Part shown: positions 1 to 64,000 of the stretch, one piece after another
Layout: every line of letters starts with the position of its first letter
Position numbering within the stretch: position 1 is the stretch's first letter
NCBI RefSeq assembly: GCF_032884065.1
Contig: NC_088863.1
Coordinates: forward strand, 41,572,880 to 41,636,879
Direction of reading: 5' to 3'
DNA length: 64,000 nt
From: Artemia franciscana
Lineage: Eukaryota > Arthropoda > Branchiopoda > Anostraca > Artemiidae
Translations under genes and position numbers: made by a program
The notes under the pieces: generated by a model
Databases searched by the model: none
What the model saw: the letters and a program-made list of their open reading frames with translations, nothing else
Told to the model about the DNA's origin: nothing

Positions 1-189
1 AATTCACTTTTCTTAAAAAAAATTTATTTGTGTGACTCCCGCCCATTTTTTAGAAAACACTTTGTAGTGGCAAATCATAAAAGATAAGATGAACGAAACT
101 GAAAGCTTTGTCGCATACAACAGGCAACTTTCTTATAAGAAATTCGATTAACAAGTTGCTTATAACTCACCCGAAAATTTCAATTTTAG

Positions 190-431
190 GTGTTTCTGGT
201 ATTAGTTCTCCAAATGTAGTTGAAGCTCTTCAACACCAGGCTCAAATAGTTCTAAGTGATTATTCTCGCCAGAGACATCCAAGACAACTGACGAGATGTG
301 GAAGACTCCTGCTTCTTCTTCCGTGTTTACGGCTTGTCAGATCGTCCACTGTTACTGCATTATTTTTTAGACCAGCGAATGGTAGAGCATTTAATCAGTC
401 AGTTATTAACCAATATAAGCAAGAAAAATAG
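190..431 (+). CDS. 3'-terminal exon of an NR2E-type nuclear receptor (tailless/dissatisfaction-like), C-terminal ligand-binding domain
   Basis: The exon opens after an AG at 188-189 preceded by a T-rich tract and runs about 80 codons to TAG at 429-431. It contains the core RCGRLLLLLPCLRLV, followed by SSTV..LFF. This is the late helix block of the NR2E ligand-binding domain, where family members read R-F-G-K/R-LLLLLP-LR and then T-I-E-LFF. Upstream residues AQIVLSDYSRQRHP match the family's helix before that block. Known role of the family: DNA-binding transcription factors of neural and head development. The DNA-binding domain and earlier exons lie outside the window. The end (INQYKQEK) diverges from the usual terminal helix, and the usual Phe of RFG is Cys. 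The codon spanning the junction is completed by GT at 190-191. The gene converges on the - strand gene that ends at 2271. A possible poly(A) signal AATAAA is at 1332-1337. Which NR2E member it is cannot be fixed from this exon. Confidence 0.78.
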
Positions 432-2199
432 ATATGTCCTTTTTGTGTTCAGAAAACTTCTTAACGGTAAATTTTAAATGTCGGGGCACGGTTTCACGGT
501 TGAATGGAATTTTACATGAAATATTTTCTTGCTAGCTTTAAAAGCTGACTGGGAACTGGAATTTTATTTTCTCTTCCTTAAAATTATGAGCTTAGCAGCG
601 GGAATTCAAAAGGCGATAATTTGCATTCTTACTACTTAAGAAGCAGACATTTATAAAAAGAATATTTTTTTCGGTATCCAAGCTACGTTAAAAACTATTT
701 TGAAATTAAAAGCTCTAATTTTCAACTATTTCTGAGAGTGACAAAAGACAATGCCTTTTAGAAGAAGAAACTGTTTTAAGATCTTGACAGCCAAACAAGA
801 TAGAACAAACCATATAAACCAATCATTAGATCTTACTTAGTTAAATGGGTGGACTGTAACTAATTTTTACAGAAAAATAGTGACACACTACACATTGTGA
901 ACTAGTGCAGTCGATCCACAAGCGAGAAGAGTCACATATCAAATCATTTAAGACTAAGTGCACAACCTTTGTGTTCTCAATTTTAAATTGCCCTTCTCAA
1001 TAGTACAAACATATGACATATATACATATGGCTTTCCCTATTGCGTGTTTCATTTTCACACCCTGCGACGTGCTTTTATTTAATTCTCTATTTTTCTAAG
1101 TCTCATTTGCAGCCATGGGTTCAATAGAGTTTCTTTCAGAATACAACAAAACGTTCTACCTTAAAAAACCGTTTTGCAGTCTTAAATTAATTGTTGAGTT
1201 CACTATTCTGTTCTTTAAGTTTCTAGTCAAACTTGTTTCGCATTTTTCCTATTTGTAACTTGTTCTAGTCCAGCTTGGTATAATTTATTATTTTTGTACC
1301 TGAATTTTATGATTTGAAATTTTTAATCTAGAATAAAGAGCTTTTTTTGGCCATCGTTTAGTAAAATGACCACAATTTCTTTATACATTCGTTCCCGTGT
1401 TTTAGAATAATGGGCGTCAAAATCAAAACCTTGTATTTACGAATAAAATATATGGCATGGAATGATTTTAAAAGGCGGACACGGGGCTACTAGGTTATGA
1501 AAAGAAATTATCATATAAGAGAAGAACATAGGTTGCTGAATGTTCATTAAAATCAAGGGAACGGAAATATACCTTAGAAAAGAGCGTCCTCTTTGCAATT
1601 ATTTAAAATTGGCGAAGCATGGATAGCGAAAATTCATTTGACATTATTGAAAAAAACTTATTATGCTATAAACGTATTTCAGGTATTTATTTAACGTATG
1701 AGGGTCTTCATTTGGCATTTTATGGATAAGATAGACTTTTCACAGATTCTCGATCTGGGCAACGTTTTCCAAAAGAAGCACGAATCACTGGGTAACTGAG
1801 CTAGAAAATGTTTGGGAAATTCCAACCAATATTATATATTTTAATTAAGCAGACCGTTATTGAAAGGAATTTTTTGATTTTTTGACATTAGCCATCAAAT
1901 TATTGAATTACAGGCAGTTCAAATTTATAAATTTTAGAGCACAGCAAATCATGCTACTTCTCAAAGATTAAACCTAAAGTTTCAAAAGCATTCGCTAATT
2001 TATGAAAAAATATAATGTAAGCAAATCAGTCAATAATTAAATGCGTAAAGGGGTCTTTCCACCACTGTTCTCTTTTATGTTTAATGTTGGTGATTTAATA
2101 ACAACAAAATAATGGAACGTATTGGAATTGAAAATTGTTCCACCCAACACGTTTAGCCTATATACCTTACGACGTCGGAAATTTATGTGCAATAATTAT
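432..2199. other. Intergenic or 3'-UTR stretch between two convergent genes
   Basis: AT-rich sequence with no coding signature that I can support. It presumably includes the 3' UTR of the nuclear receptor. AATAAA hexamers at 1332-1337 and about 1442 are candidates for its cleavage signal. Nothing else stands out. Confidence 0.5.
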
Positions 2200-2205
2200 T
2201 TTATT
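2200..2205 (-). promoter_or_regulatory. Candidate poly(A) signal of the RxRR-repeat secreted protein gene
   Basis: The - strand reads AATAAA here, about 66 bp downstream of the stop codon at 2271-2273, a normal position for a metazoan 3' UTR. Confidence 0.55.
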
Positions 2206-2270
2206 GATAAATAATATAATACCATTATAAACTAGGGATTGTACATTTTTCCTCTACTTTCTTTACTTTT

Positions 2271-5240
2271 CTAATACGAAGGCTGGTATGGCTGTGGCTG
2301 GTATTGGGGTGGTTGATACGCAGGGGGCTGAGGCTGATACAAAGGAGGTTGGTATTGAGGGGGTTGTGGCTGATAAGGAGGCAACTCATAGGGGGATGGA
2401 TGTGACTGATACGAAGGTGGTTGATAAGGAGGCGGCTGTGGCTGATATATAGGTGGTTGATATGGAGGCGGCTGTGGTTGATACGAAGGTGGCTGGTATG
2501 GAGGTGATTGTGGCTGATATGGAGGTAATTGATAGGGGGGTGGTTGTGGTTGATACGAAGGTGGTTGATATGTAGGTGGCTGCGGCTGGTATGGCATCGG
2601 TGGATATGAGACTGGTGCATTTGATAATGGAGCTGCCATTGATAAGGGAGTCTCTAGGTTTACCTCCTTCGAAACTTCTGAAGATACTGTCGCAGGAGGT
2701 GTTGTCATCGGAATAAGATACATTAAAGGGGGTGACGCAACTGAATGAGCATGACTAGCCGCTGCAGAGGACTTGCTACCTCCTATTTTTATTGCCCACC
2801 GCCGGTGCCGTCCAAGTAGCTCAGTAGCGTTTGTGGCGCTAGTTTGTGTTGTTTCCAACATTGCAAATCGCTGAAGTCGACTATTAGACTCAGCAGGGTC
2901 CGTGGTGTTAGTATCTATTGTCTCTTCAGAAGTAAGTCTTCTTTGCCGACTCAAAAGCTCTGCGACTGCGGTCGCATTGGCTTGTGTTTTTTCTTGTGTC
3001 GATTGACTTGTGTCGATCACAGATCGACGCTCTAGACTAACATGCTCAAGAGGATCTGTGGTTTTAGTAGCCACTATTTCATCAACAGCCTTCATTAATG
3101 GTCGTTTTGGCAAAATAGTAGATTCAGTGATATCTGTAGTGCTGGTTCCAGCAGCATCCACCATTGCAAATTGTTGTTGCAGAAGATAAGGATCAGTAGG
3201 ATCAGTGCTGTTGGTATCTTTTGGATCATCAACAGAAAATCTTCTTTGTCGGTCTACAGTTGATGCGATATCTGTAGCGTTAGTCTCTGCTGTTTCTATC
3301 ACTGCAAATCTCCTTTGCCGACTAATAGGCTCGGCAGGATCCGTGACATTTGTATCTATTACTGTATCAGAAACTTCTCTTCTGTGCCGACTAGCGGGCT
3401 CAATTACGTCTGTTGCGTTGATTTTTTTCTCGTCCATCTTTGCGAATCGTCGGCGCCGACCAATAGGGTTAGTCAAATCTGTAACATTTTCATCTGTTGC
3501 TTCATCAATGGAAAGTCTTCCTTGCCGAATAGAAGGCTCGGTGATGTCAGTGGTGTTGGTTTCTACTGCTTCCATCATTGCAAGTCGCCGATGCCTAAAT
3601 ACAGACTCGGTAAGATCTGTGATGTTGGTATTTTCTGCATCATCAACAGAAAATCTTCTTTGTCGATCTACAGTCGACGCAATATCTGTAATGTTAGTTT
3701 CTAGTGTTTCCATTACTGAAAATCGCCTTTGCCGATGAACAGGCTCCGTAGGATCCGTGACATTGGTATCTATTACTTTATCAGCAGTAACTCTTCTTTG
3801 ACGACTAGCGGGCTCGTTGACGTCCGTCGCGTTTATTTCTGCCTCATCCATCTTTGCGAACCGTCGGCGCCGACCAATAGGGTCAGCAAAATCTGTGACA
3901 TTTTCATCTTTTACTTCATCAGTGGGAAGTCTTCTTTGCTGAACAGATAACTCGGTGATGTCAGTGATGTCTGTTCCTACTGCTTCCGTCATTGCAAGTC
4001 GCCGATGCCGAAACATAGGCTCAGTAGGATCTGTGATGTGGGTATCTTTCGCGTTATCAACAGGAAATCTTCTTTGTCGATCTACAGTCAGCGCGATATC
4101 TGAAATGTTAGTATCTGCTGTTTCCGTCACAGCGAATCGCCTTTGCCGACCAATAGGCTCGGTAGGACCTGTGACATTGGTATCTATTGTTGTGTCAGTA
4201 AAAGCTCTTCTTTGCCGACTAGGGGACTCGATAACACCCGTTGTGTTGATTTTTGCCTCATCCATCTTTGTAAGTCGTCGGTGCCGACCAATAGGGTCAA
4301 CCAAATCTGTGACATTTTCATGTTTTGCTTCATCAGTAAAAAGTCTTCTTTGACGAATAGAAGACTCGGTGATGTTGGTTTCTACTGCTTCCATCATTGC
4401 AAGTCGCCGATGTCGGAACACAGGTTCGTTAGGATCTGTAACGTTGGCATCCTTTGCGTCATCGACAGAAAATCGTTTTTGTCGATCTGAAGTCAACGCA
4501 ATATCTGTAATGTTAGTCTCTGCTGCTTCCATCACTGAAAAACGTCTTTCCCGACCAAGAGGCTCGGTAGGATTTGTGACATTGGTATCTATTACCGTAT
4601 CAGCAGCTACTCTTCTTTGACGACTTGTTGACATCCGTGGCTCGTTGAGGTCTGTCGCGTTGCTTTCTGCCTCATCCATCTCTGCAAATCGTCGGTGCAG
4701 AACAACAAGGTCAGCCAAATCAGTAGCATTTCCACCTTTTACTTCATCAATGGAAAGTCTTCTTTGCCGAACAGTTAGCTCGGTTGTGTTGATTTCTACT
4801 GCTTCTGTCGTCGTAAACCGTCGCTGCCGATGACTAAGCTCAGTAGAATCTGTGACTTCACTATCCATTTTACCATCAGCAGTATGTATTTCTTGTGGAT
4901 CAGCAGAACCAGTGTCGTCGGTAGCGTTATTTTCAGCAGCATCCACCATCAGAAGTCGCCTCTGTCGGACAATAATCTTCGCAGTATCTGTAGCATTCAA
5001 ATCAGCTGTATCCAGGGTAGAAAGCCTCCTTTGCCGTAAAATAGACTCAGTAGGGTTTTTAGTATTTTCATCAGAAAATTGGAGTCGCTGCTCCCGACTA
5101 ACAGGCTCAGTAGAGTCTGCCAAGTCAGTATCGGTATCTCCAGATATCGAATCCCTTTTTTGTAGACTAACGGGCTCTATGACATCTGTGACATTAGTTT
5201 CAGTAGCTTTCACAACATATGACACGGCGAGGAGCAATAT
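2271..5240 (-). CDS. Exon 2 of a large secreted precursor: tandem ~23-residue units ending in RxRR sites, with a Pro/Gln/Tyr-rich tail
   Basis: The exon starts after a pyrimidine-rich acceptor (TTTCTTTCAG on the - strand, AG at 5242-5241) in phase 0. It encodes 989 residues, TAG at 2271-2273. With exon 1 (10500-10517) the product is 995 residues starting MGINYLILLLAVSYVVKA, a convincing signal peptide with Val/Ala at -3/-1. After it come about 34 units, each usually 23 residues, with pattern F/L-x3-D/E-A-x-x-T-N-x-T-D-x-x-E-P-x-x-R-x-R-R. Most carry an N-x-T/S glycosylation sequon and most end in RQRR, RHRR or RRRR, the consensus of furin-like convertases. Six unit types recur in fixed order every 138 residues. 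The last unit is followed by an Ala/Ser/His linker and about 110 residues of YQPP and YQPQPPP repeats. Only one unit (RQGR) has a Gly next to the site, so amidated peptides are not expected. Inference: a precursor cut into acidic glycopeptides, or a structural secretion. No family recognised. Confidence 0.87.
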   Translation of the reverse strand: MLLLAVSYVVKATETNVTDVIEPVSLQKRDSISGDTDTDLADSTEPVSREQRLQFSDENTKNPTESILRQRRLSTLDTADLNATDTAKIIVRQRRLLMVDAAENNATDDTGSADPQEIHTADGKMDSEVTDSTELSHRQRRFTTTEAVEINTTELTVRQRRLSIDEVKGGNATDLADLVVLHRRFAEMDEAESNATDLNEPRMSTSRQRRVAADTVIDTNVTNPTEPLGRERRFSVMEAAETNITDIALTSDRQKRFSVDDAKDANVTDPNEPVFRHRRLAMMEAVETNITESSIRQRRLFTDEAKHENVTDLVDPIGRHRRLTKMDEAKINTTGVIESPSRQRRAFTDTTIDTNVTGPTEPIGRQRRFAVTETADTNISDIALTVDRQRRFPVDNAKDTHITDPTEPMFRHRRLAMTEAVGTDITDITELSVQQRRLPTDEVKDENVTDFADPIGRRRRFAKMDEAEINATDVNEPASRQRRVTADKVIDTNVTDPTEPVHRQRRFSVMETLETNITDIASTVDRQRRFSVDDAENTNITDLTESVFRHRRLAMMEAVETNTTDITEPSIRQGRLSIDEATDENVTDLTNPIGRRRRFAKMDEKKINATDVIEPASRHRREVSDTVIDTNVTDPAEPISRQRRFAVIETAETNATDIASTVDRQRRFSVDDPKDTNSTDPTDPYLLQQQFAMVDAAGTSTTDITESTILPKRPLMKAVDEIVATKTTDPLEHVSLERRSVIDTSQSTQEKTQANATAVAELLSRQRRLTSEETIDTNTTDPAESNSRLQRFAMLETTQTSATNATELLGRHRRWAIKIGGSKSSAAASHAHSVASPPLMYLIPMTTPPATVSSEVSKEVNLETPLSMAAPLSNAPVSYPPMPYQPQPPTYQPPSYQPQPPPYQLPPYQPQSPPYQPPSYQPQPPPYQPPIYQPQPPPYQPPSYQSHPSPYELPPYQPQPPQYQPPLYQPQPPAYQPPQYQPQPYQPSY
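2274..2640 (-). repeat. Coding repeat for the Pro/Gln/Tyr-rich C-terminal tail
   Basis: The - strand encodes repeats of Y-Q-P-P-x and Y-Q-P-Q-P-P-P with Tyr about every five to six residues and almost no other residue type. The DNA is a short-period repeat of CCACCA/TACCAG-type words. Such tails are common in secreted matrix, cuticle and egg-envelope proteins, where Tyr can be cross-linked; that role is inference here. Confidence 0.85.
2839..5200 (-). repeat. Coding tandem array: 69-bp units in a 414-bp six-unit higher-order repeat
   Basis: The unit is 23 codons (69 bp). Unit types A-F (for example A = F-A-K-M-D-E-A, D = F-S-V-D-D-A-K, E = L-A-M-M-E-A-V) follow each other in the same order about four times, with partial copies at both ends. 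A landmark (TTTGCGAA- or TTTGTAAG-CGTCGG) falls at 3439, 3853 and 4267, spacings of exactly 414 bp. Units toward the ends are more diverged and a few have lost the RxRR site or three residues. Confidence 0.9.
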
Positions 5241-5473
5241 CTGAAAGAAAATGTTAAATGAGGGTGCATGTTTTTTATACCGTTTTCACATGAAAATAAA
5301 GAGCACCGTGGAACTTGAAACAAACGGTTAATTATATCAGTGTGAGGGCAGCTTTGACTACCCACTATTTAGTCAGATAGCTATATGAATCATAAGGGCT
5401 CATTTAGGTGTATTGCTTTACACAATCAAATTTATAGTTCTAGGTTTTGAAAAGGAAAATGTAAGTAACACCT

Positions 5474-5608
5474 GCAATTTCCAGTTGACTATATTTGTTC
5501 TCAGCTAATGTCTCTAAATATAAACCTGAGCCGCCAAGCTGCTTCTTTGCTTTGAACACAATGCGGGCTATTTCCTTTGGTCGAAAATGGACGGGAACAA
5601 GAGCAACT
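5474..5608 (-). pseudogene. Short coding relic, probably ORF1-like from a retroelement
   Basis: The - strand is open for about 45 codons with normal-looking codon use. Words such as RPKEIARIVFKAKK and GSGLYL recall the C-terminal part of LINE ORF1-like proteins (basic helix, then G-S/T-G-I-Y-L). It ends near a GTGTTA that could be a weak donor. On the opposite strand the same stretch can be read as a terminal exon after TTCTCAG (5504), which I consider less likely. The assignment rests on a short pattern only. Confidence 0.3.
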
Positions 5609-7139
5609 TATGAGTTTTTGAGCATTTGAGCAACAATAAGTCGCTGAACGCTAAATATCTGAATTTAGAATATTAGTTGAACCCATTTTGACAAAAAAAT
5701 ATGTTTCTTGTGGCCTTAGCTAAACTTTGAAGACACTGTTAAATAGCACGGAGCTATTTTTCCCTTCCTGCTCCAAGTTGCCTTGTTGTTGCTACAGCTG
5801 ATAAATCTAGTTACCATGAATCGATACCACGCACCCAGTTTTGTTTTTTGATCAGTTCGAATTTTGGGATGAAACGGAACATTTACTGCATCATAGATTT
5901 CTGAGATAATGGGTTCAACTGGAAACGTAGCATGAATAAAGTTTTAAAGTTGCTCATTTTGTCTGCACTGTCATCCGTTTAATTTTTTTCTTAAATATAA
6001 GAGAAAAGAAAGTGAAAAGTGACATTTATAGCTTAAACAAACGTGAGTTATTTACAGTAAAGAAGGTTTCCACTCCCCCCTCCTCTTTGACCATTAGATG
6101 TTTATTTGTTAATTACCAGGAAGGATTCCACAATGTGTACATCTAGTAGTTGCAAATGTTGCAATTACTGATTACCTTTCAAACAGATTGGACTGAAAAT
6201 TTTGCTATTTAAAGTAGATACGGTCTTGAAAAAAGGCCAAACATTAGCACCGACATCAGGGGTTTAAAGGATGGTAGTACCCAATCTAAATATAATTTGT
6301 GCTCATTCATATTTTTAACATCGCTTTGTACTTTCATATGAATAACCCTGCTTGTCTTTAATAATTCTTGTTTAAAAAAAATAATAAGAGCTATCCCAAA
6401 CATGTTGGGGCTGTCGCTCCCCCATTGCAACTGTATACGCATACTATAGTTCCAATTTCTCAACCTTGTTCAATTTTACTACCAATGACTTGAAACATTC
6501 ATTCCAGGTAAAAATAACATAAAAAAATCACGCAAAAAAAAAAAAAAAACAGTGGCTGGCTGCTCTCGCAGCTGTTTGGTCTCCAGTCCCTTTTGACTTA
6601 TAAAAAAGGACTCGATTTTTTATCTAATGAGCACCTTCCAAAGTTTCTGCTACCATGAGGTTGAGGTGCAGATAAGAAAGGGCAGTCCCCCTCCTATACG
6701 GAGAAAATTCTGCTCGTTTTGAGCTTTAATGTTACTCTTTACTTTCACAATAACAGCGTGGACCAGAAATATTTCCAGAAATCATAAAGAAGCAGATATT
6801 AATTTTACGTTTTTGATGCGCTTTTAAAAGTTTCTTTTGTACCCCCCCCCCCCCAAACTAAAGTCCTGGTTGCAGTCCTGGGTATTATACATTAATTTCT
6901 ATTTTCACCCTCCCCTCGTCTCTCCCTTAGAACTAATTCTGTATTTATCTGATGACTCAATGAAAGCTGGGATGTTTTCGCATTAAAATGTGCCCTTTGA
7001 GGTATCTCCCTCCGTCCCAAACTAGAAAACAATCAGAGAACCCCATTGTAAAAGTTTAAGCGCCAAAGTTTTGTAATTTGTTCGTTACTTACACATAACA
7101 TTTATTATGGGAAAACATGAGGATGTTTTTGCGGGGGAG

Positions 7140-7445
7140 TTTTCTGCAGGGGGGGGGATGTCTCGGGAATTTTCAGTGAGGAGTAAATTTTTGGGAATTA
7201 TTTCCTTTCACTGAGGATGTATTTTCTGGGGAGATATTTTCCATGGGAGGGGCATTTTCCGCGGGTAGGGGGGTATTTTTCGCAGGGGGAGGCTATTTTC
7301 CACATGGGGGGGTATTTTCTTCAGAGGGCGGCTGTTTTCCGCAGGAGGCGGTTATTTTCCACAGGGGGCGGTTATTTTCCGCAGAGAAAGGTATTTTCCG
7401 GGGGAGGATTTTCCAGCAGGGTATTTTCCAGGAGGGGGGATAAAC
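7140..7445 (+). repeat. G-rich minisatellite, about 20-bp period
   Basis: Roughly a dozen degenerate copies of a word like GGGGGCGGTTATTTTCCGCA. The regularity produces overlapping open frames on both strands rich in Phe, Gly and Pro; these are by-products of the repeat, not genes. Confidence 0.8.
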
Positions 7446-10400
7446 GCCTAGAACCAAAAAACATCTTTCTTTAGAAAAATAGGTACTTATCGTATTTTTA
7501 GGTAGATACTTGAAACCTCTTTTCTCGAGTATATATTTTAATATAAATTTTCGTATTCTAAGAAATTTATAGGAAACCTTAAGCCATACTAACTTTGCAT
7601 CCACCATAAAAAATAATTTTATGCAAATATCGTTATCACAATTATGTTTTCAGTTGAGTTGGGGCAATTTCAATGATCACTCTTTACTTACTTGCCGTTC
7701 ATTTTCGTAAACAGTTAATAAGCCAAAAACTTTTGCGCACGGTAAATTACATGAAATGCTCTACGGTTAACATAAAAAAAGTACAAGATGATGAAGCAAC
7801 CTAAAATGGTTATGTCTCAAACAATGTATCATTTTTGTTGAATCCACAGAGCCCGGATGAATTGTTAACTATTGGAAGTTGAAACAATTTCAGAAACTAG
7901 AACATTAAAGTCATATTCATCTAAGTATTGAAAGAAAAGAAACATCAGAAATTTGCGTCTTTTATTTATTTTATTACAACTTTGATATTGACAATACAAA
8001 CAATTAAGTTGTAATATCCTATCGCTTTCTTCAAAAGTGATATAATCGACTTATTTTTAAGCGGAAAATCTGTTTCGGGCTGTCATAATATTTTATAATC
8101 AGCAGAAATATTGCTTAAATAGATGGATAGCTTTGTGAGGTTAGCTGCGTGAATGAACTAAGGGTGAGTTCCGAAAGCCAATTATAATTAGTGATAGTTT
8201 TTTTGTCAGTTATTAATTTCACTTCAAACCTGAGATAACAAAAAAAAATGTAACCTATTTTCTTCATGCTTTAAAACAACAGGAAAATTCATTATTTTAT
8301 GCTTTATTACCCTGAGCCTCCCTGGGCATGAAATTTTTAAAGCCTTGATAACCTAAACATATTTTAATGACTTGTGCCCCTTTCGAAATGTTTGCGGTGC
8401 ATCACAACATCGGCTAAATATTTATCTTCATAGTGTGACTGATAGAAATAAAAATCTTTCAACTAATTTTAAAAGAATATATCGTTACAATAAAGTTTTA
8501 CTAAATTACAGAAAGATAAAAAATCAACTAAACATGGATGAATAACATTTGTAAACTATAAATTGAAAATATTGCGTTAAAAAAACAAATCAAGAGAAAT
8601 CGCGTAGCAGTATGAAAATGATTAATTTAACTGTCAAAGAACTGATCTGATTAATCCACAAATCAAAACACAGAAAAATACACCTTTCTGGTTTCTGATC
8701 TAACATTCCCATAAACCCGTAGGAAGATGTCAGGATAATTTAGCGTTTGATTATCAAGTGCTTGTTTCAATACATTTCAATATGCTTTAGCTAAACTAGG
8801 TTTTGAATTACTTGGCATTCAATGGCTGATTTTTTAAACAGTTAAGTATGGAAATTTAAATTGTTAGAACTTACGAATTTGCTACCAAGGAACTAATTAA
8901 TTTAAATTGCTTTCTTTTAATTATTTGAAAAATAAAAATAATTTTCCTTCGGATGATGTTTCAAGGCTACAAAACCCATTTTGCCTAATTTCTATTCTTA
9001 TCAATTGGCTATTTATGCCAAAAAATATTGAAATTTTCAATGTAAATCCTTGCGTAGCTACAGCACTTTTGGGACGGGATTGAAATCCTTAGCTCAGATT
9101 CGACCAGTTTTTCCATCTTAAGCAAAAAAAAAATTTTTGTACGGGAAGCACTGATTTTGTCTCCTTTTTTCATCCAAGTGGTATACATATCAAATCAGTG
9201 GTCAAATAATGTTGAAAGAGCTCATTTGAGCGAAAATTTAGTTTTCTTTTTTTTAAGTAAAAAGAGATCATACCCCAGCAAAGGCGCGTTTTCTGGAAAT
9301 TTTATGCCACGAACGATCGATTATCGGCAAAATATACCGGTCAAGAGAATCAAAACGTTATGTGAAAAAAAAGTATTCCTAGGGTTAATTTTAGTTGTAC
9401 CGGAAACATCAGAGAACTTTTATGTGATTTCTATATCTTTTAATAATATATTCTAGATTACAGCCAGGGTTCATTGAGGTGATCAGGGGTATAATTCAGG
9501 CCTATTCCACTTTATGCAGAAGGAAAAATAAAATCTGTCCTTTTCAATCAAATATTGCCCATTTTTCATTTTTAAACATTTTCCATGACAGGGTCTATTC
9601 AGAGCCGTTCATCGTGGGGAGGGGCAAAGAGGGCAGCTGCCCCAGGCACCTTGACTAGAGGGGGAGGCTGTGTTTGGGGATTTGGCCACTTTGATCAAAT
9701 TTTTCACTTTGTTTCAGCTTTTTTCATTATATTTGAGTCAGGAGGAGGCGCCACAATTAATTTTTCCCTAGCACTACCGACCCTAGGAACGGTTCTGGTC
9801 CTAGCGCTTTCATCCCTCTAGGATAAGCCTAGACACGAGATTTTTCATAGATAGAATAAAAAATTTAAAATTTTAAATACTCATTAAAAGCAGCGTGGTT
9901 CCCTCACCTGAAGTAGTCCGGAGTGAACGCCTAACCATACTAAAGACTCGCATACCCACATAAGAAAATAAGATAAAATAACAGTTAAGCTAGGCTAGAC
10001 TGTCGTGAGCTGATTCAATCCAAGTGAGTACACATGTAATATTAAAGGGGGGGGGGGATCCAAAATTTTTGAAAGGAATATGTAAATTAGACACTAGTAA
10101 AATTGCAAGCGATATGATCGATTGCTCAAAATCCTGTAGATTTAAAAGACAAAATTGATTCAAAAACCCAATACATACAAAAACCTTTTTGATCCTCTAT
10201 TTTTTTTATTATCTTTATGATTATTAATAACGTTTAAGTATAGAATCAAAGCAAATGTTTTTTGTTTTTTTTCAAGGGTCGGCGACTATCACTTGAATTT
10301 TGCTAAGAGTTACAAGCAAAATAAAATGAGAATTGATTGCAGCATTAGAAATTACTCAGCTACATATTAAGATAAAGAAATTACGGTTTGACTGATTATA

Positions 10401-10499
10401 CCTGAGACTATCAGTACCTTTCTATGATTAATATACTATTCAAAGATAATTTTTTTCAAACAGACAGTAATAGGAGCTCAATACAAATTCAACACATAC

Positions 10500-10517
10500 C
10501 AGATAGTTTATCCCCAT
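10500..10517 (-). CDS. Exon 1 (coding part) of the RxRR-repeat secreted precursor
   Basis: Six codons, M-G-I-N-Y-L, then the donor GTATGT. The ATG lies in ATAACCATGGGG, a strong initiation context. Joined in phase 0 to exon 2 (ATATTGCTCCTCGCC) it gives MGINYLILLLAVSYVVKA, which has a signal-peptide core and cleavage site that exon 2 alone lacks. A TATA box and an initiator-like TCAG lie just upstream at suitable spacing. It is too short to appear as an open reading frame and was found by looking for a phase-0 donor preceded by ATG and hydrophobic codons. Confidence 0.75.
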
Positions 10518-10560
10518 GGTTATGGCCAGAAGTAACCTCTGGAGAACTGTCTCCCAAACT

Positions 10561-10595
10561 ATTCTGAAACATAACTTGAAGAAGCATATATACCC
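10561..10595 (-). promoter_or_regulatory. Core promoter of the RxRR-repeat protein gene: TATA box and initiator
   Basis: On the - strand GGGTATATATGC places TATATAT at 10592-10586. An initiator-like TTTCAGAATA follows with its A at 10565, about 27 bp downstream. A start there gives a 5' UTR of about 48 nt before the ATG at 10517. Confidence 0.55.
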
Positions 10596-10599
10596 AAAA

Positions 10600-12055
10600 G
10601 TCAATTAATTAAAACAACCCAATAGTCAGAAATGTCAAAAAATAACTGGTAAGGCCCAGGTGAATATTCAGTTAAATCGATAACCTAATAAATGCAGCGA
10701 TTTATCAGGCCTGTTATTCCTGACACAAATACGGAACTAAAATTACGCTTGCAAATTAAGCAGACATTCAATTATTTCCTTGAAGAACAAGGTAAGACAG
10801 TTCCAAAAATACAGACCAATCTCAAATTAAGTTCCTGGTTATCCAACTATATAAAATTACTCCACCGTAATGAGCAAAAAAAGCCTGAATGATATTGCTA
10901 TTCAGGAGAGTGGGGCTTGTTCTGTGGAGATCCAAATATTGAGTCTATTTTGTCTTTTTTTTTTACCAAGAAACAGCTGAAAGAGATATATTTGGATGAC
11001 TTTTCATTTAGGTGGGGGGCCACAAATGCAACTTTAGCGGTCTCGTTTTTTGTAATTCTTGGAGAGTGAATACTACGCAATGGACAACTGTATTGTAAAA
11101 GAACAAGGGCTACAGGACAGCGTGACTTTCCTTCAGGGGAGGGGGGTGTAACTTAAAGCAGCAAAATATTATTTGGTGTAAAAGAAAGGAGCAATATGAA
11201 AACAATACTAGAAACTGGTAAATTTGAGAGAGAAGCAACAAACTTCAAATTTCCTCCCTTCCCGTACATACATGGGATATATATGGCTCAGAGCTCTGTA
11301 TATTCCTTGTGCAATCAAAATTGTAATCTAGACAAATTTATGCAAAGCAGAAGTATTTCGCACTTTAGACAGGAAAGATAAAGCCAAAGTCCCTTCCCAA
11401 GAGTCTCCAAGAAAGGAAGGGGTACTACTTTATTTAACCAACATTTCTTGAATAAGTAAATATTGATCTACAATTTCAAATTTTTAGTGGAGCTAAAAGT
11501 CCCCCTTGACAGAAAGTCGGATCAAGAAATCGGTTGCATTTGTTTTGTCTTAGTTGTAAGAAAAAACATAATTTCTACGAGAATTTCAGAATTTCCACAA
11601 GAATTCTCTTTACAGAGAGTCGATCAAGAAAATTGGTCGTATTTGTTTTGTGTTAATTAAAAAAAAAGGAGAATAATTCAGAATTTCCCCAATAATTCTT
11701 TTGTCACTTACATAATTGTTCTTTTTTTTGTTAAACCAAAGCTCACTGTTTTTTAATATACTTCATCTTTTTACTTTTTTAACCCCCCCCCCTCATTCAG
11801 ATAAATTTACGCGTAGGTACATGGGATGTTATACATCAAGTAAAGCAAAATTTAAGACAACCAATGAAAATGAGCATCAATTAACAAAACCACAAAATTA
11901 ATGGTTTTATTGTAAAGGATGCCGCGTTCAATGCTACTAATACTACGAACGGGTGGTTCCCAAAATCGCCACAATCTTTTTGCCCACGGCTCAAAATGCC
12001 CACGATTGGATAAATTTTAGGTTTCAGTCCTTAATTGGGGATGAGATGAAGGGTT
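10600..12055. other. AT-rich intergenic stretch, nothing recognised
   Basis: Upstream flank of the RxRR-repeat gene. Short open frames on both strands (for example 10692-10892 and 11196-11381) have no family pattern, splice context or repeat relationship I can name. Confidence 0.4.
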
Positions 12056-12069
12056 GTTCACTCCCCAGA

Positions 12070-12420
12070 CCCGTGTGTACCGGGTGCCGGTACCGGTAGG
12101 GTTCAGGGAGTGTGCCATTTCATCCTAGACAGGGTAAAAACTGACAAAAGTGGAAGGTCCCGGGTGGGTGCCATTTCATACTAGACAATGTAAAAACTGA
12201 CAAAAGTGGAAGGTGCCAGGTGGGTGACGGGAGGTGCCGAGAATGAGTGTACACCGGGTGCTGGTGCCGGGAGGGTGCCATTTCATCCTAGATAGGGTAA
12301 AAACTAACAAAAGTGGAAGGTGTCAGGAGGTGCCGTATGGGTTACGGGAGGGTGCCTGGAATGAGTGTACACTGGGTGCCGGTTCCGGGAGGGTGCCATT
12401 TCATCCTAGATAGGGTAAAA
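12070..12420. repeat. Degenerate GC-rich tandem repeat
   Basis: Four copies of a block containing GGGTGCCATTTCATCCTAGA followed by GGGTAAAAACTGACAAAAGTGG, at spacings of about 57, 107 and 122 bp, separated by GGTGCCGGGAGGGTGCC-like words. Confidence 0.75.
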
Positions 12421-12587
12421 ATATGGAATTCATAAGGTCAGCTTTGGTTTAAAATTTTAATCGAAACAAGCGGGCATTGCTAATCTGTTTTGAACTGACA
12501 CATTTCGGAATCAGTGCGCAAGGTTCATCGTAATTTATATTTCTGGGGCAAATCGAACAATACCGAGGTGAGAGGGGCTTCTGGTTG

Positions 12588-13190
12588 TTACAGCAAGAGA
12601 TTTATCACCGTTCTGAAAGACCCCGACAAGAATTTCCGCATCGGCCTTGCTAGCTGTAACGACTCACCAATTATCTTTTCAGGGCTGTAATTCGACAAGT
12701 TTAGAGCACTTTCTGCCACAAATTTTTGCATAAAGTCTTTCCTCACATCTGACTATGTGAGGTCAGAGGGTAAATTCTTGAATACCACTGCATATGAGGG
12801 TTTGTTTCAGTAACTGTTGGAAAAATCGAGGGTGCGGGAGGGTCCTTATTCATGAAATTGTCATGCTTCTTGGGAACCTCTGTAACTTTTCTTGTGACTA
12901 CCGCTGCCTATCTAACCAAGACAGATAGGGACTTCGTCAGGTTCAAATATCACAAAGACTGGCAGCTCAACGTTGCATTGCTCACAAAGTTCAAGTACTT
13001 TAATAATTCGTTAATATTGTGTTCGTTTTTTTTTTATTGGCACTCTATTGGTGTAGTGAGCCGAAGACCACAGTATCTCCTTAGCCTTAGTTATATCGTC
13101 CTTCTAATAAAACTCGCAAGCTTCACGACTCATCTCATCACTCTTATTTCCAGCTCATCGCATTCCTAACTAATTTCTCCGATATAGGTA
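12588..13190 (-). pseudogene. Broken ORF1/gag-like coding relic of a retroelement
   Basis: Three pieces in different - strand frames read like parts of the ORF1-type proteins that accompany arthropod non-LTR elements. One near 13.1 kb contains CEFY, a stop, then KDDITKAKEILW. One near 12.98 kb contains CEQCNVELPVFVIFEPDEVP. One at 12588-12794 contains YAVVFKNLPSDLT, a stop, then SDVRKDFMQKFVAE, resembling the start of an RRM-like fold (VVFKNLP). All have stops and frame changes. The family assignment is by pattern memory only. Confidence 0.35.
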
Positions 13191-13469
13191 ACGCAGATAA
13201 TATCTCACCAACTTCCAATTTGTAATTTCCTGCAAGTTCTGGATTTTAAACAATTTGTATAATAATAAATTAAAATAGTATGTAGTTCAGTAAGCATACG
13301 TAGGGATTGGTTTTAGATAATTCTTAACCGATTGGCTATTTCTGAGTTTTCGAATTCTATGCCGCAAAACGGGAAAATGTTTCTTAGAAGTGCCACAAAA
13401 TTGTAATTTACGTTCGAATGAGCTATCCTACGATTCTATACGACCATTAGTTCGATACAGTCACTCCTG

Positions 13470-14170
13470 TGAATAACACAACAACAACAAAAAACACGCT
13501 TCCGAGGCCTTTCTTGAAAAAAAAGATGCAGAATTTTACATCGCAGAAATAGGAGCCCGAAACCTCATTAATCGGTCCCTGATATGCAAATCTGATGGTG
13601 TTATTTTCTTCAAGATTACTTGCCTTTTCAAGGGCATTTACCTAATTCTTCCAAAATGAGGCAATGAATTTTATAATTTTTGAAATCCCCATAAAAAACT
13701 GATTATTTTAATCGCTCCCTTTTCTAGATTTTAGACTACTGATAGCCCGTGACGCTCCTTCAATAAAATTTAGTTTAGTTCAACATCCCCTATATACTCT
13801 CCAAAGTTTCATCTTGATGCGCTTGGCCTGTTTGGAGACTCGAGAAACAAACACTCCCCATTTCCAATAGTATTTTGAACAAAATGCTGTTTATAAATCA
13901 TTATCAACGTTGAGGAGAGAGGGCATCTAAAGGGCAAGGAGGATGGGTGCCCTCCAATCCCTTTTACCTCGTCAAAAGGACACTAGAACTTTCCAATTCC
14001 GATCGAATGATTTCTACAACTGCCATACGAAGTGGTGTACTGAAAAATAAAATAATACACAAAGCCTTTCGTTCTTTACTTATGCAGTGATATTGTTCTG
14101 CATATGATAGAAGAAGAAAAATTGCCTGAATTGCTATGATATATTTCAAGACATTTGGATTTTCATAAAA
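13470..14170. repeat. Diverged copy of the dispersed foldback-associated repeat family
   Basis: Shares with 19.8-20.1 and 43.4-43.7 kb the blocks 'TGATGGTGTTATTTTC..AAGATTA', 'GGGTGCCCTCCAAT..CAAAAGGACACTAGAACTTTCCAATTCC' and the 'CGAATGA..CGATACAGTCACTCCTG' segment. No coding content. Confidence 0.5.
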
Positions 14171-14179
14171 GCTGAAAAT

Positions 14180-15020
14180 ACCTTTTTATTCTTTACTTTT
14201 TTTGTATGTTTAACATTCGTCAGTCAGCTGCTGAATCACCAAGATGGCTTGGCGGCAAATCCTTTTACTAAATACTTAACGGTACTGCAATATACCAATG
14301 TACTAACCACTTACAGATTTTTCAGAGTTTTATATTTCGATGTTTCCCTATAACTCATCTGGACGTAGGTCTGTTTTAGACGCTTGCGCAGTCACCAGGA
14401 ACTCGTGACTGCTCATTTTGGCCTTTAAGTTTCAAGTTATGCAGGCAAATATATTAAAAGGGTTTTCTATTTGAAAAATGAATAAATAGTCTTATATCAT
14501 CCTCGATACAGGGTGGCTGCAGAAGTCTAAAACCATCGCTCGGTTTAGTGTGTCGTTTGATTTCTTTTGTCTTTTTCAAGCAATAAGAAGCAAAAATTCT
14601 TAAAACCAACCAGTGAAAAGATTTACCCATAAAAAAGCATTCGTTACCCTCATAGTTCGGTTTGAAGACAATTTAAGGGTAAATTCTGAAATATGTATAT
14701 TTCCAAAATTTTAAAATATGCTTATGGTAATTTTTCACGTTTAGCATTCGCAAGTCAGACGTTCTTGGTCGACTTCCTTGAGAAAATGTTTTTTTTTAAA
14801 TACAAAAAAAAATTAACCTGCCTATGCATGCATGCAGGTATTTTTATGGGAGGCGAGTGAATTTGTCAAATAGTGATCTATAAGAAAAATATAGAAGAAC
14901 TATAGTAAAATCTAGAGAAATTTTTCAAATTAAAAATTTTCAAGACCCTGAGCCTGAAACTATCCCATACATAGCGCTAGTCCCCAGTTCAAAATTTACA
15001 TGATTAAATTAATAAATAAA
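14180..15020. other. AT-rich stretch, nothing recognised
   Basis: No supported gene. A short self-complementary ATGCATGCATGCAG word occurs near 14825. Confidence 0.35.
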
Positions 15021-15038
15021 ACAAGAGCTAAGATGTCA

Positions 15039-17057
15039 TATGGCACTTGTGACGAGGCAAGAAGAGCTAAGAGCCATGAGCTCATATGATATGAGCTCTA
15101 ACAAAATTATAAGAATCAATAGATTGATTTGAAAGGAAAATCAGAGGCTTAATGCCGGTCAGGGTTTAAAATAAGAGCTCTGAGTCACTATGTCCTTATA
15201 AATATCAAAATTCATTTAGATCCGCTCACCCACTCGTAAGTTATGAATACCTATTTTTTTCTAATTTTTCCTTTCCCTTTAGCCCCCTAGATGGTCGAAT
15301 CTGGGAAAAAGACTTTGTCAAGTCAATTTTTGCAGCTCCCTGACACGCCTACCAATTTTCATCGTCCTAGCACGTCTAGAAGCACCAAACTCGCCAAATC
15401 ATTGAACCCCTCCCCCAACTCCCCCAAAGAGAGCGAATCCGGTACGGTTACGTCAATCACGTATCAAGGGCATTTGCTTATTATATCCACCATGCTTTAT
15501 CCCGACTCCTCCGCTCCAAGTGTTTTCCAAAATTTTCCCCTCCAACTCCCCCCAATGTTGAAAGATCTGGTCGGGATTTAAAATAAGAGCTCTGAGGCAT
15601 GAATTACCTCTAAATATCAAATTTCATTAAGATCCGATCACCTATTCGTAAGATAAAAATACCCCAATTTTCACGTTTTCCAAGAATTCCGGTTTCCCCC
15701 TCCAACTCCCCCCAATGTCACAGGATCTGGCCGGAAGTTAAAATTAGAGCTTTAAAGCACAAGATCCTTCTAATGATCAAATATCATTAAGATCCAATCA
15801 CCTATTCGTAAGACAAAAATACCCCAATTTTCACGTTTTCCAATAATTCCGGTTTCCCCCTCCAACTCCCCCTGATGTCACAGGATCTGGGCGGAATTTA
15901 AAATTAGAGCTTTAAAAGCACAAGATCCTTCTAAATATCAAATTTCGTTAAGATCTGGTCACCCTTTCGTAAGTTACAAAAACGTCATTTTTCCAAATTA
16001 CCCCCTCCCCAACTCCACCAAAGAGAGCAGATCTGGTCCGGTTATGTCAGTCACGTATCTTAGACAGGTTTTCATTCTTCCCATCCAGTTTCATCCTGAT
16101 CTCTCCGCTTTAAGTATTTTCTAAGATTTCCGGTCCTCCCCCCGACTGCCCCCCCAATGGCACTGGATCCAGTTGAGATTTAAAATAAGAGATCTGAGTT
16201 ACGAGGTCCTTCTAAATATGAAGTTTCATGAAGATCCAATCACTCCTTCCTAAGTTAAAAATACGTCATTTTTTCTAATTTTTCAGAATTAACCCCCTCC
16301 CAATAGAGCGGATCCGTTCCAATTATGTAAATCACGTATATAAGACTTCTGCTTATTTTTCCCACCAGGTTTCATCCCGATCCCTCCAATCTAAGCGTTT
16401 TCCATGATTTTAGGCCCCCCCCCCCCAATGTCACCAGATCCGGTCGGGATTTAGAATAAGAGCTTTAAGACACGACATCCTTCTAAATATCAAATTTAAT
16501 TGAGATCCGATCACCCGTTCGTAAACTAAAAATACCTCATTTTTTCTAATTTTTCATAATTAACCCCCCCCCCCATCTACCCCAAAGAGAGCAAATCCGT
16601 TCCAGTTATGTCAATCATGTATCTAAGACTTGTGCTTATTTTTCTCACCAAGTTTCATCCGGATCCCTCCACTCTAAGTATTTTCCAAGATTTTAGGTTT
16701 CCCCCTCCCAACTCCCCCCATAATGTCACCAGATCCGGTTGGGATTTAAAATAACAGCTCTGAGACACGATATCCTTCCAAATATCAAATTTCATTAAGA
16801 TCTGATCAACCGTTCGTAAGTTAAAAATACTTCATTGTTTCTATTTTTCCGAATTACCGGGCCCCCACTCCCCCCCAGATGGTCAAATTGGGAAAACGAC
16901 TATTTCTAATTTAATATGTCCCGATCCCTGATACTCCTGCCAAATTTCATCGTCCTAGCTTACCTGGAAGTGCCAAAAGTAGCAAAACCGGGACCGACAG
17001 ACAGACCAACAGAATTTGCGATTGCTATATGTCACTTGGTTAATACCAAGTGCCATA
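15039..17057 (+). mobile_element. Tandem-repeat mobile element copy A (Helentron/HINE-like, non-coding)
   Basis: The ends carry short inverted repeats, TATGGCACTTG (15039-15049) and CAAGTGCCATA (17047-17057). Near the 5' end is a perfect palindrome GAGCTCATATGATATGAGCTC; at the 3' end is the hairpin CACTTGGT-TAAT-ACCAAGTG. The interior is about seven tandem blocks (landmark GATTTAAAATAAGAGCTCTGAG and variants near 15161, 15567, 15732, 15889, 16166, 16444 and 16737) with periods near 160 and 280 bp and C-rich tracts. A second copy at 37056-38876 has the same order, so the unit moves as a whole. Sub-terminal inverted repeats, a 3' hairpin and a central tandem array are features described for Helentron-associated and DINE-like elements; that assignment is inference. 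Open frames inside are by-products. Confidence 0.65.
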
Positions 17058-17059
17058 AA

Positions 17060-18435
17060 AAACATCTTAGACAGACAAGTTATGATATGCTTGATCCGGC
17101 ACAGAACGGCCATAAATTTTAAAGTGTTGTGTAGCTAGACATAAGCTCTGGAACTTAACTCTTAGAACCGCAATTACTCGAAAATTGAAAGTAATGTGAA
17201 AAAAGAATGCGAGAATCGTAAGATCTTGAACCATGCAAACTCTTAACCATTCAACTTAATAATAAATATTACGGCTGCATTATTCTCTTTTGTAACAAGA
17301 GGACCAAAGCTCTAAAAGAAAATGAAGAGCTTAACGCTGAAACCTCATTATGTAGAAAGTGGTTGAGGTAAGAGACGAAGGTTTTTGGATGCTGGTAAAA
17401 AAAAAAAAAAAATGAAAATAACTCCTGCTTTGGAACAAGAATGCTTTAGTGTTTTATCTTTCCCATATTCTGTAGATGGAAAATATGACAACGCTTTTAA
17501 GCTTGCTCTCTATACACATTGCTCTCTATATTTTGAGCATCTCCTCAAACATAATTGTCCTTCTATGCACCTGACTAGGAAAAACGAGGGATGAGGTTTT
17601 TGAATTAGCCTGGCCCAGCCTAGATACGAGAATGTATTGATAAAACCATCTATCTTGATGCATACAAAAGTAGCTGAGTTGACTAGCTAGGGTTTATAGT
17701 GAAATGTCGACAATCGTCACTTTTGTTATCGAGTTGTAATTTTACATTAAGTTGGCTCGAATCATTCGTCTAAGTGAAGTTGGCAAGGTTTAATAGTCTG
17801 CTTGAATCTTCTTCTTTAGAAATTTCTGATTGCTACCAAAGTTCAGTTTGTGGTGTCAAGTTGTCTGTTCTGAGCTGCCTGTTCCAGCTGGACACTCAGG
17901 AAAAACATTTTTTGTTAAACAGTTTATTGATGTCCTTAACCCAAAGGCGGCATATCTAATTTAGAACATTAAAATTTGAAATTTGGCGTTTCGAAATTTG
18001 AAACAAAGGTTGCGCAAAGGACTTTTGCTTAACCCACCACCCTATAATTTGCTTCATAACTAGAAACTGGGAACTAGATCTGTTTATGCGATACGACGAG
18101 CTCTATAGCATGTTATGATCATCCATTCTGCATGATGAGGCTGCATACAAAAGAGGTTGAGGTGGCGGAGAAGATCTTTAAACGCAGCTTTTTTGGATAT
18201 TCCCAGTTAAAAAACTAAATTCTCCCTTCTAGATTAAAAAAAATCCTTTTTTGTATCTTCATTAAAAATTTAAAAAAAATCCTTGCCCCTTCCTACATTG
18301 TAATAAATCAGCGCCTCTGTGAGACTGAAGAAAAATCTTTGAACCATTTATAATGATAAAACCTAACCATTTAGTTAAAGACGAACGTACGTACCTGCCC
18401 TCAGTATTCAAAATATCCTTTTTCCAACTTTATCG
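17060..18435. other. Mostly unassigned sequence; possible + strand exon at 17774-17959
   Basis: The + frame 17774-17959 (ending TAA) has unremarkable codon use and encodes KLARFNSLLESSSLEISD..., with a possible acceptor TCGTCTAAG just before it. I recognise no family and cannot place a donor. The rest shows nothing. Confidence 0.25.
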
Positions 18436-18439
18436 TTTT

Positions 18440-19400
18440 AAAACTAATAAAAAAAATCAACTGAAAGTAAGGAGCAACTTTAAACTTAAAACCAACAGAA
18501 ATTATTACGTATATGAAAGGGATTACTCCACCACAGCACCTCGCTCTTTACGCTGAAGTCTTTTAGTACTTTTAAAAAGAGCTTCTTATTGTTCTAATTA
18601 AACAAACACAGTGTCTCAGGAGCCGTTCTTAAGGAATTGGGACAGAATTCGAACTTTAGCGTAAAGAATGAGGTGTTGTGTAGGAACCACCCCCTTCATA
18701 AACGTAATAATTTCTTTTCCTTTCAAGCTAAAACCTGCTGCTTACTTTCAGTTGAAAGAAACCGTTTTCTAAATTTAATTTTTGATCTTCTTTTAAATAA
18801 TGCCGGGATATCTGGCTACTCCTCCAAGAAAAAATCACTCCTCCCCACAGCTTTATTCTCTAGACAACTCAATCCTGGTAAACATTTAAACTGGACAATT
18901 ACCCTTAACAACATCATGCCTGAAATTGAATCGGTAATGAGAAAGCAAGACAGAAGAAAAATTTCACCTAGGAATTCTGGCAAATTCCATTTGTGTAAAA
19001 CTTCCCCTGACCAATTTGTCCCCTGGAAAATCCCACCCACACAAATCCCCCCCCCGACAAATGCATGCATACTTCCCAATAACAAATACTATACGTACAC
19101 AATGGGCACATTTCATAACTTAAAAGGCTCTCCCCAGTGGATTGGGGGGTTATTCGGCCTTTCAACTCTTCTGAACAAGACGGCTATCTCAAAATTTTGA
19201 TCGGACGATTTTGATCGGACAATCAGGCAAATTGTCTTAGGCTCATAATATTTGATCAGCAAGAGTAAACTTAATGAAACTTATATATTTGAAATAAGCA
19301 TAAAACCCAGATTCTTTTGATATATCTAGTGATATCAAAATTCGGATTTTTAGAGCGGGTCACTCCTTACTTACAGTTCGTTACCACAAACTGTTTGAAA
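18440..19400 (+). repeat. Dispersed repeat family, copy with foldback module
   Basis: Left arm 18450-18555 (AAAGTAAGGAGCAAC...CTCGCTCTTTACGCTGAAG) and right arm about 18650-18770 (GAACTTTAGCGTAAAGAATGAGG...CTTACTTTCAGTTG) are inverted copies around a loop of about 95 bp. A C/T-rich segment follows, then ATGCATGCATACTTCCCAATAACAAATAC and a block about the 'GGGCACATTTC' word. The same order recurs at 19.5, 41.4 and 53.4 kb. The 187-codon + frame at 18637-19200 arises from the repeat. Confidence 0.7.
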
Positions 19401-19479
19401 ACACTAGCTAAGTATAAAATCCCCTCATTGGATTTAGTTAAACTGACATAGCACTTTATACGATTAGCGTCATTATCTC

Positions 19480-20110
19480 TCAGACTTTAATTAATAGGTT
19501 TAGTTTGAAAATTTCGTATAGGAACTCTGACAATTTCCCCCAGTGTAAAATTTCCCCCTGGAAAGTTCCCTCCCATGGAAAATTCTCCCTGTGGAAGCCC
19601 CGCAGCAGAAACCCCCCCCCTAATAATGCATGCATACTTCCCAATAACAAATACAATAGGTAAAGAATGGGCACATTTTCTAACTTAAAGGCCTTTCACC
19701 AAGGGATTTGGGGGTTATTCGGCCTTTCAACTAGGCTGAACAAAATGACTATCTAAATTTTTTTATCGGATGATTTTGACAAAAAAGGGGCAAGAGATGG
19801 GACCTAGTTGCCCTCTAGTATTTTCGGTCACTTAAAAAGGGCACTAGAACTTCCAATTTCCACTCGAATGAGACCACTTCCGATTGTCTTGAACCATTGG
19901 GTTGATACGATCACCCCTGAAAAAAAAACGAATAAACACGTATCTGTGATCTTTCTTCTGGAAACCTCTACAGTAGGGTTTGCTTATATGCCGAATCTGA
20001 TGGTTCCATTTTCATTAAGATTATATGCCTTTTGTGGGTGTTTCCTCTTTTTTTTGACAATCAGGCAAATTTTCTCAGGCTTGTAGCCTTTGATGGGTAT
20101 GACTTGTATC
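19480..20110 (+). repeat. Dispersed repeat family, second copy without foldback module
   Basis: Shares with the preceding copy the C-rich tract, the ATGCATGCATACTTCCCAATAACAAATAC block, the GGGGGTTATTCGGCCTTTCAACT block and the later 'CACTTAAAAAGGGCACTAGAACTTCCAATTTC' segment. Confidence 0.7.
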
Positions 20111-22215
20111 GTAGCGTTTGACGGGTAAGACAAACAACACATTCATTAATAAATACAATTTCCGAACATTTGGGCTCCACATCCGGGAGCCTTTCTTAAC
20201 GGAGAAATATTTTAAACGAGAGCAGTATTTTAAATGTAGTAGTAGTAGCAGTGGAAGTGGTGGTAGTTATAGTACCAACACTCTGAATTCAACACTCGAA
20301 GCTTCCATAGTTCTTATTTTTTCCAATTTTTAATCTATGGCATGTTAATGTTTCCACGAATTTCGGCAAATTGTGTCATTTAATCTTCTGTATCAATCTT
20401 AATATCAATACTTTCCAGAACAAGATTTTATGTCATTAATTTAAATTTATTTAATCTGATTGTACAAATTTTGAGGAATTTTCGCGGCATATAAGCTGAC
20501 CCCTGACTGATCATCAGAATAGTTAAGTGGGCGACCGTCTCAAGCTAAAGTGCTTCGATCTGCAATTGGAGAAAAAATACCTTTTATGTTTTATCCTTGA
20601 CACATCGTAGTCAAATTAAAAACAACAACAAAACAGTCTAAAGTTAAAAAGAAACAGTTAGAAACGTTCACCACGGTGGGGGGGGGGCGGTGCTTTAGAC
20701 ATACTCCCTTTTTATCCTGTTTACTTTATGACTTATTCCACGAATTCCTTTAAAATTATTTTAAAATTCAACAGTTGCGGGCAGGGGCGGATCAGGAGCA
20801 AAATCTTGGGGGAGGGGCAATGCGATATAGGTGCCAATAATTGACCAAATTGACAAATTTATTCTAAGAAAATAGTGAAAAAAAAGAAGGGAAAAAGGGT
20901 ACCAGAAATAATCTTGGGGGGGGAAGGCCCCCTGGGACCCCTAGATCCACCAGTGGTTTGCGATTAAACTTTTCCTTGATACATTGTGGTCCAGTTCCGT
21001 ATAAGAAAAATAATGTAGAATTAAAAGACACCCATTAGGTTCGTACAACAGGGAGACAGGGGCGTATAAAGGAATTTTGTTTGGGAGGGGTTAAAATATT
21101 TTTTACATTAAAAGTTTTTACATTTTTACATTTTACATTAAAACCAATTTACGAGGCGGAGAAAGATTTTCAGCTTTGCGAGAAATAGTCTTTTTACCTA
21201 CGCTTTTACGACCAGTCATATAAATATTTTGGGGGCACGGTTTAAGCCTGGTACCCCTCTCCCCTGTATACGTCCCTGGAAGTAGACATTAGGGGCCATA
21301 TAAGGAAAAAAATATATGATTAAAAAACATCCATTAGGTACGTAAACCTGGAGGACAGGGCCTAATCCAGCACTTTTGCTCGGAGGAAGGGTGGAGTAAG
21401 GTTTTTTACATACATTTTTAAAACCAATTTACAAGGCAGAAAAACATCCTTATTATTCACTTATTTTGGGTTTCAGACTGATAATATCATTTTACGTAGG
21501 ACATACTGTTTAATTCCTAAATAAAAAAAAGTACTTCAAACTAGAACTGTTTTCCAAATATTGGAATTTGTATCACTTACACACACAAAATCTGTTACTA
21601 ATCTTTAAATTCACCAGTTTTTTGGCGGAGGGGAGGGGGAATCTAAAGCCTCTGTAATTCAGCCCTTCCTCGATAATGAAATCCCTCGTAAGCTCATTGA
21701 TACTCAGTGTTTTGCCGTTTTCGGTTTTATACTGAGAAGTGCTGCAAAATGTTGCTTGAATAAGAAATTAAGAGCTTAGCCCCTTTCCTGAAACACAAAT
21801 GGTCTTGGGAACCACAAACCCCAAAACCTAAGGATAGTTACGACTATACTCCTTAAACTGCTATATTTTTCTTAGAATTCGTCTATTGGCACTTTTCCAG
21901 AATTTGCCTCCCACCTGCCTTCCCGATAAACGTTAATGGCCAGCGCACGTTCCTAAATCAAGTGGCATTCTTTTACGGACTACATTGTAGTTTTGCTTAA
22001 ATAGAAAAAAGGGTAACGAACGATAACTAAAAGGCGACCCGTTTTAATGAAATGGAAACTCTAAAAAGAAAAAAAAAGATTTTGGATATCAATGTATACA
22101 AATATTACATATAATATTATTCATACGCTGATTCCAAACATACAGAAGTCACCAATTTCCAATTCATTACTAGAAAGTTATTTATATAAGAAAATGACTC
22201 CAATTTTAAAAATAA
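20110..22215. repeat. Repeat-rich stretch with two related blocks
   Basis: Around 20780-20957 a short block begins GGGGCGGATCAGG and ends CTAGATCCACCAGTGG, ends that resemble inverted GGCGGATCC-type termini also seen near 27.06 and 54.24 kb. Two diverged direct copies, about 20993-21170 and 21290-21450, share 'CATTAGGT.CGTA', 'GGAGG..AGGG' and 'AAAACCAATTTACAAGGC'. No coding content seen. Confidence 0.5.
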
Positions 22216-22419
22216 CTAGAGACCCGAAGTGGGCCTTTGGTCCCTGCAACATCCTTCACGAGTGATTTTGCTGAAAGGTAGGTCTGCTGTAAACAACTGA
22301 ACCACAATCACACAATGATATCCAACCGGTATGATTGGAGAAGTAAAATGAGTCACTCTCGATCCACCCTCGTCTAACTTTTTAGTAGAAAAGTAGGCAC
22401 GGCGCACCTTGATACCCAC
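22216..22419 (-). other. Unassigned open frame, possibly repeat-derived
   Basis: A 67-codon - strand frame with KVRRAYFSTKKLDEGGS and PVGYHCVIVV. Composition is less AT-rich than the surroundings. I recognise no family; a fragment of a mobile element is the likeliest explanation. Confidence 0.2.
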
Positions 22420-22722
22420 TGTTAGAGCACGGTTTTGTTGTTAAGACAATTCAAAATGCTAAAATTTTACACTGTTCAACCATTTATGTAAATTAGGTCT
22501 TCTAGTGTAGCCTAATCTGTTGACAATGACTAATAAAAGAAAAAAAAAGATTTTTCTGATTATACTGCTTGCTAAAAGATGAATATAGCCTACCCCTCAA
22601 TACATCTTTCAACGCTTCTTCCAAATATACTAATCACTAACCTTGCAAGGACGCCCCAAACCCCCTAATAGGCCAGATATAGCCCTAAGCTATGTCTAAA
22701 AGTCTGCTGATTTTGTTTTCAG

Positions 22723-22870
22723 ATTGGCTTTATTTGCCATTACGAAGCAACTTTGGAAGAGAAATAAGTACAAAAAATAATAAAAACCAACAAAATCAGC
22801 AAAGTTTTGCATACAGCCCAGGACCATATCTAGGTCCATTGTGGAGAGGCTGGGACAGATTTTTACAAGG
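22723..22870 (+). CDS. Internal (or first) exon of an unrecognised gene
   Basis: Acceptor TTTTGTTTTCAG (AG 22721-22722), then 148 bp open in one frame, then donor GTAGAA at 22871. Residues include WLYLPLRSNFGREI, a NNKNQQNQQ stretch, and SPGPYLGPLWRGWDRFLQ. It ends with two bases of a codon (GG) and the next exon supplies the third, so the phases agree. An alternative is that translation starts at the in-frame ATG at 22692 (MSKSLLILFS...) and the stretch before 22723 is coding, giving a weak signal-like start. I recognise no family. Confidence 0.5.
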
Positions 22871-23379
22871 GTAGAAATTAGTATATGTGGAAAGAGCTTT
22901 AAAAGGCGCATCGGTTGGCGTTTTCATCATTTAGCTAGCAGATTAATCGAAAAAAAATAACTTATCAAATAGTTAGCTTGAAGAAATAATAGCTATTAAA
23001 AAGTACTAATATTTCTGTGAAAGCACCATTTTTTAACATTCGGACGCACCCAGGTAGTAATTATACCCACCCTCCCCCTCCCCTCACAAGGACTCCTGTG
23101 TACACACTTACAAACAGGATTAAGTAATCTGATTAGATAAACTATCTTTGTAAAAAAAAAAGAAAGATGACTATGCATGCCTGCATAGTCATACCTTAAA
23201 AAAATCATGGGTAGGTTTTTCGTAATACTTTTACTGTTGGTTTTACAGAGCTTTAGTTCATCAGACATCCAAGACAAAAGTTGATAAGAATTGGGGCAAC
23301 GACTCATAGTTTAAGTAACTTTGTAAAAAATTTGATTTTAATTCTAGAGAATTCTTTAATATAATTATTTTGTTTTCAG

Positions 23380-23518
23380 GTGCCATGTGCCATCTATGGA
23401 AGTTGAAGATATTCAAATTCAAAAAAAAATTATATGTAGTGGAAAATACCATTTTAAGTTTGAAGTTGGAGTACAAATTATGTTCGGACTAACCAAAATT
23501 GACAGTACATATCAACAA
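23380..23518 (+). CDS. Next exon of the same unrecognised + strand gene
   Basis: Acceptor TTTTGTTTTCAG (AG 23378-23379) and donor GTGAGA at 23519 enclose 139 bp: one base completing a Gly codon with the previous exon, then 46 open codons including CHVPSMEVEDIQIQKKIICS and FKFEVGVQIMFGLTKID. The other two frames contain stops before the donor or clash in phase. The intron (22871-23379, 509 bp) is an ordinary size. The exon ends in phase 0. Two candidate terminal exons in that phase are 24301-24372 (TWQEKLYKKK..., TGA) and about 28322-28366 (DNSLSQVIFTGETP, TAA); neither can be chosen from sequence alone. No family recognised. Confidence 0.55.
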
Positions 23519-23599
23519 GTGAGAAAAAATTTCCTTTCCCCTAGGTGTTCTTATTCTAGATAAAAAAGAATATATAAAATTCAAACGTATTAATTACAC

Positions 23600-25655
23600 C
23601 GCGAAGCATGGGCTTCTTGCCCTTGCTTCGCCCTCTGTCAACACCCCTGTCCTGGTGCAACGTAGTTTTTTATTTCTCGTGGAAGATTCACTAAGACATA
23701 TCACAACTAATTAAAAGAATAGTTTAAAATATCTTCATTTGTAGCAAAGCACGACTTTTTTTTATTCGAAAAAGGTAAACTGAAACGGTATACGGAAGTA
23801 AAGAATGACTGCCCCCCCCCCATTTGCACTTCCTGGCTGAAGGGATAAGAAACGGAGATTAGAACCGCCCGCGGGGACTATAAAGGTCAGTGCCCCATCT
23901 CTTGTCTTAACTTTATTCCACAGATTTTGTTTGAGCTATCTCTAAATCATGCCATTTTCCTGATTTGACATTTTGTGGTTTTATTTGAATTCAAGCTTAT
24001 TTTGGAGCTGGTTACTCTTACTTCACTTTAAAGTAAATATGTTCCCATTTCAAAAGATACATAACTAAAAAAGAACTACGTCAATGAAGAAATAAAGAAG
24101 TACATATTCCTTTATTTTAACGTCAAATGGTATTTGATAGAGTATCTTAGGCTTTGAATGTAAACATATATCAAAAAGGTATCGGAACTGACATCTACTC
24201 AACTATATAGTGGGCAAATATTCAGCTTTTAGATCATCATTATCCGTGCTTTAGATTAGGAGCTTTGAATTATGATATCATCCTTTTCGTTTCATTCTAG
24301 ACCTGGCAGGAAAAACTATATAAAAAAAAAATATATAATATTGGCGTAGCACTTTTGTCTTTTCATCACTGAATTACGTCACAGCTTGTGCTGTACTTTG
24401 GATTTTACTATAAGTGTGACAGACAAATTTTTACACGCAGAATTTATTAGCTATAAAGTAAACGCACTCAAACTTCAAATGATGGGCTATTGATGCCACT
24501 CATTTTTCGGTGAAGACACGGATGAGTCACAATATCCTTTCCAAATGTAAGAGCTTTTGCAGTATTATATTTGTGCACATAAGAACCTTATCAGTGTAAA
24601 AAAGGAATTTACATTGCGAGTATTTTAAATAACTGCTGCGCATAAAAAATTATGAACGTCGCAAAGAAGAAGATCCTAAAATCCTTTTTCTTAGATTATA
24701 ATATTTAATTTTCAGGATAACTCCACATATAATATTTTGTGGAATGCTAGCAGCGTACTATGCAGGGTAAAAACAAAAATCCAAACTCTAGCAATACAGT
24801 AACCGAATACGTTGGAACTGCACTTGTCCAATACACATTTGGGTAATAGGTAACCTCAACAAAGTTTATTCAAGTTTTGGCAACACATCTAAAAATAAAT
24901 ACAAAATGATTACTGAAATAATAAGAAAAAAAGAAAAAGAAAAAACCGTTGAAACTGTACGTAGCTCTATTGCTGTAAGATTTAGTGTAGTCCCATGGAG
25001 TTTAGACGTCATCATATTATCACAAAGGTCCAAATGTTTGTAGAGTTTTCACTGTCAGAATAAGATGGTCGTAAAATGACTGCACAGCAGTTCTTAATTT
25101 TCGTGGTTCATTGCTTTGGAAATTCCTAAAATTATTTAATTATTATTCAATAGTCAATTATTTTATTCAAATTCATTTTACATAGAAAAAAAACGAACAT
25201 TAAGGGATAGACAACAAGCATTATCTAGATTTCTTTTTTTTTGCACCAACACAATGCATGTCTGAAAAAGATAAGACTGTCCAAATTCAAAAAATCAAAA
25301 CAACAGATCTACGTCTATTTCATAATACATACTACACCTAATAATTCATCTTAGCACCTAACCACCTGATAAATGTCTGCATAATGCTCCTCAATTCCTC
25401 TCTGTTCAGAGTTTCTCTTTATTTATTCCTCTTATGAAGCCCTGATTTCCTCGAAACCTTTCCTTACAGCTTTTTCTTTTACTTGTTGAGGATAACTTGC
25501 TTTTAGTTTTGTTCCAGCCGAGTCATCAAATAGTAAAATTTTGCACAGTTCTGGAATCATACATGTTTATCTTTAAACAAATTAAAAGCAAGTTATCCTA
25601 ACTAAGGTCAAGCAAGAGTGCTGGTATGGTCAAAAATACCTCAAAAACTTGTCTT

Positions 25656-25691
<36 letters not shown>

Positions 25692-26429
25692 ATATTCCTT
25701 TCCATTTAAAATTTCAAACTAAATCTGTTTCAAAGCTGCATTATGCCTCATACATTTAGGGCGTTTTCGTTTCAGACTATGAAGTAGTATCCTATATAAA
25801 AAACTTCAAGAAGTAGAAACTGTTATGTGCACCCTCTGTGGGAGCTGGTTCGGTAAATGAGGCTCCAAAATTTTTCATGTCTCCATGGCCTGATTTCAAA
25901 CATTTTGTACAAGAATACTCCTCCTAACTTAGGTCTTCCCTCAGAGCTACATATACATCCATAATGAGTATTCCAAATACATTTGAGAGTCAATTATTAG
26001 ATAATAGTAGAATAGCCATTTTAGATAGTCTAACATTTTTGCTCTTAGAAGTTGCTGACCATTTCAATACTATCACCTCTGCTAGTAAAATATCGCTTTC
26101 TAAACCTAAAAGCCTATTTCAATGAACGATAACTTTGGTAGAGACAAAACTGACTCGAAAGCCTGGGTTTCTTTATTGGTAATTTTCGACGAAATCTAGC
26201 GATGAATTACCTTTCTCTTGGGAATAATTTTGAAGTACCAAGGACTCCGAAATGAAAACATATTTGGCCCCCTGGATCGATCTTAGGCCTGTTCATACCT
26301 GAAAATCTGGGTTTCTTGCGAGTTTTCTTTTAGTTGCTACAAGCATTTTTGGCTAGAATTCATCAACAGTACATTGTTGCCAATCATAAAACAATGATAA
26401 ACCGTCAAATTAAAAAAAGATAGCCAAAA
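23600..26429. other. AT-rich stretch, probably intronic; (TA)n microsatellite at 25661-25688
   Basis: No supported gene apart from the possible terminal exon at 24301-24372. A run of 14 or so TA dinucleotides lies at 25661-25688. Confidence 0.4.
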
Positions 26430-26777
26430 CTATTTCCCATAGAGATATGCTATTTCCAATGAATCCAACATCATTCGTGAAAATTCAAATTCACAAAATC
26501 TGTCGATTGCTATATTAGTGAAAATCCATTTTGTGAATAAATATGAACTCATGAAGTACCGAAAGTGACTATTCTGATTCAGAAATGTAGTTGATGCTGA
26601 CCAAGCATTGGATGGAATACAAGACACCATTTCAGGATAATTGTTCCAGCCTCTTGTCACACCCAATGTACCTTCTCTTGCTATCCAAGACGATAACAAG
26701 AATCCTAAGGAGCCTAGAAGCTCATTTGAAGATTCATCATCATGGTAAGCAATAAAATTAATAATGCTTAATTTCAT
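26430..26777 (-). CDS. Unrecognised 115-codon open frame with coding-like composition
   Basis: A single - strand frame from ATG to TAG with balanced amino-acid use (HDDESSNELLGSLGFLLSSW, then TRGWNNYPEMVSCIPSNAWS) and a hydrophobic/aromatic C-terminal half, unlike the low-complexity frames of the repeats around it. The frame stays open a little upstream of the ATG. It could be a single exon of a host gene, an old captured sequence, or chance. I do not recognise a family and give no function. Confidence 0.35.
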   Translation of the reverse strand: MKLSIINFIAYHDDESSNELLGSLGFLLSSWIAREGTLGVTRGWNNYPEMVSCIPSNAWSASTTFLNQNSHFRYFMSSYLFTKWIFTNIAIDRFCEFEFSRMMLDSLEIAYLYGK

Positions 26778-26779
26778 AT

Positions 26780-27540
26780 AGATTAGGCAATGCCTATAGA
26801 AATAGAGGTAGCCTATTTTAAAATTATGTTCATTAGCTTACAAAAGCTAAGACTACAGTTTTGGAATACTTTTGCACTAGTTTGGTGCCATCGCCCTCCA
26901 TAAAGAAACACCACAAGATTCTTTAGACTATGTCAAAAGAGGTAAATTTTTTGATTAGCCTAACTGAATATTAAGATGGGCCTGGCTAAAAAATAGACAC
27001 ATATTTAGTCAGAGTTCCATTGTGAATCTAAATACAGCTAACTTTATCAAGACCCTCCCCCAGTGGCGGATCCAGGTGGGGGGCGCGCCTCCCTAACGTA
27101 GCGGTGGATTTTGAGATAATATCACGTTGCCATATTAAACATAATATTTTTCATTTTTTTTTATGGCGGGGTGGTTCCTATGACTTACTGTTTTTGTATC
27201 AATATTTTTACACCATTTTAATTTCAACCCATTTACAGTTGTAAAACGCCGATTCTACAGCGTACAATCGTTAAGGTAAATATTAAATTCCTGATATTTC
27301 TTTGGTCGCAAGTTTATTGCAGTAAAATAATTTTCTTCCGCCGCTAAAAAAAATCTGGATCCCCCTGCCCCTCCCCCTCCATAATGGTCTCAACACATAG
27401 CCTGAATTATAAATCTAAACTAGATTTTTGGTACATAGCCTAGATGCAGTTTTCAACAAAATTTAGCTTTTCAGCATGATTAAATGATAAGCATTTTTCA
27501 TGTTCTTTCATGATTCAATAATCACTTGATGGAGACTAAT
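26780..27540. repeat. Unassigned stretch containing a GGCGGATCC-ended repeat block
   Basis: A block beginning CAGTGGCGGATCCAGGTGGG (about 27062) and ending AATCTGGATCCCCCTGCCCC (about 27345-27368) has partly inverted ends, typical of short non-autonomous DNA elements. Nothing else is recognised. Confidence 0.4.
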
Positions 27541-27544
27541 CGTT

Positions 27545-27890
27545 TTTAGCTCTTTAAGGGGAGTGAGACTAGTGAGAAAAGTTTCTCATTTGTAGCTGGT
27601 TAATTGTTTAAGCTGACACGGGCTATATATTTCCATATTAGGGGGGGGGGGGATAAAGTATAGTGGAATCAGATTTAAAGACTAACTGGGATAATCCCCC
27701 ACCCCACCCCAGAATTATGTAATTCCGATTAAAGTGGATTAAAGAAGATTAAAGGGGAGTGAGAATATTAATGAAAAAATTCTCATTTGTAGCTGGTTAA
27801 TGATTTAAGCTGACTTGCGCTATCCATCTCCATATTAGGGGGGGGGGGGGTAAAGTATAGTGGAATCAACTTCAAAGTCTGTTAACTACA
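27545..27890 (+). repeat. Direct duplication of about 135 bp
   Basis: Two copies about 195 bp apart share AGGGGAGTGAGA, TTCTCATTTGTAGCTGGTTAAT, TTAAGCTGAC, CCATATTAGGGGGGGGGGGG and TAAAGTATAGTGGAATCA. Confidence 0.75.
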
Positions 27891-28439
27891 ATAATTCTAT
27901 TTATTATGAAGTAACTAAGTCTTTTATTCAGGCTAATTATGTCAGTGGTTCCAATTCATAAATGTAAGGAGGGGGGAATAACCAGTTAGCCATAATAAAA
28001 TAGAAAATAGCTATGAAATATAAATAATAAGGTATTTTTCAAAGTCTAACTGGGATAATTCCCCCCCCACCTAATTAGCATACCAGAATTATGCAGCCTA
28101 ATGCTGAATTAGAATAAATACTGTACATCGGAAAGCATAAATAATACAATAATATATCGTATATGATTCATAATACAAGAATATATATTACATATATCCC
28201 AGTTAGACTTTATCTACTATTATAAAGGTATTGTTTTATTTTATGAACATTTTTTATTCATATTGTCCTTAATATAGTTCCTATTTTGTTCTATTAAAGT
28301 TTTTTTCATGCATCACTTTAGGATAACAGTCTGTCACAAGTCATTTTCACTGGAGAAACCCCATAATTTTTGCCTATATAAAAGGATAAAATATAAAACC
28401 ATAAAAATGCCTAAAGGCTAACATATTCAAAAAATCTTA

Positions 28440-28980
28440 TACATTAAGTTTAGGTTGCTTGTTTCCCTGTAAGTCCAGGCAACTTGTTGCTCATGAGTTG
28501 ATCCTAAAACTCAGTTGACCTTGCCTGAGACTGTAGGCAGGTGGCCTTATTAGGCTTAATTCACTTGTTTCACCTGCAACATAACCTAACCTACCTGTGA
28601 CTCTAGGTGGGTGGACCTATTTAGGTTTGCATACCTTGTTTGGGTGCAAATCCAAGGCATTTGTTTGTCAGTCAATTTTTAATCAATCTTGCATGAGTGT
28701 AACTGTGATGGCTTATTAATTGGGTTGCCTGAGTGAGACTTCACTCCAGGCAACCTTGTGGTCATGTGTCAATCCTTAAACTAGGTCAATCAGCCTGAGA
28801 CACTAGGCAAGCAGGCCTACTGGGAAAATACACTGAAATTACAATAAGGATCGCCAAGATTTTTGGATTTAACTCATAACAGGCAATTTCCATCAAAGTT
28901 GTCTGAACTTGCACATGACCAAGCATCCTAAGCCTAATAGGTCTGCCCACCTAGAGTCATCGGTAGGTTGAAAAAGTTTT
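28440..28980. repeat. Degenerate satellite-like repeat with an inverted copy
   Basis: About four loose copies of a block containing 'CAGGCAACTTGTTG..CATGAGTTGATCCT', 'GCCTGAGACTGTAGGCAGGTGG' and 'CCTATT(A)GGCTTA'. At 28925-28970 the block appears reversed (CCTAAGCCTAATAGGTCTGCC...). Confidence 0.6.
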
Positions 28981-31389
28981 AAGACTGAAAAATAAGCGGT
29001 GTCAACTGTAGCCATTTCAATTTCCAAGGACTAGGCTGCCTAGTTCTTGAAGCAGGTGTCTATGGGTATAATTCCAAATCTGTTGTGTGTAGGAATTCTT
29101 GTTTTGTTAATGTATAAGTAAAAGCGTGTGGCAAATTAAAGAAAAGTAATGGGAGCCAAATTAACATTCCTCATAACATTTTTTGTTTTAACAGTTTATA
29201 TGCATGAAATTGTAGCATTATAATAAAGGAGAACCAACTATTTGTCCTTTTTGATGCCAACAAGAATATTCTTTACCTAATTCTTAGATTGATATACATT
29301 TTATTACAAACAACTTCTTCCTACTATAAGTTCATTTACAAGTTCTTGGCCTATCTTGACATACTTGGTCCTAAAAGTGAGATTTAATATGTCAAAGCTT
29401 GGAGCCTTACATCTCTTGTCTGTTTAAGGAAACAGGTGCATAATTGAAGCTTTGTTCATTTCAATCTTATGTTTAATGGGTATTAAGGGGAATTTTTCTT
29501 CATATATCTGACTTGCTTGTTCTCTCCCGTAATTTCTTTAGTCTAATCTTTAAATGGAAACACATTTTTTAAAATGACCACTAAAATGTACTCTTTGAGG
29601 CATGAGGTCCCACCTACGAAATTATCCACCTCCCATTCATTATAACTGCTAAAATGAACTTATGCATAATTACAACATAGACCATAACGGTTTAGGTAGA
29701 TAAAGCATTAAAATAAAGATAATTTTTTCTGTAGTAACTTGGTATGTATAACTCCAATGCAACCTTAATCAGTCTTAGTTTAAATGGAGGGAGATAAGAG
29801 ATTCATTCCTATGATTTCTGTTTGGCCCTAGACGTTTTACCAAAAACGTCTAGGGCCAAACGGAAAGCATGTTGTCCTCGGTTGGAGTTGGATGATGTCG
29901 TTAGGGATGATTAAGGGGAAATCTGAACTCCCTGGGAGGGTATTGAAAAGAGGCTTTAAATCAATTGGAATAAAGAAGTGTGCGTAGCTGTGTTGCCCTC
30001 AGGCGGCTTGGTGCTGCAGTGAGTTGTTTGTAGTATATTTTATTATGAACAGATGTGACCAGCTCAAAATGTACTTGAATAATTTCCTATAATACACTTT
30101 CTTTCCGTTAAGAGATAAAATGTAAATATAGAAATGTATTAAAGAACCAGGAAATCTAAACAGGACAATATGATTCAATAAATGTTGATATAGTTTATAC
30201 TAATTTAAGAAGTCAAGTAGTCAACTTACCTCTGCCAGGATAGTAAACAAAAAAAAATAGTTCAAATTTAGTTATATTAATGGATCTCTAATCTGATTTT
30301 GTTGTTATTTAATTTTATTTGTCCTGACACGGGTAAGGCAAAATATTTTAATGAAAAAACTATTTCATTCTCTTAAGATTCCATATTGAAGATTTGACAC
30401 TCATTGAGTCAAACATTTATCATAAGAGTATTCAGCAATTTTGACTAATAGGTATGAAACATTTTCAGGTGGCTTTTTTTTTAAATGTTTTATAGTTTTT
30501 TTTTTTTTTTAATTGATAAGGGTTCACAAGTGTTATTTTTACTTTATTCACTGTCTTATTCAGGAACTTTTCCTCGTTGCTATACATTTCTAAGGTCTTT
30601 ATTATTCCTTATTTTTTACACCATCACAAGTCGTTATGCAAATTCCATAACTGATTCTTACGGTATGAGGAAGAGCTTAGATAAGGTAAAGTAACACAAT
30701 TCTAACTTGTCACCAGCACTCTTATCGAAGTTCTATCTATCACCAAAATCCAAAGTTTATAACTGCAGTTCTTAGAAAAACTCCAAAGTTTTTAAAGTTT
30801 TTACGGGGTATTGGTAGCTGGTTCAATGGATGATCTATTCTATGAAGTCATTAATGTTATTTGGCAACATTTTTATATCGAATTTTAAATTTCCAAATCT
30901 CCTGTGTCAACTTCACAATGGTATATACATCTTAAATTTGTGTAGACTGGAAGTCAAACTATGTTCAATTCAAGTTAAGACCATGGCTTTACCGGGCCGG
31001 TAGCTGGTATATTGCTTTATACCAATTTATAAAATGGCCTTTCAATAACTAAAAAACAACCTGATTATAATCAAGCTCGTTTTTTGGTAAAGAATGTCCG
31101 CTTTTTATTCCAAGACAATCTAAAAGCTAGCAATCCACTTTGTTGACATATTTTTGACAAACTCTTTGGGTCTGAATCCAAATTAACGTCACTTTTTCTC
31201 TTTTTCACTTTTTTTTCAAATTAACATCTCTTTTTTTAACCTACAGGATGAAGGTAAAACTTGCCTAATATACTATTCAATACACTGCAGTTACTTAGCT
31301 GTCACTGCCAGTTAAATTAAAATAATCCAAACATTAAAGTTTTTTCATCACATGGTAAAAATACTTTTAAGATAAATACTTTTGCTTAC
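28980..31389. other. AT-rich stretch, mostly unassigned
   Basis: A perfect hairpin lies at 29820-29861 (listed separately). Around 29980-30040 is a fragment containing GCGGCTTGGTGCTGCAGTGA, likely repeat-derived. A - strand segment at 29303-29363 looks like a short terminal exon followed by AATAAA but cannot be linked to any gene. Confidence 0.35.
29820..29861. repeat. Perfect 19-bp hairpin with 4-nt loop
   Basis: GTTTGGCCCTAGACGTTTT (29820-29838), loop ACCA, then its exact reverse complement (29843-29861). Confidence 0.9.
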
Positions 31390-31551
31390 AGCCTTGTCTG
31401 GAGTGTTTAGTCTGTCCCATTCAGCTGAATCATATGCTACAACTCCTGCGTCAACCATGTAGATAACGGCAATACATAAATCCATTGTCACTTCAAAGTT
31501 ATTACATAAATGTAAGTAAAATTTCTCGTAAGAGCCTGCATGGTAGCAGCT
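31390..31551 (-). CDS. 54-codon internal exon of an unrecognised - strand gene
   Basis: On the - strand AAGCTTCAG precedes 31551 and GTAAGC begins at 31389. Between them 162 bp are open in phase 0 to phase 0. Residues include CYHAGSYEKFYLHLCNNFEV, MDLCIAVIYMVDAG and AYDSAEWDRLNTPDKA, a mixed composition typical of real coding sequence. The + strand can also be read as an acceptor (GCTTACAG) but then meets a stop within 24 codons. I cannot name the family; a loose similarity to the C-terminal strand/helix of phospholipid scramblases is discussed under findings. Confidence 0.45.
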
Positions 31552-32209
31552 CTGAAGCTTTTTTGGATTGTTAAGCCTCAGATTTCATGTTAAATATTGT
31601 GCTAAATTGGCCCAGGAACAGCTGAGATAAAACCCTAGGCCACCACTGAATCCAAATCTAATACTTGATACACAGCGAATGTAATTCAAAAGTTAGAGCA
31701 GACGTTTTGGCAGTTATGATGCCATTTCAAGTTGAAGTTTTAAATTTATTCATAAGGCGTAGCACAAAAACCTGATTTTGTGGGAGAAAACTGATTACAC
31801 GTTTGAAATTAGCACACCTATTTAACCCTAAAACATTAAAGGCAACATTAATAAGAAAATTTGCATAACTTTAGAAAAATGACGGAAATGTCCCCACAAA
31901 GGAAGGTAATCCTGATTAAAATCCCACTATCATAATCAGTATATCAAAGAATCCTACCTCACAAACATGAACTATTGCACTTTTTTCTGACAAGCTTGAC
32001 CATGGATCCTAGCTTATTTTTTGGTTTAATTTCCTTTTTTATGGTTGGCTGTATCGAACCAGTGGTTGTAGAATGACGGGAAAGCTACTAGAGCAGAATT
32101 TCGCACTCTTTTTCGGTGAAAAAAAAATATCCTGACACACAGATAAGCTAATTCCTGCTATTTAGCACTATATAACTAAAAATTTTGGTGCAACTATGGC
32201 TGCTTGCCA

Positions 32210-32345
32210 TTGACTGACAATTCCAAGATGATCATCATTCGGGATAAAAATGTCAAAAGGATGTAACTTGATATAGAATGTGACCTTCTCGTTTCAGACC
32301 ATGCCACAGGAAATTGAAGGTTTCTTCCTTTGATGCCATAGTACC
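32210..32345 (-). pseudogene. Possible scramblase-like coding fragment
   Basis: In one - strand frame the stretch reads HPFDIFIPNDDHLGIVSQWQ followed by a Pro-Lys-Phe. Phospholipid scramblases have P-x5-G-x-V-x-Q-x-W...PKF at the same spacing, give or take one residue. The frame has a stop shortly before and shortly after, and the Cys-rich segment expected upstream is absent. Weak. Confidence 0.2.
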
Positions 32346-33200
32346 AAAATTATGGATTTACGAGGGACAAATGACTATTAAGTGAGAATTCTACAGCAGT
32401 AGTTTGAATCATGTGGGTCAAAAGAAATAAAAATCTGTCTCTGACGGTGGTGCAGCCCATGCAACCCCAAGAACAAGGGTCCAGAGTTATAAAGAATTAT
32501 TCAGGTCGTATTGAAAGATTCATAGATAAATCTTTCAAGAAAGATGGGCTAGTTACCCACTGTTGAACTGCAGTTCTTAGGGATATTTTGGTCAAGACTG
32601 TTACAAGTTTTTCATAACTAGTTTTGAATTCAAAATTTTACCAGCAAATTCCCTTAGAAAGGTGAGAAAACATATTTTGTTGGATTTGCCTGCATATAAA
32701 CCCAATCTAAAACGAATTTCAGGCCAAAGTATTCTTTCGTATGTAAATGAACAAATTTGTGAAGATACCACATTCTAGGCCAAACTGTTAATTGGTAAAT
32801 TAAGGAGAAATGTGAGCATATTTTGAATTTCTTAACTGAAACTTTAGATTATATATAATCCTGCATTACGAAAGGACTATATGCCATCCTTCCCCCTAAA
32901 ATATTCATCATGAAGGCTCTTTTAGTCGGAGATTTCAAGCTCTATAGCACTTGTTATGAGTTGGAAGTGAGCTAAGGATACAAAGCCCTTTCTTTTGTTA
33001 TTTCCTAGAGCCCCATCATGGCAAAACATGTTGTGAGAACCAGAGGAACTGCTTTGCGCCTTATTCCCCCCAATCTATATGCTGAAGTTTGACCCCATCC
33101 CCCAAACACTGCAAAGGGGATTGATGTAGCACACAAAAAATGCGATGAAAGCCAAACTTTTGTTTAAGCTTCAAAAATGGAAGGATTTTCGTTTGCTTAA

Positions 33201-35686
33201 CCCTTTGATGGCTGAATTATGGAATTATGATAAAAGAAAATATTTTGCTTTTTTCTGGCTTAGTAGGGGTCTGTGACAAGGTTTAAAAGAAGAAGTATCA
33301 TTTATTTCACATGGAATATGACTCTTTTAAGGCAAATCAGCTAAATAACAAAACTGTCCACTCAAGCATTTGAGTTGTATGTTTTGAAACAGTTCTTGCC
33401 TTTAGCGAGGCAAAGGTGCATGTTGCACTTGAGACACTTGACAAAAGTGTAGGCATATTTTGCACAGAACTTGCATCTCTGTCTTTCGTCGACTATTTCG
33501 GGCCAGTGGGCCAAGCTATCATAGCAAACACTAGAACTAGGAACGCTGTTTCTCCACATTTTCTTCTGGGGTCGGGAAGTAACGGGAGACTCACTTGGCG
33601 GTCTTTCTCTTCTCATTGCAGGCACAGTTGCACCTCTCAGCAGTCTGTGATGTCAGCACGAAAGCAAACTTGCGGTAGAGACTTCTCGGCATCACTATGA
33701 TGATTGCACCTATACAGCAACCAGGCATTTGCCACACTCAAGTCCAAAAGTAGTAGATCAGACACATGTACCCCTTCTTCCCCTTGATATCGGTGCGATA
33801 TACCTCGATCAGCATGTCACTTAAGTCAACCCCACCCATAAACTTGTTATATTAATAAACGACATGAGGTCTATTCACGTCGATTTGAGCCTGACTCTTT
33901 TTGTCCCATCGTTTGCACTGATCAGTGGGGTCAGGCCCAGTATATGATGAAATGAGATGAACAGGCTTGTTGTCGTACCACTTCGTCACGACAATGCTAG
34001 AATGTTGCTCGACTCACCAATCAACCGACCCCCTTCCCGCCTTTTCCATTTTTTGGTCTGCTTCCAGAGGGGGAGTTTCGCTTTCCGCATTCGTTCTATT
34101 CTCAATGTGCCAACTGACTCAATTCCCATTTGCTTAAGATTTTCAACGAGATGAAAGCTGCTGTAAAAACTGTCAAAGAAAATGTTGAATTTTAGGTTCT
34201 TAGAAAGATGTTCAACCAGATGTAGCACCATTTCTGCACCGAAATCAAGATTAGACCTGATGTTGGCTCCTTTTCCACTATAGACTTCGAAATCATACAC
34301 TATATTACTAGTTCCAGCTCTTGTAAATATTTTTATCCCCCAATTTTGGGGCTTGTCTTTCATATATTGTTTGAAGCCGAGGCAGCCTCTGAATTGGACC
34401 ATTTGCTCATCTATGGACTGACGTTCTTCGTTTGAGATTTCTCGCATATTCCCCCACAGCCTGTCATACAAGGGTCACACCTTGAAGAGGGGATCGTATC
34501 CTACGTTCCCCTTCCTGACTGCCTTGGAGAATAGCGTGTAGCTGTTTCCCAGTACATCGACATATGTGGCAGCTTCACGATGCCCATAAGCAGAAGAATT
34601 CTGAGGAACTGTTCCATCTCTTTAAATGTGCATTTCAGCTCCAAGCCTTTTTGTTGTAAGGCATATCGGTTTGTCTCTTCTACAAGACTGCTTATCATGA
34701 CCGAGTCGAAAAACTTCTGGAAGAAGACAATTGAAGTCACCAACGAAGAGTCGGGACTTGGAATGTGTTCTTTCCGACTGATGTCCTTCTCGTGTACTGG
34801 AGCTTTCTTCCAGATTTGCCTCTGGTCTGCCAAAGAGTTTGGTGTTAGGTCTGCCTCAGTTTCATCTTTAAGTACTTACGCGGACTTCATGTGGGACTTG
34901 GCTATTCGAATGAGTGGTAGATCATATTCGTCGTCGCTGTCTTCGCAATGACCGTCATGTCCTTCTTCAGCTGGTTCAAAAAGAGGGTCACTTTCATCCT
35001 CAGACTCCTCCAAATCTAGGTCAGATAGTTCGCCGTCTGGCTCCAGGACATACGACACTGCACTGCTAAGGTCTATTCGTCCTAGTTGTCCTTCATGCCT
35101 TCTCCTCAGCGCTTCTTGCAGACTTTGTTCAGTCCTTTCTACTGCCTCCTCGACTAATAAAGAGGTTGAGGGTTCAGTTTCTGAAAAAGAACCAAGTGTT
35201 ACAGTAACAAAAATAAAAGAAAGTAGAAACACAAATTAAGTTCTCACTGAGACGTATCTATAATATACGGGACTTTCAGAAAATTCCTCTGCACTACCTC
35301 CCCTGTGGCGAGTGAGTCTTACAAGACTCTAGACAAAAAGCATGTATGAAGATACAAGAGTGAAAAAATGTGATGAAAAACAAAACAGGCCTAAGCTTTT
35401 AACACTAACGAACGTCAAAATATTTTTTTCCCTCACCATCCAACAAAAACTTCCACTCCACCTGAGTTCGATTTATTTCATTTCTCGAAATGAAGAAATT
35501 TCCACTTCGTCGACTTCAGTCCTGTGCAAAAGATGTTCGAAAACTCAATAGGGGAAAAAATACACCATTCGATAGCTGTCTTTGCTTAGATACCGAATAT
35601 CTACAGACTGTCATTTTGACAAATCAGAAACGAGCATTTGTCCAAAATCATGGTGAGTCCTATAAGAGTTACCAGCCATCAAAGGG
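33201..35686 (-). mobile_element. piggyBac-family transposon, full length but decayed
   Basis: TTAA duplications at 33197-33200 and 35687-35690 flank exact 14-bp inverted ends, CCCTTTGATGGCTG (33201-33214) and CAGCCATCAAAGGG (35673-35686). The 2486 bp between hold a - strand transposase in several broken pieces. Intact ends with a broken transposase mean this copy cannot move itself but could be mobilised in trans. It lies about 250 bp downstream of the LAGE3/Pcc1 exon, probably in that gene's intron or 3' flank. Confidence 0.93.
33362..35232 (-). pseudogene. piggyBac transposase pseudogene
   Basis: N-terminal piece (35232-34876): an acidic region (LSDLDLEESEDESD). A same-frame stop at 34876-34878 separates it from 34833-34501, which has the FKEMEQFLRILLLMGIVKLP block typical of the family. 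A frameshift near 34.49 kb leads to 34471-33986 with IDEQMVQF, KPQNWGIKIF and FDSFYSS. A further shift gives, around 33.80-33.98 kb, KWYDNKPVHL, then a stop, then FMGGVDLSDMLIEVYRT. The C-terminal Cys-rich finger (CKFCAKYAY..CLKCNMHLC) is at 33362-33625. All three catalytic Asp motifs of the DDD transposase (DEQM, FD, VDLSD) are still visible despite at least two stops and several shifts. Confidence 0.9.
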
Positions 35687-35935
35687 TTAAAACAGAAATA
35701 TTTCACTTCAAATATTTCAAAAGAGAATTGGTAAGTAAAACACTTGTAATTAACAACTGGTATCAGTTTTTCACCTTAGAATATCTTAAGGTTGGCAAGA
35801 TTACTCCAGCATAAACCCAGGTGTTGAGGGGTGCATTAGCAACCCTGAATTTGTCTGAATTTGTTTTCTGTGTTAACGTTGTTCATTGCTATCATTCGAA
35901 AACCTTATGTTTAACTTTATAACAACAAAACTCAC

Positions 35936-36064
35936 ACTTGAAGGTTCTTTGAGGACAAAACCAATTCCTTTGTACATTCACCTCTTTTTGGCTCTGGGTC
36001 AACCACCAAAGTTCTATAAGCAATTGCAGCCTCCTCTTCAGTAAAAAAGGGAACAGAAATCTTA
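35936..36064 (-). CDS. LAGE3: Exon of the KEOPS/EKC complex subunit LAGE3/Pcc1
   Basis: Acceptor TTTTTTTTCAG (AG 36066-36065) and donor GTGAGT (35935-35930) bound 129 bp, one open frame of 42 complete codons with partial codons at both ends. It contains KISVPFFTEEEAAIAYRTL, then VDPEPKR, KELVLSS and NLQV. The human LAGE3 Pcc1 domain has the same order: SVPF.T..EA.IA...L..D.EP, then K-L-S...L-V. Pcc1 is the small dimerisation subunit of the complex that makes the t6A modification of ANN-decoding tRNAs. The preceding exon with the start codon and the following exon (expected R-L-R...N-S-F-L-D helix) were not found; the piggyBac element begins 250 bp further downstream. Splice phases do not match the 31390-31551 exon, so that belongs to another gene. 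Confidence 0.8.
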
Positions 36065-36069
36065 CTGAA

Positions 36070-37040
36070 AAAAAAACTGCGCTAAAAAAGCTAAATAAAT
36101 AACTACCAAAGCAGAAGATTTCTGAAGTCAGTAGAAGTTATGTAAAATCAACAACTTTTTTTTATTGAAGCATTCAAATAACTAGTTCAAATGCTTACAT
36201 TAAGTGACTTCATCAAATGCAACTACAAAAACCAAAAATTAAATTTTAGAAGTGCTAATAAGTTAATAGTACTGAATTCCAAAAATGGAATCTAAAGTAA
36301 CACATCATCCACAGCCTTTGAAAAATTATCTTACAAAATTTATTTCAGTGACAAATTCCAGACTATTGAACTTTTAAAAGAGCATTCTAAATAAAATAAG
36401 AAATGTAGCCAAATTGCAGTAACAAGCTAATTAGGGTAGCAAACATTATGTTTCAAAAGAGCATCAATTGGGAGATCTGATGGTATTATTCTTTTTTTTT
36501 ATTAGCAAGTTTCCTTCAGGAGAGCTTGCAAGATAGTGATCATATATAAAACTTCAGGCAAAAGACCTCCTAAACTCATTAAGAGCCAATACTATGAATA
36601 GCTTCAAAGATGCCTGATGTTATCTTTTTTATGATTTTTTCAATTTATAATTCTAGGAGCTTATTCTTATTTTTGTAAAGAATATTGAAGATACCAACAC
36701 TTAAAAATAAGGCAAAGTATGCAACCAGTAACGCTGATCTTTGTTTCATAGCCTTTCAACCAGGAATCACAGTCATGGGCGCCATAAGCTATATTTAGGG
36801 GGGAGTGCTTACCTGGTCTAATTGGCACTTCCAGTACTGTATAATAGAAATCTTAAAACAAAGATATACAAATATTAGGCAGTGTCAGTCAGCCAGGGGG
36901 GAGCTGGCACCCCCTGCCCCCTTATCAGCCCCCATGACCGCAATTGGGGATTGGAAGTCAGTCATCCTATGCTTTTGCACACAAAAGCACTAGAACTATC
37001 CATAGAGGTACAATGAAAATGCAAATCTAGCCATTAAACA
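36070..37040. other. AT-rich stretch, upstream flank or intron of LAGE3/Pcc1
   Basis: No exon supported. At 36775-36990 is a repeat piece with GGGGGGAGTGCTTACC and GGCACCCCCTGCCCCC; the + frame 36805-36993 derives from it. Confidence 0.4.
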
Positions 37041-37055
37041 AGAGCTAACAGCTCA

Positions 37056-38876
37056 TATGGCACTTGTGACGAGGTCGGAAGCGCCAAGAGCAAAGAGCTC
37101 ATATGGTATGAGCTCTAGCAAAATTCTAAGAATCAATAGATTACTTTAAAAGGAAAATCAGAGGCTTAATGCCGGTTAGGAATTAATAAGAGCTCTGAGT
37201 CACGAGGTCCTTCTAAATATCCAAATTCATTAAGATCAAATCACCCACTCGTAAGTTAAAATTACCTCAATTTTTCTAATTTTTCCTCTCCCTTCAGCCC
37301 CCCAGATGATTGAACCGGGGAAAACGACTTTATCAAGATAATTTGTAAAGCTCCCTGACACGCCTACCAATTTTCATCGTCCAAGCACATCCAGAAGCAC
37401 CAAACTCGCCAAAGCACTGAACCCCACCACCTAACTCCCCCAAAGAGAGCGGATCCAGTCCGGTTACGTCAACGACGTATCTACGACATTTATACGCGTT
37501 TTCAAAGATTTCCGGTTTCCCCCTCCAACTCCCCCCAATGTCAACAGATCTAGCCGGGTTTGAAATTAGAGCTCTGAGACATGCGTTCCTTCTAAATATC
37601 GAATTTCATTAAGATCCGGTCACCCCTTCTTAAGTTAAAAATACCTCAATTTTTCTAATTTTTCCAAATTAACAATCCCCATCTCCCCCAAAGAGAAAAG
37701 CTCCGTATCAGTTATGTCAATCTCGTAATTATAACTGGTGCTTATTCTTCCCATAAAGTTTCATCCCGATCTCTCCACTCTAAGCGTTTTCCAAGATTTC
37801 TGCCCCCCCCCTCCAACGCCCTATGTCCCCGGATCCGATTCGAATTGAAATGGAGCATCTGAGACATGAGATTCTTCTATATATCAAGTTGCATTAAGAT
37901 CTGACCACCCATTCGTAAGTTACCTCGATTCTCACGTTTTCAAAGAATTCCAGTTTCCCCCTCCAAATCCTTCAATGTCACCGGATTTGGTTGGGATTTA
38001 AAAGGAGAGTTCTAAAGCACAAGATCCTTCTAGATATCAAATTTCATTAAGATCTGAGAACCCGTTCGTAAGTTACAAACACCCCATTTTTCCTAATTTT
38101 TCCGAATTACTCCCCCCCCCCCAACTCCACCAAAGAGAGCGGATCCGGTCCGGTTATATCAGTCACCTATCTTGGACATTGCTTATTCTTTCCACCAAGT
38201 TTCATCCTGATCTCTCCGCTTTAAGCGTTTTCCAAGATTTCCGCCCCCCCTCCCTCTAATGACACCGGATCCGGTCAGGATTTAAATAATATATAAGTTT
38301 CGAGGTCCTTCTAAATATGAAATTTCATTAAGATACGATCACTCTTTCGTAAGTTAAAATTACCTCATTTTTTAGAATTACCCCCCCCCCAAAAAAAAAC
38401 TCTCCCAAAGAGAGCAGATCCGTTCCGGTTATGTCAATCCCACATCTAGGACTTGTGCTTATTTTTCCCACCAAGTTTCATCCCGATTCCTCCACTCTAA
38501 GCGTTTTTCAAGATTTTACGTTCCCCCCAACCAGCCCCCCCCCCAATGCCACCGGATCTGGCCTGGATTTAAAATAAGAGCTCTGAGAAACGATATCCTT
38601 CCAAACATCAAATTTCATTAAGATCCCATCCCCCATTCGGAAGTTAAAAATACTTCATTTTTTTCTATTTTTCCGCATTAACCGGCCCCCCACTCCTCCC
38701 CCCAGATGGTCAAATCGGGAAAACGACTATTTCTAATTTAATCTGGTCCGGTACCTGATACGCCTGCCAAATTGCATCGTCCTAGCTTACCTGGAAGTGC
38801 ATAAAGTAGCAAAGTTGGGACAGACCGACAGAATTTGCGATCGCTATATGTCACTTGGTTAATACCCAGTGCCATA
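37056..38876 (+). mobile_element. Tandem-repeat mobile element copy B (same family as 15.04-17.06 kb)
   Basis: Begins TATGGCACTTGTGACGAGG (37056) with the nearby palindrome-like GAGCTCATATGGTATGAGCTC and ends CCAGTGCCATA (38866-38876) after TATGTCACTTGGTTAATACC. The 3' stem has one mismatch relative to copy A. About six internal blocks (GATTTAAA..GAGCTCTGAG variants) with periods near 280 bp and shorter ones near 150 bp. Same orientation as copy A. Confidence 0.65.
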
Positions 38877-38879
38877 AAA

Positions 38880-40600
38880 ACAAATCTTCAAAAGTAGGGT
38901 GTTTACCAGTAGGCAAAAGACTCTAAAGACAGTAGAGTATATTTTCGTGTTTTATTAAACTATTTGGGAGACTGTTGACTAAGCAAGAGGCAAAATATTT
39001 TGATTAAAATATATCTTTCATAAACATAGATTGGGTTCTTAATCTTGGATATGATGTTGATTGTTTGGGTTGGTTGATGGTTAGGATTGGGCTAGTTGTG
39101 GCTTGGATGACTACAATCTTGTAAAATCATGTTCATCATTTGAACCTAAACAAAATTTAACTTACATCCTTGCATAACTAAATACAGCCATTCTTTTTCA
39201 CAAAAAATTGGTCTGTAACTGAGTGTATCTGTGATGTTTGTCTATGATTTAGACCCTTTACTAGGTTACAGCTGCCACTGCAACAATGATACTTTGTTCT
39301 AACTTCAAGATCCCACGCCCAAGATTGAGCAGCATTTTTATGTTTAGGTACAAGTTGAACTGTACTTTTACAGCTTCAAGTTTTCTATATTATAAAGTAT
39401 TTATGATATAATAATAAACACATTAATAGATCTCATCCAGCAATGCAAAGTTATTTGCTTTAGCCTAAATTTCGAATTTTGTCTTTTTTTATTTTGATAG
39501 TAAAGCAGTTCCGATTGGGCTCAATCGCCCTTTATCTAGCCCCTCTCCCCAAGCATTAATTCTGAATCTACCCCTACTGAATATCAGTACATGTAAAATT
39601 GTAGGAGGTGCATATGGTAAAATATTCAATATAATCACATATGCCACTTATTAAGAAAATTTAAAAAAATCTAAAGATGAAATAATCCACTTTCTAGGTG
39701 GTATATTAGTCCCTTAATACCCTTCTTGAATATTGTATTCATATTTTCAATAATACCCCCCACCCTAGAGGTCCAAGATATAGCTCTAAAATACATACAA
39801 AACTAAAAGATAATACCAAAGCCATGAAATCCTTACTCTATAAATTGCACCATGTTTCTATTTGCCTAATCAGATTATCATGTTTCCTTCAATTATCATC
39901 CAGAGCATTAATAATTTTCGAACAGTACACAATCCAACATTTCCATCGAAATTACCTAGGTGAAACACGATTTTATCCAGGGCTGGATCTAAGAGGGAGG
40001 ATGGGGTATATGGCAAGTGCCCCAGGCAGCAAGCCTGGGGAGAGGGGGGGGGGAGACAAGATAAAAAGCAAATTACAAAGAAAAACTTCCAAAAAGACAC
40101 AATTCAACGTTTAAAATTATCTAAATTACAATCCCGAAGTATTTTGTCAAGCATAGTTAAATATTCATAACAGCCTCTGGCCTTTCTCTCCTGTTTTGCT
40201 TTAAAAGTTCATTTGTGCATTGAGATGATAGAGCAATGTAATGGGTATAGATAAGGCTTTAATGGCTGTCTGTTGCCCAGCTAGGCAAGTAGGTCGGTTC
40301 CTCCTGTTAATAATTTTAAGAGTTTCCAGGGGCAGCAATTCAAGAAAATGAAGGGGGCAACAATTTTACTGCTTTTAATAAAGACATAACAAAACATTTT
40401 TCGAAATCTTTGGAATACTTTCCAGCATATGTGTCTTATGACACATGGACACACTTATTTCATTTAATCACTTTCAATAAAAGTCAAACTTACATCATCA
40501 CTCCATGTTGAAATAAAAGTGGTAAGCTTTAAGCTACACAAACTTGAAATAATTGTTCCTAAGCAAACTTAGCATAATCATAGTTACTCTACTGTTTAAT
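38880..40600. other. AT-rich stretch with one dispersed repeat piece
   Basis: Around 39970-40060 is a piece with GGCTGGATCTAAGAGGG and AAGTGCCCCAGGCAGCAAGC, related to the GGGCAGCTGCCCCAGGCACC piece near 9.62 kb. No gene supported. Confidence 0.4.
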
Positions 40601-41150
40601 TTACATTAAATGCTTAAGTGACTCAGAGCCAATGAAAGAGACAAATAAAAGTTGTTGTTTTTTTCTAACAGCTAAAACCTTAGCGTAATTAGTATTGTGG
40701 CTAATCTTAATTGACGGATTAAAAATTGTTTTACAAGGAATAGAGAAGACAATGGGGAGAAAAATAATAAAGGAAAGAGCAATAAAGAAAAGAGAGACAA
40801 TAAGAATTACTAAGAAGAGGCAGGTATGACAATCGACTGTCATCGACAATCCAACCATCTTATATATGAATTAAGACGATGCAAGATTTGTTCTCTGTAA
40901 TTTGTGTAAAAGCTTCTCTGGATATAGACACTTTATGAGTCATACTGAACCACTCATGGTAAGGCTCAACCTGACTCTTAAATTTGGGTGTTGACATTAA
41001 GATCAAGGGTTTAAGACAAACTGATGAATTTGTAAAATTGGCAAGATAAAAGGCAGTGCTAGCAGAAATAGCATATAAGTCTGTATCCAGTTTGATAACC
41101 ATGGGGATGTCTGTGTGTAAAATATTTTCTTGCACTTTAAAAAAAAGATA
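40601..41150 (-). pseudogene. Unrecognised membrane-protein-like coding stretch with one frameshift
   Basis: After a pyrimidine-rich AG (about 41142-41137) the - strand encodes VQENILHTDIPMVIKLDTDL, an N-F-T-N-S-S sequon pair, then PYHEWFSMTHKVSISREAFT. That frame stops at 40860-40862. The next frame continues sensibly with EQILHRLNSYKMVGLSM and a long hydrophobic segment (CLFLVILIVSLFFIALSFII), then a basic stretch, to a stop near 40601. A one-base shift near 40.89 kb would join them into a luminal domain plus a single membrane span. I do not recognise the family. It may be a pseudogene, or an exon with a sequencing or assembly error. Confidence 0.35.
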
Positions 41151-41187
41151 AAAAAAAAGAAGAGAGCAGGTTTGCTGAAACAAATGT

Positions 41188-41221
41188 AATCTTTTGAGCC
41201 ACATAAGTGGCTCAAAAGATT
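41188..41221. repeat. Perfect 15-bp hairpin with 4-nt loop
   Basis: AATCTTTTGAGCCAC (41188-41202), loop ATAA, then its exact reverse complement (41207-41221), followed by a T run. Confidence 0.9.
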
Positions 41222-41384
41222 TTTTCTACTATTTCAAATAAAGTCTTTGTATCCATATTTATTTTCAAAGGGAGCATTTAATTTGAAATAGAAAGGAAAA
41301 AATGCATTTCAAATTTTGATATTTCTGGTTATATAGTAAGTACATTGTTGCTTTTTATATTATTTATGAAAAAAGACATTTTTT

Positions 41385-42680
41385 TAACTAAATAAGGAGT
41401 AATATTAAAACTTAAAACAAATAGAAGTTATTTCGTATATAAGGGGAACTGTTGCCTCCTCCATCCTTCACTTTTACACTAATGTTTTAGTGTACTCTAA
41501 GAGAGCTTCTTATTCCAAGTAAACAGCTCTTGTGTATCAGGAGTTGTTTCTAAAGAATAGGAGCAAAAAGTCAAAACTTTAGCAGAAAGAGCAAGAGATT
41601 AAGGAGGGGCAGTCCCCATTATATCTAGATTAATTTCTTTTCATTTTAATTTTTAATGTTGCTCTATACTTCAAGCAGAAGTTAACTTGCTTTACAGAAA
41701 AATTTCCTCAGACAATTCCTCTTTGAAGATTCTCCTTAATTTCATTTGAAAATTTTTTTCTGGGTTAATTTCCAATCTTTTTTTTAAATCATGCCAGAAA
41801 TCTCTGCAACCTCAGAAAATGTTTCCAAAAACCCTACCCCCTTCTATTGGAGGTTTTCGCCCATGAAGATTTTCTCCTGTGAAAAATACCCCCACACATT
41901 TCCCCAAGAACATTGCCACATGTAAAATTGAGTCACCTACGAGACGGTAGGACAAGTCAAACGAATTCCATATATAAATCCTGAAAATTTTTCCCATGTA
42001 AAAATTTCCCAAGAAACTTCCTTCCCAACAAAAAAAAATCTTCCCAGTTAAAACTTTCATTGATCTTTCCCAAGGGACTTTGGGGGTATATCATCCCAAG
42101 AGGCATAATTGTTGTACTTTTCAACTGTACTGAACAATAAATCTTTCTTGCTTTGATCATATCTTTGAAAAAGGGGCATAGAAAGGGGGGGGGGTATTTG
42201 TCCTCAACTCTTTCTGGTTACTTAAAAAAAGGGCAGTAGAACTTTTAATTTCTCTTTGTATGAGTAATCTTTTGATCTTTAAGAAACATTGATTTGATAC
42301 CACCATCCCTGGAAAAAAAAACATGCATCTGTGATCTTCCTTCAGGCAAAAATATAATATTCTACATTTTTGCAGATAAGGGCCTGACACATCTACAGTA
42401 AGATTCTCTCACACGCTTAATTTGATGGTGTGACTTTTATTAGGATCCTTTATTTTTAGGAGTGTTTCCCTCTTTTTCAAAAATCAGGCAAATTTTCCCA
42501 GGCCCAGATCCTTTTATAGACAAAATTCAAATTAATGAATTTTAAATAAATGGAATCAGCATAAAAAGCTAAATATTTTTATATATCTATTGTTGAAAAT
42601 TCCATTTTTTTAGACTTGTAGTCATTATTGGGCCAAGTCCTTCCTCACTTACAGTTTGTTACTACGAACTGTTTGATAAG
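41385..42680 (+). repeat. Dispersed foldback-associated repeat, long copy
   Basis: Foldback module at 41390-41690 (AAGGAGTAATATTAAAACTTAAAACAAATAG... and the inverted ...TTTTAATGTTGCTCTATACTT), then C/T-rich and later blocks in the same order as at 18.4-20.1 kb, ending with CCTCACTTACAGTTTGTTACTACGAACTGTTTG. Frames on the - strand here are by-products. Confidence 0.7.
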
Positions 42681-43100
42681 TGTACTGGGTAAAGACATAT
42701 TTCATAAATTTCATGCTTTGCATTTGACCAACTTATCTCACTACCATTTTACTAGGCTTAGACTTTATGTTCTATTTGAGAGAGCAAAGTTCTTTTAAAA
42801 TCAACTGTATTATGCATTTTTAAAAATCTGTGGAATTAAATTGTGAGTTTATAAAACCAGCAGTACTGATAAATACATTCAAGTAGGCCTACCATAATTT
42901 TATAATGAGACAAGTACAACTTACACTAAAAAATGTAATATTTACAATAGGCCTATTGATGGTGCAGCAGTTGGCAACAAAAATTACATTTGCCCACGCC
43001 TGAGAAAAAAACTAGATACAGCTCTGATTTCATCTAGCCTGGAAATACTGGAAGCTGTACAAAAAGAATCACAACCAGGTGGATTATTAAACGAAATAAA
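42680..43100. other. Unassigned stretch
   Basis: No gene or repeat recognised. Confidence 0.3.
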
Positions 43101-43179
43101 AACAGGCGCGTAACCAACTGCAAAGTCTTACTAGAAAAATTACCAAAAAATATAAGGAATCCGTAGCAGCCTCAACAAA

Positions 43180-44345
43180 ATCTAACTCCATGAAATCCTG
43201 GAGGTACGCATTATCAAACATTTCATGGTAACGAACTGTAGTAAGCAGCGACCCAGCTCAATAGTAACCGAAACTCTAAAAAATGAAATTTTGATACCGA
43301 TAGTTACATAAAAAAAATACATTTTAATGCTGAATTTAAATATATAACTTTCATCAAGATTGGTCTTACCTATCAAAAGTTACGAGCCTGAAAAATGTGA
43401 GTCATTTTAGAAAATAGGGGAAAACACCCCCTAAAAGTAATACAATCTTAACGAAAATCACACCATCAGATTCAGCATACCAGAGAACCATATTGCAGAA
43501 GTTTCAAGCTCATATCTACAAAAATGTAGAATTTTTTGCCAGAAGACAAATCACGGATGCGTGTTTATTTGTTTTTTTTGTTGTTTTTTTTCCCAGGGGT
43601 CATCGTATCGACCCAATGGTCCTAGAATGTCACGAGAGGGCTCATTCTAAAGGAAATTAAAAGTTCCAGTGCCCTTTTTAAGTGACCAAAAAAATTGGAG
43701 GGCACCTAGGCCCCCTCCCACGCAAATGTTTTCCCCAAAGTCACCAGATCAAAATTCTGAGATAGCCATTCATAGTCGAAAAACTTAATAACGATGTCTT
43801 TGGGGACGACTTACTCCCCTGCAATCCCCGTGGGAGGGGTTGCGAGTTACAAAGTTTGACCTGTGTTTACATAATAGTAATGGTTACTGGGAAGTGTACA
43901 GACGTTTTCAGGGTTTTTTTTTGGTTTGGGGGGAGGGGAGAGTTGAGGTGGGGGAGAGCTACTTGGGAGGATCTTTACATGGAAAAACTTCTCATGGGGG
44001 AAGAGACTTTCAGTGAAGGGGGCGCAGGATTTTCTAGCATTATTTAAAAAACAATGAAAAAATAAATATGAAAAGTTTTTTCTATTGAAAGTGAGGAGCA
44101 GCATTAAAACTTAAAACGAGCAGAAATTATTACACATATGAGGGGTTTACCTCCTCGTAATACCTTGCTCTTTACGCTAAAGTAATTTTAGTAATTTCAA
44201 CTATTTATTCTACGGCCTTTGTGATTCAAGGGTCATTCTTATGGGATTGGGACAAAATTTAAGCTTTAGTGTAAAGAGCGAGGTATCGACGAGGGGTGAA
44301 CCCCCTCATATACGCAATAAAAACATACGAATATAGAAGTTCGTT
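43180..44345. repeat. Dispersed repeat family in reverse orientation plus a forward foldback module
   Basis: 43180-43850 is a reversed copy of the later blocks seen at 19.8-20.1 kb (for example CCCAATGGTCCTAGAATG, AAGTTCCAGTGCCCTTTTTAAGTGACC). 44085-44340 is a foldback module: GTGAGGAGCAGCATTAAAACTTAAAACG..., loop, then GTAAAGAGCGAGGTATCGACGAGG.... Open frames here are by-products. Confidence 0.65.
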
Positions 44346-44599
44346 ACGTAAGTTAATTCGTAAATTACGTATATTTTTTACTAATGAAAATGTTCATAAA
44401 AAATTATAAGTTCTAGTTGCCTTTTTAAGTAATCAAAAAATTAGAGGGCAACTAGGCTTCCTCCCTCGCTTCTTTTTTCTCAAAATCTTCCGATTAAAAC
44501 TATGAGAAAGCCATTTAGCTAAAAAAAATAAATTAATATGCAAATTTATGCGCGGAGAGCCAAGATCAAAACATGCATTAACTAAAAAACGTCCAGAAA

Positions 44600-44896
44600 T
44601 TAAATAAAAAAAAACAAGTTTTTTTAAATGAAAGTAAGGAGCGACATTAAAACTTAACGAACAGAAATTACTCCGCATATGAAAAGGGCTTTTCCTCTTC
44701 AACGCCCCACTCTTTACGCTAATTTTTTTTACATTTTTAAGGAGTAAAGTTAAGAGAAAGAGTCAAACTTTAGCGTAAAGAGCGAGGCGTTGAAGAGGAA
44801 AAGCCCCTTTCATATACAGAGTAATTTCTGTTCGTTTTAAGTTTTAACGTCGCCCCTTACTTTCATTTTAAAAAAAAACTTGTTTTTTTTATTTAA
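44600..44896. repeat. Near-palindromic foldback element, arms about 120 bp
   Basis: Left arm starts TTAAATAAAAAAAAACAAG and runs through GAAAGTAAGGAGCGACATTAAAACTTAACG to CTCTTTACGCTAA. The right arm is its reverse complement ending CTTGTTTTTTTTATTTAA. The loop is about 45 bp. It is the cleanest copy of the foldback module also found at 18.45, 41.39, 44.09 and 51.2 kb. Confidence 0.85.
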
Positions 44897-44929
44897 TCCC
44901 GTAAGCCTGGTAGGTATTCTGTTACCCAA

Positions 44930-46545
44930 CTTCTACTAGATGGCATGAAAATCTGTGACCCAAGAGATATTGCCAATACATTAAATAAGCAGTTCATCTT
45001 GATATTTACTGCCCCTCATAATACTCCAGCTCCAGATCCCCCTAGGTATGAAATGTTAAATGGCATAGTGCCAACTGATATAACCAAAACTGATGTAGAA
45101 ATCCAATTGAAGAAGATTAATTCAAATAAATCTACAGGACCGAATGGAGTACCCCCCAGCTACTAAATGAGATGCATGCAGTTTTGTCACTTCCTCTCAC
45201 TCTACTTTTCCAAAAGTCCCTTAGTACTAAATATGTTGTGCAAGATTGGAAGAATACTTACATCATGTTTGTACACAAAAAGGACAATAGAAATGAAGCT
45301 AACAATTATCAACCAATTGGGAAACTACTTGAAGGTATAGTCAATTCGGTCATTATGATTCATTTAAATATTAGTATCTACTATCACCTAATCAACATGA
45401 ATTTTGCTCCAATCAATCAGTTGACACTAAAATCATTGACACAAACGAGCATGTTTCAAACTTATGGACAAGGGATCTCTTGTTGACATGTTATTACTGG
45501 ATCTAGCAAAAGCACTTGATAAAGTGTGCAACATATGACGTTGTCAACTGGATAATGAACTTCTTACCAATAGGAAGCACGTGGTAAGGGTATTTGGAGA
45601 CAATGGATCAATTTTTGAATCAGAATCAGCAAATGTAAAAAGTGGAGTTCTCCAAGGGACAGTTTTGTAAACTGTATTTAATGTTTTCATCAACATGGTA
45701 CCTTCAATCATAGAGAATAAAATTTGCTTGTATGCAGATGATTCCATCCAGGCTGATCTTGATGCACTGTCAAAGTGGGCAAAATCCATGCATCTTGAAT
45801 TTAATATCCAGAAATACAGAGTCAAACACTTTGGAGCAAATAACCCTCTATGCCAGTATTTTATGGAACTCAGTGATGGTTCAAAACACACAATCATATG
45901 TAGTCACAGTGAAAAAGATTTGGGAGTCTTGGTTGATGATAAGCTCAAGTTTAATTTTCACACAGAGTCTGTAGTAGCCAGTGCCAACCAAATTTTTGGC
46001 TTAATAAGAAGAACATCTGAAGCAGATCTCCAGCTGTGTTTATCAAGCTCTTAAAGGGCCAAATCAGACCAAAATTAGAATTTGGGATGTGTGTTGCTGC
46101 TCCAGTAAATAAGGGTGATATATCAATTCTACAATTGGTGCAGTGAAATGCGACTAAATGCATACAGGGATTTCAATCTCTTACATATCCTGCCCAATTA
46201 CAAAAGTTCAAACTACCATCTCTCACATATAGACAAAGACAAGGAGATGTAATAATGACATACAAGTTAGTATGTGACCAGAATGTGATCCCTCAGATAG
46301 TCAGTTAAACAAGTACTAGAGGCTGCCCCTTGAAGCTTTATTGAAAACCTTCCAACACCAGGCTGCAAGACAATTTCTTTTCTAACTGCATAGTCAGCTT
46401 ATGGAAATCCTTTAGCCAGAACGCTATTATGTTGCCCAATGTTGAAGCCTTCAAGTCTGTAGTTGACAAAGACTGGTGCAAGAAACCTTGGCCTACAATA
46501 TGGGATGCATCTAAAAAGTTGAGTTATCACCATCAGTAATCAGTG
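44930..46545 (+). mobile_element. Decayed non-LTR retrotransposon (CR1/Jockey-like reverse transcriptase)
   Basis: The 5' piece (44945-45166) has KICDPRDIANTLNKQF and KKINSNKSTGPNGVP, the region just before and into RT motif 1 (S-T-G-P-D/N-G-V/I-P). 45172-45486 has the DWKNTYIMFVHKK motif and NNYQPI. 45695-46054 has the catalytic YADDS and the tail motif EKDLGVLVDDKLKF with FGLIRR. Further 3', to about 46540, the + strand still encodes the C-terminal Y-K-L-V..F.....VD..W block in pieces. Several stops and shifts; no endonuclease domain is seen. It starts about 35 bp after the foldback element. Confidence 0.82.
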
Positions 46546-46549
46546 TTCA

Positions 46550-47418
46550 CATGACTTGTCCTCATAGCTGGCAATTATGATTCAAGGCAAGCCAAAAGTA
46601 GAACTACCTGTTACACAAGGCAGCAAAACATGAAAACTAATAAAGATAAATAATATTAAGGCTATACATGGGGTAATCAGGCACAAATGGGATGCATCAT
46701 CAGAAAAGCAAGTGTGATTTACAGAAGACCATAAAATAAGGAATAAAATGGTAGGTTTTACTATTTCTATTTGATTTTTCCTTCTGAAGGACCTATAATT
46801 CTGAACATTACTAATGCACAAAGCATGAATTAAACTTCTGACTAGCCTACTGAGGTTGAAAACACATTTGCAGACACTTGGCAGACTGGTCTTTAAGTCT
46901 GCCATCTGGTTGATTTCTGGGCTTTAAGTCAAGTTCATACCACAAAGACATATCCTGAAATTAGGAAGGGAGACAGGGACATGATTATCAAGTTAGTAAG
47001 TATTTTGTTTGGAAAGTGTTGAATGAGGAATCAAAAGATATAAAACTTTTATTACTATAATTTTTAACAAAAAAATAGAATCTTTTACCAAATTACTTTT
47101 TCTTAACAACAATATTTAGGGTAAAAAAGTGCTGAGTAGTGGCTCACCAGAAAGAAACAACTTAATAAAAGTAGTATATTCCTTCACCCCCCCCCCCCAC
47201 CCTCTCTTCATGCATCCCTAAAAAGCCCTAATACAATATCTATCTTTGTTGTTGTTTCCATTGTTGGATCTATTGTATAATGGATACCTACTATGAAGAC
47301 TCAAAGATATACAGTTTAGCCTGAGTGCCTGATTTAAAATTGGATAAAAAACTTAAATTACAAATTTACTTTACCCTCACCAATACTCCCACCCCCTAAC
47401 GGTCAAATATATATCCTG

Positions 47419-47420
<2 letters not shown>
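46550..47420. other. Unassigned stretch
   Basis: No supported gene; a poly-C tract lies near 47187. Confidence 0.3.

Positions 47421-47483
<63 letters not shown>
47421..47483. repeat. (TA)n microsatellite at the Helitron 5' junction
   Basis: About 30 TA dinucleotides run directly into the TC that starts the Helitron. A second (TA)n tract, 49002 to about 49042, follows the 3' end, so the element sits inside one TA microsatellite. Confidence 0.9.
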
Positions 47484-47486
<3 letters not shown>

Positions 47487-49000
47487 ATATATATAAAAAT
47501 AAGTTGTCTGTCTGTGGATGGATGGATGGATGGATGGATGGATGTGTCAGGTGACGTCACCTGAAAAAACTGGATTAGGTGACGTCAAAACTGAAAAAAC
47601 TAAAAAAAGGCAAAAACTACAAAAAAAACTAAAAACTAATAAAAAAAATAAAAAAGCTAAAAAACTAAAAAAACTATAAAGGTAAAAACCAATAAAAAAC
47701 TAAAAAAAAAACTGAAAAAACTAAAAAAAGGCAAAAACTACAAAAAAAAACTAAAAACTAATAAAAAAAGTAAAAAAGCTAAAAAACTAAAAAAACTATA
47801 AAAACTAAAAAAAGGTAAAAAACTAAAAAAAATAAAAAATAAAAAAAAACTAAAAAAAAGGAAAAAACTGAAAAATAAGCTAAAATAAAGGTAAAAACCA
47901 ATAAAAAACTAAAAAAAAAAGGAAAAAACTAATAAATGACGACACTCAAAGAGAAAGCGACCAGGACAAAAGGAATGTTCGATTAGCAATCAACAAAGCA
48001 CCAGGACACAGGGAGTATAAATGACGACCAGGACACAAGTAAAAAAAAAAATTAACAAAACTAAAAAGAAGGTAAAAACTACAAAAAAACTAAAAAGAAA
48101 AAAAAACTAAAAACTAATAAAAAAACTAAAAAATCTAAAAATCTAAATAAACTAAAAAAGAAAAAAAAAGGAAAAAAATAAAGGAGAAAAACAAAACTAA
48201 AAAACGAATGTATATACAGACCGGTACACCGGGATACAAATGACGACCGGGACACAGGGAATATAAATAACGACCGGGACACAGGGACACAACTACAACG
48301 GGGACACCGGGGGAAACAGGGGGATATAAATGACGACCGGGACAAAAAAACTAAAAAGAAATAAAAACTAAAAACTAATAAAAAAAACTAAAAAATCTAA
48401 AAATCTAAATAAGCTAAAAAAGAAAAAAAAAGGAAAAAAATAAAGGAGAAAAACAAAACTAAAAAACGAATGTATATACAGACCGGGACACCGGGATACA
48501 AATGATGACCGGGACCCGGGACACAGGGAATATAAATGACGACCGGGACACAGGGACACAACTACAACGGGGACACCGGGGGAAACAGGGGGATGTAAAT
48601 GACGACCGGGACACCGGGACAGGGAATGGTCGATTAGCAATCACCATCAACAAAGCTCAAGGGCAATCATTAGAATCATGAGGTATAGATCTGAATACAG
48701 ATTGTTTTCCCATGGACCATTATATGTTGCATGTTCAAGAGTCGGTAAACCTGACAATCTATTTATATGCAAAGACAATGGGACAGCAAAGAATGTTGTA
48801 TATTCGCAAGTTTTACGTAGTTAAAACCATATATATATATATATATCTATATTCACAGGTGGGACATAGGGACACAACTACAATGGCGCGTAACTATTAT
48901 GGCGCGTAACGACTTACGCGCGCGGGGGGGCTTGGGGGGGGCGCGAAGCGCCCCCACCAACTAGGTGTTGGGGTGGCGCGAAGCGCCACCCCAACAGCTA

Positions 49001-49001
<1 letters not shown>
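47484..49001 (+). mobile_element. Helitron, 1518 bp, non-autonomous
   Basis: Begins TCTATATATATAAAAATAAG right after an A and ends CTAG right before a T, the canonical TC...CTRR ends in an AT target. A 14-bp GC-rich hairpin (TGTTGGGGTGGCGC, loop GAA, inverse) at 48966-48996 lies one base before the CTAG. A second, similar hairpin (GGGGGCGC, loop GAA, inverse; 48937-48955) is followed by its own CTAG at 48961-48964. The interior has (GATG)n near 47517, long A-rich AACTAAAAA repeats, repeats of GACCGGGACACAGGGA, and a helicase relic. No Rep domain. Confidence 0.9.
48630..48820 (+). pseudogene. C-terminal relic of the Helitron Pif1-like helicase
   Basis: The + strand encodes LAITINKAQGQSLES, a stop, GIDLNTDC, then after a one-base shift GPLYVACSRVGKPDNLFIC and VVYSQVLR with a stop at 48818-48820. 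INKAQGQ(S/T) and Y-V-A-C/L-S-R-V are the last conserved helicase motifs (V and VI region) of Helitron RepHel proteins. A shorter duplicate of the start (TTCGATTAGCAATCAACAAAGCA) occurs near 47980. Confidence 0.85.
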
Positions 49002-49046
<45 letters not shown>

Positions 49047-49049
49047 TTG

Positions 49050-49690
49050 ATTTTCCATAGTTCACTATTTATAATTGATTAACAGCTTATCAAAAATGTA
49101 ACTTTCACAAATGAGTCCAAAGCCTAAAATACACCCTGGGAAGATAATTTGAAATTACTTCCTCTTTTGTTTCCCTTTCCAAAGGGTACAGTCCTTTGAC
49201 AACCTTTGTGTTACATAAATCAAACCTTGACAAATATATTTATTGCTGAAATAAGACTCAGGGAAAGTGGTTTGAGCAGGATCATCACTAGCCAAAATGT
49301 TTAGGGGGGAGCAAGGGATTATACCAACTACCTGGTTTTTTTTACTGACTGTTTTTTGTCAATAATTAGCATAATGTCTATTTTGAATACAATATGTAAA
49401 ATCAGTGCAAAAGTTTGTAAATCTGCTGCACTTGCCAGCCAAGATTCAGATTTTGGAACATATCATGTCACAATTTAGTGCTCCTATTGTGGCACCATCT
49501 GTAAACTCATTGCAGGATCAGTAAAATTGCTCCTATTACCAACCATGTTTGAACTTTCTATCAATGACATGTCAGTATTTGTGGCCTTTATTAGAGTTAG
49601 AACAGAGCATCTAAATCACCAACACATTCAATCTCAAATAGATTTTGGTAAATTTATGACAGTTCATATAAATGACTTACCAATAAAGTG
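49050..49690. other. Unassigned stretch
   Basis: No supported gene or repeat recognised between the Helitron and the inverted repeat at 49.69 kb. Confidence 0.3.
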
Positions 49691-49692
49691 AA

Positions 49693-50062
49693 CATACCAC
49701 TTGATGCCTTTTTTTATGTTCTTTACAAATACAATAACCCCTTCAATAGCAAATTCAAATTTAAGCACTTTTTTACCTAACCTAGCCTAAACTAACCTTA
49801 TTATAAATAATTGTGTCACTGAAATGATGTACCATTATTTTGTCAAAAACCACCAAGAAAACAGCACTGAGAAAACATAGTATTATTTTGTCTAAAACAA
49901 GCAATAACTCATTCTTTAAATGCGAATTTGTCATTTTTAAGAGCTCAAAAAGTGCTTAAATCTGAATTTAGGTAAAATTCTAGTTTAGTTACTTTTGGCT
50001 ATCTCAGGAAGGGGTTAGGTCATAAAGAACATAAAAAAGGCATTGAGTGGTATGCTTACATT
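49693..50062. repeat. Imperfect inverted repeat, arms about 110 bp
   Basis: The left arm has CATACCACTTGATGCC, TTTATGTTCTTTA, ACCCCTTC and TTTAAGCACTTTTT. The right arm carries the inverses AAAAAGTGCTTAAA, GAAGGGGT, TAAAGAACATAAAA and GGCATTGAGTGGTATG. The central part has two direct copies of ATTATTTTGTC(T/A)AAAA. Confidence 0.7.
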
Positions 50063-50069
50063 TGTCTAA

Positions 50070-51190
50070 ATTTCACCATTAGGAGTTTTCTGAGATAGTA
50101 GTCAGCCAATGACATCTAGCCTAGGCATCACTATCAGCCAATCTCAATCTGTATAGGCTTCATCATGTCAAAGATTGGGACCTGGTGTCCATGTTTAGAA
50201 ATGACAATTTTAATCCACATATTTTTCTGAGATTGGACACTGTCTGAGTACTGGGATCTTGCCATATCACTATTTCTTAGGTGTCTTAATAATCAGTGAT
50301 CTGAATGATTCATCCCAATAATCTAGCTTACTATTTTAAATGAATTAAAAAAAATAATAAAGGAAGGAGACATGACAACCAATCAATATAAATGCATTAC
50401 ACGTTATAAACTAGGCCTAAGAATTTAACTGTTGTAGTCTTATCTTTTAGTTTGATATACTTTAAGGCTATAGGCTATAAGAGACCATCAGAGGGGCTGG
50501 GATGAAGTGTTAAGAACACAAACTTAACAATAAAACCAGCAATTTTAAAATGCTTCTAATTTTGTTTCAGCAGATCTCCTGGATTGTGTGCGTTAACAAA
50601 TCAAAGGCTGGCCTGGAATACATTTGATAATTCATTTCAACTTATATGCACGGTTGGCAATTGAGGACAGTGCCGTCAGGCCTTCCACTCTCGAATCTCC
50701 AAATTCGGGGACAAGTTTAAAAATTCGGGGAGTTTTCGGGGACAAGTCTTCAAGATTCGGAGGATTTTCGGAGGCACGTTCAAAGTGAAATTTTGTTGCA
50801 AAAAATTGGGAGCTAAAATTGGTTAAAGCTTCGTTTTCAGGCTCAAGTAGGGCTTGGATCCACGTAGTAAATTACGTTTTTAACAGAGTAGGTATTAGAG
50901 CCAGAGTACGGGATTACACCCATAGCTAAAAATTATTATTGCTAATATTAGGGGCAAAACCTCAAAACTGTTTTCAAATAAAAAAAAATTGAAACTTTGT
51001 TGCTTTAAGTTTTATATTATCTTTGCTGCTTTATTCTCTTAGCCCGAAAACGAGACTTTTATGTCATTTATTTTCAGAAAGACGACAAAAATAAAGCATA
51101 GAAAGGCAATAATCACACAGAGATCAATAACATGTGCAATGATTTCTCCAGATTAATGGATATTCTTCAGCATGAACTTACACCAGGAAT
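50070..51190. other. Unassigned stretch with a small AATTCGGGGA repeat
   Basis: At 50690-50770 are short repeats of AAATTCGGGGACAAGT-like and GATTCGGAGGATTTTCGG-like words. Otherwise nothing is recognised. Confidence 0.4.
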
Positions 51191-51204
51191 CTAATAAAAA
51201 AATC

Positions 51205-51435
51205 ACCTGGAAGCAAGGAGCAACATTAAAATTAAAACGAATATAAACGATAACATAATGGGGATCGCCCCTTCTAAACACCCGACTATTCACGCTAATG
51301 TTTCTTAGAACTTAAGCTTCTCATTGTTCAATTTAAACTACAATTATGTCTCCGGAGTCGTTCTTACAGAATCTGGACTAAATTCAAACTTAAGCGCAAA
51401 TAAAAAGGGGACAATCCCCTTCATATATGTGTAAC
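51205..51435 (+). repeat. Foldback module copy, diverged
   Basis: Left arm AAGCAAGGAGCAACATTAAAATTAAAACG..., right arm ...TTAAGCGCAAATAAAAAGGGGACAATCCCC, with the GGAGTCGTTCTTACAGAATC loop block shared with the 18.6 and 44.2 kb copies. Confidence 0.6.
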
Positions 51436-53358
51436 CAGACGTTCGAAGTAATCGAGCAGAGAAGGCAAGCAAGACTACGAGGAGATATGACATTCTACAG
51501 ACAGTGCAACTTTATGCTACGCAAGGACAAGAAAGACTTCATTGAAAGCAAATCCACCGAGATCGAGCAAGCTGCCCAAAAGAAAGACATAGGTGTCACA
51601 TTCAAGATCTTGCGTTATCTGACAGGCCAACACACCATGGAGTCCACAAACCTGAAAGCAGCGAATGGAGAAACCATTAACGAGCAGTTCCAATGTCTTG
51701 GTCTATGGAAGAAACACTTCGAAATACTGCTCAACTCAGATCCACCCAATTGCATTGGCCTAGGTCTTGTTGCTGCTGCTGCAGTGGTTGCCACTGCCCC
51801 TGACTGTGACGAATTTTCTCCTGAGGAGATCAGATCGGCTGTAAGGAAACTTAAGAACAATAAAGCAGCCGGCACTTGTGGCATCACGTCTGAGCTAATC
51901 ACAACAGGCGGGCCTGCAACAACACTTTGGCTGCAGAGGGTGTTCAGCATAATCTGGCACTGAAGTTATACCATCAGATTGGAAGAAAGGGATCCTTGTG
52001 CCAGTGTTTAAGCGCAAGGGCAGAAAGACAAACCATTGCAACTACTGCGGTATCACCCTACTGTCTGTTCCTGGAAAGCTGTTTGCGATTCTACTACTCA
52101 AACGGGCAACAAGTTTCTTACATGTTTTGCGCCACCCCCGACAACCCGGATTCATGCCAGGAAGATCGACAATTGAGCAGATTCACACGGTTAGACAGGT
52201 CGTTGAGAAGACAATAGTATTCAACAAAAAAACCTACATAGCTTTCATTTACTTTCGTTCTGCCTTTGACATTGTTGACAGACCGTCCCTTTGGCTAATC
52301 CTGAAAGCTGTGAGCTTTCAGGATTATTTCAGGATAACCCGTAAACATAGTCAGCCTATTAAAAGAACTTCACAGCAGCACAGAAAGTGCCGTCCTGTTT
52401 AATAAGAAGCCTTTTCTTCCTTCTCCATACAAAACGGAGTATGACAAGGATGCGCTGCTGCACCTGAGCTATTTAACGTCGTCATCGACCACATCCTGAA
52501 CGAGAGGCAGCATGCCCACAATTTCGGTATCAGTTATACCAAGAGGACTCTATCCGATATTGCCTTCACGGAAGTTGTAGCCGTGCTTAGTGATAATCTC
52601 GACCAACTTAAGTCTGCACTCGAGACACTCTCCTCCACAGCCTCTAGAGCTGGGCTGCAGATCAACTGGAAGAAAACTAAGATCATGCCCATAGAAAAGA
52701 CTGCATCAGCACCACTCTCAACTTTTGAGATTAATGACCAGGCTGTCGTTGTGGTAAGGCAGTTTTCACACCTCGAATAAATTATATCCTCAAGTGGCAC
52801 ACTTGACGCCGAAATCTCAGCCAGATCAGCCAAAGCAAGCTTTGTGTTTGGACGACTCCTGAGAGCAGTCTTCCACAAACCACAAATTTGCCGCCATATC
52901 AAAGCCCAAATTTACAACGCCACAGTCTTAAGTATCATGCTCTACTCATCTGAAGCATGAGCGATAGCCCCGACACAGCTAAGAAGGTTCGATGCTGTTC
53001 AGGCTAGACACCTGCGTCGAGTCGAAGGCAGATCTTGAAAAGATCTGCAATACTGAGATCCTGAAGACCTTCAAGCTGGCGAGCCTCTCTCCCCAAGTAC
53101 GGCCACCTACTCCGTCTCTCGCTAAGTACCCCCGCAAGGATCATCCCGGACTTCAATCCCTCGGAAAATGGCTGGAAACACCCTCGAGGAAGGCCACGCA
53201 CTAGACGGGCTGATGTAATAAGCCAACGCCTGCTCAATCACATCATCAACCCAAATGACACCCCATCCTTAGCCCTGGACAGGGCTACATGGAGAAGACT
53301 GTCGGCGTTGTCAACCAGTTCCCTCCACGCTAGTAACCCTGCTGAGAAGGAACGATAA
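51427..53358 (+). mobile_element. Decayed non-LTR retrotransposon reverse transcriptase (second family)
   Basis: 51427-51963 encodes the linker (ADLKAA-type region, EEIRSAVRKLKNNKAAGTCG) up to RT motif 1. 51998-52402 encodes VPVFKRKGRKTNHCNYCGIT, LSVPGKLFAILLL, QPGFMPGRSTIEQIH and YIAFIYFRSAFDIVDRPSLW. About 52440-52780 encodes CAAAPELFNVVIDHIL and AGLQINWKKTKIM; the catalytic F-A-D-D is degraded (FTEV). After a stop, 52800-53350 encodes the C-terminal LR.VEG, LGHLLR-type and ALDRATWRRL blocks. Multiple stops and shifts. The sequence style (GITLLSVPGK, PGRSTI, INWKKTKIM) differs from the 44.9 kb element, so two LINE lineages are present. Confidence 0.85.
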
Positions 53359-53389
53359 GTCAAGTAAGTTAAGACTAAGGTATAATATC

Positions 53390-54240
53390 AGACGGAAAAA
53401 ACTTTTATTTTATTTTAAATGTTTTTTTTTAATGCCAGGAAATCCAGCTCCACCTCCACGGAAAATTGTCCCTCTCCCCGGAAAAATCGTCTAGACAATT
53501 CAATATTATTAAAAATTTATCCCGGACAAATACCCTTAACATCTCACGCGTAAGATTGGGTTTAGAAAGAAAAACTTAAAATAAATAAAAAAAAAATGTT
53601 TAGGAATTCTGGCCAGTGTCAAATTTCAACTTGAAATTTTATCCCCCGGAAATATTCTTCTCAATAGAAAGTTCTCCCTGCAGAAAGTCCTCCAGCAGAA
53701 AATTCAATCTTATACCCGAAAAAAAGAATGCATACTTCCAAATAGCAGATATTACACGTAAACAATGGGAAATTTGTATATTTTCAAGACGTTTCCCCAG
53801 GGGCTGTGGGAGGTCAAAATAACTTCAAAGGAAAGGTTACTGGGTCTCTCAACTATGCTGAACAAAATGGCTTCGGTATCTCTAAATTTTGATCAAACGG
53901 ATTGGGGGGGGAGAGAGCGCAGAAGGGGACACAGTTGCCATCCTCATGGAAAAATACATCTTCTGGGAAAGCCCGCATTTTTGCATATAGGAGCTTTAAC
54001 CCTATGCAATTGCGTTCTGATATGCTGAATATGATGGTGTTATTTTCGTTAAAGTTCTTTGAGATATTTATGGAGTATTTCCCCTTTTTTCAAAAATTAA
54101 GCAAACTTTCTCAGGTTCGTAGTCTTTGATGACTAATACTGAACTTAAAGTATCTTATATATTTGTTACCAGCATAATAAGCCAATCCTTTTGATACGTC
54201 AACTGTTTTTTAGAATTTCGTTTACTATTGAGCAGGGGTG
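53390..54240 (+). repeat. Dispersed foldback-associated repeat, copy without the hairpin module
   Basis: Shares the AATGCCAGGAAATCC..CTAGACAATTCAAT C/T-rich block, AATGCATACTTCCAAATAGCAGATATTACACGTAAACAATGGG, the TTACTGGGTCTCTCAACTATGCTGAACAAAATGGC block and the GATGGTGTTATTTTCGTTAAAGTTC block with 18.8-20.1 kb, in the same order. Confidence 0.7.
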
Positions 54241-54466
54241 GATCCGGGATTTTCTTTAGGGTGGGAGGGGTGCAGATTGCCCCGATAAACTTGAGAACAA
54301 AGAAATGCCTGCAATTTAAAGGAAACCTTGACAACTATGCGTCGTAAGTAGGTAATGGAAATGGTCGTAAAGTAATCCAAAGCCTGGTGAGGGTTAAAGT
54401 TCTAATAAATCTTTTGAAATTGAAATGGTATAAGAATACTGATATAAAAATAGTAAGTTATAAAAA

Positions 54467-55025
54467 CCTTTCCGCCATAAAAAAAGAAGCTGTTCACCAT
54501 CTAAAAAAAAAAAAAATTATATTTAAGATTTTCTGCATAATGTTTTGCCTATACACTTCTTACCACTATAGCGAGTGAGTTAATCTTTTTATTGTAAAAA
54601 AAAATGATATTAAACCATTTTCCGGATTCATGCACCCTTTGTGATAATTTCTACAGGTCAAGTCATTTAGCGAGTCGCCTAACTTTGTGGCATCGCTTAG
54701 TAACTATGGTAGTAATTAAGATTAGGAAATGAGGATAAAGATACAACTTATATATTCGTAAAAGATATATTGAAAATTAAATACTAGTTCTTTTAGGAAT
54801 GTAACAAGAAAAACATAATTTTTTTTGTTATAATGTAACAAATAGAAATGAATAGAAAACGTTTAAAACGAGTGTTTTAAATATGTCGATTTTTTTTTAC
54901 AATAAAAAGATTAACTCACTCGCTATAGTGGTAAGAAGTGTATAGGCAAAACATTATGCAGAAAATCTTAAATATAATTTTTTTTTTTTAGATGGTGAAC
55001 AGCTTCTTTTTTTATGGCGGGAAGG
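54467..55025. repeat. Long inverted repeat, arms about 135 bp, nearly identical
   Basis: Left arm 54467-54604 (CCTTTCCGCCATAAAAAAAG...AATCTTTTTATTGTAAAA). Right arm about 54891-55025 is its inverse, ending CTTTTTTTATGGCGGGAAGG. Only a few differences are visible, mainly in A/T run lengths and one in CCGCC. The spacer is about 285 bp. The right arm abuts the start of the minisatellite. Foldback transposon or local inverted duplication. Confidence 0.88.
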
Positions 55026-58000
55026 CGTATTGATTTTCCACGTCGTGAAACTTGTGCATTGATTTTTCTCCTCGTGAAACTGATTTTATTCATGGAGCAT
55101 GTTATATGTTTATTTTTCTCTTCGTGAAACTTGTACATTGACTTTCTCTCCTCGTAAACGGATTTTGTTCGTGGAGTTTGTTGTCCGCTTATTTTTGTTT
55201 GTAAAACTTTTGTATGTTGATTTTTCTCTTTGCGAAACTTATTGCAAGTTGATTTCTTTCCTTTGTTAAATTTGTACATTGCTTTTTCTCCTCGTGAAAC
55301 CAATTTTGTTCTTGGAACTTGTTTTGTGCTGATTTCTGTTCGAAGAACTTGTTTCGTGCTGATTTTTTATTCGTGAAACTTGTTGCATGTTGATTTTTCT
55401 GTACGTGAAAATGGTATAATGATTTTTTCTCCTCTTGAAACTGATTTCGTTCATGGAACATGTTACGCTCGGATTGTTGGTCGTGGAGCTTGTTGTGTAA
55501 TGGCTGTTGTTCGTGAATTTTATTGCATGTCAATTTTTCTCTTCGTGAAACTATATTGCTTTTTCTCCTCGTGAAAATGATTTTGCTCATAGAATTTGTT
55601 GCGTGCTTATTTTTCTTTGTGGAACATGTTAAGTACTGATTTTTATCGTGAATTATGTCGCATGTTGATTTTTCTCTTCGTGAAAATCGTATACTGAGTT
55701 TTTCTCCTCGTGAAACTGATTTTGTTCATTGGACTTGTTGCGTGCTAATTTTTGTTCGTGGAATTTGTTTTGATTTCATTTTTGTTCACGAAACTTGTTG
55801 CACGTGGATTTTTCTGTCCGTAAGAATTGTACATAGATTTTTCACCTCTTAAAACTGAATTTGCTCATAGAACATGTTGCGTGCTGATTGTTGTTCATGG
55901 AGTTTGTTGCTGCTGATTTTTGTTCATGAATTTTGTTGCATGCTGGTTTTTCTCTTCGTGAAACTTTTACATTAATTCTTTGGTCCTAGTAAAACTGATT
56001 TTAGTCCGCGAAACTTGTGTCATTTTGACTTTTCTCTCGGCAAAACTTGTATATTGATTTTTACAATCGTGAAACTGATTTTGATAATGGAACTTGTCAG
56101 GTGCTGATTTATGTTCTTGGAACTTGTTGTGCACCCATTGTTGCATGCTGATTTTTCTTTTCGCGAAACTTGTATATTGATTTATCTTCTCGTGAAGATG
56201 ATTTTGTTCATGAAAATCATTACGTGCTGATATTTTTCTGTGGAACTTGTTGCTTGTTGGTTTTCGTGAAACTCGTACATTATTTTCTCTCCTTGTTAAA
56301 CTGATTTTGTTCATGGAATTTGTTGCGTGTTGATTTTTTGTTCGTGGACCTTATTGCAGTTTGATTTTTCATTTTGTGAATGTGCTACATTGATTTTTTC
56401 TCCTCGTGAAACTGATTTTGTTATTGAAACTTGTTGCTTGTTGATTTTATGCAGGGAACTTGCTGCTGCTGATTTTTGTTCATGAAACTTGTTGAAGCTT
56501 GATTTTTCTCTTCATGAATCTTATAAAATGACTTTTCTCCTCGTGAAACTGATTGTGTTCATTGAACTTGTTGCTTGCTGATTTTTCTTTTTGAAACATA
56601 TTTACTGCTTTTTTTTATTTTTAATTTTGTTGCATTTTGATTTTTCTCTTCGTGAAAATCACACAGTCAGTTTTTCTCCTCGTGAAACTTATTTTATTCA
56701 TGGAACTCGTTGTTTGCTCGTAAAACTTGTGCATTGATTTTTCTCTTCGAGAACGATCTTTTTCATGGAACCTGTTGCGTGCTGATTTTTGTTCGTAGAA
56801 TTTGTTTCGTGCTGATTTTTTTCGCAAAACCTGTTGTATGTTGATTTTTCTGTGCGAAAAAATTGTATATACATTTTTCTCCTCTTGAAACTGATTTCGT
56901 TCATGGAACTTACTGCGTGCTGATTGTTGTTCGTGGAGTTTTTTGCTGCTGGTTTTTGTTCGTGAGTTTTGTTGCATGTTGATTTTTCTCTTCCTGAATC
57001 TTGTACATTAATTTTTTTGTCCTCGTAAAACTGATTTCTGTTCGCGAAACTTGTTGCATGTTGATTTTTCTCTTCGGAAAACTTGTATATTGATTTTTCC
57101 CCTCGTGAAACTGATTTTGTTAATGGAACTTGTCACATGCTTTTTGTTCGTGGAACTTCTTGCGCGCTGATTGTTGCATATTGATTTTTCTCTTCGTGAA
57201 ACTTCCAAATCGATTTTTCTCCTGGTGAGACTGATTTGATTTATGGAATTCATTGCGTGTTGATAATTTTTCGCGGAAGTTGTTGTTATTTTTTTTCTCC
57301 TTGTGAAACTGATTTTGTTCGTGGAACTTGTTGCGTGCCGATTTGTTTTCAGAATTTGCTCGGTGCTCATCTTTCATTCGCTAAACTTGTTGCATGTTGA
57401 TTTTTTTTATTTTGTGCATGTTTTACATTGACTTTTTACTCCTCGTGAAACTTATTTTGTTCATAAAATTTTTTGCGTGCTGACAAACCATCTACACGTT
57501 GATTTTTCTCTTTTTGGAACTTTTAAATTGATTTTTTTTCCCTCCTGAAACTGATTTTATTTTTGTAATTTGTTCAGAGCTGATTTTTGTTCGCGGACCC
57601 TGATGGGTGCTGATTTTTTTTTATAAACTTGTTACATGTTGATTTTTTCTTCGTGAAACTTGTAAATTGATTTGTTTCTTCTGATGAAACTAATTTTGTT
57701 CACGGAACTCTTTAAATGTCAATTTTGCTCATAGAACATGCTGCGTTTCCATTTTTTCATGAGACTTGTTATATATTGATTTTCCATTTAGTGAATGTTG
57801 TATATTTATTTTTTCTCCTCGTGAAACTGATTTTGTTAGTAAAACTTATTGTGTGCAGATTTTTGTTTGTAAAACTTGCTTCGTGCTGATTTTTGTGCGT
57901 GAAACTCATTATATGTTGATTTTTCTCTTCACGAAACTTGTGCATTGATTATTTCTCCTGGTGACACTGATTTTAATCAGGGAACTTGTTGAGTGTAGAT

Positions 58001-60685
58001 TTTTGTTCGTGGAACCTATTCTATGTTGATCTTTATTTCATGAAACTTGTTACATGTTGATTTTTCTCTTCGTGAAACTTGTACGTTGATTTTCTCTTCT
58101 TGTGAAACTGATTCTACTTATGAAACTTGTTGAATGTTTATTTTGTTCATGGGACTTTTTCCGTGCTACTTTTTGCTGGTGAAACATGTTTTGTGCTGAT
58201 TTTTGTACGCTAAACTTGCTGCATGTTAATTTTTCTTTCCGTTAAACTTGTACATTTATTTTTCTCCTCTTGAAACTTCTTTCATTCATGGAGCTTGTTG
58301 CTAGGTGACTGTGTTCTTGGAACTTATTGCGCGCTGATTTTTGTTGTTTGAACTTTCTTGCATGTTGATTTTTCTCTCCTTGAAACTTGTAAACTGATTT
58401 TTTCTCCTAGTGAAACTGATTTTGTTCATGTAACTTTTTCTGCGCTGATTTTTGTTTGTAGAACTTGTTGCATGTTGATTTTTGTTCGCAAAACTTATTA
58501 CATGTTGACTTTTCTCTTCGGGAAACTTGTAATTTGATTTTTCTCATCATGAAATTGATTTTGTACATGGAGCTGGTTGCGTGCTGATTTATGCTCTTGG
58601 AACTTATTTGGGCTGATTTTTGTTCGTGCAGCTTATTGCAAGAGGTTTTTTTCTCGTCGTGAAACTTGTATATTGACTTTTTCCCTTGTAATACTGATTT
58701 TTTTTCATGAAACTTATTGCGTGCTGATTTTTGTTCGTGAAACTTGTTGCAAGTTGATCTTTCTCTTTGTATAACACGTACATTGATTTTTCTCCTCGTG
58801 AAACTGATTTCATTTCTGGAACTTGTTATGTGCTGTTTTGTTGTTCATTGAAATTGCTGTCTGCTGATTTTTGTTTTTGAAACTTGTTGCATGTTTATTT
58901 CTAATTTCGTGAAATTTTGACATTAATTTTTTTCTTCTCGTGAAACTGATTTGCTCATTAAACTTATTAAGTGCTAATTTTTATTCGTACAACTTGATGA
59001 ATGCTGATTTCTGTCCGTGAAACGTATTGTATATTGATTTTTCTTTTCGCGGAACTTGTGCATTAATTTTTCTCCTCGTGAAACTGATTTTGTTCATGGG
59101 ACTTGTAGTGGTTAGGTCAGCTTTGGGGGACTCTACAAAGTGTGGTGAGACCTACACCTAACCCTTATATGGTAGGTAATATTAAGTTAGATTGATAATC
59201 GTAAAGCTGATTTTGTTCATGGAGCTCATTGCGTGGTGATATTTTTTCGTGGAACTTGTTGCTTGTTGATTATTTTCTTCGTGAAACTCGTACATTGATT
59301 TTCCCTTCGTGAAATTGATTTTGTTCATGGAACTTTTTGCGTGATGACTTTTGTTAGTGGAACTTGTTGGGTGCTGATTTTCGTTCATAAAACTTGTTGC
59401 ATCTTGATTTGTCTTTTCATGAAACTTAGACATTGATTTTTCTCCTTGTTAACTGATTTTTTTTCATGGAACTTATATGTTGAATTTTCTCTTCGTGAAA
59501 CTTGTACATTGGTTTCATCTCATGTGAAATTAATTTTTTCACGGAACTTGTTTTGTGCTAACTTTTATTCGTTGAAGTTGCTGCGTGTTATTTTTGTTCG
59601 TAAAATGAACAAAATTCCTCCTCGTGAAACTGATTTTATTCAAAGAGCTTGTTGCATACGGATTTTTGTTCGTGAAACTTGTTGCATCTTGATTTTTTTT
59701 CTTTGTGATATTTTTACTTTGATTTTTCTGCTTGGGAAACTGATTTTGTTTGTGAAACTTGATGTCTGCTGATTTTTTGTTTGCGGAACTTGTTGCATGT
59801 TTATTTTTGATCTTGAAACTTGTTGCATCATGATTTTTCTTCTTGAAACTTGTATAATTATTTTTCCCCTCGTGAAACTGATTTTGTTGATGGAACTTGT
59901 TGCGTGATGACTTTTGTTCATGAAACTTGATGGATGCTGATTTTCGTTCATAAGCTTATTGCATCGTGATTTTTCTTTTCGTGAAACTTCTATTATTTTT
60001 TGATTTTTCTGATTTTCTGATTTTATTGATTTTTCTGTTCATTAAACTGATTTTCTTATGGAACTTGTTGTTAGTTGATATTGTTTATGGAACTTATTGC
60101 GTGCTGTTTTTTGTTCATGAAACTTGTTACATGTAGATTTTTCTATTCGTGAAACTTGTACATTGGTTTTACCCAATTTGAAATGGATCTTGTTCATGGA
60201 ACTTATTTCGTGCTGACTCTTAATCGTTGAACTTGCTGCATGCTGATTTTTGTTCGTGAAACGAACAAAAGTCCTCCTCGTGAAACCGATTTTATTCATG
60301 GAGCTTTTTCCATTCTGATTTTTGTTCGTGGAACTAGTTGCATCTTGATTTTTCTCTTTGTTAAATTTTTACTTTAATTTTTCTGGTTGTGAAACTGATT
60401 TTGTTTTTGAAACTCGATGCCTGCGGATTTTTTGTTGGCAGAACTTGTTGCATGATTGTTTTTTTTCTTGAAACTTGTGACATCATGATTTTTCTCTTCT
60501 TGAAACTTTTATATTGATTTTTCTCCTTGTGAAACTGATTTTGTTTATGGAACTGGTTGCGTGCTGAGTTTTGTTCGGGAAACACGATGCGTGCTGATTT
60601 CTGTTCGTGAAACTTGTTGCATGTTGATTTTTCTTTTATACTGAACAAATTTTTTCTTAAACTGATTGTTTCTCGTTAAACTGAA
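55026..60685 (-). repeat. Degenerate minisatellite array, part 1
   Basis: On the - strand a core of about 22-32 bp, CAAGTTYCACGAACAAAAATCAG, is repeated in variants: CAAGTTCCATGAACAAAATCAG, TTTCACGAGGAGAAAAATCAATGTA and CAAGTTTCACGAAGAGAAAAATCAACATGCAA. Four or five variants often follow in the same order, giving a loose higher-order unit of roughly 110-140 bp. The - strand frames of up to 133 codons (KFHEQNQFHEEK-like, VSRREKSTCNKF-like) are regular because of the repeat, yet no frame stays open across the array. Confidence 0.92.
59105..59200. repeat. Unrelated insertion of about 95 bp inside the minisatellite
   Basis: The repeat is interrupted by a sequence with no CAAGTTYC core. It contains GGTTAGGT (59110-59117) and its inverse ACCTAACC (59156-59163). 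Confidence 0.65.
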
Positions 60686-60705
60686 GAAATGCAGTTTAAC
60701 GAGAA
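60670..60705. repeat. Palindrome at the orientation switch of the minisatellite
   Basis: TTCTCGTTAAACTG (60670-60683), loop AAGAAATG, then the exact inverse CAGTTTAACGAGAA (60692-60705). Repeat units left of it read on the - strand; units right of it read on the + strand. Confidence 0.9.
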
Positions 60706-62175
60706 GAAAAATCAATGTACAAATTTCGCGAAAAGGAAAATCAATATACAACAAATTTTAATACAAAAATCAGCAAGCAAAAAGCTCCACGAGCAAAAAT
60801 TCACGCGACAAGTTCCATGAACAAAATCAGTATCACAAGGAATAAAATTAAGGTACAATTTTTACAAAGAAAAAATTAACATGCAACAAGTTTCAAGTTT
60901 CATTAACAAAATTCAGCAAGCAGCAAGTCCCTCGAATAAAAATCAGTACGCAACAAGTTCCTTGAACAAAATAAGAATGCAACAAGCTCCATTAGCAAAA
61001 TCAGTTATACGAGGACAAAAATCAATGGACAAGTTTCATGAGGAGAAGATTAAGAGGCAACAAGTTTCACGAGCAAAAATCAGCAAGCAGCATGTTCCTT
61101 GAATAAAATAATTTTCACGAGGAGAAAAATAAAGTACAAGTTTCTAGAACAAAAATCAGCAAGCAGCTAGTTCCACGAACGAAAATCAGCACGCAGCAAG
61201 TTTCTTGGACTAAATTGGAGCGCAACCACTTCCACGAACAAAAATCAACACGCAACAAGTACCATGAACAGAATCAGTTTCACTAGGAGAGAAAAACTGT
61301 GCACAATTGTCATGAAGATAAAAATCAAGATGCAACACGTTTCAAGAACGAAATTCAGCATGCAACAAGTTCCGCAAACAAAAAATTAGCATGCAACAAG
61401 TTACATGAACAAAATTAATTCCATGAGGAGAAAATAAAAGTACAAGTTTCACAAAAAGAAAAAGGAAGATAAAACAAGTTTCACGAACAAAAATCAGCAC
61501 GCTACATGTTTCGTGATCAAAATCAGCTTGACGAGAAGAAAATCAAGTTACAAGTTTTACAAAGAGAAAAACCAGCATGCAACCAGATCCACGAGCAAAA
61601 AATCAGCACGAAACAAGTTCCATGAATAAAATATTTTTCACGAGGAGAAAAATGAAGTACAAGTTTCAAGAACAAAAATCAGCAAGCAGCTAATTCCACG
61701 AACGAAAATCAGTACGATAAAAGTTTCTTAAACAAAATCGGCACGCAGCCACTTCCACGAACAAAAATCCACGTGAAACAAGTTCCTTGAACAAGATCAG
61801 TTTCACAAGGATAGAAAATCTGTGTACAATTTTCATGAAGATAAAAATTAAGATGCAATAAACTTCAGGAACAAAAATAAGCATGCAACAAGTTCCATGA
61901 ACAAAATCAATTTCACGAGGAGAAAAATCAAAGTACAAGTTTCGCAAAAAGAAAAAACAAGATAAAACAAGTTTTACGAACAAAAATCAGCATGCGAAAA
62001 TTCCCACGATCAAAAACCAGCACGCTACAAGTTTCCTGGTCAGAATCAGTTTCACGAGGAGAAAATCAATGTACAAGTTTCACGAAGAGAAAAAATCAAC
62101 ATGTAGCAAGTTTCACGAACAAAAACTCAGCACGCAATAAATTTCATAAACAAAGATCAGCACGCGACAAGTTTA
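60692..62175 (+). repeat. Degenerate minisatellite array, part 2 (inverted)
   Basis: Same unit family as 55.03-60.69 kb but now reading CAAGTTYCACGAACAAAAATCAG on the + strand. A segment of roughly 500 bp (about 61120-61480) and one at about 61640-61980 share the same order of variants (AGCAAGCAGCTAGTTCC..., CGCAACCACTTCC...), suggesting a larger duplication. Ends near 62175. Confidence 0.9.
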
Positions 62176-63645
62176 AATAAAAACAATGGTCATTTTTAGC
62201 TTATAAATTTATTTTTGAGGGGAAAAGCTTGAAAATCCCCAGGTGTGATAATATGCACCAGAAGGTTGTCATTGTGGTGGGCTAGGGGGTTGTTGGGCTG
62301 ATACATTGTGCCACGCTAGTTTCAATGCTAGAAGTCATCGGAAGAAACAATAATGGGGATTATTTTCATTAAGTTTAAGGGGTCGATTCTAGTATAAACA
62401 AATATTTTTGCACTAAAATGCTCGGAAAAATGTAACATGAATGATAATGCACGCTACAGGGTGTTTTATTTTAGCCATTGAGATTCACGGGTTTGAAATT
62501 GCCATGGAACATCGCAATCTATCAATGAAATGGCAAGTTATCCCTGTTCAAATAAAAATAATGATGGCTTTTTAATTTATAAATATATTTTGAGGGTAAA
62601 AGCTCGAGAAACCCTCAGGGGTGATAGTATGCACAAGGATTGTTTCATCGGGTTGGGGAGGCTGTTACATTGTGCCTCGCTGGTGTCAATTGCTAGGAGT
62701 CATCAGAGGAAACGCTAATGGGGATTTTTCATTAAATCTAAACGATCAGCTCTTGTGGAAACGAATATTTTTGCATAATAATGCCCTAAAAATGTCATAA
62801 GAAAAGAATGCTAGCAGCAGCCTGCAATATTGTTGGATGATTCTCGCGAATGCAATACTCAACAAACAGGTATACTTTAAATGTAAGTAAATTTTAGTAG
62901 TCGATTTTCCACCCTACATGTCAGTTATTGCAATCGTATGGGAGGACGATATTCATTTAATGATTCTACTATGCGAGACAGAGATTTTCCGTGCGTTGAC
63001 TAGGCTATCATATAGAATGTATTAACCGAATAAAAATATTAAAAAGGGTGTCATGGTCCAGATGTCCAAGGCACAGTTCCATTGGACAGAAATGACCCTT
63101 TCGAATCCTAATGGTGAATGGTGCCATAATAAGTATGGTGTTATTGGGGGATGGCTGTTACATTGTGTCAAGCTGGTGTCAATTGCTAGGATTCATCAGA
63201 AGAAACACTAATGGGAATTTTCCCTTAAGTCTAAACGATCGATTCTTGTGTAAACGAATATTGTTGCATAATAATGCCCAAACAATGTCTTATAAATGAT
63301 AAAGACCCTATTAGTAAAATAAGCGGTAACAGTAACCCACAATATTACCGAATAATACTCTCTAATACATTACTCAGCAAGCAGGTATACTTTAAATGTG
63401 AGCAAATTTCAGTAGTCGATTTTCCACCCTGCATGTCAGCTATTGCAATCATACGGTAACACGCAGGACATTTAATTATTCTACTATGCGAGACAGGGAT
63501 TTCTCCGTGCGTTGACTAGAGTATCATGAAGAAGTATTAAGCTAATCAAATACTAGAAAGGGCAAAGGGCTTCATGGTCCAAATGTCCGAGGCACAGTTC
63601 CATTGGATGGAAATGACCTTTTCGAATCCAATGCGGACATAAAAC
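62176..63645 (+). repeat. Tandem repeat, unit about 0.5 kb, nearly three copies
   Basis: Copies at about 62190-62470 (partial), 62545-63120 and 63121-63645. Shared words include TGTTACATTGTGCC, TGGTGTCAATTGCTAGGA, TCTAAACGATC, GCATAATAATGCCC, CAGGTATACTTTAAATGT, AGTAGTCGATTTTCCACCCT, CTACTATGCGAGACAG and GAGGCACAGTTCCATTGGA. No coding content supported. Confidence 0.85.
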
Positions 63646-63739
63646 CTTTAGAAAATAAAGGTTCCCTGAGAAGAACCCCCTGAAAGAAAATGAAATCCTG
63701 AAGAAAAAAACGCCTTGAAAAAGAGAAATCCTGAAGAAA

Positions 63740-63985
63740 ATGAAATCTCTTTAAGTATTACGTGACATCCCACGTATACATCGCCAATATGTAGCGACCA
63801 CGTGTGCGCTGCCATTTCAGGATATCTCACGCGTGCGCTGTCATTACGTAACATCAACGTATGCCTGCCATGATGTGACACTCTAGATATGCTCTGCCAT
63901 TACTTAACATCCGATGAGTGCGCTTTCATTATATAAAACCCACGTGCACACCGTCATTACGTAACTTCTACTTGCGTGCCCTCCT
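63740..63985. repeat. Short-period minisatellite with CATTACGTAACAT core
   Basis: About eight degenerate copies, roughly 27-30 bp each, of CATTACGTAACATCCACGTGTGCGCTGC-like words. More CpG-rich than the rest of the window. Confidence 0.75.
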
Positions 63986-64000
63986 CAGTTACTAGCAGGG

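Follow-up and report, generated by a model that had tools for sequence, protein, structure and literature searches.

What does a secreted protein deliver when most of its length consists of short, glycosylatable units separated by basic sites: the units themselves, or the piece that follows them? The question arises from a gene in the window, by which we mean the whole 64,000-nucleotide stretch of Artemia franciscana DNA that was analysed. The gene has two exons on the minus strand (10517..10500 joined to 5240..2271) and encodes 995 amino acids, in the order signal peptide, 35 units, 59-residue core and 116-residue Tyr/Pro/Gln tail. An earlier sequence-only reading had given the same coordinates, junction, length and signal peptide, all of which were re-derived from the sequence and hold, and had put the tail at about 110 residues, close to the measured length.

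Layout of the gene and composition of the array

All features of the gene lie on the minus strand. A TATATA box (10587..10592, position read from the sequence) is located 75 nt upstream of the ATG. The coding part of exon 1 (10500..10517) holds six codons, MGINYL, followed by GTATGT, and the phase-0 intron (5241..10499, GTATGT...CAG) falls within the signal peptide. Exon 2 (2271..5240) carries residues 7-995 and the stop codon and is open throughout. The remainder of the signal peptide (residues 7-18, 5205..5240) was set by eye, its putative cleavage point being a guess. The unit array (residues 19-820, 2799..5204) is acidic, carries sequons and RxRR sites and has a 6-unit (414 nt) higher-order period; all units lie within one open frame and the repeat region has no introns. 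The core (residues 821-879, 2622..2798; W..K.GG.KSSAA...) is common to a paralog described below, and the tail (residues 880-995, 2274..2621) is built of 36-nt repeats. An AATAAA polyadenylation signal (2200..2205) lies 68 nt past the start of the stop codon.

The array was segmented into 35 units by hand, with the signal peptide included in unit 1, and 26 of the 35 were exactly 23 amino acids long, in good agreement with the earlier estimate of about 34 units of about 23 residues. The spacing R-x-[RK]-R is the convertase consensus. This strict form ends 25/35 units and R-x-x-R ends 28/35, which bears out the earlier description of most units as ending in furin-type RxRR sites, as predicted sites. 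An N-x-S/T sequon was present in 28/35 units and absent from seven, so that the claim of a sequon in almost all units was too generous. When the residues of the 802-aa body were shuffled 2000 times, RX[RK]R sites averaged 1.4 with a maximum of 7 (25 observed), and sequons averaged 7.5 with a maximum of 16 (28 observed). With the strict sites removed, the array had a net charge of -111 over 702 residues; single units ranged from -1 to -6, and unit 1 with its signal peptide was at 0. Computed cutting at all strict sites gave 26 pieces, 16 of them of 23 aa.

Constraint between units

Mean DNA identity was 0.51 between units one apart and 0.75 between units six apart. The best-kept columns across units were N, T, D and three Arg. 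For all pairs, pN/pS was 0.15 for N and T and 0.24 for the P4/P2/P1 Arg, against 1.04 at unit positions 1-8 and 1.02 at positions 14-19. Between units six apart, the values were 0.34 for the sequon columns, 0.25 for Arg, 0.84 at positions 1-8 and 0.54 at positions 13-18. Outside N, T, D and Arg, pN/pS was about 1 when every pair was counted and fell to 0.5-0.8 among the closer ones.

We compared 26 diverged units with 1000 simulated runs in which the unit consensus drifted neutrally. With 0.23 substitutions per site, 19/26 sites were observed versus a neutral mean of 8.1 (maximum 16), 22/26 sequons versus a mean of 12.1 (maximum 19), and no stops in any of the 26 units versus at least one stop-bearing unit in every neutral run; with 0.115, none of the three observed counts (sites, sequons, stops) fell outside the neutral range. 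We give almost no credence to the reading that the locus is not a working gene, either a chance ORF or a decayed repeat. Its support is that protein database searches returned no homolog, but the diverged units are stop-free in 26/26 cases, exon 2 is open throughout, relatives are under purifying selection, and the intron position is predicted to be common to the paralog.

A signal peptide, many copies and basic sites would also be expected of a protein that gives rise to numerous bioactive peptides, whether neuropeptides or antimicrobial peptides, and the partial constraint at positions 13-18 of units six apart is in favor of such a precursor. The sequence-only reading had argued against amidated neuropeptides on the ground that almost no unit has Gly before the site. 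That argument was off, as Gly precedes 6/25 strict sites, two of these six being GRRRR. However, an internal Q, H or E lies in the site at 4/6 of these positions, and such a residue would stop simple carboxypeptidase trimming to Gly. The negative charge of the units is unlike that of cationic antimicrobials, and the peptide text between the basic sites, which a neuropeptide precursor would conserve, is poorly kept. This low conservation argues against a multi-copy hormone, and a bioactive-peptide precursor appears improbable; the earlier conclusion that these would not be amidated neuropeptides is supported to the extent that a neuropeptide reading is unlikely. With so little of their peptide text conserved, the acidic glycopeptides are not necessarily what the gene functions to make.

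Are the sites cut?

If the sites were mostly left uncut, the protein would be a very large, mucin-like polyampholyte that gels by charge pairing between its RxRR patches and the acidic glycosylated stretches alternating with them. Aliphatic P1' residues are poor for furin, and P1' was F or L at 20/25 strict sites and F, L or V at 22/25; furthermore, 10/35 units have no strict site. However, pN between units was 0.18, 0.23 and 0.06 for the P4, P2 and P1 Arg versus 0.33 for P3, a convertase spacing that charge alone would not need, and the one-unit relatives described below have likewise retained an RxxR, a single one located after the sequon and before the core. We consider an uncut gel-former unlikely. 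Exons for a furin-like P-domain occur in the genome on C21 and on C14; compared with furin chains, they scored E 1.6e-22 and 5.4e-22, respectively. A third, weaker furin-like P-domain exon was seen on C7.

One-unit relatives in the genome

The window lies on C1. A genome search found a paralog on C14 (C14a) at E 1.8e-6, and at E 5.0e-8 with a core as query. C14a has the core and the layout in common with the window gene, but only one unit. The two cores aligned with a score of 123, whereas the highest of 5000 shuffles scored 54. The predicted first exon of C14a, the top-scoring of 14 candidates listed by a donor scan, has six codons (MILVKL) and GTAAGT, followed by a phase-0 intron within the signal peptide, predicted at the same codon as that of the window gene.

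The one-unit layout was also found at four further loci, linked by weaker scores: C9, a second C14 locus (C14b) and two copies on C11. The core of C14a reached C9 and C14b at E 0.03 and 3.5, a genome search with C14b returned neither C14a nor the window gene, and a local scan of small size matched the window core to L037 at no better than E 3.6. The window gene, C14a, C9, C14b and the C11 copies all have a signal peptide, sequon, RxxR, core and Q/P/Y tail; core similarity to the window gene is direct for C14a and indirect only for the others, so that the link of the window gene to the C9/C14b/C11 group is an indirect one. In a four-way family alignment, the RxxR sites fell one column apart. 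The signal peptides of C9 and C14b start inside the same open frame, and the intron of the window gene is thus absent there. Between C9 and C14b, the overall dN/dS was 0.27; the 49 codons of the core gave 0.09, the tail 0.20, the signal plus propeptide 0.36 and the C-terminus 0.56, and the two behave as constrained genes. The gene family is small and was found here only in this genome. No further clear member was among the best 30 matches of a local tblastn with three family cores against the fetched loci, including 180 kb of C14 flank. The fifth match of the genome search with the C14a core (C8) resembled, by eye, a retroelement endonuclease frame and was dropped.

The relatives bear on whether the units could be the product. 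The gene might encode a hyosophorin-like tandem glycopolyprotein, cut to small N-glycopeptides that serve as bulk glycan (hydration, barrier or buoyancy), with the tail as an anchor only. The sequon and RxRR columns rank with the best kept, fish hyosophorins (polysialoglycoproteins) are described as carbohydrate-rich tandem glycopeptide repeats (PMC3528131), and fish cortical-alveolus glycoproteins as cut into small units (PMC9630641). The window units resemble these in being short, tandem and glycan-bearing, with the glycans here predicted. However, the hyosophorin repeats are identical peptides in fish eggs, whereas the window units diverge from one another, end in RxRR and precede a tail, and we claim no sequence relation. 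The one-unit relatives keep core and tail with a single unit, which argues that the unit is not the conserved part of the family. The chance that bulk glycopeptide is the product seems low to us. Because the unit stands where a propeptide would in the one-unit relatives, the window gene looks like an approximately 35-fold propeptide expansion. This suggests a glycosylated propeptide as the part that was multiplied, with the core and tail at the C-terminus as the conserved product.

Comparison with known proteins

The sequence-only reading knew of no described family with this layout, and the protein-database and HMM searches of the product likewise gave no relative. For the window protein, there was no Pfam family and no NCBIfam entry above cut-off and no phage record; the array alone, used as query against PDB sequences, gave nothing above cut-off (best match E 0.61). 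The protein database, in a search that reaches only relatives sharing exact 5-residue words, gave no match at E <= 0.001 among the 7992 candidates sharing most words. C14a without its predicted first exon gave 117 matches at E <= 0.001, which were judged from the table alone to be Q/P/Y-tail matches; most rows had no BLAST overlap, and PF00036, PF00168, PF03803 and PF11737 were the frequent Pfam accessions. The first 90 residues of C14a gave 82 candidates, none at E <= 1.

By its sequence features, the window gene would belong to a known class, the tandemly repetitive polyproteins: it encodes a repeated-unit precursor with regular basic motifs, and introns are scarce or lacking where the units lie. 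In the nematode polyprotein allergens (NPA), units are of about 130 residues. The class is described as a rarity in nature whose adaptive value is mysterious (PMC3079579), and its members NPA/ABA-1 and filaggrins are like the window gene in having a large precursor of similar units, regularly spaced basic furin-like motifs, and very small or no introns across the repeats (PMC3079579). However, NPA units are folded lipid-binding domains of solved structure (PMC3079579), whereas the window units have 23 residues and sequons, a Tyr/Pro/Gln tail is attached, and the NPA/ABA-1 domain was not matched in the window protein, where Pfam gave no family above its cut-off and NCBIfam no match.

In Artemia, the shell-gland proteins SGEG1 and SGEG2 are secreted and said to be without apparent homology to known proteins, and cleavage of SGEG2 at RYKR is presumed to yield two matrix peptides (PMC3108945). 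SGEG2 has 20 + 255 residues, and the reported bands of SGEG1, 2a and 2b are at 14, 16 and 17 kDa (PMC3108945). The window protein differs in size (995 versus 275 residues), and the SGEG2 epitopes printed in PMC3108945 were not seen in it by eye. A 32-aa composite query of these epitopes had no genome match, an empty answer that is uninformative in such a search. SGEG1 and SGEG2 differ from the window protein, so that the gene has no direct tie to the shell.

Proposed explanation

The explanation we favor, at a little short of an even chance, is a convertase-processed extracellular-matrix precursor with an expanded propeptide, belonging to a small family and possibly destined for the cyst shell. 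The basic family form would have a signal peptide, one short sequon-bearing propeptide, an RxxR convertase site and then the product, a short basic/hydrophobic core with a Gln/Pro/Tyr-rich tail. The one-unit form presumably came first and the array later, tandem duplication having multiplied the propeptide of the window gene until it numbered 35 units. A furin-like convertase, acting on many of the units as the protein is secreted, would free the core plus tail, a piece of 175 residues (about 19 kDa by residue count) that begins at Trp821, along with acidic N-glycosylated spacers. These spacers may hold the Tyr-rich piece soluble until secretion, and then contribute glycan to the very material in which Tyr/Gln side chains would become cross-linked. 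In insects, oxidative cross-linking acts on Tyr-rich chorion proteins, and the Tyr/Pro-rich composition that suits them to it is like that of the window tail, a likeness by composition only (PMC13409908). The available part of that source mentions no convertase-unit array in chorion proteins, whereas the window protein has a predicted one.

The sequence-only reading had proposed cutting into dozens of glycopeptides of about 19 residues, with the tail released separately. A Tyr/Pro/Gln piece that would come off separately is supported, but the glycopeptides need not be the product, as the units are poorly kept. Similarly, its suggestion of a coat, cement or egg-envelope material or else a peptide precursor stands as regards a secreted precursor, and its peptide side is made unlikely by the poorly kept text between sites.

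More broadly, the gene may represent a new tandem-polyprotein route, an idea we put forward as rather doubtful. A disposable glycosylated propeptide, not the product, would have been amplified about 35-fold in a lineage-restricted secreted family, with the glycan acceptor and the convertase site as the main targets of selection, and every matrix protein would thereby bring along a glycan and charge load of its own. The cyst shell, as a shell-gland product, is our single best guess for the destination, and if the product does go there, the gene is of relevance to an animal egg coat of exceptional resistance. The one-unit and 35-unit forms coexist in one genome, apparently that of an animal to which RNAi has been applied (PMC3108945, PMC3428274), so that the effect of repetition is open to direct test.

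Gene structure and predicted product

The minus-strand gene has a TATATA motif 75 nt upstream of its ATG, a first coding exon of six codons (MGINYL, 10517..10500) followed by GTATGT, a phase 0 intron with CAG at its 3' end, and a second exon at 5240..2271. The predicted 995-residue product contained no cysteine and comprised, in order, a signal peptide (recognized by eye), 35 units extending to residue 820, a core of 59 residues starting at Trp821, and a tail of 116 residues of the type YQPP/YQPQPPP. An N-x-S/T sequon was present in 28 of the 35 units, and the units ended in R-x-[RK]-R (the strict, furin-type site) in 25 cases and in R-x-x-R in 28. The intron also contained a G-rich minisatellite with a 20-nt unit (window 7235-7436).

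Conservation between the repeat units

Tandem Repeats Finder showed a 414-nt period in the array. Unit-against-unit comparisons were made with the 26 of 35 units that are exactly 23 residues long, leaving out nine of other lengths. Mean DNA identity was 0.51 for units one apart, 0.75 for units six apart and 0.73 for units twelve apart. Over all pairs, the lowest pN values (0.06 to 0.23) belonged to N (column 10), T (column 12), D (column 13) and the three Arg (columns 20, 22 and 23), followed by column 21 (P3) at 0.33, with all other columns between 0.38 and 0.63. The column set N, T, R, R, R had the fourth lowest pN among 33,649 five-column sets. The all-pair pN/pS values, which are close to saturation, were 0.15 (0.05-0.29, unit bootstrap) at N and T and 0.24 (0.09-0.38) at the Arg columns, compared with 1.04 (0.87-1.28) at positions 1-8 and 1.02 (0.85-1.26) at positions 14-19.

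The contrast between the sequon and Arg columns and the remaining text persisted in units six apart, but was weaker, with dN/dS of 0.34 at columns 10-12 and 0.25 at the three Arg, against 0.84 at positions 1-8, 0.54 at positions 13-18 and 0.56 for the whole unit. These lower values imply some constraint on the unit text too, partly through D13. When neutral drift was simulated with 0.23 substitutions per site (half the divergence implied by the pS of 0.345 for units six apart), a mean of 8.1/26 sites and 12.1/26 sequons survived, and the observed 19 and 22 were far more. At 0.115 substitutions per site, the observed counts fell within the simulated range (maxima 23 sites and 24 sequons). Since the unit pairs are not independent, we take the conservation as a pattern and not as a formal test.

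Relatives in the Artemia genome

Genome searches covered 6468 contigs (1,270,528,402 bases) and scored only the best candidates, so all family counts are lower bounds. Among the candidates scored, the window protein matched one other place, C14:34149478 (C14a; E 1.8e-6), which encodes one NST sequon and one RDRR, followed by a W..K..GG.KSSAA... core, a tail of PPQQY type and an acidic C-terminus. The core alignment between the two scored 123, against a highest score of 54 in 5000 shuffles, and we firmly place both genes in one family. Upstream of C14a, a six-codon frame (MILVKL followed by GTAAGT) occurred twice, 3.2 kb apart, each time below TATATA; as the best-scoring of 14 candidates listed, it is the predicted first exon. 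This predicted promoter and first exon are duplicated at 4017-4448 and 7211-7639 of the extracted C14 region L015 (about 34142.5k and 34145.7k on C14), the copies being 77-88% identical by segment with identical six codons.

The C14a core as query returned C9:37445448 (E 0.03), C14:25499226 (C14b; E 3.5) and a frame on C8 (E 4.8), which was discarded as a family member. Although C9 and C14b are weak by score, each is an open frame in which the signal peptide precedes VNST/INST, REPR/RQTR and a similar core, with a tail of Q/Y/P/M type and an acidic C-terminus. Their signal peptide starts within the same open frame as the rest, so they do without the intron of the window gene. Between C9 and C14b, dN/dS was 0.27 overall; by region it was lowest for the core (0.09), then the tail (0.20), the signal and propeptide (0.36) and the C-terminus (0.56). 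C14b as query found C9 and two places on C11 and, among the best candidates scored, returned neither C14a nor the window gene. By eye, the two C11 copies look near-identical, with frame shifts near a T-run in both, reflecting either decay after duplication or a homopolymer/sequencing error. They lie about 96 kb apart, at C11:37737891 and 37641498 (loci L045/L047 and L046/L048). We tentatively assign C9, C14b and the two C11 copies to the same family as the window gene and C14a, six loci in all. The array was present only in the window gene among the family loci found.

Possible processing and function of the array

In the short members, a glycosylatable unit follows the signal peptide, ends at RxxR and precedes the conserved core. 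Because the unit there occupies the place of a propeptide, the simplest reading is that core and tail would form the product, the unit being a propeptide that was expanded in the window gene. Hypothetical cutting at all strict sites gave 26 pieces: 16 of 23 residues, others of 20 to 101 residues and a C-terminal piece of 175. Residues at P1' of the 25 strict sites were F (11), L (9), V (2), A, E and W (1 each), a composition that may render cleavage partial. P-domain exons resembling furin were found on C21 and C14.

Without its strict sites, the array is acidic (net -111 over 702 residues). These acidic, putatively glycosylated units would hold the Tyr-rich piece in solution during secretion and would contribute glycan to what is secreted. 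Unlike the short members, the window gene has no acidic C-terminus, and we conjecture that the array replaces it.

Comparison with known proteins and possible destination

A word-based search of limited reach, with the window protein and the N-terminal part of C14a, found no relative in the protein database. The window protein had none in Pfam, NCBIfam or phage records, and the array alone had none among PDB sequences (best E 0.61). Literature searches, mostly outside subscription journals, on the shell gland, chorion, proteomics, furin, neuropeptides and polyproteins of Artemia found no such protein described among the papers listed, and one on RXRR, tandem repeats, furin, glycosylation and eggshell returned no paper at all. 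We regard the protein as a variant of the known class of tandemly repetitive polyproteins (PMC3079579), and its likeness to hyosophorins is functional.

The Artemia cyst-shell chorion is a secretion of shell-gland cells; the shell-gland genes SGEG1 and SGEG2 have no apparent homologs, and SGEG2 is presumed to be cut at RYKR (PMC3108945). In insects, oxidation cross-links Tyr-rich chorion proteins (PMC13409908). On this basis the cyst shell is a fair guess, and no more, for the destination of the window-gene product. The SGEG protein is 84.4% identical between A. franciscana and A. parthenogenetica (PMC9009394), yet a 32-residue composite of SGEG2 epitopes, possibly too short a query, had no match in the genome. 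The terms 'shell gland', 'chorion', 'furin' and 'SGEG' are all absent from the main text of a single-nucleus atlas that covers the reproductive system of female Artemia (PMC11392275).

Other features of the window and genome

Two adjacent minus-strand ORFs (window 33989-34474 and 34504-34875) matched DDE_Tnp_1_7 (PF13843), which we take to be a PiggyBac-type transposase, and two plus-strand ORFs at 51953-52777 matched the reverse transcriptase RVT_1. A degenerate minisatellite of about 7 kb, with 30-nt and about 139-nt periods, occupies 55043-62181, and beyond about 60.9 kb its unit is replaced by the complement; the long minus-strand ORFs within it are probably repeat artefacts. Genome-wide, COX1 gave 75 matches at E <= 0.001, many of them long and on chromosome-size contigs (e.g. 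C4, C12, C8 and C10), apparently reflecting abundant mitochondrial insertions or assembly mixing; the COX1 frame on contig C6468 reads through 8 TGA codons.
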